Shown here one piece after another: positions 1-32,672 of a stretch of DNA of 32,672 nt (positions are counted from its first letter, which is position 1; each line of letters starts with the position of its first letter). The notes under the pieces were generated by a model. That model was not told where the DNA came from and searched no databases. It saw only the letters and a program-made list of their open reading frames with translations. The stretch comes from Sphingomonadales bacterium (lineage in GTDB: Bacteria; Pseudomonadota; Alphaproteobacteria; Sphingomonadales; Sphingomonadaceae), in assembly GCA_025351405.1 (NCBI GenBank), contig JANXVZ010000029.1:1-32672 (forward strand). The letters are read 5' to 3'. Both the position numbers and the translations under genes were made by a program.

Positions 1-340
1 GAATAGTCGCGATTCGGCTGACGCGCCTATTATAAGTAAATGCCTCGTCCTCGGTCGCAACGAGACAGACAACTTCGGTTCCGCCTTGGTTACGCAAAAT
101 ATCTAAACGCAGATGGCCGTCCAAGAGGTGATAATTGGCGGTGCCGCCACGATCGCGCGCGACGACTGGTGGCTCGATGATCCCAACTTCGCGGATCGAG
201 GCGGCAATCTGGCCGTATTTGACTGACTTTCGCACCGTGTCGGGCACTTCACGTAACGGGCGGATCTCGTCGATAGGAATGCGAAGGGTGATCGGCTCGA
301 AGGCCATCGCTGCAGGCGACGAGCGATGACCTCGTTTCAT
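1..340 (-). CDS. ParB/RepB-like partition protein, partial
   Basis: This open frame starts at ATG 340-338 and runs off the left edge, so only about 113 N-terminal residues are seen. The translation has a ParB/Spo0J N-terminal domain pattern: a segment on choosing a position or direction (KYGQIAASIREVGIIEPPVV), then LLDGHLRLDIL at about residues 79-89, which matches the DGHxR version of the ParB GEGHRR box. The ATG overlaps the TGA of the upstream RepB-like gene (ATGA), so the two are translationally coupled. I expect a RepB-type C-terminal part outside the window. ParB-like domains bind DNA and, in true ParB, CTP. No ParA partner is visible, so a role in plasmid partition is only inferred. 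Confidence 0.82.
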   Translation of the reverse strand, partial: MKRGHRSSPAAMAFEPITLRIPIDEIRPLREVPDTVRKSVKYGQIAASIREVGIIEPPVVARDRGGTANYHLLDGHLRLDILRNQGGTEVVCLVATEDEAFTYNRRVSRIATI

Positions 341-1230
341 GACCGCGATTCGAGACGGATTTGGAGCCGAGCCGCGATTGGCTCGGGCACTGTAGCAAGT
401 CCTTCATCCTCCAACAGCGCTAGAAAACGTTCGTCGCGCCCAAGCTTGCGTAGCACTTCGGTGATGAACAGGATGCGGTTTCGTGTTGCTTCGGCTTTAC
501 GGATCATGATCTGCTTGCGATCAGTATCCTCCTGATAGGCTTTAACGAGGGTATCGGCTGAAAGGCGTTGCCGGTTCTTAACTCCGGTCGACGCCAGGCC
601 CCTGCCATACCGCCGCCGCGTTTCAATAATCTTCTTGGCAGCGAGCAGCTTACGCCCTTTGAGCAATCCGCGCTCGTAGGCGCTCGACAAGGCTGCCTGA
701 AAGTCGTGGTCAGGCGCATCGGCTATTTCGACCGCGACGCTGATGGGTATCGTGCCGCTCTCGACCGAGCGCAGCAGCCGCTGCTCACCCTTTTCGAGCA
801 GGCGGGCGACGCCTTGAACATATTCGAGCGACAGGCCGGTTTTGCGGGCGATGTCGGGAGATGAATAGCCGCGCTCCTGCATGCCGCGGATATCCTGCAG
901 CAGGTCGATGGCCTGATGCTGACGGCGAGCACAGTTCTCGACCAGGCTCGCGACCAGACAATCTTCCGGGTCTGCAGTGACGACGAGTGCGGGCACCGTC
1001 GACTGGCCGAGTGCGATATAGGCTTCCAAGCGGCCCTGGCCGCAGACGAGGTCGTACGAGGGTCCGCCCGCCTCGGTTCGGCGCGTCACCGTGATGGGTT
1101 TTTTCAGCCCCAACCGCTCAATGTTATCGACGATATCTCTGAAACTGCGCTTATTGCGCACGCGTGGGTTGACGACGACGACGCTATCGACCGGTATCAT
1201 CTCGACGCGCTGGGAGGGCAACGCTGGCAT
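337..1230 (-). CDS. ParB/RepB-like partition protein
   Basis: A 297-residue protein with ParB architecture. An N-terminal ParB/Srx-fold domain covers residues 10-100 and has the box GQGRLEA at 64-70. A central helix-turn-helix follows (VENCARRQHQAIDLL, then YSSPDIARKTGLSLEYVQGV near 122-141). The basic C-terminal part resembles the RepB extension of alphaproteobacterial plasmids. The ATG at 1230-1228 overlaps the TGA of the recombinase gene, and its own TGA overlaps the next RepB-like ATG, so three genes form one leftward operon. Known relatives are plasmid RepB partition proteins. Here there is no RepA/RepC, and the pairing with a serine recombinase suggests a role in site choice, recombination control or element maintenance. 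That role is inference. Confidence 0.85.
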   Translation of the reverse strand: MPALPSQRVEMIPVDSVVVVNPRVRNKRSFRDIVDNIERLGLKKPITVTRRTEAGGPSYDLVCGQGRLEAYIALGQSTVPALVVTADPEDCLVASLVENCARRQHQAIDLLQDIRGMQERGYSSPDIARKTGLSLEYVQGVARLLEKGEQRLLRSVESGTIPISVAVEIADAPDHDFQAALSSAYERGLLKGRKLLAAKKIIETRRRYGRGLASTGVKNRQRLSADTLVKAYQEDTDRKQIMIRKAEATRNRILFITEVLRKLGRDERFLALLEDEGLATVPEPIAARLQIRLESRS

Positions 1231-2804
1231 CAGGCGGCCTCTCGTAAAGGCACCCGCGCTGTCATCCGGTAGAAGGCGGCGAGACTATCAAAGCGGTAAG
1301 CGTCGAGTGACAGGCCATTATACTCAGATAGCCGCAACACCGCATCGCGCATGTCCAACCGGGGGAGTACATAATAATCTTTGGGGTGTTCATTGGCCGC
1401 ATCCATGCGGATGGCGATCGTTAGATCAGGTTTCAAAGTGCTGTCGAGGCGTATCTTCCAGCGCATCGAACCGGCCGAGGTCTGGAAGCAGCGAACCACT
1501 ACGACCGATGTGGTAAACTCATCGTTGATCCTCAAAAGGTCGGTAGTGGCATCCTGCTCGACGTGTCCCCCCGCTCGCCCGATGCCGGCCATAGCGTCGG
1601 CGACGATCGATGGGTGCAGCCGACGCAATTTTCTGTTGATTTCGAGATAGCGATAGTCGTGGTCGGGCGAGAATCCGATCAAGGCATAGGCGCGCAGCAG
1701 GCTGCCGAATCGACAGCGAAAACTGCTGCTGGACGGCGCCGCTTCCACCTCATCAATGATCAGGCCCGAGAGATAGCCATTGCGCTCGAGTATCTCGCTC
1801 AGAACCTCGAGCATACGCTCGTCGCTCAATCGGTCCGAGCGCGCGGCGATGATCGCCTGCGCACGACCGAACAAAGCGCTATCGATTATACCCGCAAACG
1901 CGCCGTCAGCGCGGATCCACTCTGTCGGCGCATTCTGCACATGGGTGGTCTTCAGTTTGCACGACGTGCGCGCCCAGACATTATTGCCGATATATTTTTC
2001 GTTGATCAGCAATTGATGAACCGACCCCCGTGTCCAAGGTCGGCTCAAATCGGATAAGATGCCGCGTTGGTTTAGCAGGCCCGCGATCTCGCGTTCGGAC
2101 ATTCCGTCTTCGACGAACCACCGATAGACCTGCACGACGACCGCGACTTCTGCGGCGGGTCCGGGGATAAGGATGATGCGATCTGTGGCAATGCTCTTCT
2201 GCTCGCCGCGGCCGAGCTCGGTCTTAGCCGCGCCGTTCTGATCGATAAGCCGCCGACGCAGTCCATAGCCCGCCGCTCCGCCTTGCCGATACCCCAGCCT
2301 GATGAGGTTCGCCTGACCTTGGAACACTTTGACCGACAGCTCACGACTATACTCGCCCGCCATGGCGCGTTTGACGGTTTTGATGATCGACGAGCCAATG
2401 CTACCGTCATTCTCGAATTGCTCGGCACAATAGTGCACAGCAACCCCTGCGCGACGGCAGCGAAGCTCATAGCTGGCGGCTTCGTCGGGGTCTTGGAAGC
2501 GACCCCAACGACTCACATCGTACACCAGCAGCGCTTGAAAGTTTGCGCGGCCGTTTTCCACATCTTCAATCAGCTGTTGCAGGCCGAGTCTGCCGCCAAT
2601 GTTTAGACCACTTTTGCCCTCATCTGCGTAGGTCTGAACAATTTCATAGCCGCGCCTTTCGGCGTAGCGGCGGATTTCCTCTGCCTGGTTGTCCGTCGAG
2701 TATTTTTGATGCTCGGTCGACATGCGGACGTACTGTGCCGCCCGCACCTGCGGTTGCTCTGTGGGGGCGGATGGACCGCCCGGCTGATCCCAATTGATGA
2801 CCAT
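1230..2804 (-). CDS. Large serine recombinase
   Basis: A 524-residue protein with the resolvase/invertase N-terminal domain. YVRMSTEHQ holds the likely catalytic serine (Ser29 from the chosen start). YADEGKSGLNIGGRLGLQQL and LLVYDVSRWGRF are the usual downstream active-site blocks. A recombinase domain follows (GYRQGGAAGYGLRR, then the helix containing GSVHQLLINEKYIGNNVW), typical of large serine integrases and transposases. I chose ATG 2804 because it has GGGA five bases upstream; the longer reading frame would begin with TTG at 2822. It is the first gene of a leftward operon with two ParB/RepB-like genes and is divergent from a small HTH-like gene 70 bp away. It probably integrates, excises or inverts a DNA segment. 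The attachment site is not identified. Confidence 0.92.
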   Translation of the reverse strand: MVINWDQPGGPSAPTEQPQVRAAQYVRMSTEHQKYSTDNQAEEIRRYAERRGYEIVQTYADEGKSGLNIGGRLGLQQLIEDVENGRANFQALLVYDVSRWGRFQDPDEAASYELRCRRAGVAVHYCAEQFENDGSIGSSIIKTVKRAMAGEYSRELSVKVFQGQANLIRLGYRQGGAAGYGLRRRLIDQNGAAKTELGRGEQKSIATDRIILIPGPAAEVAVVVQVYRWFVEDGMSEREIAGLLNQRGILSDLSRPWTRGSVHQLLINEKYIGNNVWARTSCKLKTTHVQNAPTEWIRADGAFAGIIDSALFGRAQAIIAARSDRLSDERMLEVLSEILERNGYLSGLIIDEVEAAPSSSSFRCRFGSLLRAYALIGFSPDHDYRYLEINRKLRRLHPSIVADAMAGIGRAGGHVEQDATTDLLRINDEFTTSVVVVRCFQTSAGSMRWKIRLDSTLKPDLTIAIRMDAANEHPKDYYVLPRLDMRDAVLRLSEYNGLSLDAYRFDSLAAFYRMTARVPLREAA

Positions 2805-2868
2805 CGCGGTCCCAAGCGGCAACTGCGGTAAAAACTGCGTTCCGCCAACCCTATAGAGCAGAAAGGCC

Positions 2869-2903
2869 CGAACTATGGTTCCTAAAACCGGAACTAAAGT
2901 TCC
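2869..2903. promoter_or_regulatory. Paired palindromic operator, 21 bp apart
   Basis: GAACTATGGTTCC (2870-2882) and GAACTAAAGTTCC (2891-2903) share the form GAACTAnnGTTCC and lie exactly 21 bp apart, two helical turns. The second extends to the inverted repeat GGAACT-AA-AGTTCC. A further half site GGAACT is at 2913-2918. The first copy contains the start codon of the small gene at 2875, and both lie beside the divergent recombinase promoter. Autoregulation by the small HTH-like protein, or binding by the recombinase or a ParB-like protein, are the likely explanations. Confidence 0.6.
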
Positions 2904-3234
2904 AAAGATTGCGGAACTGCCTTCTCACACCGAATTTGCTCGGGCGATTGGACGCGCATTGAGGAGCGAACTCGGCGCGAGTCGGCGCGCGACCAAGTCA
3001 GTTATGGGGTGGGCACGCGTCAGCGATCGTACCGCACGGAAATGGCTTCAAGGGTCGGCCTGCCCCGGCGGACTTCACCTGATCGTACTCTCTGCCAACT
3101 GCCAAGCAGTCATGGCGATCGTCTTGGAACTTACCGGTTATGGCACCGTCCACGTTGCGCTGGAACTTGGGAAGGTCGAAGCGGCACTGTCGAGCGCGAT
3201 GCTTACGGTCCAAGAACTCCTGAGCGCTCGGTAG
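2875..3234 (+). CDS. Small HTH-like DNA-binding protein
   Basis: A 119-residue protein with no family name I can give with certainty. Residues about 18-62 look like a compact DNA-binding region: FARAIGRALRSELG, then ATKSVMGWARVSDRTARKWL, a helix-turn-helix pattern in which VSDRTARKWL would be the recognition helix. The rest is helical. An AAAGG box at 2862-2866, eight bases before ATG 2875, supports this start, although the first residues (VPKTGTKVPK) are encoded by an operator-like repeat and the real start could be further in. It is divergent from the recombinase operon. A control protein for the module is inferred from the fold pattern and position. Confidence 0.65.
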   Translation: MVPKTGTKVPKIAELPSHTEFARAIGRALRSELGASRRATKSVMGWARVSDRTARKWLQGSACPGGLHLIVLSANCQAVMAIVLELTGYGTVHVALELGKVEAALSSAMLTVQELLSAR

Positions 3235-3358
3235 GTACGGGCGGGCGCCGATGTCGCTACAGAAGGGGAGTCCGCTTGCGAGTCGTTCAGCCACGACTAG
3301 CGCGGTCGAGCAACTGAAATGTCAGCAGTTAGCGGCTGCCAACGCGTCCAGACACGCG

Positions 3359-3431
3359 TCCCTGTTAAACGCATAATAACTCCCTGTTATGCACCTGATG
3401 CGTCCCTGTTATGGCGATTAAATTCCCTGTT
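3359..3431 (+). repeat. Iteron-like TCCCTGTT direct-repeat array
   Basis: TCCCTGTTA occurs at 3359-3367, 3381-3389 and 3403-3411, with TCCCTGTT again at 3424-3431. The spacings are 22, 22 and 21 bp. The sequence between cores is not conserved, which is the pattern of phased protein-binding sites rather than of a duplicated segment. A fifth core (3524-3531) and an inverted one (3542-3549) follow. The array sits just beyond the small HTH-like gene of the recombinase/ParB module. Possible roles are iterons, a parS-like site or accessory recombination sites. Confidence 0.65.
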
Positions 3432-3448
3432 CCGTTGGCTAGGGAATT
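3421..3448. repeat. Inverted repeat AATTCCCT/AGGGAATT
   Basis: AATTCCCT (3421-3428) and AGGGAATT (3441-3448) are perfect 8-bp inverted copies with a 12-nt spacer. The left arm overlaps the fourth TCCCTGTT core, so this belongs to the same repeat system. Confidence 0.55.
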
Positions 3449-3522
3449 CAGTAGCCAAGATACTGATTTTGCGGAGACTTTCGCACCGGACGGTTGCCAA
3501 AACTGGCCGAATTTGTTCAAAT

Positions 3523-3550
3523 TTCCCTGTTAACAGGCAAAAACAGGGAA
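3523..3550. repeat. Inverted repeat TTCCCTGTT/AACAGGGAA
   Basis: TTCCCTGTT (3523-3531) and AACAGGGAA (3542-3550) form a perfect 9-bp inverted repeat with a 10-nt spacer. Inside lies a nested 12-bp palindrome, CCTGTTAACAGG (3526-3537). It uses the same core as the 22-bp-spaced array about 100 bp to the left. No T-run follows, so it does not look like an ordinary terminator; a protein-binding or recombination site is more likely. Confidence 0.55.
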
Positions 3551-3831
3551 TATCAGGCTGAGACCGGTTCGCCTTAGACTGCGTCGCGCACCATTGATGA
3601 TCGGCCTGCCTTGGCCGTTGCCGCAAGTGGCCGAGATCCCTGACATGATGCGGCCGGGATCGTCATCGGTGAGGCTGCAGTCTGCCGATAGCGCTGCCGA
3701 TGCGTGCCGCAAGAGATGTTGAAGACGCGCTCCGCGATTCCCCGGCTTCGGGATTTCGGGGCGGGCGCTGGGCCGGACCCGATTGCCAAGGCGCCCGCGG
3801 CTGTGCCGCCTGTTGCGACCGAACGCCTTAC

Positions 3832-3846
3832 CGCAATCGATTGTTG
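3832..3846 (+). promoter_or_regulatory. LacI-type operator upstream of sugar transporter
   Basis: CGCAATCGATTGTTG contains the 10-bp palindrome CAATCGATTG (3834-3843) with the central CG usual for LacI-family sites. The same core is found between the TonB receptor and lacI-type gene and upstream of GH68. It lies about 93 bp before the transporter ATG. Confidence 0.65.
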
Positions 3847-3936
3847 CGCTCACCGCCGGGGGTGGTAGGCTGATGCCAGGTCGATCCGCCCGGCATGAAC
3901 CGGCGCGGACGCTGAAGAGCTTGCTGGGGGGATAGC

Positions 3937-5253
3937 ATGATGGCGTCGGCGCAAAAGCCGCATCTGTCGCTTTGGCGCATCATCCAGATGAATCTCGGCT
4001 TTCTCGGCCTGCAATTCAGCTTCGGGTTGCAGCAGGGCAACATGGGGCCGATCTACAGTTATCTTGGCGCGCATGAGGCGAGCTTGCCGCTGCTGCAACT
4101 CGCCGGGCCGATGACCGGGCTTATCGTGCAGCCGATTGTCGGCGCGCTCAGTGATCGCACCCTCTCGCGTTGGGGGCGGCGCACACCCTATTTCGTCGGG
4201 GGTGCCATCCTGTGCTGCCTGGGGCTGCTCGCCATGCCGTTTTCATCCAGCCTGTTGATGGCAGCCAGCCTGCTCTGGGTGCTCGATGCCGGCAACAACA
4301 TCACCATGGAGCCCTATCGCGCCTATGTCAGCGACAGGCTCGATAGCGGGCAGCACAACGTCGGCTTCCTGACGCAGAGCGCCTTTACCGGCGTTGCACA
4401 ATGCCTGGCGCTCGGCACTCCGGCGCTGCTCGTCGGGCTGTTCGGCATGGACAAGGATGCCGTTGATGCGCACAACATCCCCTATACGACGCACATCGTC
4501 TTCCTGATCGGCGCGGTCCTGTCGTTATCGACGATCCTGTGGTCGGTGATCCGCGTCCCCGAACTGCCGCTGACCGAACACCAGCGCGCTGAAATCGCCG
4601 CGGCGCCGCGTTCGGCTGCGGCAACCTTGGCGGAGATCTGGGCAGCGATGCTCGAGATGCCGGTACCCATGCGCAAGCTGGCGGTGATGATGCTGTTCCA
4701 ATGGTATGCCTTTGGCAGTTACTGGACCTATGTGACCTATTCGATCAGCCGCTCAGTCTATGCGACGACCGACGCCAATTCGCCCGGGTTCCATTCGGCG
4801 GTGCTGACCAACGGCGAGATGGCGGCGTTCTACAATTTCATCGCCTTCCTGTCGGCTTTGGCAATGATGCCGATCATCCGTCGCATTGGGCCGCGCCGCG
4901 TCCATGCCGTTGCGCTGGCGTGCGGTGGGGTCGGAATGGCGCTGACCCCGCATGCCCATGACATGACCATGCTGTTCGTCGCCGCGGTCGGCACCGGCGT
5001 TGCCTGGGGCAGCATCATGGGGACCCCCTATGTCATGCTGGCCAGCTGCATCCCGCCACGGCGGACGGGGGTCTACATGGGCATCTTCAACATGATGATC
5101 GTGATTCCGATGCTCATCAACGCGGCGACCCTGCCGCTGATTTATGACGGCATCCTCGGCGGCGATGCGCGCAACGTGCTGACGCTGGCGGGCGTGCTGA
5201 TGGGCTGTGCGGCGCTGGCGGTGCTGCGGGTCAGGGACAGCGAACTCGGGTAG
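3937..5253 (+). CDS. MFS sugar:cation symporter, sucrose type
   Basis: A 438-residue protein with about 12 membrane segments. The N-terminal half has the pattern of sucrose-type (SUT/GPH-like) carriers: [20 protein letters not shown] followed by [13 protein letters not shown], the loop 2-3 MFS motif with a basic RRTP end, then [24 protein letters not shown] at 3926-3931 lies five bases before ATG 3937; a second ATG follows at once, so the start could be 3940. The gene is preceded by a LacI-type operator shared with the receptor and GH68 genes and is convergent with the GH32 gene. Its likely job is inner-membrane uptake of sucrose or a short fructo-oligosaccharide released in the periplasm. 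The substrate is inferred from neighbours. Confidence 0.88.
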
Positions 5254-5271
5254 CACCCCGCCGGTGCACGG

Positions 5272-6738
5272 TTACAGCAGCCACACGCCCAGTTCGGCAA
5301 AATCCTGCGTGTTTTCGCGCCTGGCGATTGTGGCGCTCCAGCCGTCATCCGGCATCAAGTGCTGGGCGGTGATGACGGTGGCGCCATCGTCGGCAAAAAT
5401 CTCGATCGAGCCGCGGTCGACAAATATCTGCAGGGTGAGTGGCCCCGCGGCGGCAAGCGATGCCGAACACGGTGCGGCGAACACGCTGTTGCCCGCCATC
5501 AACCCGGCGCTGCGATCGATGCGAAGCCGCGCATTGGTGCAATCCCACCCGATTTCGAGGTGATGACCATGGCGGTTGTCGAGCCCGATGGTGAAGCTGG
5601 CGACCGACCGCTCATGGACGCGGACGTGGAATTCACAGGCCAGCGGTAGGTCCGTGGGGGCTACCAGGCGCAGCGTTTGCGTGGCGGGCAGGGTGATCGC
5701 CCGCGGTTCATGCAGCGTCCGCCGTCGCGCCTGCAATTCCGCCACGGGTTGCTGCACCAGTCGGTAGACGTCGTCGATACGGCGCAATGAAAGCGCGCGT
5801 GGTATCGTCATCGCGCCGCGCCAGGGCGATGTCGGTACGGCGGCTGCATAGTGATGGTTGCTCATCCAGCCGATCCAGACGCGGCGGCCGTCGCTGGCGG
5901 GAATATCGGACCAGCTGATCGCGGCGTAGAAGTCGTGGCCATGATCGGCGCGCTGCCAGTGTGGAATGCCACCTGCGTCGGCATCGGGCGCGAAGGCGGT
6001 GCCGTCGAAGCTGCCGGTCAGCACCACCGGCACGGCAATCCCGGGCTCGTCGCTCCGCATGACATCGAATTTCAATACCCAGCGCGTCCCCCCTTCGCCT
6101 TCCACCGGCAGTTCGAAAAGGTCGGGGCATTCCCAAACGGAGCCCGTTGGTCCGGCGGGGCCGATGTCGGACAGATGCTGCCACTGGCGCAGATTGTCGG
6201 AACCATAGAGCGCAATCCGGCTCGCCAGCGACATAGCGACGACCATGATCCAGCGGCCGCTGGCGGCGTGCCAGAACACCTTGGGATCGCGGAAATCACC
6301 AAGCCCGACATCGAGCACCGGGTTGCCGCCATATTTCGTCCAGGAGCGGCCACGATCGTGGCTATAGGCGATGCACTGGCTTTGCATGGCGTCGTCGCCG
6401 CGCTCGGCCCCGGTATAAAGCGCTACCAGCGGCGGGGCGGCGCCGTCGCCGAAGCCCGATGTGTTCGCCCAATCGACGACGATGCTGCCGGAAAAGATCC
6501 AGTGGCGTTCATCCTCGGGGATGGCGAGGGGCAATTCGGTCCAGGCGACAAGATCGCGGCTGACGGCATGGCCCCAGCTCATATGGCCCCATTGGTCACC
6601 ATCCGGGTTATATTGGTAGAACAGATGATATTCGCCGGCGAACCAGACAAGTCCGTTGGGATCGTTCATCCAGTTGCGCTGCGGCGTGAAGTGGAAGCTG
6701 GGGCGAAAGGCTTCGCGCATCGGGAATTCCGTCATCAT
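5272..6738 (-). CDS. GH32 beta-fructosidase (sucrase/levanase type)
   Basis: A 488-residue glycoside hydrolase family 32 protein. The three hallmark blocks are present: WMNDPNG with the nucleophile Asp26, FRDP with the transition-state Asp151, and WECPDLF with the acid/base Glu203. The five-bladed propeller fills about residues 10-320 and the C-terminal beta-sandwich about 340-488, ending in RGSIEIFADDG. There is no signal peptide, so it probably acts in the cytoplasm on imported sucrose or fructo-oligosaccharides, releasing fructose. It lies 12 bp after the halogenase gene in a leftward unit with the TonB receptor. ATG 6738 has only a weak ribosome-binding site; ATG 6720 is an alternative and keeps all motifs. 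Confidence 0.93.
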   Translation of the reverse strand: MMTEFPMREAFRPSFHFTPQRNWMNDPNGLVWFAGEYHLFYQYNPDGDQWGHMSWGHAVSRDLVAWTELPLAIPEDERHWIFSGSIVVDWANTSGFGDGAAPPLVALYTGAERGDDAMQSQCIAYSHDRGRSWTKYGGNPVLDVGLGDFRDPKVFWHAASGRWIMVVAMSLASRIALYGSDNLRQWQHLSDIGPAGPTGSVWECPDLFELPVEGEGGTRWVLKFDVMRSDEPGIAVPVVLTGSFDGTAFAPDADAGGIPHWQRADHGHDFYAAISWSDIPASDGRRVWIGWMSNHHYAAAVPTSPWRGAMTIPRALSLRRIDDVYRLVQQPVAELQARRRTLHEPRAITLPATQTLRLVAPTDLPLACEFHVRVHERSVASFTIGLDNRHGHHLEIGWDCTNARLRIDRSAGLMAGNSVFAAPCSASLAAAGPLTLQIFVDRGSIEIFADDGATVITAQHLMPDDGWSATIARRENTQDFAELGVWLL

Positions 6739-6750
6739 CCGGGAAATGGC

Positions 6751-8265
6751 TCAGGCCGCCGGCCTGCAGGCCTGCTCGATAACGGCACGGTGGGCGGGCA
6801 TCTGCCCTGCGACTTGCGCCATTGCCTCGCGCAACCGCTTCAGCCAATCGGCTCCATCGACCTCGCGATAACCGATCAACGGGTCGAGGCGTTGCGGCAG
6901 GTTCAACTGGCCGACATGGACCGCAAGCCAGCTTGGTGCACCGAACAAATCCATGTCACGTGCAATCAGCCGGCCGAACTTGCGGAAATGGTCGATCTTG
7001 GTCTGCAACGTTTCGGGGATCGCCATCGCCGCGCAACACCGCCACATCGCGGAATCGTCGCGCTGGGTCAGGTAGTAATGGAGGATCAGGAAGTCGCGGA
7101 TACGCTCGACTTCGTTGGAGGCGATGCGGTTGTATTCGTCGGTGACCAGCGGGTCGAAATCGCGGTCGGGAAACAGCGCCAGCAACTTCGATATGCCAGC
7201 CTGGATGAGGTGGATACTGGTCGATTCGAGCGGTTCCATGAAGCCGCTCGACAAGCCGATAGCAACGACATTGCGGCTCCAGAACGACTTGCGCCGCCCG
7301 GTGGCGAAATGCAGTTGGCGCGGGTCGGCAAGCGCCTTGCCATCGAGATTGCCCAGCAGGGTGGCGGCGGCCGCATCGTCGCTGATGTGGTCGCTGCAAT
7401 AGACGTAGCCGTTGCCGATGCGGTGCTGCAGCGGGATGCGCCATTGCCAGCCGGCGGCGCGCGCGGTGGATCGGGTGTAGGGCTCCAGCGCGGAGGTGGA
7501 TTCGCACGGTACCGCCACTGCCCGGTCGCACGGCAGCCAATGGTTCCAGTGTTCATAGCCGGCGTGCAGCGCGCCTTCGATGAGCAGGCCGCGAAAGCCC
7601 GAGCAATCGATGAACAGGTCCGCCGCGAGACAGCGCCCATCCTCGAGAGAGACGCTTTCGACAAAGCCGTCATCGCCGCGCAAGGCGGCACCGGCGACCT
7701 TGCCCTCCAGCCTGATGACGCCGCGTGCCTCGGCATATTCGCGCAGGAACCCGGCATACAGCCCGGCGTCGAAATGATAGGCATAATCGTAGGTCGACTG
7801 CACGAGGCGCTGGTCGGCGGACGGCGGTGCAAATCGGCCGCGGCTGGCGGCCGCCCACGCCATCGAATGGTCGTCGAGGCTCGCGGTGCTCCCCGCCAGC
7901 CGCGCTTGCAGCCAATATTGGTGGAGCGGTACGAGGTCGAAGTTGCGGCCATGGGGTCCGAACGGGTGGAAGTAGCGGTTGCCCAGCTTTGCCCAATCGA
8001 CGAATTCGATGCCGAGCTTGAACGAGCCCTTGGTGCGGCGGATGAATTCGGCTTCGTCGATGCCGAGCGTCTGGTTGAAAAGCCGGATCGGCGGAATTGT
8101 TGCCTCGCCCACGCCGATGGTGCCGATGTCGTCGGATTCGACCAGTGTGATGGCGCAGCCGCGCGGCAAGGCATGGGCGAGCGCAGCGGCGCTCATCCAG
8201 CCGGCGGTGCCGCCGCCGACGATGACGATACGGCGGATGGCGCGGTCTTCATTCTGGCTGGCCAT
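6751..8265 (-). CDS. Flavin-dependent tryptophan halogenase family protein
   Basis: A 504-residue PrnA-type flavoprotein. It has the FAD box [10 protein letters not shown] near residue 15, the active-site lysine Lys79 in [13 protein letters not shown], the WxWxIP motif (WQWRIP, 273-278) that marks halogenases against monooxygenases, and the EPLEST block with Glu344, matching the second catalytic residue of PrnA. I chose ATG 8265 because GGGAG lies five bases upstream; a GTG two codons earlier has no room for a site. It needs reduced FAD from a separate reductase. It sits between the TonB receptor and GH32 genes on the same strand. Halogenases of this group are known beside TonB receptors in Xanthomonas and sphingomonads, with free indoles often better substrates than tryptophan. 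The natural substrate here is unknown. Confidence 0.92.
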
Positions 8266-8297
8266 TTTCACTCCCGATCATCAGCACTGGACAGCAT

Positions 8298-8331
8298 ATC
8301 AGGTGCGGTCGCATCCGCGACCGCACCTGAT
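8298..8331 (-). terminator. Strong hairpin between receptor and halogenase genes
   Basis: Two perfect 15-bp arms (8298-8312 and 8317-8331) are separated by four bases (ATCC), giving a GC-rich stem. It lies 34 bp after the receptor stop and 33 bp before the halogenase start. No T-run follows on the transcribed side, so it may be a partial terminator or an mRNA-stabilising structure that lets the receptor be made in excess over the downstream enzymes. Confidence 0.7.
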
Positions 8332-8364
8332 GACGCCGATCTGACCTGTTTGTTATCGTTATGA

Positions 8365-10863
8365 TCAGAAGCGGTAGAAGATCGAGCCGGTGATGGTGCG
8401 ACCCAGCACGGCGCTGTTCTGGAATATGCCGGTGGTGGCACCGGTGTTCAAGATACTGCCACTGCCGCGATAGCCCAGTGTATTGAACAGGTTGTTGACG
8501 TTGATACCCAGTTCCAGCCCGCCGTATGGCCGCAGCTTGAGGAAGCCGTTGACATAGGTCTGCCCGGGAATCCTGTAGGTGTTGGCGTCATCGTTGAAGG
8601 TCGACGACTGGCCGTTGATGCTGAGCCCGACCGCGGCGATTCCGGCATCATAGCTTGGTGAAACCTGGAACTGGAACTGCGGGTTGGCGTGCGGCGCCGT
8701 GTTGGTGGCGAGGATCTTCGACTTGGTAAAGGTCGCATCGGCGACGATGTTGAAGCGGCCGAAGTGCAGTCCGCCCGAAAACTCCGCGCCATAGGCATGA
8801 TAGACATTGCTGATGACCGGGTTCTTGCCCTGGGTGATCAGCGTGAAATCATAGTTGTTGTCGGTCAACTGGGCGCGGAACACGGTGAATTCGACATTGT
8901 AGTTGCCGTCTGACAGCCGGCCACGATGCTTGGTGCCGATTTCCTGCTGGGTGACGAAATTGACGGCCGTGGTTTCGCCCTGGGCGTTGAGCGAGCCATC
9001 GGCGTTGATGTTGCCGCCGAGGATGCGGCGATCGGCGTTGAAGCGGCCACCGCGGCTGATGCGGCCAAACACGCTCGTATCATTCCCGAACGCATAGAGC
9101 GCGCCTGCCGAATAGGAGACATAGCTCTTGGTGTAGTTGAGATTTTCCTGCGGTCCGCCGGCGACAAGCGACGGCAGGATCGCCGTGCCGAGATTGTCGG
9201 TGACCGAGACGTTCGGCCCCGCTACGCCGCCAAGGGCATAGCCCGAAGCCTTGACCGAATCGTACCGGACGCTGGCATCGAGATCGAGGCCGTCGCCATT
9301 ATAGTTGAGCGAAGCATAGGGCGCGTCATCGGTGTAGGTCAGGTGATAGGCACGGGCACAGCAGTTGCCCCAGTTGTTGTTGAAGCCGGCCTGGCCAGCC
9401 GCGGTGAGCTGGGCGCCCGTCCCGTTGGCGCCGGTGAACAGGTCGAGCTGCGCCGGGTTGGAGCCGGTGAGGTCATTATATTGCGGGTTGACGTGCCAAT
9501 CCTGGGCGATTGTCTGGCGCATGTGGAACCAGCCGGCCTTGGCGGACACATTGCCGGCGCCAACCTCGAACTTGCCGGCCAGTGCCAGGTCGTTCACCAG
9601 GCTGCCCATGTCGGTCATGTTGGTGTCGATGTTGGGGTTGTTGTTGAGATAGGGCCCGGTGAAGGCCTTGCCCTGGTTTGGACCGTTGGCATAGACGATC
9701 GACCCGACCGTCTGGCCGTTTACCGTCGAGCCGATGACGCTCGCCGTCGTGGCGACATTGACGAACTGCGTACGGAAGGCGCCGCTCTGGTCGGTCCAGC
9801 GGAAATTGTCCTGCACCGAGAAGTTGTTGCTGAATTCATAGTGGAATTCGCCGCCCAGCGACGTGGATTTGACGTGGATGCCCTCCATCGGGACATTTTC
9901 GACGGTGCCGTCATAGTTCAGCACCTTGAAATTCTGGTTGTAGATCGACTGGTTCGAGCCATTGCGCGCATCAAAGCCAGGCAGCGGCTGGAAATTGCTG
10001 ACCTTGTTGCCATTGATCGCAATCAGTGACGGCGACACCGTAAAGGTCGGCTCCTTGTCGTCCAACCGCTTGAAGTTGAACCGGATATAGCCCTTGCCGT
10101 CGGCGAACTCGTTGGTGATGTTGCCTTTGACCTGGTAGCCCTGCACGGCGTTGTAACCGATGTGCGTCGGGCCGTTGCCGTCCTTGAAAAAGCCGCCGAT
10201 GTGGAATCGCAGCGTGTCGGTGATGTGCTGGCCATACGACACGTCGATCTTGTTCTCGACATAGTTGACCGCCTTGGAAAAACCGATTGCGCCACCGTCC
10301 TTGTCACCGGTGTTGCTGATGTAATTGATGACGGCGCCGGGGGCCTGCGAGGCAAAGGTCGAGGCGCCACCGCCGCGAACCGCTTCGACGCGTTCGACAT
10401 TGGTGTCATAGCGCGTCCAATAGTCGTTGTTGCCAAAGTTCATGTCGCCGAACAGCACGGTCGGCAGGCCGTCCTCCTGCAACTGCACGAACTCCGAACC
10501 GCCGGTCACCACGGGGATGCCGCGCACCGAAATGTTGGAGTTGCCGCCCGGGCCGGCGGTGTCCTCGGCGTGGATGCCGGGGATGAGGCGGAAGACTTCG
10601 GCCTCGGACCGCGGCGTGAAGTCCTGGATCGCCTGCTGCGAAACGCTGGTCACCGACAACGAGCTTTTCAATGCGGTCTTGTCGCGGCTGGAAGCGGTGA
10701 CGACGATGGTGTCGAGATCGGAAGTCGCCGCTCCCGCCGCCAGTTGGCTGTTCACCTTGGTGGGCGCTGCTTCGGTACTCTGCGCCAGCGCTGGTGCCGC
10801 CGTTACCAGGGCTGCAGCGATAACGGTGCGCGATGCACCTGCTCGCAAGGATGAAATCTTCAT
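8365..10863 (-). CDS. TonB-dependent receptor for sucrose/fructan
   Basis: An 832-residue outer-membrane receptor. The start at ATG 10863 gives a clear signal peptide (MKISSLRAGASRT, then a hydrophobic run to ALAQS) and has GGGGAG six bases upstream; the frame extends 53 codons further but without a leader. After the leader come a TonB box (LDTIVVTAS), the plug domain with SEAEVFRLIPGI, ISVRGIP and VERVEAVRGGGAS, and a long 22-strand-type barrel ending in the terminal phenylalanine (GSIFYRF). It should import a sugar through the outer membrane using TonB energy. Substrate is inferred from the co-located GH32, GH68, fructokinase and sugar carrier, as in the Xanthomonas sux locus. It is divergent from the LacI-type regulator, with two operator-like palindromes between. 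Confidence 0.93.
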   Translation of the reverse strand: MKISSLRAGASRTVIAAALVTAAPALAQSTEAAPTKVNSQLAAGAATSDLDTIVVTASSRDKTALKSSLSVTSVSQQAIQDFTPRSEAEVFRLIPGIHAEDTAGPGGNSNISVRGIPVVTGGSEFVQLQEDGLPTVLFGDMNFGNNDYWTRYDTNVERVEAVRGGGASTFASQAPGAVINYISNTGDKDGGAIGFSKAVNYVENKIDVSYGQHITDTLRFHIGGFFKDGNGPTHIGYNAVQGYQVKGNITNEFADGKGYIRFNFKRLDDKEPTFTVSPSLIAINGNKVSNFQPLPGFDARNGSNQSIYNQNFKVLNYDGTVENVPMEGIHVKSTSLGGEFHYEFSNNFSVQDNFRWTDQSGAFRTQFVNVATTASVIGSTVNGQTVGSIVYANGPNQGKAFTGPYLNNNPNIDTNMTDMGSLVNDLALAGKFEVGAGNVSAKAGWFHMRQTIAQDWHVNPQYNDLTGSNPAQLDLFTGANGTGAQLTAAGQAGFNNNWGNCCARAYHLTYTDDAPYASLNYNGDGLDLDASVRYDSVKASGYALGGVAGPNVSVTDNLGTAILPSLVAGGPQENLNYTKSYVSYSAGALYAFGNDTSVFGRISRGGRFNADRRILGGNINADGSLNAQGETTAVNFVTQQEIGTKHRGRLSDGNYNVEFTVFRAQLTDNNYDFTLITQGKNPVISNVYHAYGAEFSGGLHFGRFNIVADATFTKSKILATNTAPHANPQFQFQVSPSYDAGIAAVGLSINGQSSTFNDDANTYRIPGQTYVNGFLKLRPYGGLELGINVNNLFNTLGYRGSGSILNTGATTGIFQNSAVLGRTITGSIFYRF

Positions 10864-10926
10864 GCCGTCTCCCCCGGAGTGATTCGATCGGGCGTTATCG
10901 CCTCTGATCTTGCCGTATCGCGCACG

Positions 10927-10938
10927 GCAAACGTTTGC
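10927..10938. promoter_or_regulatory. Palindrome GCAAACGTTTGC, second LacI-type site
   Basis: A perfect 12-bp palindrome with a central CG, in the divergent receptor/regulator promoter. Its centre is 23 bp from the centre of the CAATCGATTG site, about two helical turns, so two dimers could bind side by side. It is close to but not the same as the shared core. Confidence 0.5.
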
Positions 10939-10947
10939 AAGCGAGAA

Positions 10948-10961
10948 TTGCAATCGATTGA
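10948..10961. promoter_or_regulatory. LacI-type operator between receptor and regulator
   Basis: TTGCAATCGATTGA carries the shared core GCAATCGATTG (10950-10960). It lies 87 bp from the receptor start and 88 bp from the regulator start, placed to control both. Confidence 0.68.
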
Positions 10962-11048
10962 AAATTTCGGCAAAACGCTGGATGAGCGGCGGATAATGTT
11001 GCCAAGCCGCGTCCCGGGCCATAGTCGATGCAAAGGGAAGGAGGGCCT

Positions 11049-12053
11049 ATGCGCAGGATCCGCAATATCACCGAGTTGGCGGAACTTGCCGGCGTATCGC
11101 CCGGCACGGTGTCGCGGGCGTTGAGCGATACAGGCCTCATCAGCGCCAAGACGCGCGAGCGCATCAAGGCCATCGCGCTGGAACATGATTTCCGGCCCAA
11201 TGCGATGGCGCGCAACCTTCGTATCCAGCGTACCGGCGCCATCGGCGTCGTCATCCCGCTCGGCCACGCCACCGGGCAGCATATTTCCGACCCGTTCTTC
11301 ATGACCATGCTCGGCCTGCTCGCCGATGCGCTGACCGAGCGCGGCTATGACCTGGTGCTGTCGCGCGTGATACCGTCCGAAAGCGAATGGCTGGCAAAGA
11401 TCGTCGATTCGGGCCGGGTCGACGGCGTTATCGTCATCGGCCAGTCCGACCAGTCGGCAACGCTCGATCGCGTCGCGGCGCGCTATCGCCCGCTCGTGGC
11501 CTGGGGCGGCCATGTCGAGGGCCAGGTGCATTGTTCGGTGGGTTCCGACAATCGGCTGGGTGGTGAACTGGCTGCGCGCCATCTCATTGCGCAAGGCTGC
11601 CGCCGCATCGCCTTCTTCGGCGACCCGCGGGCGCTGGAGATCGCCCAGCGGCTCGACGGCTGCCGCCAGGCCATGCTGGAAGCCGGGATCGCCGACGACC
11701 TGGTGGTATTGCCGGCCCATCTTGTCGCCGAAGCGGCGCATCCCGACATCGCCGACTTCCTCAGCCAGAATTCGCAGCGGCCGCAAGGCATCGTTGCAGC
11801 CTCCGATGTTATCGCCATGAGCGCATTGAGGGCGCTGGCCGAGTTCGGCATTGCAGTGCCGGACGACGTCCGCGTCATCGGTTACGACGACCTGCCGATC
11901 GCGCAGCACAGCTTTCCGCGGTTGACGACGATCGGCCAGGATCTGGAACGCGGCGCCGCGACGCTGATCGACCTGTTGTTCCGCCGCATAGCGGGTGAAG
12001 ATTGCCTATCGGTGGTCATGCAGCCGAACCTTGTGGTGCGCGCTTCGGCCTGA
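11049..12053 (+). CDS. LacI-family transcriptional regulator
   Basis: A 334-residue regulator. The N-terminal helix-turn-helix and hinge are typical (ITELAELAGVSPGTVSRALS, then RERIKAIALEHDFRPNAMAR), followed by a periplasmic-binding-protein-like sensor domain starting at TGAIGVVIP and ending with the GYDDLPIAQHSFPRLTTIGQ block. GGAAGGAGGG at 11035-11044 just before ATG 11049 fixes the start; an ATG seven codons upstream lacks a site. It is divergent from the TonB receptor and convergent with GH68. The shared GCAATCGATTG sites at three promoters of this locus make it the obvious regulator of sucrose/fructan genes, probably a repressor released by sucrose, fructose or a phosphorylated form. 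The effector is not visible from sequence. Confidence 0.92.
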   Translation: MRRIRNITELAELAGVSPGTVSRALSDTGLISAKTRERIKAIALEHDFRPNAMARNLRIQRTGAIGVVIPLGHATGQHISDPFFMTMLGLLADALTERGYDLVLSRVIPSESEWLAKIVDSGRVDGVIVIGQSDQSATLDRVAARYRPLVAWGGHVEGQVHCSVGSDNRLGGELAARHLIAQGCRRIAFFGDPRALEIAQRLDGCRQAMLEAGIADDLVVLPAHLVAEAAHPDIADFLSQNSQRPQGIVAASDVIAMSALRALAEFGIAVPDDVRVIGYDDLPIAQHSFPRLTTIGQDLERGAATLIDLLFRRIAGEDCLSVVMQPNLVVRASA

Positions 12054-12070
12054 AGCGTTCCACCCAAGGC

Positions 12071-13249
12071 TCAGGGTGCAACGATGCTGGCGCTGTCGCC
12101 CGACAGCGCAATCGAGAAGCGCGGTGCCGGCGTGCCGCCGAATTGGCCGCGCAGAAGTTGCGGGTGGTCATCGAACGAACGGCCCTGCAACCCCCAATGG
12201 TCGATGAAGCTGGCAACCTGGAGTGTGTCGGTCACCCACCAGCTATAGGCCTGCAACGGCTCATGTTCCGGGTTGGCCGCAACCAGCCCGGTGCCGTTGA
12301 GCGGGCGATAAGGCCCGGTCAGCGCCGGCGCCACCATGCCGTAAAGCCCGTTCGGACCCGATGGCCCGGCAGGCGCGAACACCCGGCGTTGGGTCGACCA
12401 GAACAGATAGTAAAGCCCGTCATGGACGATGACATGCGGTCGTTCGAGCTCGTTATTGAGGCCGTCGGCGGTGACCAGCGGCGGCATCAACGACCAGTTG
12501 CCGCCGCGAGATGCGGCAATTCCAAGTTCGCCGCGAGATGCCGCAATGCCGACGACGCCGCTGAAATCATGCGGAGATTGCCCCTTCGAGCCGGTGAACA
12601 GCAGGTAGTCGCGGCCATCGGCGGGGTCACGAAAATACGCCGGGTCGCGAAACGCCTTGATCAACCCCGGTTCCCCATCCTTTTCGGCGGCGACGTCGTA
12701 CCAATGACCATCGCTGGCGACCGACTCCACCGCCGGCGACCAGTCGCTGACCCGGGCGCGGCCGCTGTGCATCGACAGGTGACCAACGGTTTCGAACAAT
12801 CGCTGCTCGAAGGTCGGATGGGCTTCACCACGGCGGCCGGAAGCTGTGAAATACAGCGTCAACCGGTCATGCGCCGCGGTCACCACGGCCGACCCCGCCC
12901 ATTCGCGGCTACCGGGGCTGAACCCTTCGGGCAGCACGTCGCCACAATCGGTCCAAATGTGGCCGTGATGTTGCAGCAAGCGGATACGGGCGATGCCATG
13001 GCGATGGCCGGGGTCGGCACCGCCCGGCGCGGACAGCACCATCCAGAGTTCGTTGCCATCGAAGCGCGCGGTGCGGCCATCGGCATATTGCACCGGCCAC
13101 ATATCCCAGAGGTCGATGCCGCGCAGGGCCGGCTGCGCGTCGGCGGCGGTTATCAGCGGCAGCGTCGGCACCGGGGACGCGTCGATCGCGGCAACGGCTG
13201 CGGGCGACCACACCGACGATATATGCGAGAATGTCGATTGATCCGTCAT
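12071..13249 (-). CDS. GH68 levansucrase/inulosucrase-type enzyme
   Basis: A 392-residue glycoside hydrolase family 68 protein, close in layout to the Zymomonas mobilis levansucrase. Nucleophile Asp49 lies in LWDMWPV, the transition-state stabiliser Asp202 in FRDP, and acid/base Glu269 in ELERPHV; PYRPLNGTGLV and QAYSWWV are further family blocks. It would cleave sucrose and transfer fructosyl units to water or a growing fructan. No signal peptide is present at the chosen ATG 13249; a longer frame to 13369 overlaps the fructokinase gene and adds no leader. Zymomonas levansucrase is also exported without a classical leader. A LacI-type operator lies 59 bp upstream. Residues 234-249 contain a small in-frame tandem repeat. 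Confidence 0.9.
   Translation of the reverse strand: MTDQSTFSHISSVWSPAAVAAIDASPVPTLPLITAADAQPALRGIDLWDMWPVQYADGRTARFDGNELWMVLSAPGGADPGHRHGIARIRLLQHHGHIWTDCGDVLPEGFSPGSREWAGSAVVTAAHDRLTLYFTASGRRGEAHPTFEQRLFETVGHLSMHSGRARVSDWSPAVESVASDGHWYDVAAEKDGEPGLIKAFRDPAYFRDPADGRDYLLFTGSKGQSPHDFSGVVGIAASRGELGIAASRGGNWSLMPPLVTADGLNNELERPHVIVHDGLYYLFWSTQRRVFAPAGPSGPNGLYGMVAPALTGPYRPLNGTGLVAANPEHEPLQAYSWWVTDTLQVASFIDHWGLQGRSFDDHPQLLRGQFGGTPAPRFSIALSGDSASIVAP
12502..12547. repeat. 27-bp in-frame tandem repeat in GH68 gene
   Basis: A 19-bp segment at 12502-12520 recurs at 12529-12547 with one mismatch, a 27-bp period. In the protein it gives GIAASRG twice (residues 234-240 and 243-249), nine codons apart. It keeps the frame and sits between the FRDP and ERP blocks, so the enzyme can still be active. 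Confidence 0.75.
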
Positions 13250-13307
13250 GCGGCCTGCTCGCGATGTTGTCCCCGAATCGCTCCATAAAGCACCGGCGCG
13301 GTTTTTC

Positions 13308-13323
13308 AACAATCGATTGCAAT
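13308..13323 (-). promoter_or_regulatory. LacI-type operator upstream of GH68
   Basis: On the minus strand this reads TTGCAATCGATTGTTG-like sequence with the same core, GCAATCGATTG, as the other two sites; it matches the transporter site over GCAATCGATTGTTG. It overlaps the stop codon of the fructokinase gene (13323-13325), showing that GH68 has its own regulated promoter rather than relying only on read-through. Confidence 0.66.
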
Positions 13324-14261
13324 CAGGCCGTGGCCGGGCGCTTTTCCGTTTCGAGGGCGATCTGGCCAAGCGCGATGGCGCCCAATGGCCCGGCGCGGTC
13401 GCCCAGTCCCGGGGCGCAGAGCAGCGTGTCCATTGTCGTCGCAGATAGCGGCGTCACATAGCCGGCAAGCAACAACAGGGTACGGGCGCGGATCGCCGGC
13501 AACAGCGCCGCCTCGCTGCTGCCGCCGCCGCCTCCAAGGCCAACCCCGCCGCCGATGATGATGCGCTGGGGTGACAGCGTCAGCACCAGCATGGCCACCA
13601 TCTCCGCCAGTTCCGCCGCGACATTGCGCCAGATCGGATGGTCAGTCGGCAATTCCGTTGCGGGTGCGCCCGCACGCGCCGCAATGGCGGGGCCGGAGGC
13701 GAGGCCCTCCAGGCAGTCGCCGTGATAGGGGCAGATACCGGGGTGGCTGTCGCCCGGCACCCGGCGGATGCGGAGATGGCCCAGTTCAGGGTGGACAAGG
13801 CCATGCACCGGGCGACCATCGACGATGACACCACCGCCGATTCCGGTGCCGATGGTCAGGTAGACATGGACGCTTGTCCCGATTGCGGCGCCCCAGCGCT
13901 GTTCGGCCAGCCCGGCGCCGGCGACATCGGTGTCGAAACCGATCGGTCCGGCGAAAGCCTGCGCAAAGTGCCCGCGCACATCGATATTGCTCCAGCCCGG
14001 CTTCGGCGTCGTCGTGATCCTGCCGAAATCGACGGCGCCGGGGTCCAGCCCCAGCGGCCCGAAGCTGCCGATGCCCAGCGCGGCGATATCATGCCCCGCG
14101 CTCCACAGCGCCAACTGGCCAGACAACGCGCCGAGCGTGGCGGCGGCATCGCCGGTCGGGATGCGCAGCGTGTCGATGATGTGGGTGCCGCGAGCAATCA
14201 GCGCGACGCTCTTGGTGCCGCCGAGCTCGATGCCGGCGATAACAGGTCCGGTGCCGTTCAT
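13323..14261 (-). CDS. ROK-family fructokinase
   Basis: A 312-residue ROK kinase. It has an N-terminal phosphate-binding loop (GIELGGTKSVALIA), the catalytic Asp in GFDTDVAGAGLAE (Asp112), IGTGIGGGVIVDG, and the zinc site His162 with Cys177, His180 and Cys183 in HPELGHL and CPYHGDCLEGLASGPA. CPxHxxCxEG with this spacing is typical of fructokinases such as Bacillus YdhR and Mak. It should phosphorylate fructose to fructose 6-phosphate in the cytoplasm, the step after GH32 or GH68 action. The ATG at 14261 overlaps the antiporter stop (ATGA), so the two are co-transcribed. The longer frame reading upstream through the antiporter is not real. Confidence 0.9.
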   Translation of the reverse strand: MNGTGPVIAGIELGGTKSVALIARGTHIIDTLRIPTGDAAATLGALSGQLALWSAGHDIAALGIGSFGPLGLDPGAVDFGRITTTPKPGWSNIDVRGHFAQAFAGPIGFDTDVAGAGLAEQRWGAAIGTSVHVYLTIGTGIGGGVIVDGRPVHGLVHPELGHLRIRRVPGDSHPGICPYHGDCLEGLASGPAIAARAGAPATELPTDHPIWRNVAAELAEMVAMLVLTLSPQRIIIGGGVGLGGGGGSSEAALLPAIRARTLLLLAGYVTPLSATTMDTLLCAPGLGDRAGPLGAIALGQIALETEKRPATA

Positions 14262-15472
14262 GCTGTTTCGCCAGGTGGATATCGGGTGATGCCAAGCTCG
14301 CGTAGCTTCGGCGCAACGATGGGGGTGGTGAGCATCGTGCTGCCGATCGCCATCAGCAGCAGCGCGGTGAAGGTATCGCTGGTGATGATGCCGCGGTCGA
14401 GCAGGATGTTGACGAAGATGATCATGATCAGCGCCTTTGTCTGCAGCAGCCAGCCGATTGTCGACGCTTCGCTGCGGCTCCAGCCGAGCAGCCTCCCGGC
14501 GAGGTGCACGCCCGCCAGCTTGCCGGCAATCGACGCCGCCAGCAGCAGCCCTGCCACCGCGAACACCTGGCCGCCGCTGACCCCCCAGGTGGTGCGCAGG
14601 CCGGTGCTGAGGAAGAACACCGGCATCACCGCCAGCAGGATGTGGTTGCGAAATGCATCCATGCGACTTTCGGTGAACCAGCGCTTGTCGAGCACGGCGC
14701 CGGAAAGGAACGCCCCGACCATGAAGTGCAGGCCGGCCCAATCGGCGGCAAAGCCGCAGGCCGCCAGCCAGATCAGCCCGACATACCAGCGGTCGCTCTC
14801 GGCGATGCGAGCCATCAGCTTGCGCACCATGATGCTGGCGATGGTGAAGGCGACAAGGAAGCCCAGTTGCCGGCCGACGCGGCCCCAGTCGAGCAGTATC
14901 AGCGCCAGCACGCCCCAGATCGCCACGTCATCAAGGCTGGCATAGCGCAGGATGCGTTGCCCGAACGGGCGGCGAAGGATGTCGAGCTTCTCCATCAACA
15001 GCACCAGGATGGGCAACGCCGTGACGGCGCAGGCCATGCCGATACCGAACACCGCCTGCCATTGCGTCGCGCGGGCGCCGATCCAGCCGGGCCAGCCGAG
15101 GATGAAGACGGCCGCCGCGCTGCCGAATGCCAGCGGCATCAGCAGCGCCAGCCCCGCTGTCAGCCCGGTTTCACGGCGCTGCTGCCACGCTTCGCGCAGG
15201 TCCAGTTCGATGCCGGCGACCCAGACAAAGATCATCACCGCCCACCAGGCGATGCCGTTGAGCGCGGCGATGACCTTGGCGTCGAAGACAAAGCCGTAAT
15301 AGGCCGGGAATGCCGCGCCGAGGATGCCCGGCCCGAGGAGGATGCCACCGATGATCTGAACGATGACCAGCGGCGCGTAATAATCGGTCCGGCCAAGCCT
15401 CCAGACCAGGTAGGGAAGGGCAAAAATGATCGTCATGGCAATGAGGAAGATTTCGGACGTGTTCATGGCCAT
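14258..15472 (-). CDS. Cation:proton antiporter (CPA2/KefB-like)
   Basis: A 404-residue membrane protein of the Na+/H+ exchanger family with about 11-12 hydrophobic segments. IIGGILLGPGILG near the N-terminus, the acidic pair in WVAGIELDLREAW and GMACAVTALPILVLLMEKL, and SLDDVAIWGVLALILLDWG fit the PF00999 transport domain. There is no RCK/TrkA domain at the C-terminus, unlike KefB/KefC. ATG 15472 has a G-rich stretch upstream; ATG 15466 is an alternative. It is the first gene before the fructokinase and overlaps it by four bases. A sugar locus seldom needs an antiporter; it may offset acid from sugar metabolism or proton-coupled uptake, but this is a guess. Confidence 0.85.
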   Translation of the reverse strand: MAMNTSEIFLIAMTIIFALPYLVWRLGRTDYYAPLVIVQIIGGILLGPGILGAAFPAYYGFVFDAKVIAALNGIAWWAVMIFVWVAGIELDLREAWQQRRETGLTAGLALLMPLAFGSAAAVFILGWPGWIGARATQWQAVFGIGMACAVTALPILVLLMEKLDILRRPFGQRILRYASLDDVAIWGVLALILLDWGRVGRQLGFLVAFTIASIMVRKLMARIAESDRWYVGLIWLAACGFAADWAGLHFMVGAFLSGAVLDKRWFTESRMDAFRNHILLAVMPVFFLSTGLRTTWGVSGGQVFAVAGLLLAASIAGKLAGVHLAGRLLGWSRSEASTIGWLLQTKALIMIIFVNILLDRGIITSDTFTALLLMAIGSTMLTTPIVAPKLRELGITRYPPGETA

Positions 15473-15609
15473 GTCTGCAGCGCCCCCCCGGGATGTGTTG
15501 CCACTGCTATAGCGTCTAGGGCGATGGTTGCGATACCGCTCCACCGCGAAGGCCTTCGGCAAGTGTTGCAGGCTGGGTCCATCCGGCTATGAGACCCAAT
15601 GGAGATCGC

Positions 15610-16776
15610 ATGAGCGCCGCCACCGAAGCCTTTGACCGCTGGATCCGCAGCGACTTCGTCGCAATGAACACCGCGCTGGAGGACCTGTATTTTGCAGAAA
15701 TCGACCGCGCCGCCGTGGCGGGCGTCGGCGATGATATCAAGGCGGAACTGCGCGACGCCGGCCAGGCCCATGTCGAGGCGCTGGCTCGCGAAGGCAACAC
15801 CGGCGCCGGCTTTGAAAGCGCCTTCGACGTTCTCGGCAATGTCGGGCTGTACCTGGCGGCCATGCGTCGCCACGAACTGACAAACCCGGCGCGCGAGGAG
15901 CGATCCCCGTTTCGCGAGGCGTCGTCGCTGGCGTTGCAGGCCGGTGCCTCGATCGGCATGGCACCGCGCTTTGCCTCGGCCCATCTGACAACGCACAACC
16001 GCGCCATCGGCGGCATTCGCAAAAGCTTCACCAGCCTGCACGACGAATTCCTGTTCATCGACGAGAATACCCGCGCCATGCTGGCTTTCCAGCGCGCCGC
16101 CGATGCGCTGGTCAGCACCCAGGCGATGGGGGTGACGAACCCCGTCGCCGATGTGCAACTGGCGGCGGCAACCAGCGCGCTGCATGAAGTCGTCCTCATC
16201 AACGGCCGGCTGTTCGCCACCCTCGACGTCGATCGATTCTTTTACAGCGTGCGTCCCTATTACAAGCCCTACCGCGTCGGGCGGACCGAATACCGCGGGG
16301 CCAACGCCGGGGACTTTTCCGGTATCAACGAGCTCGACCTGGTGCTCGGGCTCTGCCGCGCCAATGATCCGACCTATGCCCAGTTGCTGGTCGACAAGAT
16401 GCCGTTCATGCGTCCCGCCGACCAGATGCGGGTCCGCGAGGCGATGCAGCGACCCAGCTTGCTCGACACGCTGCTCGATACCATCGACGATGGCGGCAGC
16501 GCCTGGGCGAACAACGCGGCGCTGTTCCTGGCGGCGGCCGACGCCTTTGGCGACACCGCGCGCCAGCACCATGACCAGTTGGTGGAGCGGTTCATCGCCC
16601 AGCCATCGGCAAGCCTTGATGCGCCGCACCTCGGCCAGGTTACCGCCAGCGGGCCGCCGCTTCACGTACTGATGGCGTCGCTGGCGACTCTGCGCGATTT
16701 GCGCACCGCCGCCGATCGGCCGGGCATCGCCTCGCGCCATGCCGATATGGCGCGATTGCGGGCGCGGGTCGGGTGA
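15610..16776 (+). CDS. PrnB-like (DUF1864) dioxygenase-superfamily protein
   Basis: A 388-residue protein that I recognise as PrnB-like/DUF1864, part of the indoleamine/tryptophan 2,3-dioxygenase heme superfamily. Supporting segments are RFFYSVRPYYKPYRVGRTEY, RGANAGDFSGINELDLVLGL and LCRANDPTYAQLLVDKM, a pattern typical of this family. PrnB turns 7-chlorotryptophan into a phenylpyrrole in pyrrolnitrin synthesis; most homologues have no known function. I chose ATG 15610 because GGAG lies six bases upstream; an ATG at 15589 has no site. It is divergent from the antiporter/fructokinase pair and about 7.3 kb from the halogenase. No PrnC or PrnD homologue is in view. I did not assign the proximal heme histidine. 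Confidence 0.72.
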   Translation: MSAATEAFDRWIRSDFVAMNTALEDLYFAEIDRAAVAGVGDDIKAELRDAGQAHVEALAREGNTGAGFESAFDVLGNVGLYLAAMRRHELTNPAREERSPFREASSLALQAGASIGMAPRFASAHLTTHNRAIGGIRKSFTSLHDEFLFIDENTRAMLAFQRAADALVSTQAMGVTNPVADVQLAAATSALHEVVLINGRLFATLDVDRFFYSVRPYYKPYRVGRTEYRGANAGDFSGINELDLVLGLCRANDPTYAQLLVDKMPFMRPADQMRVREAMQRPSLLDTLLDTIDDGGSAWANNAALFLAAADAFGDTARQHHDQLVERFIAQPSASLDAPHLGQVTASGPPLHVLMASLATLRDLRTAADRPGIASRHADMARLRARVG

Positions 16777-16821
16777 TGTTCATCGAAATGGAACCTCTGT
16801 CTGCGACTGGCCTTTCCTGAC

Positions 16822-17997
16822 ATGAAAAACACCATCGATATCGGCCTGCTCTGGCATTCGGACCGTTCCGGCAACCTTGGCGTCGGCGCGTTGACGGTCG
16901 GCAACATCGCCATCGTGCGCGGCGTGCTGGCTGAAATGGAGCTGGTGCCGAGCTTCGTCATCCACGGTTTTGCCGATACGAGGGCGCCGTATATCCACGA
17001 CGCCGATGTGACATTCTCCGGCGTGCGTTTCAGCGGCTTCCCGGCCTATTTCGCCGCGATGGGGGCGACCGATTGCGTCCTCGATATCGGCGGCGGCGAC
17101 AGCTTTACCGACATTTATCCCCCCAAGCGCTATCTCGCCATTCTCATCGCCAAGGCGCTTACCATAGTGCACGGCGTGCCGCTGCTGCTCAGTCCGCAGA
17201 CCATCGGCCCGTTCACCCGTGATACGGCATTGAAGAAACTGTTCGACGCAATCGCCTTCTGGACGATGCGGCGATCGCGTGCCGTCGTGGTGCGCGATGC
17301 CAAGTCAGCCGATGCGGTGCGGCAATTCACCCCCGGGGTCGAGCCGATCTACAGTGTCGATGTTGCCTTTGCGCTGCCATGGACTCCGGCACCTTCGACA
17401 CCGGGCCGGCGCCGCGTCGGCCTCAACATTTCGGGGCTGCTGTGGAACGGCGGCCACCGCGGCCGCCACGAATTCGGCCTCGGCTATGATTACAAGGCGC
17501 TGATGACGGCGTTGATCGAGGCGCTGCTGGCGCGGGATGACTGCACCATCGAACTGGTCTGCCATGTCAACGGTTATCCCGGCAGCCCCGAGGACGATGG
17601 CACCGTCGCCGATGCACTGGCCGCGCGCTGGCCACAGTTGGTGCGGGTGCCGGACTTTGCCTCGCCCTCGGAAGCCAAGAGCCATATTTCCGGCCTCGAC
17701 TTCCTCGTGGCGGCGCGAATGCATGCCTGTATCGCGGCCTTTTCGAGCGGCATTCCGGTGGTGCCCGTCTCGTACAGCCGCAAGTTCGAGGGGCTGTTCG
17801 GTTCGCTCGGCTATGATCATCTGGTGCCGCACACCGGCATGGCGACCGAAGCAGCGCTGGCCTTCATCCTCGATGCGATGGAGCGCGGCGACGCGCTGAA
17901 AGCCACGATCGCGACCTCGTCGGAACAGGTCAAGCTACGGCTGGAGGCATATCGCGGTGCACTGCGGGCGCTGTTCGGATCGCTCCCGCCGGGCTGA
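16822..17997 (+). CDS. Polysaccharide pyruvyl transferase family protein
   Basis: A 391-residue protein of the PF04230 family. Typical blocks are GNLGVGALTVGNI near the N-terminus, LDIGGGDSFTD (88-97), LLLSPQTIGPF (121-131), and the C-terminal VAARMHACIAAFSSGIPVVPVSYSRK read in two parts. Relatives such as CsaB and exopolysaccharide ketalases transfer pyruvate from phosphoenolpyruvate to a sugar, while others act on different acceptors. No strong ribosome-binding site is seen before ATG 16822. It follows the PrnB-like gene by 45 bp on the same strand and converges with the VOC gene (stops two bases apart). Because the facing cluster looks like glycan decoration, a sugar acceptor is likely, but there is no glycosyltransferase in view. 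Confidence 0.85.
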   Translation: MKNTIDIGLLWHSDRSGNLGVGALTVGNIAIVRGVLAEMELVPSFVIHGFADTRAPYIHDADVTFSGVRFSGFPAYFAAMGATDCVLDIGGGDSFTDIYPPKRYLAILIAKALTIVHGVPLLLSPQTIGPFTRDTALKKLFDAIAFWTMRRSRAVVVRDAKSADAVRQFTPGVEPIYSVDVAFALPWTPAPSTPGRRRVGLNISGLLWNGGHRGRHEFGLGYDYKALMTALIEALLARDDCTIELVCHVNGYPGSPEDDGTVADALAARWPQLVRVPDFASPSEAKSHISGLDFLVAARMHACIAAFSSGIPVVPVSYSRKFEGLFGSLGYDHLVPHTGMATEAALAFILDAMERGDALKATIATSSEQVKLRLEAYRGALRALFGSLPPG

Positions 17998-17998
17998 T

Positions 17999-18397
17999 TC
18001 AGCCGATCAGCTCGACATATTCCACCGTCAACCCGCGCGTGTACACCGGGCTCAGGAAGTTGCAGCGGAACGGCCCGGCGCCCTTCACATGGACGGGCTC
18101 GAGCAGTTTCATGCCCTGTGCCGCCAGTTCGGCCGCCTTGGCGTCAAGGCTTTCGACGACATAGGCGAGGTGATGCAGCCCGCCCATGCCTTTGTTGAAC
18201 TTGAGCAAGGGTCCGCCATCGGGGATGACAAATTCCACCGGCGAGGCACCGTTGCCCTGAACGAACACGCAAAGTGCCTGGAATTCGGGGACATAGCCGC
18301 GAAAGTCCTCGGCCAGCCCCAGCACCGCCATCATCGACGCCATCTCGTCCTCGTCGGGGACGACGATGCCGACATGATGCAGTTGCGGCCCCGTCAT
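17999..18397 (-). CDS. VOC-family protein, epimerase/glyoxalase-like
   Basis: A 132-residue vicinal-oxygen-chelate protein with two beta-alpha-beta-beta-beta units. Putative metal ligands are all present: His8 (LHHVGIVVPD), Glu55 (VEFVIPDGG), His76 (LHHLAYVVES) and Glu126 (VEYVEL), the HEHE set of methylmalonyl-CoA epimerase and related enzymes. ATG 18397 overlaps the TGA of the SGNH-like gene (ATGA), placing it last in the leftward MBOAT unit. Its reaction is unknown. In this cluster an epimerisation of an acyl-ACP or acyl-CoA thioester such as a glyceryl or malonyl-type group would fit, which is inference. Confidence 0.85.
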   Translation of the reverse strand: MTGPQLHHVGIVVPDEDEMASMMAVLGLAEDFRGYVPEFQALCVFVQGNGASPVEFVIPDGGPLLKFNKGMGGLHHLAYVVESLDAKAAELAAQGMKLLEPVHVKGAGPFRCNFLSPVYTRGLTVEYVELIG

Positions 18398-19425
18398 TTG
18401 CTGGTCTCCTCGGCAGCCGGCTTCGACAGCATATCGGCAAGCTGCGGCGCCAGCCAGTCGGTCAGCACCAGTGCCCCGGCGCGGTTGAGGTGCGCCACGT
18501 CCGAAAACCATTCGTCGTGCGTCGAAACAAAGCTGGCATCGAGCACCGGGCCATAGCGTTCATAGAATTTGCGTTCCTGGACCTGCGATGGCCCGCCATA
18601 ATAAGGCAGGAACAGGAAAGCGACCGGGATGCCGCGCTTCCTGGCGGCCTCGGCCATGCGCGCCACATAGACGCGTTCATCGCCGAATTCCTGGTCGGCG
18701 TAGCGCGGGCCCAGAACCGGCGGCCGGACGCCCTTTTCATAGCGTGCCTTGCCGGCGAGCAGGGCCGCCCTCGGGATACGCTTCTCACGCTCCACCCATA
18801 GCCCGTCGCCGGTTCGAAAGGAGACGGTGCTGTCATAATCGCTGCCGGCGTAGCGGGCCGGCTGGAATCGATCGGGCAGTTCGAAGAATGTGGGCGCGGC
18901 ACGCGCGGCGAACAGCTTGATCTGGCGGAAGGGCAGGTAGACCAGGTTCGACAGGTAATCGAGATTGCCGAAGAAACCGGGGTCGATGACGTCGCGCGCC
19001 GGGGCGATATATTTGAACGCGGGATGGCCAAAGCGACCGGGCTTTTCGATCACCGAGATCACCAGCAGTTTCGGCGCCTTGGCGCTGAGCAGCTCCTCCT
19101 CGATGACCCAGTGCAGGTCGCGGCCATTTTCGGGCAGCGAGAAATTGACGGTGGTCAGCGGCAGGCCGAGCGCGGCAAGATCGGATTGCAGGCGCGGCGC
19201 ACTGACCGCGGCGCCCGATCGCGATGGCCCGAGGATGGCGACATCGATCGGCTTGGGGTCGTTGTGCATGCGCTCGTAAATCCAGCGGATGCGGTTCTGG
19301 ATGGTGTGCTCGAGGCTGCTGAAACGCTGGTATTCATTGTCCGGCAACGCCATGGCGGCGGCGCCGGCGAGCAGCGCTGTGCCAAGCATCGCCGCCATTG
19401 CTCGCCGCCATCGGATCGTTCGCAT
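18394..19425 (-). CDS. SGNH-like exported partner of MBOAT
   Basis: A 343-residue protein with an N-terminal membrane anchor or uncleaved leader (RRAMAAMLGTALLAGAAAMA). It has an SGNH-hydrolase pattern: ILGPSRSGAAV with a candidate nucleophile Ser near residue 70, and DVAHLNRAGALVL near the C-terminus, which gives the Asp-x-x-His pair. Such proteins (AlgJ/AlgX, DltD-like) work with MBOAT proteins to move acyl groups to an extracytoplasmic glycan. ATG 19425 follows a GGGGCCGGGGG stretch; the frame extends 22 codons into the MBOAT gene but this would overlap. It lies 10 bp after the MBOAT gene and overlaps the VOC gene. The family name is uncertain; the fold and partnership are moderately sure. 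Confidence 0.75.
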   Translation of the reverse strand: MRTIRWRRAMAAMLGTALLAGAAAMALPDNEYQRFSSLEHTIQNRIRWIYERMHNDPKPIDVAILGPSRSGAAVSAPRLQSDLAALGLPLTTVNFSLPENGRDLHWVIEEELLSAKAPKLLVISVIEKPGRFGHPAFKYIAPARDVIDPGFFGNLDYLSNLVYLPFRQIKLFAARAAPTFFELPDRFQPARYAGSDYDSTVSFRTGDGLWVEREKRIPRAALLAGKARYEKGVRPPVLGPRYADQEFGDERVYVARMAEAARKRGIPVAFLFLPYYGGPSQVQERKFYERYGPVLDASFVSTHDEWFSDVAHLNRAGALVLTDWLAPQLADMLSKPAAEETSK

Positions 19426-19435
19426 CCCCCGGCCC

Positions 19436-20980
19436 CTAGAAGTTGAAATACAGGAACACGGCCTGCCCGCGCTGGATGAATTCGACCGCAATGAACAGCG
19501 TCAGCCCGGCGAACACCAGCCCCAGGCCCGACGGCCGCCACGTCCAGTCGAGGCGCGAGCGTGCCACATCGGCCCATTCGTTCCAGTTGTAGGCCGGGTC
19601 GTAGCGCCGCATGATCTGCTGGGTATTGGGGGCCAGCGCAACGATGGCGGTGGCGACGACAATGGTGACCAGCATGTCATAACCCAGCCCCGGCACCGCT
19701 CCATCGAGATTGAGCCCGCCCAGCCCCGACATCGCCCGCCAGACGCCGCCGGCCTCCGCAACGCTGGCGGCGCGGAACATGACATTGCCCAGCGCCACCG
19801 CGACGAGGGTGATGGCGTGATAGCCGAGGCGCTCGATATGCCCCGGATCGCCGAGCTTGATGCCCTTCTTGCGCAACACCCTCCGGCGGTTCTTGCGGCG
19901 TTCCCGCCAGGCTTCGTTGATGCAGATATAGGCGGCGTGCATTACCCCGAAGGTGACGAACGTCCAGCCGGCGCCGTGCCAGATGCCGACCGCGACGAAG
20001 GTGACGAAGCTCGGGATGGCGATGCCGACGCCGAACAGCGCCCAGCCCGAAAGCCCGCGCATCGCCGCCCAACGGTTCAAGGGCAGCGACAGCGGCTGGA
20101 AAATATAGGCGACGATGAAGCGCTGCAGCGTCATGTGCCAGCGCCGCCAGTAATCGATGATCGAGGCGGCGCGCAGCGGCGAATGGAAATTCAGCGGCAG
20201 CTTGACCCCGAGCATCCGGCCCAGCCCGATCGCCATATCGGAATAGCCGGAGAAATCGAAATACAGTTGCAGGCTGAAGGTGATCGCCGCCAGCCAGCCG
20301 GCCATGACATTGGCGTCGTGGACCCCGGCGGCGGCGAACAGCGGCCCCACCATCGGCGACAGCGTGTCGGCGATGACGGTCTTCTTGAACAGCCCGATGG
20401 CGAAGATGACCAGGCCAACGACAAGGTTGCGCCAGATCAGCCGGCCGAACAGCGGCGCCTGCAATTGCGGCGTCACTTCCTTGTAGTGGACGATCGGCCC
20501 GGCGATGAGCTGCGGGAAGAACGCCGCGAACAGCGCGAAATCGAGGAACTTCATCCGCCGCGCTTCGCCGCGCGCCGAATCGATGAGGTAGGCGATCTTC
20601 TGGAAGGTGAAGAAGGAAATCGCCAGCGGCAGCGCGATATGGGCCAGCGTCAGCCCCAGGTTGCCCGCGATGAAATTGGCGTATTTGAACCAGCCCAGCA
20701 GGGCCACATCGGCTAGCACGCCGAATGTCAGCCACAGCTTGACGCGGCTTGTGGCACCCGCCGCATGGGCGCGCTGGATGATGTCGCCAACGACGAAGTT
20801 GAAGACGATCGACCCGAGCAACAGCGGCAGGTGGACGGGCTTCCACCAGGCGTAAAAGCCGAGCGACAACAGCGTCAGCGCGATCTTCGCCGCATCCTGC
20901 CGCCAGCGGCCGAGCGCATAGAAGATGATCAGCGTCGGCGGCAGAAAGCCGAACAGGAAGATGAAACTGTTGAACAGCAT
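19436..20980 (-). CDS. MBOAT-family O-acyltransferase (AlgI-like)
   Basis: A 514-residue multi-pass protein of the AlgI/DltB type. It begins MLFNSFIFLFGFLP as most AlgI-like proteins do, has FFPQLIAGPIVHYKE and WRRWHMTLQRFI, and the catalytic histidine His335 in AVGIWHGAGWTF. AlgI-type proteins sit in the inner membrane, receive an acyl group from a cytoplasmic donor and pass it outward to a periplasmic transferase. Here the next gene is an SGNH-like exported protein, the usual partner, and nearby are an acyl carrier protein and an FkbH-type protein that could supply the acyl donor instead of acetyl-CoA. It begins 9 bp after the methyltransferase stop and is probably in the same operon. Confidence 0.92.
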   Translation of the reverse strand: MLFNSFIFLFGFLPPTLIIFYALGRWRQDAAKIALTLLSLGFYAWWKPVHLPLLLGSIVFNFVVGDIIQRAHAAGATSRVKLWLTFGVLADVALLGWFKYANFIAGNLGLTLAHIALPLAISFFTFQKIAYLIDSARGEARRMKFLDFALFAAFFPQLIAGPIVHYKEVTPQLQAPLFGRLIWRNLVVGLVIFAIGLFKKTVIADTLSPMVGPLFAAAGVHDANVMAGWLAAITFSLQLYFDFSGYSDMAIGLGRMLGVKLPLNFHSPLRAASIIDYWRRWHMTLQRFIVAYIFQPLSLPLNRWAAMRGLSGWALFGVGIAIPSFVTFVAVGIWHGAGWTFVTFGVMHAAYICINEAWRERRKNRRRVLRKKGIKLGDPGHIERLGYHAITLVAVALGNVMFRAASVAEAGGVWRAMSGLGGLNLDGAVPGLGYDMLVTIVVATAIVALAPNTQQIMRRYDPAYNWNEWADVARSRLDWTWRPSGLGLVFAGLTLFIAVEFIQRGQAVFLYFNF

Positions 20981-20989
20981 CGGCGGTGG

Positions 20990-21952
20990 CTAGAACCGAT
21001 CGTTCGAAGCCGGCACCGCGACGATGCCGGTGGACACGCTGATGCGCTGCGCCAGCGCGGATTCGATCTTGCGGCCCTGGGTGGCGAACATCTCCAGCCG
21101 CTCGACCTTGAAGCCGGCCGCCTCGACCAGCGCGGTCAGCTCCTCGGGCGTCGAAACCAAATAGATATGATCGGGCGACGGACTGTTGAGCGGCACGTTG
21201 ATGAAAATCCGCCCCGTCGGCCGCAGCGCCTTGCGCAGGAACGCCAGCGCCACTTCGGGCTGTTCGAGATGCTCGAGCACCTCCGAAATCACGATCAGAT
21301 CATATTGCCGGTCGGGCGCCTCTGCCTTCAAGATATCGACCTCGACGAGCGATACCGGCTTGTCGACGCCCAGGGTGGCCAGCGCCGCACCCGTTTCGCG
21401 CAGAGATACTGCGCTGAAATCCCAGGCGGCGAGGCTGCGCGACAGCGGCGACCGCGCCGCCAGATAGACCATCAGGCCATGCCCCGGGCCTATCTCGAGA
21501 TAATCGAACGGCGCATCCGCCGCCGCAAGCACGCGATTGGCGAACATCTCGAAGGTGCCGGCATGGTTGAACCACAAGATCTGCGACAGCAGCAAGCCAT
21601 CGACATAACGGCTCATATAGTCGTGGTTGGAATAGACCTCGGCATCAGCCTCGGCAAAGGTCGACAGCCGGTAACGGCCCTCGCGATGGAAGAAGATCTC
21701 CTCGTCGCGGAGCTGGTCGCACGTCCAGCGATAGCCTTCTGCAAACCGCGCCTCGTTCCCCGCCATCAACTTGCGCGCCGCCGTCGCCGCCAGTTCGGTC
21801 GAAGCCAGCATCTCCGGCGACCGTGCCCCGAAACTCTTGAGCAGATACGCCGCATGGTCGGGCCATGCCGCGAGCACCGCCTCGGCAATCACCAGCGTCT
21901 CGGGCAACGGCGCCAGCAGAACGCGCAGTGCAGCGGCCTTCTCGTCACTCAT
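20990..21952 (-). CDS. SAM-dependent class I methyltransferase
   Basis: A 320-residue protein whose first 140 residues are helical and of unknown role. The Rossmann methyltransferase domain begins with motif I (YLEIGPGHGLMVY), then a motif-II-like acidic end (VSLVEVDILKAE), VISEVLEHLEQPE (motif IV), and RPTGRIFINVPLNSP. This layout resembles UbiG-like O- and C-methyltransferases. Being joined to the MBOAT gene with a 9-bp gap suggests it methylates the acyl group or the glycan that the cluster works on. In methoxymalonyl-ACP synthesis, FkbG methylates the product of FkbH on its ACP, so an FkbG-like role is possible though sequence likeness to FkbG was not tested. Confidence 0.86.
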   Translation of the reverse strand: MSDEKAAALRVLLAPLPETLVIAEAVLAAWPDHAAYLLKSFGARSPEMLASTELAATAARKLMAGNEARFAEGYRWTCDQLRDEEIFFHREGRYRLSTFAEADAEVYSNHDYMSRYVDGLLLSQILWFNHAGTFEMFANRVLAAADAPFDYLEIGPGHGLMVYLAARSPLSRSLAAWDFSAVSLRETGAALATLGVDKPVSLVEVDILKAEAPDRQYDLIVISEVLEHLEQPEVALAFLRKALRPTGRIFINVPLNSPSPDHIYLVSTPEELTALVEAAGFKVERLEMFATQGRKIESALAQRISVSTGIVAVPASNDRF

Positions 21953-22130
21953 CCGCTGCGCCCTTACAATAACTGCAACTATCGGCCGCCCGGGTATCGG
22001 CTTGAGAGGCCGAAATCAACCGCCGTTCCTCCGGGGCAGCGATGGGTGGCGCAGGTGACAATATGGCATCGGCCTGGCTGCTGTTGTATGATGGCGACCG
22101 TTACGCCCCGCCCGATGAAGGAGATGCTCC

Positions 22131-22379
22131 GTGACCGAGGTTCCAAAGACTCCGCTGGTACCCGGCAACACGTTGATCACCCCGACGCCGGAGGAGGGCC
22201 GCGCACTGGCGATCACCTTGGCGCGCCACTCGATCCATGCCATCCAGAATAATCTCGAAGTGCTGCAGAACGGCCGCTCCCAATATGCCCATGACCCTTC
22301 CGGCTTGATAGCGACGAGCCATGTCGTCGCCATCGAGTTTGCCACGATCGCTGCAGCCAATGATTATTGGCGAGGCTAG
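22131..22379 (+). CDS. Small hypothetical protein
   Basis: An 82-residue frame with a GTG start and a good AAGGAG box (22118-22123), seven bases upstream. It is read opposite to its neighbours and separates the methyltransferase gene from the FkbH gene. The protein has a Pro/Thr-rich first 20 residues, then a helical segment (RALAITLARHSIHAIQNNLE) and a short C-terminal helix. There is no leader or membrane segment and I do not recognise a family. The ribosome-binding site and isolated position are the main support. Confidence 0.5.
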   Translation: MTEVPKTPLVPGNTLITPTPEEGRALAITLARHSIHAIQNNLEVLQNGRSQYAHDPSGLIATSHVVAIEFATIAAANDYWRG

Positions 22380-22415
22380 TGTCGCTTGTCGTCGGCCGGC
22401 ACTGACCCAGCCGCT

Positions 22416-24314
22416 CTAGGGAAGCGCGTTCGCCCGATCGATCTGCATCGGCAAATCGGGGGCGGTGTAGTCCGCCACTGCAAGTCGCCACACCGTCTCG
22501 CCGCCGGTTTCGCCGTCGATGCGGGAGAAGCCGAGCTTGGCGTAATGGTCGGCGACCATCGCGTTTTTCGCCGACGGGATGTGGCGGCCCGTCACATATT
22601 CCGCCCCTGCTTCCCGCGCCGCTGCCATGATTTCGGCGAGGACGGCGTCTTCCATGCGGCGGCCGAGAACGCGGCAGCTCATCAGCCAGGTGTCGATTTC
22701 CCAACTCTCCCGATCGACGATGATGACGCTGATCATGCCGTTGTCGCCGAAGCGGTCGACGAGCCGCACCTGCATCGTCAGCTTGGATGGATCGGCTTCG
22801 AGCGCTGCGACTTCCTTTTCCGCATACCGCCGGGTGGTCAGGTTGAACTGGTTGGATTTGTTGATGAGCTGGGCGATGCGGGCGCGGTTGGTGGCATCGA
22901 ACGCCCGGAAATCCGCCACCATGTCGAGCGAGGCCAGATACCCCGCCATGTCGCTGGTGCCGGCAAAGGCGGCGCGTTCGGCGTTGGCGCGATACTGGTC
23001 GGCGCGCTGCCGGTCTTCGGCGGCAAAGGCCAGCGCTTCGAAATAGCCCGCCGCTGCCAGCCGGCGCGGGTATAGCGCAGGGTCGTCACCGATTTCGGGC
23101 ACCGCCACCATCGGCAGTTCGCGGCGGACCTGGGCGCGTTCGACGGGGTTGTCGTCGAGGAACACCAGCGCATCGAGGCCGATATTGAGCGCCGCGGCGA
23201 TGGCGCGCAAATTGGTCGCCTTGTCCCCCCAATTGGCGACGAACACGGCGATATGCGCCTCGCGCAGCACCATGTCGGGGTGGCCCTGGAACGGCAGCCG
23301 CGCCACCGCCTCGTCGTTCTTGGAGCAGACCGCCAGCACGATGCCGCGTTGGCGCAGCGCCAGTGCCATCTGCTGGATGGCGAGGAATGCCTCCCCGGCG
23401 GCCGAGCCCTGGCCGAGCGCGATGCCCTCGACGCCGTCGTCGCCGATGACCCCGCCCCACAAGGTATTGTCGAGATCGAGCACCAGCGCCTTGCGGGTCG
23501 TGCCGCGCACCGCCGCCAGCACCCGCGCCACCATGTCGGCATAAAGCGGCACCAGGTCGGGCGATACCGCCAGCTTGGCGGAATGCCATTGCCCGGCGTC
23601 GTGCCAGTTTTCGAGGCCCACCGAGGCCGCAGCGCGCGCCGTGTCGAGCAGGATGATGCCCTTTCCCGCCGCCCATTCCGCCAGCTTCGCGTTGAGCGCC
23701 GCGATCATGGCGTGAACGCTGCCCGCCTCGACCGCGTCGAAACTGCCGAACAGCGGTTCGAGCGGCGGCACGACGGTGGCGATGATGACGCCCGATTTCG
23801 CCGATGTTTCCAGCCCGGCGACCATCGCCCGCAGCATGGCCAGCGCCGCTTCGACGGCTTCGGCGGCCTCGTCGCCGGTCATCCGCGTCCGGTCGAGCCC
23901 CAGCGTGCGGTGATCGAGCGCCACAAATACCAGGTCCAGCCCGGCACTGCGGATGGCGCTGCCGGGGTCGATCGCCTCCTGCATGGCGCTGCCATAATGG
24001 CCGGTGACGACGCTGGTGAGGACGCGGTGGCGCAAGGCGGAGGCGGCGATGGCCGGCGCCAGCAGATCGAGCGTGCCGGCGCCGATGATGCCGAGGCGAA
24101 CCCGCGCCAAAGGCCCGGGAGCAGGGGCGGTGGCGAGATAGGTCTCCACCGTCGCCGCCAATTGCGTCAACTGGTTGAGATCGAGCCGCGCCAGCGCCAG
24201 CGCATGCAGCGCCTCCTCCACGGGTTCACCCGTCGCAATTGCCGCGCGTACCGCCTTCAAACGGCTACGGAAATCCGCCGGCGCCGCCTCAAGCCAGTCG
24301 AGCCCCGCCAACAT
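22416..24314 (-). CDS. FkbH-type HAD-IIIC protein, glyceryl-ACP synthesis
   Basis: A 632-residue, three-part protein. The N-terminal 260 residues fit the SGNH-like region common in long FkbH proteins. The HAD-IIIC domain starts with VLDLDNTLWGGV (nucleophile Asp280, Asp282) and has VCSKNDEAV and VFLDDNPVERAQVR. The C-terminal part (RIAQLINKSNQFNLTTRRY through DTWLMSCRVLGRRMED to PSAKNAMVADHYAKLGF) is the GNAT-like FkbH end. Known FkbH proteins take 1,3-bisphosphoglycerate, remove phosphate and load a glyceryl group on an acyl carrier protein. A carrier gene ends seven bases before this start (ATG 24314), which fits exactly. A longer start at 24368 would overlap the carrier gene and is less likely. 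Confidence 0.9.
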   Translation of the reverse strand: MLAGLDWLEAAPADFRSRLKAVRAAIATGEPVEEALHALALARLDLNQLTQLAATVETYLATAPAPGPLARVRLGIIGAGTLDLLAPAIAASALRHRVLTSVVTGHYGSAMQEAIDPGSAIRSAGLDLVFVALDHRTLGLDRTRMTGDEAAEAVEAALAMLRAMVAGLETSAKSGVIIATVVPPLEPLFGSFDAVEAGSVHAMIAALNAKLAEWAAGKGIILLDTARAAASVGLENWHDAGQWHSAKLAVSPDLVPLYADMVARVLAAVRGTTRKALVLDLDNTLWGGVIGDDGVEGIALGQGSAAGEAFLAIQQMALALRQRGIVLAVCSKNDEAVARLPFQGHPDMVLREAHIAVFVANWGDKATNLRAIAAALNIGLDALVFLDDNPVERAQVRRELPMVAVPEIGDDPALYPRRLAAAGYFEALAFAAEDRQRADQYRANAERAAFAGTSDMAGYLASLDMVADFRAFDATNRARIAQLINKSNQFNLTTRRYAEKEVAALEADPSKLTMQVRLVDRFGDNGMISVIIVDRESWEIDTWLMSCRVLGRRMEDAVLAEIMAAAREAGAEYVTGRHIPSAKNAMVADHYAKLGFSRIDGETGGETVWRLAVADYTAPDLPMQIDRANALP

Positions 24315-24321
24315 GGCCGGC

Positions 24322-24567
24322 TCAGGCCGCCAGCTTGGCTTCGATGACCCGCGCCAGGTCGCCGACATTCTTCAATTCGGCGATTTCCTCATTGCGGAAC
24401 TTGATCTTGAACAGGCGTTCGAGGGTAATGACGAAACGAATATGGCTGAGGCTGTCCCACTCCTCGACATCATCCGCCGACGTCGCCTCGGTGACCTCGA
24501 GATCGTCGACGTCGAACACATCGACCATCGTTTCGGCGATCTTCGCCATGATTTCCTGATGATCCAT
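24322..24567 (-). CDS. Acyl carrier protein
   Basis: An 81-residue, acidic, all-helical carrier protein. The phosphopantetheine site is Ser39 in VEEWDSLSHI, the usual DSL motif. The ATG at 24567 has AGGA about nine bases upstream; the frame extends two codons to a TTG that is not needed. It is the first gene of the leftward FkbH unit and the natural partner of that protein, carrying the glyceryl or derived acyl group to later enzymes. Confidence 0.93.
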   Translation of the reverse strand: MDHQEIMAKIAETMVDVFDVDDLEVTEATSADDVEEWDSLSHIRFVITLERLFKIKFRNEEIAELKNVGDLARVIEAKLAA

Positions 24568-24719
24568 GCACAATGTCCTGCAAATCGAGACGAGCTATAT
24601 CATTGAACTGAAACGGTTTAATGCCGGGCCAGGCACGGCAGCGGTCTTAGCAGCCCCGCCCGTGGCGTGCAACTGCCGGCGTTGGTGGAGGCTCCGGCTG
24701 TTTTCAGGGCCTCCGGCGG

Positions 24720-24737
24720 CTGGGGCCTTGGCCCCAG
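24720..24737. repeat. GC-rich palindrome CTGGGGCC/GGCCCCAG
   Basis: CTGGGGCC (24720-24727) and GGCCCCAG (24730-24737) are perfect inverted copies separated by TT, followed by ACCCCTTTTC. The weak T-run could make a poor terminator on the plus strand, but no plus-strand gene ends here. It may be part of a dispersed repeat. Confidence 0.4.
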
Positions 24738-24791
24738 ACCCCTTTTCATTGGAGTGCGTGTAACCGATAAAATTCGTCATTTCTGCGAGAC

Positions 24792-24849
24792 CGGGAACCC
24801 ATCTCCAGCCCGACCGGCCGTTGCGATACGCTCCGGAGATGGGTTCCCG
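24792..24849. repeat. REP-like long inverted repeat
   Basis: Perfect 15-bp arms CGGGAACCCATCTCC (24792-24806) and GGAGATGGGTTCCCG (24835-24849) enclose 28 bases. The first arm is preceded by TCATTTCTGCGAGAC. This has the size and place expected of a dispersed extragenic palindrome; copies elsewhere in the genome would confirm that. Confidence 0.6.
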
Positions 24850-25444
24850 CTGCCGCCCTGAAACGACAATTGCCCATTTTTGTAGGAAATCCCGACCTTT
24901 CAAACCCATTGATTTCATTGAATACCAACTCGGAAGGTCAGCCCCAAGAGGCCTTTTCCTGACCTTTCGATCTGCGTGGCGTTTGAGCCGCTGGCCTATG
25001 CAGCCAAGGCGCGTTTCCAGACTAGCGATGAGAAAGAGCGACAGGCCCGCAACATAGCGATTCCAGCCTTGGTAGGACAGGCGCTCATCCAGGCGCGATC
25101 CGGTGCAAGGTCGGTAACTTTGAAGGTTGTCGAGATCGCGAACTTCATGCCCAATTGCGGCCGGGGAGTGATTTGCAAATTCGCACACTTTACCGCGCAT
25201 TGTGCGTAGCAAAAATGGCCGGGTTTGGGACGTTGTGGCCGTTGCCGCCGGGGCCAGTAACGACGAGTTCTGGCAGTAGCTGACGTTCGGGCTTGAGCTT
25301 AAGCGGCGACGACGAACGGCTAAGGTCGGGCCGTTTGCTGAGCGGCCGCTTTCCAATCTCGAGTCCGGCGAAGCCGACTAATATTCACATTGGCAGGTGC
25401 ATTCACTGACGCGCGACTTTTCAATTATGCGAATAGCCACTCGT

Positions 25445-26350
25445 CTAGTTGTCACCAAGCTGTGCCTTGCAGGCATCGAGTACGCACTGGCGAAGCCATT
25501 GATGAGCAGGGTCGCTATCCTGCCTTGGATGCCAGAGTAGCGAAACCGTGACCTCGGGTACGTAAACCGGGAATGGAAAACTGCACATGCCGTCGCGAAG
25601 CGCACAGGTGTGTCGCTCTGGAACGCTGGCAATGAGATCAGACTGCCGCGCCAAGGCCAATGCGGCGATGTACCCATCGACACTGGCAACGACATTCCGG
25701 CGGAGCCCCGCGGCTTTCACGGCTTCGTCGATAGGGCCCCGCTCCATGCCGCGCTGCGATACGCGGACGTGATTGCCAGCAGCAAATCGCTCAGCGGTCA
25801 TCTCACCGTGCTCAAATGGGTGTCCCGCCCGGACGACGCCGATGAACCGATCGCGGAATAGAGCCTTGGCACGCACTTCAGGCCCGAGCGTCCGGCCGAG
25901 GACACCTGTTTCGAGATCGATACTGCCATCGCGCAGGCCTTCGCTGCTACGATCCAGTTTTCGCATAAAGCGCAACTGCACACCCGGCGCATCCGCATTG
26001 ACCCGTCGAACAATGTGGGGGCCAAAGCTTTCGGTGAAGCCGTCGGAGTTTCGCAGGGTGAAGCTTCGAACAAGTCCCTTCACATCGAGCAGTTTGGCAG
26101 GTCGCAATACTGCTTCGGCATCTTTGACCAGATCACCAACCCGCTGTTGTAACTCAAGCGCCCGCGGCGTTGGTACGAGCCCGCGGCCGGCCCTGACGAG
26201 CAAGGGATCACCCATGACCTCGCGCAACCGCGCCAGCGCCCGGCTCATCGCCGATGGGCTGAGCTGAAGCCGTTTGGCGGCCCGCGCCACGCTGCCTTCG
26301 GTCAGCAGCACATCCAGCGTAACAAGCAGGTTGAGATCGGGAAGCGTCAT
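25445..26350 (-). CDS. LysR-family transcriptional regulator
   Basis: A 301-residue LysR regulator. The winged helix is at the N-terminus: LPDLNLLVTLDVLLTEGSVA, RAAKRLQLSPSAMSRALARL and GDPLLVRAGRGLVPTPRALE, followed by the coiled linker and a sensor domain. The start at ATG 26350 gives the normal length; the frame extends nearly 100 codons upstream but into non-conserved sequence. It is divergent from a small outer-membrane beta-barrel gene with 196 bp between, the usual layout for a LysR protein and its target. A repeated 50-bp element in that gap is also found before the cupin gene, suggesting that both are targets. The effector is unknown. Confidence 0.92.
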   Translation of the reverse strand: MTLPDLNLLVTLDVLLTEGSVARAAKRLQLSPSAMSRALARLREVMGDPLLVRAGRGLVPTPRALELQQRVGDLVKDAEAVLRPAKLLDVKGLVRSFTLRNSDGFTESFGPHIVRRVNADAPGVQLRFMRKLDRSSEGLRDGSIDLETGVLGRTLGPEVRAKALFRDRFIGVVRAGHPFEHGEMTAERFAAGNHVRVSQRGMERGPIDEAVKAAGLRRNVVASVDGYIAALALARQSDLIASVPERHTCALRDGMCSFPFPVYVPEVTVSLLWHPRQDSDPAHQWLRQCVLDACKAQLGDN

Positions 26351-26384
26351 ATGGCGTCGATAGCATGGCGTTGGTCCGATGGCA

Positions 26385-26434
26385 TGGCGTTTCGCGCAAT
26401 TGATCAATGCAAACGGTGCGTGTTCCGCCTTGCC
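26385..26434 (+). promoter_or_regulatory. Repeated 50-bp upstream element, copy 1
   Basis: This segment matches 27246-27295 at 37 of 50 positions without gaps. The best part is TGCAAACGnTGCG then CCGCCnTGCC (26408-26434). It lies between the divergent LysR and beta-barrel genes, ending 112 bp before the barrel ATG. Shared control by the LysR protein is the simplest reading. Confidence 0.5.
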
Positions 26435-26546
26435 GCGTCGGCGACTATCAACCGTCCGCGCCATTGAAGCGATGCAAAATGTGTCGCTGCGCCACATCGG
26501 CCGCCGTTCCCCTACTCGGCTGCCGCAATTGAGATAAGGACCGAAA

Positions 26547-27137
26547 ATGAAGGCAATTATTCTGGGTGGCATCGCCGCCCTGGCAACTGTTGCGGCCCCT
26601 GCGGCTGCCGAAGGTTTTAACGGGTTCCAGCTCGGAATCACCGCCGGCTATAATCACGACAAGGTCGGGCCGACGTTCAAAGATGCGTCGCTGACCAATA
26701 GCATCAGTCGCGATTCAGCGATGGTCGGAATCTTTGCCGACTATGATATGACAATCGGCACGCATTTCGTTCTGGGTGCTGAAGCGGCACTCAATGGCCC
26801 TGCGGACAACAAGCTGCGTGTTGATCATGCGGGTGTTCGCACGACAATCGACCCCCGTCTTGCGGTCTATCTTTCGGCCCGCGCCGGCTATCTGATCAAC
26901 GACAAGACGCTGCTTTATGTCCGCGGCGGTTGCGCCAGCATCCGCACGCACACCAGCGTCGGCCAGGCTGCGATGGTGAGCACAAGCCTAGACGGTTGGC
27001 ACGCCGGTGCTGGGCTCGAATACGCGGTCAGCCAGCACGTCAATGCCCGGATCGAGTACCGCTACACCGATGTTGGCGGCAGCAAGAACAACTATGAGCG
27101 CCAGCAGGCACTTGTAGGGCTAGCTTACCGGTTCTGA
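26547..27137 (+). CDS. Small outer-membrane beta-barrel protein
   Basis: A 196-residue protein with a clear signal peptide (MKAIILGGIAALATVAAPAAA, cleaved near AEG). The mature part alternates hydrophobic and polar residues in strands typical of eight-stranded Omp25/OmpA-like barrels: LGITAGYNHD at the start, VGIFADYDM and LSARAGYLI in the middle, and RIEYRYTDVGGSKNNYERQQ then ALVGLAYRF with the terminal Phe. AAGGA seven bases before ATG 26547 fixes the start. It is divergent from the LysR gene. Role unknown: many such proteins are surface structural barrels or small pores. Confidence 0.9.
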   Translation: MKAIILGGIAALATVAAPAAAEGFNGFQLGITAGYNHDKVGPTFKDASLTNSISRDSAMVGIFADYDMTIGTHFVLGAEAALNGPADNKLRVDHAGVRTTIDPRLAVYLSARAGYLINDKTLLYVRGGCASIRTHTSVGQAAMVSTSLDGWHAGAGLEYAVSQHVNARIEYRYTDVGGSKNNYERQQALVGLAYRF

Positions 27138-27162
27138 TGGCAAGGCAGCGCGTGGTCGCTGC

Positions 27163-27193
27163 AATCGGGTGTCGCCCTTGATGGTGCCCGATT
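27163..27193 (+). terminator. Possible terminator after beta-barrel gene
   Basis: AATCGGG (27163-27169) and CCCGATT (27187-27193) form a 7-bp inverted repeat with a 17-nt loop, 26 bp after the barrel stop. No strong T-run follows (only TTTGC), so the call is weak. Confidence 0.3.
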
Positions 27194-27245
27194 TGCGACC
27201 CGCCACTGGCGGTATACAGCACCGCATCATGCAATATCGGCGATG

Positions 27246-27295
27246 TGGCGTTCGGCGCATCAATTCAGTGCAAACGCTGCGAATCCCGCCATGCC
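27246..27295 (+). promoter_or_regulatory. Repeated 50-bp upstream element, copy 2
   Basis: Second copy of the element at 26385-26434, with TGCAAACG at 27269-27276. It ends 60 bp before the cupin start. Its presence links the cupin/exporter operon with the LysR/beta-barrel pair. Confidence 0.5.
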
Positions 27296-27355
27296 AAAAC
27301 GCCGAGTATGTATCGGTCGGGATCGTCAGATGACACGATTAATGGAGGTCTTTCG

Positions 27356-27976
27356 ATGAACAATTCATTGGAAACATTCGCTGAAGACGTTGCATCGGTT
27401 TGGGGGCCCTTGACCGCCGAACTGGTTTCGGCCGCGCGACAGCATCTGGAACGCCTTGTTTGTTCCCCCGCTACAGAATCCTGGCTGGAGGCATTGTATT
27501 GCGATATGCCGGCACGCGAGGAACTATACAACGACCCGGCTGACGGGTTCGTCCTGCTGGCACATGCCGAACATGCCCGGCTTTACCGGCCGCCCCATGA
27601 TCACGGCCGGGGTTGGGTGATCTACGCGGTTGTGTGCGGTGAAATCGAGATGGGCACCTATGCCCGGATCGACGGTGAAAGCGGCGCATCGCGCTTGGTC
27701 AAGCGATATGCCACGCTGGTCCGTCCCGGACAGGTCCAAGTATATTTGCCCGGCGACATCCACGACATGCTTTGCGTTGCCGGTCCGGCGCTCTTGCTGC
27801 GTTTCAGCGACCGCGACCTTCAGCACGAAGACAAGGTCGAGCACCGGGTCACGCGTTACATTCATTGCGAAGGGCTGTGGACGGCGCGACTGCAAGATAA
27901 CACCGCCGTTGGTATTGTCAGCCGAGAGGGCATTGCCAAGCACGATAAATCGGCGGGCTGCGAAAAGCATGGTTAA
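27356..27976 (+). CDS. Cupin protein, thiol-dioxygenase-like
   Basis: A 206-residue protein with a cupin core. RPPHDHGRGWVIYAVVCGEI gives the metal pair His81 and His83 of cupin motif 1, and LPGDIHDM gives a third candidate, His136. The usual glutamate of motif 1 is missing, as in the three-histidine thiol dioxygenases (cysteine dioxygenase type). GGAGG at 27344-27348 fixes ATG 27356; the open frame runs 37 codons further upstream without support. Its stop overlaps the start of the DHA2 transporter by eight bases. The substrate is unknown; oxidation of a small thiol or other metabolite that is then exported is conceivable. Confidence 0.8.
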   Translation: MNNSLETFAEDVASVWGPLTAELVSAARQHLERLVCSPATESWLEALYCDMPAREELYNDPADGFVLLAHAEHARLYRPPHDHGRGWVIYAVVCGEIEMGTYARIDGESGASRLVKRYATLVRPGQVQVYLPGDIHDMLCVAGPALLLRFSDRDLQHEDKVEHRVTRYIHCEGLWTARLQDNTAVGIVSREGIAKHDKSAGCEKHG

Positions 27977-29384
27977 TGCTCCGCCCGTAATCGCGGCGAT
28001 CGAGACCAGTTCGGGATTGTCGACGCGACACCGCCCGATCGCGATCGCATGCGTTTTGGCGGCCATGACTCTGGTCGTCCTTGATGCATCCATCGTCAAT
28101 GTGGCGCTGCCGACCATGGCACGATCGTTGGACGTGACACCGGCCAATGCCGTGTTGACGGTCTTGGCCTATCAAATGGCGCTGGTCATGGCATTGCTGC
28201 TAGCGGCGGCGCTCGGGGAACGCCTGGGACCCCGACGCGTCTTCACTTTTGGAATTTTGTTGTTCACCATCGCGTCAATTCTGTGTGCCGTCGCGCCATC
28301 GTTGCCGTGGCTGGTTGTGGCCCGATTCCTCCAGGGTCTTGGCGGAGCCGCCATTATGGCGCTCGGCGTATCACTTCTACGCTTCACGGTCCCGACCGAC
28401 CAATTCGGCGCGGCGATTGGCTGGAATGCGCTCACCGTGGCATTGTGCGCTGCGGCCGGCCCCACGCTAGGTGTCTTGATCCTTTCGCTTGCAGGCTGGC
28501 CGTGGCTGTTCGCCATGAACATACCGCTGGCCATTCTGGCATTGGTCGCAACGCGATCGCTCCCGATCGTGGCTGGATCGTCGCACCGGCTAGACTGGAT
28601 CAGCGTCTTGCTATCGGCGACGGCGGTTGCAGCGCTGGTAATCGGGGCCGAGCTTGTCCCGACACGGCCGGCGTTCTCGGCCATGATGCTCCTCACTGCG
28701 TTGATTGCGGGGCCGATGCTGGTTCAACGCGAAATGCTCAAGACGGCCCCACTGATCCCGTTCGATCTTCTCGAAAATGGCTCGTTTCGCGTTTCGGTGG
28801 CGGCGTCTGTCTGCTGCTTTGCCGGACAGGCTATGGCGATGGTGGCGCTGCCCTTTTTCCTTCGGCACGCGCTCGGCATGACACCGATGGCGGCAGGGTT
28901 TTACATGACGCCCTGGCCTCTTGCGGTCGCGGTCGCGGTGCCCATCACCAGTCAGCTTGCAGGTTCCGTGCCGACAGCACTGCTTTGCGCCGCCGGCGGT
29001 GCCTGCCTCGCGTTGGGCCTCGCAGCGGCGGCGCTGTGGCCACTTGCCGACGACGCGCTACCGCTTCTGGCCTTCATGCTGATCTGCGGTGTTGGTTTTG
29101 GCCTTTTTCAGGTGCCCAACAATCAGAACATGTTTCTTGCGGTGCCGTCTGAAAGAAGTGCCGCCGCCGGCGGCATCCAGGGTACCGCTCGCCTTGTGGG
29201 TCAGACGGCAGGCGCAGTCATCATGACCCTTCTTCTCAAGGTGATGCCGGCCGATGCAGCGCCGCAGATCGGTCTGGGCGTCGGGGCAATGCTGGCATTG
29301 CTGGCCGGCCTGGTAAGCCTGCGGCGCATCCGACCAACGAACCGGCGCCTGCTGCTTACCCCACTAGAACCAACCGGGAAATGA
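27969..29384 (+). CDS. DHA2-type MFS exporter
   Basis: A 471-residue MFS protein with about 14 membrane segments. VVLDASIVNVALPTM in the first segment is the DHA2 (EmrB/QacA) motif LDxTIVNVALP, and GERLGPRRVFTFG is the loop 2-3 motif. RFLQGLGGAAIMALGVSLL and GWNALTVALCAAAGPTLGV fit the antiporter motif C region. ATG 27969 overlaps the cupin gene end; the frame continues upstream inside that gene but this is not real. Family members expel drugs or metabolites with proton exchange. Its stop overlaps the next start, so the cupin, exporter and protease genes form one operon. Confidence 0.9.
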   Translation: MVNAPPVIAAIETSSGLSTRHRPIAIACVLAAMTLVVLDASIVNVALPTMARSLDVTPANAVLTVLAYQMALVMALLLAAALGERLGPRRVFTFGILLFTIASILCAVAPSLPWLVVARFLQGLGGAAIMALGVSLLRFTVPTDQFGAAIGWNALTVALCAAAGPTLGVLILSLAGWPWLFAMNIPLAILALVATRSLPIVAGSSHRLDWISVLLSATAVAALVIGAELVPTRPAFSAMMLLTALIAGPMLVQREMLKTAPLIPFDLLENGSFRVSVAASVCCFAGQAMAMVALPFFLRHALGMTPMAAGFYMTPWPLAVAVAVPITSQLAGSVPTALLCAAGGACLALGLAAAALWPLADDALPLLAFMLICGVGFGLFQVPNNQNMFLAVPSERSAAAGGIQGTARLVGQTAGAVIMTLLLKVMPADAAPQIGLGVGAMLALLAGLVSLRRIRPTNRRLLLTPLEPTGK

Positions 29385-30355
29385 CGATGTCCGAAACCCG
29401 TAGGGATGTCTGGGGCAATTGGCTCGAACCCGGTGCCAAGTGGAGCATTCAGTTGGAATTGGGGGACAAAGGCATCTTGCGATCGGGACGCTGGCTGGCA
29501 GCTCGAAGCCTTTTGTGGATGGCTGTACTGATATTCGCGACCATGCTTGCGTTCGGTCCCGGGATTGAGGCGCTTGCACATGCGCTGCCAAGACAGCCAG
29601 CGCATCAATTCTTCGCCAAGTTGTGCGGCGCGCTCATCGTTCTTGGCACCTATACGGTGCTCGTTCGCGTAGGCGAGCGGAGGAAACCAACTGAATTGAC
29701 CCTGACCGCGGCACCGGCGGGACTGGCAATGGGTTTGCTCGCCGGCTTCCTGATGTTTGTTGCCGTGATGGCGATCCTGATTGGAACCGGTCTGTATGGT
29801 GTTGCGTGGCATGGACCCGCATCGGCATGGCGTGGTGCAGGTCTGGCGCTCGAATCAGGCGTCGTGGAGGAAGTGCTGGTTCGCGGCGTGATATTGCGGC
29901 TGGTTTGGCGAGCCTTTGGGCCATTCATGGCCTTTGGCGTTTCGGCAACTCTTTTCGGGGTCGGTCACGCCATCAACCCCGGTGCCACTATCTTCGCAAC
30001 GATATGCGTCGCGGTCGAAGCGGGTATCATGCTCGGCGCCTTTTATGCGCTTACCGGTCGCCTTTGGGTTTCGATCGGCGTCCATGCGGGCTGGAACTTC
30101 ACGCAGGGGTATGTCTTCGGTGCGGCCGTTTCTGGCGGCAATTTTGGCGGCTCCATCGCAACGAGCACCCCGAGCGGCAATTTCCCTGACTGGCTTACTG
30201 GAGGGGCATTCGGGCCTGAAGCATCACTGCCGGCCCTTGCGGTATGCACGTCGGTCGGCGCCGCGCTGCTTTGGCTGTGCTGGCGCGTCGACCGGTTCCC
30301 CAAGATGCAAAAACCACGTGTAGCGAGCATTCAATTCAATGATATATTTGTATAA
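29381..30355 (+). CDS. CPBP-family intramembrane protease
   Basis: A 324-residue membrane protein of the CPBP (Abi/Rce1) family. All three signature blocks are present: EExxxR as VVEEVLVRG (Glu163, Glu164, Arg168), FxxxH as FGVGHAINP (His196), and HxxxN as HAGWNF (His235, Asn239). About eight hydrophobic segments surround them. Members cleave prenylated proteins, bacteriocin leaders or unknown substrates in the membrane. ATG 29381 overlaps the exporter stop (ATGA); ATG 29387 is an alternative. No small peptide gene that could be a substrate was seen nearby. Confidence 0.9.
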   Translation: MTMSETRRDVWGNWLEPGAKWSIQLELGDKGILRSGRWLAARSLLWMAVLIFATMLAFGPGIEALAHALPRQPAHQFFAKLCGALIVLGTYTVLVRVGERRKPTELTLTAAPAGLAMGLLAGFLMFVAVMAILIGTGLYGVAWHGPASAWRGAGLALESGVVEEVLVRGVILRLVWRAFGPFMAFGVSATLFGVGHAINPGATIFATICVAVEAGIMLGAFYALTGRLWVSIGVHAGWNFTQGYVFGAAVSGGNFGGSIATSTPSGNFPDWLTGGAFGPEASLPALAVCTSVGAALLWLCWRVDRFPKMQKPRVASIQFNDIFV

Positions 30356-31313
30356 GTTTTTGCCGGCGGTTGGCGTGACAGCCTCTTTGGTAGCCGCCCC
30401 CGGCACGTCGACGGCTTTCGCGCAGCAACCCGATCAGGCTGAGGAAATTGTCGTCACGGCGCGCCGCAGCGGAATCCCGGTCTGGCGGGTAACGAGTGGG
30501 ACAGCGACTGTGGTTCTCGTCGGTGCCATCCCCGGTATTACCACCACGACGAAGTGGGATCCGGAAGAACTCATCGAGGCGCTGCGCAAGGCCGACCGCG
30601 TGATGTTTCCGGTTTCCGCAGATGTTGACGTGTCGCCGTTTGCGATGGTCGGCTATTTCTTCAAATGGCGGAGGCAGGAAATGCTGCCAAGGGGGCAGAC
30701 CCTTGCCGACATCCTGACGCCCGAACAATATGGACAGCTCGCTGCACTACAGCGAAAGGGCATCCTCCAACCCGGCTATGAACATGTGCACTCGCTTCAT
30801 CTGGCGCTCAAGCTTCAGGGGATCGCGCAACAATCAATCAGATATGGCCCGGGTGTGCCGGCTTTTGTCAGCAAGGCTGTCGCCGAATACAAACTCAAGC
30901 TCGTTTCACTGAAAAAGGTGAACGCAAAGCCGCTCGCTGCCGATCTCTTCGATTCGCCGCCAAGTCGGCACGTCGCCTGTCTGATGGCATCTGTCGCCAT
31001 GGCAGAGGCCGGTCCCGCCGGAGTCGAGGCCGGATCGCAGGCCTGGGCTGCGCGTCGCGTGCCCGAGGTCATGGCGAGCGCAGCAGATCATCGCTTTGCG
31101 AACTGCTGGCCGGCCGGAGCAGCGGGCTTGATGACCAACGCGGACCTGCTGTCGAGCGTCGAGCATTTGCTGGCCGACCGAGAAGTGACGGTCGCCATCG
31201 CTCCGCTTCAAATGTTGGCGGCCAAACAGGGGGTCCTCGACGAGCTTGCTGCTGCCGGTTTTGATATTGAAGGTCCGGCGTGGAAGTCAGATCAAACGGA
31301 ACTTACCCGATAA
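30339..31313 (+). CDS. GumN/TraB-like protein lacking catalytic histidines
   Basis: A 324-residue exported protein. A signal peptide (MIYLYKFLPAVGVTASLVAA ending near AFAQQ) is followed by EEIVVTARR, which looks like a TonB-box segment, and then by a GumN/TraB-type start, IPVWRVTSGTATVVLVGAIP. The family's C-terminal block is recognisable as TVAIAPLQMLAAKQGVLDEL followed by AAAGFDIEGP. The histidine-bearing motifs usual in TraB/GumN (a GTxH-like site and a GxxH near the end) read GAIP and APLQ here, so the protein may have lost metal-dependent activity. It overlaps the protease gene by 17 bp. The start is fixed by the leader; the ribosome-binding site is weak. Confidence 0.75.
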   Translation: MIYLYKFLPAVGVTASLVAAPGTSTAFAQQPDQAEEIVVTARRSGIPVWRVTSGTATVVLVGAIPGITTTTKWDPEELIEALRKADRVMFPVSADVDVSPFAMVGYFFKWRRQEMLPRGQTLADILTPEQYGQLAALQRKGILQPGYEHVHSLHLALKLQGIAQQSIRYGPGVPAFVSKAVAEYKLKLVSLKKVNAKPLAADLFDSPPSRHVACLMASVAMAEAGPAGVEAGSQAWAARRVPEVMASAADHRFANCWPAGAAGLMTNADLLSSVEHLLADREVTVAIAPLQMLAAKQGVLDELAAAGFDIEGPAWKSDQTELTR

Positions 31314-31482
31314 CTCGCAACGGTGGTTCGGCAAGTTCGGCCCTTTACAACATGGCCGGCTTTCTGGCGGAAGTTGCAGGGATTGTCGACTGAACGAGGC
31401 TATTTCGGCATGGCCAAAGGACATGCGCGACTACGTGTTGCATCTTGCCCTCCCGTCCGATGAATATTGATAGGAAACTGCC

Positions 31483-32400
31483 ATGGTACTGGTCCGCGCC
31501 AATGGGATCGATCTGGCCTACGACAGCTTTGGCGACGAGAGCGCACCGCCCATCCTGCTGATTGCCGGATTGGGCGCGCAGATGATCCGCTGGACCGAGC
31601 CGTTCTGCAGAGCTCTCACCGCGACGAACTTGCGCGTGATCCGTTTTGATAACCGCGATTCCGGCCTTTCGACCCATTTCAGCGACGCGCCTGTGCCTGA
31701 TTTTGCCGCCATGGAGGTCGGCATCATGCCCGTGGCTCCGTATATGCTGGATGATATGGCAGCCGATGCATTGGGTCTGCTCGATGCGTTGGGAATTGAA
31801 CGGGTCCATCTGGTCGGCCGCTCGATGGGCGGTATGATCGCGCAGATCATGGCAAGTCGCTATCCCTCGCGCGTGCTGTCGCTGACCTCGATCATGGCCA
31901 GTTCGGGCAATCCGACTCTGCCTTCACTCGAGAGCACCCTGATGGCGATGATGACAGGTCCAGCGCCCGACCCGCTTGTCGATCAGGATGGATTTGTTGA
32001 ACATCGACTGCGATTTGCCCGGCATCTTGCCTCCCCCGATCTTCCCTTCGATGACATCGAGCAACGCGCGCTCATTTTGACCGAGTTACTGCGGGGCCGG
32101 GACTTTGGTGGAGCAGCGCGTCAGATGGTGGCCGTTGCAGTTGATGGCGACCGGCGCGAAAGACTGGCAAATATCACGGCTCCGGCTCTGGTGATCCATG
32201 GCAGCGCCGATCCAATGTTTTCGTTCGCGCATGGGGAAGATACCGCCGCTGCTATACCCCACGCCCGTTTTCTACCCATTGAAGGCATGGGGCATGATTT
32301 GCCCGAATCATTCCATGCAACTGTAATTGATGCGATCGAGAGGATCACGCGCGAAAAATCTCATGCAGGCCCGGTTGCAACATTCCCCGGACGAACATGA
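31483..32400 (+). CDS. Alpha/beta-fold hydrolase
   Basis: A 305-residue alpha/beta hydrolase. The nucleophile Ser114 lies in LVGRSMGGMIAQ, the acid Asp243 in IHGSADPMF, and His271 in EGMGHDLP. FDNRDSGLST after the oxyanion strand (ILLIAGLGAQMIRW) is typical of the esterase/haloperoxidase-like group without a leader. AGGAAA upstream supports ATG 31483. It is separated from the GumN-like gene by 169 bp, so it may have its own promoter. The substrate cannot be told; ester or lactone hydrolysis is likely. Confidence 0.9.
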   Translation: MVLVRANGIDLAYDSFGDESAPPILLIAGLGAQMIRWTEPFCRALTATNLRVIRFDNRDSGLSTHFSDAPVPDFAAMEVGIMPVAPYMLDDMAADALGLLDALGIERVHLVGRSMGGMIAQIMASRYPSRVLSLTSIMASSGNPTLPSLESTLMAMMTGPAPDPLVDQDGFVEHRLRFARHLASPDLPFDDIEQRALILTELLRGRDFGGAARQMVAVAVDGDRRERLANITAPALVIHGSADPMFSFAHGEDTAAAIPHARFLPIEGMGHDLPESFHATVIDAIERITREKSHAGPVATFPGRT

Positions 32401-32621
32401 CCGTCAGGCAAGCCCCCCGCAGCCTGTCTGGAAGCGAATCGTCGCCTGTTCAGATGGCTGCTGACAGCCATATTTGACCCGCTTGAAAGGCAGCTGCCGT
32501 CCAGACCGGTCGTTCCGAGGTGTTCTAGTGAATGGCGGGACCTGGGTCGATAGCGGACGGGCTGCTTTCTCACGAAGCAGGCGCTATCGCGTATGAAACG
32601 ACGCTAAGACAAGGACCACCC

Positions 32622-32672
32622 ATGACCCTAACCCTCTACGGCATCCGCACCTGCGATACGGTCAGGAAGGCG
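32622..32672 (+). CDS. ArsC/Spx-like protein, partial start
   Basis: Seventeen codons are seen before the window ends, starting at ATG 32622 with AAGGA seven bases upstream. MTLTLYGIRTCDTVRKA matches the start of the small ArsC-family reductase-like proteins (YffB/Spx type), with the single cysteine in the thioredoxin-fold loop (RTCDTVRKA). The call rests on this short piece only. Confidence 0.65.
   Translation, partial: MTLTLYGIRTCDTVRKA

Follow-up and report, generated by a model that had tools for sequence, protein, structure and literature searches.

Does a carrier-bound acyl donor, with FkbH in the place of a DltA-type loader, serve an MBOAT–SGNH acyltransferase pair? The question is raised by a gene cluster in the window, the whole 32,672-nucleotide stretch of Sphingomonadales DNA analysed here. 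The initial annotation listed six genes in it, for an ACP, an FkbH protein, a methyltransferase (MT), an MBOAT protein, an SGNH protein and a VOC protein, and proposed that together they make glyceryl-ACP, alter it and transfer it to a surface glycan. Each of the six is an open reading frame of the minus strand, and all had been placed correctly. Pfam and NCBIfam matches agree with the assignments of FkbH, MBOAT, MT, VOC and ACP.

Gene content and layout of the locus

The features of the cluster and its surroundings are:

16822..17997, plus strand: polysaccharide pyruvyl transferase, a convergent neighbour (PF04230, 81 bits)
17999..18397, minus strand: VOC metalloenzyme, a dedicated relative of methylmalonyl-CoA epimerase (MMCE) (Glyoxalase_4, 63 bits, cut-off 27)
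18394..19425, minus strand: putative SGNH (DltD-like) acyltransferase with one N-terminal helix (predicted-structure match to DltD)
19436..20980, minus strand: MBOAT acyltransferase, DltB-like (PF03062, 82 bits, cut-off 27)
19439..19456, minus strand: C-terminal acyl-shuttle hexapeptide FLYFNF of the MBOAT (fits FXYXXF)
20990..21952, minus strand: SAM-dependent methyltransferase MT with a conserved N-terminal domain (Methyltransf_23, PF13489, 53 bits, cut-off 27; alignment of 18)
22131..22379, plus strand: HTHP gene (PF11534, 102 bits)
22416..24314, minus strand: FkbH-type glyceryl-ACP synthetase, 632 aa (TIGR01686, 283 bits, cut-off 147)
24322..24573, minus strand: stand-alone ACP, 83 aa (PP-binding, PF00550, 26 bits, cut-off 20.8; DSL phosphopantetheine site)

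On the minus strand the order is ACP, FkbH, MT, MBOAT, SGNH, VOC. The spacing is 7 bases from ACP to FkbH, 9 from MT to MBOAT and 10 from MBOAT to SGNH, while SGNH and VOC share an ATGA in which the stop codon of the former and the start codon of the latter overlap. The gene list stands for the six but had overlooked the opposite-strand HTHP gene, which occupies part of the 463 bases separating FkbH from MT and divides ACP–FkbH from the other four genes. The six genes here are therefore probably not one transcript, and a six-gene operon in the window was rejected because HTHP interrupts the run. A promoter and terminator scan, which returned 5 promoter-like sites where 1.3 were expected, is given no weight in our argument. 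Relatives of the pyruvyl transferase (46–66% identity) lie beside the cluster in loci L031, L036 and L038, with a profile match in L143. A GH68 levansucrase/invertase gene is also present in the window (12071–13369).

By curated score and motif, the window FkbH appears to be a member of the FkbH glyceryl-ACP synthetases, and glyceryl loading is predicted from the family. Its DxDNT motif reads DLDNT, and D.D[NG]T is found in 79/80 relative ORFs. The N-terminal domain is SGNH-like and is followed by HAD-IIIC and by a C-terminal domain that we take to be GNAT-like. The match to PDB 3slr has an E of 2.5e-58, and FkbH_N (PF21211) scores 25.5 bits, slightly below its cut-off of 27. The DS[LIMV] motif is present in 64/65 clustered ACPs. 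In the accessible text of PMC7489565, FkbH and an ACP are proposed to yield glyceryl-ACP.

Only two solved relatives of the MBOAT were found at E ≤ 0.01, both of them DltB (E 1e-29); the MBOAT_2 family has no match in the bacterium's own genome, and the window protein belongs to PF03062. The WHG motif with the catalytic His is present in 71 of 73 MBOAT relatives. A C-terminal Y..F occurs in 65/73 relatives against 1/2557 other ORFs and the strict F.Y..F tail in 44/73; the eight MBOATs missing the tail are all shorter (63–437 aa) than the median of 480. FXYXXF is described as the acyl-shuttle motif of MBOAT–SGNH systems in the available part of PMC12148441. With its catalytic His and C-terminal FXYXXF shuttle, the window MBOAT is a predicted member of that family. 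The tail is also present in all 16 MBOATs examined from loci without FkbH, and alone is therefore no pointer to a carrier.

The SGNH protein, whose start was set at 19425 in a frame that opens at 19491, has no match in Pfam or NCBIfam, and its profile found nothing significant among PDB sequences (best E 0.13). Its AlphaFold model (pLDDT 90.8) gave six PDB matches at E ≤ 0.001, all DltD-kind D-alanyl transferases (3bma we take to be DltD). Residues S90 and H334 show no variation across 19 sequences. Fold and motif, without a family match, suggest an SGNH partner with catalytic Ser and His. In Bradyrhizobium, protein cluster c9 was labelled SGNH without Pfam support, because its profile matches that of the window type in hhalign (E 5e-6).

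The VOC model (pLDDT 93.3) has MMCE and close relatives as its top PDB folds, with TM scores by query length of 0.72–0.87 over the first 23 ranks. The full HEHE metal set noted in the initial annotation is borne out as H8, E55, H76 and E126, invariant in 24 VOC sequences. We take the MMCE roles to be metal ligands H, Q, H and E plus a Glu at 1jc4 position 48, and a metal set with Glu replacing the Gln to be that of glyoxalase I. Aligned to 1jc4, the VOC ligands match except that E55 stands for Q65, and E48 aligns with C43, so epimerase activity is not assured. The protein scores 50.7 bits against the curated MMCE model TIGR03081, below the cut-off of 115. A housekeeping methylmalonyl-CoA epimerase was rejected, since the same genome carries a separate MMCE-level copy on contig C33. 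Across 199 genomes of the family the VOC profile exceeds 200 bits at four places, all beside FkbH–MBOAT, and the next match is 56.7 bits. The window type is nonetheless present at only 4/10 FkbH–MBOAT places; six FkbH–MBOAT genomes in which no VOC lies beside FkbH show an MMCE-level match only (44–52 bits), so the core does not depend on the VOC. The proposal of a thioester-epimerase-like enzyme is supported by association, and the MMCE-like model and the metal-ligand alignment are consistent with it.

Association of carrier, loader and acyltransferase across genomes

A search with FkbH alone gave 80 loci; FkbH has an ACP nearby in 73 of them and both ACP and MBOAT in 69, as judged with profiles built from those same loci and with relatives' ORFs chosen by a homology-scored ORF picker. 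Where each flank measures 6 kb or more, ACP and MBOAT are present in 49/52 loci. FkbH loci with ACP and MBOAT span Sphingomonas, Bradyrhizobium, Burkholderia and Acidobacteria, among others. The suggested co-occurrence of the six genes thus holds for the FkbH–ACP–MBOAT core and only in part for the full set, which is found in 15/80 loci with partly different orders; these include L042 (MT a contig-edge fragment upstream of ACP), L044 (MBOAT–SGNH divergent) and L050 (MT reversed). Two VOC types were counted as VOC, with any match above 40 bits accepted, and some housekeeping copies may therefore be included. MT accompanies VOC in 18/36 VOC loci against 4/44 loci without VOC; L031, L033, L041, L046, L091 and Bradyrhizobium loci have VOC without MT. 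VOC and MaoC occur together in none of the 80 loci.

Within the 199 family genomes, an MBOAT match lies within 5 kb of FkbH at 10 of 25 FkbH places. The other 15 have no MBOAT match (E ≤ 1e-20) nearby, so FkbH works elsewhere too; FkbH–ACP–MaoC/SDR in L140 and L144 are examples of FkbH loci without MBOAT.

As a control we took 16 related MBOAT loci without FkbH, of which L147, L150, L154 and L158 have short flanks on one side; L011 was omitted as too short. ACP was found in 0/16 (best 6 bits), while the same search gave 81–87 bits in 3/3 FkbH loci. It used stop-to-stop frames; ORF calling had found ACP in 1/3 FkbH control loci. The control loci also have no window-type VOC and no MT match above 32 bits. 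An MBOAT limited to acetyl-CoA, one of the outcomes the initial annotation had named as fatal to its proposal, is less likely because ACP accompanies the FkbH-linked MBOATs and none of the 16 others. A glyceryl-ACP-type donor route beside MBOAT–SGNH is likewise supported by association, through gene co-occurrence.

Comparison of identity matrices for 13 taxa (L036, L042 and L105 omitted, with one protein unparsed each) resolves two co-varying blocks: VOC with FkbH and ACP (FkbH–VOC 0.85, FkbH–ACP 0.77, ACP–VOC 0.77), and MT with MBOAT and SGNH (MBOAT–MT 0.76, MBOAT–SGNH 0.67, SGNH–MT 0.57). Values between the blocks are 0.13–0.48, with VOC–MT at 0.44. With 20 taxa and three proteins the sign is kept and the effect is weaker (FkbH–VOC 0.74, FkbH–MBOAT 0.61, VOC–MBOAT 0.50).

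A candidate acylation route and its alternatives

On balance we favour the reading that the cluster encodes a Dlt-like transmembrane acylation pathway placing a glycerate-derived group on an exported glycan; its substrate, acceptor and stereochemistry we infer. FkbH would load D-glyceryl from D-1,3-bisphosphoglycerate onto the ACP phosphopantetheine, as expected from its family. The VOC protein would remove the alpha proton of the hydroxyacyl thioester bound to the ACP, and would probably invert that carbon to give L-glyceryl. By analogy with the PatA/DltX mechanism, the MBOAT could then move the group, on the cytoplasmic side, off the ACP and onto the tyrosine of its own C-terminal FLYFNF, from which the DltD-like SGNH protein would pass it to a hydroxyl of the exported polysaccharide. 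MT may O-methylate either the group handled by MBOAT and SGNH or the acceptor sugar, which is the least certain step.

The 463-base gap with its HTHP gene could instead mark the border of two independent units, an FkbH–ACP(–VOC) C3 block for, e.g., a small secreted metabolite and an ordinary acetyl-CoA O-acetyltransferase of a surface glycan formed by MBOAT–SGNH. The blocks co-vary separately, L044 has a divergent arrangement, the FkbH places without a nearby MBOAT match include L140 and L144, and carrier-less MBOAT–SGNH relatives are described as acyl-CoA users in the part of PMC12148441 available. We consider this improbable: ACP and MBOAT keep together in 49/52 full-flank FkbH loci from Sphingomonas to Acidobacteria, MBOAT loci without FkbH are also without ACP in 16/16 cases, and neither a ketosynthase nor an NRPS family turned up among those window and neighbour proteins that were scanned with Pfam. 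A polyketide or NRPS setting was rejected on the same ground, no such family being found in the scanned window proteins or in 20 neighbour representatives.

The identity of the group and of its acceptor can also be read differently. An altered C3 acid (methoxymalonyl-like or O-methylglyceryl) in place of glyceryl, with a glyoxalase- or lyase-like VOC acting on that product, would suit the enrichment of MT beside VOC, the Cys aligned with MMCE E48 and what we take to be a glyoxalase I-like metal set. It is rather doubtful, as VOC occurs without MT in several loci and its co-variation is stronger with FkbH and ACP than with MT, and the scanned window proteins include no dehydrogenase family for converting glyceryl-ACP to hydroxymalonyl-ACP. 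Least probable is a lipid or protein acceptor. The scanned window proteins include no Wzx, Wzy or glycosyltransferase; the pyruvyl transferase adjoins, GH68 is present, and 22/52 full-flank loci lack every EPS-type family sought. Against it stand the DltD-like SGNH model, the presence in 30/52 full-flank loci of families linked to sugar polymers (GT2, Wzy_C, Bac_transf, Wzz, pyruvyl transferase), and the EPS-type genes on contigs C31 and C1 of the same genome.

Relation to known systems and implications

The favoured glycan acylation pathway shares with the Dlt system of teichoic acid D-alanylation (DltA-DltC-DltB-DltX-DltD) a dedicated carrier, a DltB-like MBOAT, a shuttle tyrosine motif and a DltD-like SGNH model. 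In contrast, no adenylating ligase of the DltA type is found among the scanned window proteins, and FkbH takes the place of this loader. The shuttle motif is fused to the MBOAT C-terminus where Dlt has DltX, the window MBOAT reaches 160 bits with the DltB equivalog TIGR04091, whose cut-off is 375, and the VOC and MT genes are extra. The O-acetylation systems PatAB, AlgIJX and WssHI also combine an MBOAT bearing a fused FXYXXF tail with a separate SGNH protein, but here ACP and FkbH adjoin the pair. As far as the text of PMC12148441 extends, MBOAT–SGNH systems outside Dlt are described without a carrier protein and with acyl-CoA as donor.

FkbH and a carrier are shared with the glyceryl-ACP pathways of methoxymalonyl-ACP, tetronates and suomilide loading. 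Unlike those, the scanned window proteins include no polyketide or peptide assembly line, and the product is apparently handed to MBOAT–SGNH. Nor do the Pfam-scanned window proteins include the two dehydrogenases (FkbI/FkbK-type) of the FkbG-K methoxymalonyl-ACP pathway. O-methylation of the tethered glycerate is proposed for suomilide in the accessible portion of PMC13122637. VOC and methylmalonyl-CoA epimerase, a family acting on an acyl thioester, share a fold and three identical metal ligands, and differ in the TIGR03081 score and at Q65/E55 and E48/C43. The proposed product may be likened to acylated gellan of Sphingomonas elodea, a polysaccharide bearing L-glycerate (PMC9104527, available text). 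Two papers on sphingans and gellan, in the portions available, name no gene for this glycerate, and among open-licence papers we found none on a gellan glyceryl transferase or on glyceric acid in O-polysaccharide with a carrier.

The distinctive feature here is the fused acyl-shuttle motif together with a dedicated carrier and its FkbH loader. Among the matches listed from open-licence literature we found no description of this FkbH/ACP/MBOAT–SGNH combination, a weak absence; the listed papers joining FkbH with MBOAT concerned aeruginosin-family peptides, and the one joining FkbH with exopolysaccharide dealt with pathway software. In a broader and more tentative reading, such clusters may form a widespread, undescribed Dlt-like class of Gram-negative bacteria, Acidobacteria included, in which ACP-bound C3 acids from 1,3-bisphosphoglycerate are esterified to exopolysaccharides via a fused tyrosine shuttle. 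FkbH would give glyceryl, a VOC epimerase L-glyceryl, MT the O-methyl forms and, conceivably, MaoC with SDR lactyl. This class could then fill in the missing route by which gellan-like gums acquire L-glycerate.

If the proposed pathway is correct, it would end the published generalisation that MBOAT–SGNH pairs outside Dlt work without a carrier protein, and would tie glycolysis, through 1,3-bisphosphoglycerate, directly to polymer decoration. The gel texture of gellan is set by its acyl content. The cluster could account for the unusual glycerate groups of such gums, would provide a testable gene set for the glycerate of commercial ones, and would supply a set of interchangeable enzymes with which bacterial polysaccharides could be tailored.

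Organization of the cluster and its surroundings

The window, 32,672 bases long, is an entire contig (C18 of the source genome). The six genes that the initial annotation had grouped together do lie together, all on the minus strand of the window (24573-17999). Their features, with the one gene inserted among them, are:

24573-24322, minus: acyl carrier protein (ACP), family match over cut-off
24314-22416, minus: FkbH, predicted glyceryl-ACP synthetase, family match over cut-off
22131-22379, plus: hexameric tyrosine-coordinated heme protein (HTHP), PF11534, 102 bits
21952-20990, minus: SAM-dependent methyltransferase (MT), family match over cut-off
20980-19436, minus: DltB-like acyltransferase (MBOAT), family match over cut-off
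19425-18394, minus: SGNH-like protein, DltD-like predicted fold, S90 and H334 invariant
18397-17999, minus: VOC protein, related to methylmalonyl-CoA epimerase (MMCE), family match over cut-off

Five of the six proteins match a family over the cut-off. The exception is the SGNH protein, whose start at 19425 was chosen in this analysis; it has no match in Pfam or NCBIfam and no significant match among PDB sequences. Operon-like gaps of 7, 9 and 10 bases separate the genes, SGNH and VOC overlap in ATGA, and a 463-base interval between FkbH and MT holds the HTHP gene on the opposite strand.

Aside from a GH68 levansucrase/invertase, the only EPS-type gene (Wzy_C, GT2, Bac_transf, Wzz and pyruvyl transferase families were counted) among the window proteins scanned is a convergent pyruvyl transferase. 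Directly before it, the gene at 15589-16776 (plus strand) strongly matches PrnB, monodechloroaminopyrrolnitrin synthase (PF08933, 511 bits). A probable fructan or sucrose locus occupies 3937-13369 (MFS, GH32, tryptophan-halogenase-type flavoprotein, TonB receptor, LacI and the GH68 enzyme), and at the edge of the contig (1-2822) ParB/RepB-type genes and a large serine recombinase hint at a plasmid or integrated element. Elsewhere in the source genome, contig C31 carries an EPS-type locus (Bac_transf, Wzz-type, GT2-type, DUF3485, AT3) and contig C1 another Bac_transf near a glycosyltransferase.

Conservation around FkbH

Related loci were collected by a scan of genome contigs with FkbH alone, keeping the best 80 of 360 relatives, and genes were counted up to 8 kb from FkbH with family profiles built from these same loci. 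Hosts include Sphingomonas, Novosphingobium, Phenylobacterium, Ruegeria, Bradyrhizobium, Burkholderia and Acidobacteria. The expectation that the genes are conserved together holds for a core: among these best 80, ACP is found at 73 loci, MBOAT at 72 and both at 69, VOC of either type at 36, MT at 22, and the full set of six at only 15. When only the 52 loci flanked by 6 kb or more on each side are counted, ACP and MBOAT co-occur in 49 and all six genes in 12; EPS-type families are present in 30 of these 52 and in 33/80 overall. A second SGNH protein takes the place of MT in the closest relatives (L031, L032, L033), and an acyltransferase-3 gene sits between SGNH and VOC in L039, L040, L043, L081 and L105. 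The HTHP gene looks like a local insertion, because it has no tblastn match in any of the 80 loci and because FkbH and MT overlap or lie at most 40 bases apart in 13 of 14 parsed six-gene relatives (MT is reversed in the remaining one).

Among 199 Sphingomonadaceae genomes, 23 carry FkbH, at 25 places in total, and 54 carry window-like MBOATs (E <= 1e-20), at 60 places. FkbH lies within 5 kb of an MBOAT at 10 of its 25 places; since the other 15 lack this neighbor, FkbH has other uses as well. Two loci, L140 (genome G087) and L144 (genome G171), show it in another setting, with ACP and a MaoC-SDR-type gene and no MBOAT called in the stretch. In L162-L164, from genomes of two other genera, MBOAT, MT, ACP and FkbH are divergently arranged without a window-type VOC.

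Sixteen MBOAT loci without FkbH (L146-L161, of which 12 have flanks of at least about 7.5 kb on each side) served as controls. None has an ACP (best match 6 bits; the same search gave 81-87 bits at 3/3 FkbH-bearing loci), a window-type VOC, or an MT match above 32 bits. A VOC match of 52-54 bits in L146 scores at MMCE level with the VOC alignment. The C-terminal YxxF tail is kept in all 16 MBOATs; the tail is thus general, whereas ACP, VOC and MT go with FkbH.

Correlation of pairwise identities over the 13 taxa for which all six proteins were parsed, in which the shared ancestry of the taxa is still contained, separates two blocks: FkbH, ACP and VOC (0.77-0.85) and MBOAT, MT and SGNH (0.57-0.76), with 0.13-0.48 between them. 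Bootstrap ranges are 0.10-0.61 for the excess of the VOC correlation with FkbH over that with MBOAT, and 0.11-0.82 for that of MT with MBOAT over FkbH. When 20 taxa and three proteins are used, the effect keeps its sign but is weaker (VOC with FkbH 0.74 versus 0.50 with MBOAT; range 0.02-0.43), and the FkbH-MBOAT correlation rises to 0.61. From gene order one would expect the reverse, since MT is the neighbor of FkbH and VOC in most cases comes after SGNH. VOC therefore most likely belongs to making the donor, and MT to what the MBOAT-SGNH pair handles.

The VOC protein and the donor

The full HEHE metal set claimed for VOC is present: H8, E55, H76 and E126 align with H12, Q65, H91 and E141 of 1jc4. 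C43, which is conserved in 22/22 window-type rows, stands opposite E48. We take the aligned 1jc4 residues to have catalytic roles. MMCEs and close relatives top the structural matches of the VOC model (pLDDT 93.3).

With up to 21 first-look candidates scored per genome, the VOC alignment exceeds 200 bits at four places in the 199 genomes among the matches listed, each of them next to FkbH and MBOAT; the best of the remaining listed matches reaches 56.7 bits, and 176 genomes have some VOC match at E <= 1e-8. Because these high scores occur only beside FkbH-MBOAT, and because contig C33 of the source genome carries a separate MMCE-level copy, VOC is most likely a dedicated paralogue rather than the housekeeping epimerase. 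The window type is found at only 4 of the family's 10 FkbH-MBOAT places. Among FkbH-MBOAT genomes, six without a VOC next to FkbH show nothing above MMCE-level matches; Sphingomonas trueperi (L080) and Sphingomonas sp. NFR04 (L070) are two of them.

An enzyme enolizing acyl thioesters would have the right chemistry for inverting the alpha carbon of glyceryl-S-ACP, although the change of Glu to Cys calls for caution. The D form would be the starting point of FkbH, and VOC would invert this carbon. Gellan, by contrast, carries L-glycerate (PMC9104527).

VOC accompanies two unlike MBOAT/SGNH types, that of the window and that of Bradyrhizobium, and the VOC sets VOC7 and VOC10 match by hhalign at E 4.5e-29. 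VOC (36 loci) and MaoC (19 loci) never share a locus among the best 80 of 360 (Fisher p 1.6e-6, ancestry uncorrected). MaoC and SDR beside FkbH-ACP could convert glyceryl- via pyruvyl- to lactyl-ACP; L054, L069, L074, L083, L104, L109 and others, with MaoC and SDR instead of VOC at FkbH-MBOAT, are possibly such a lactyl-ACP variant.

A probable variant of MBOAT-SGNH acylation

The only solved relatives of MBOAT at E <= 0.01 are two DltB structures (E 1e-29). Its C-terminus reads FLYFNF. In PatA, the tyrosine of a C-terminal FXYXXF is reported to be auto-acetylated, and the acetylated peptide in turn supplies the SGNH partner (PMC12148441). A Y..F tail ends 65/73 MBOAT relatives (strict F.Y..F, 44/73) versus 1/2557 other ORFs of at least 150 aa; the eight relatives without it, at 63-437 aa, all fall below the median length of 480.

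The SGNH model (pLDDT 90.8, built from 19 relatives) has six PDB matches at E <= 0.001, every one a DltD-kind D-alanyl transferase. Whole-chain TM is only 0.36-0.40, so the predicted likeness is one of fold and not close. S90 and H334 are invariant in 19 sequences.

Association, motif and predicted fold lend good support to the main idea of the proposed route from glyceryl-ACP to a glycan; we infer the identity and stereochemistry of the acyl group, and likewise the acceptor. The cluster resembles the teichoic acid D-alanylation system (Dlt) in using a carrier and PatA in having the shuttle fused to MBOAT, here as a FLYFNF tail alongside FkbH as the loader of a conserved carrier protein. It is a variant of MBOAT-SGNH acylation whose new parts are this loader and an apparently dedicated VOC.
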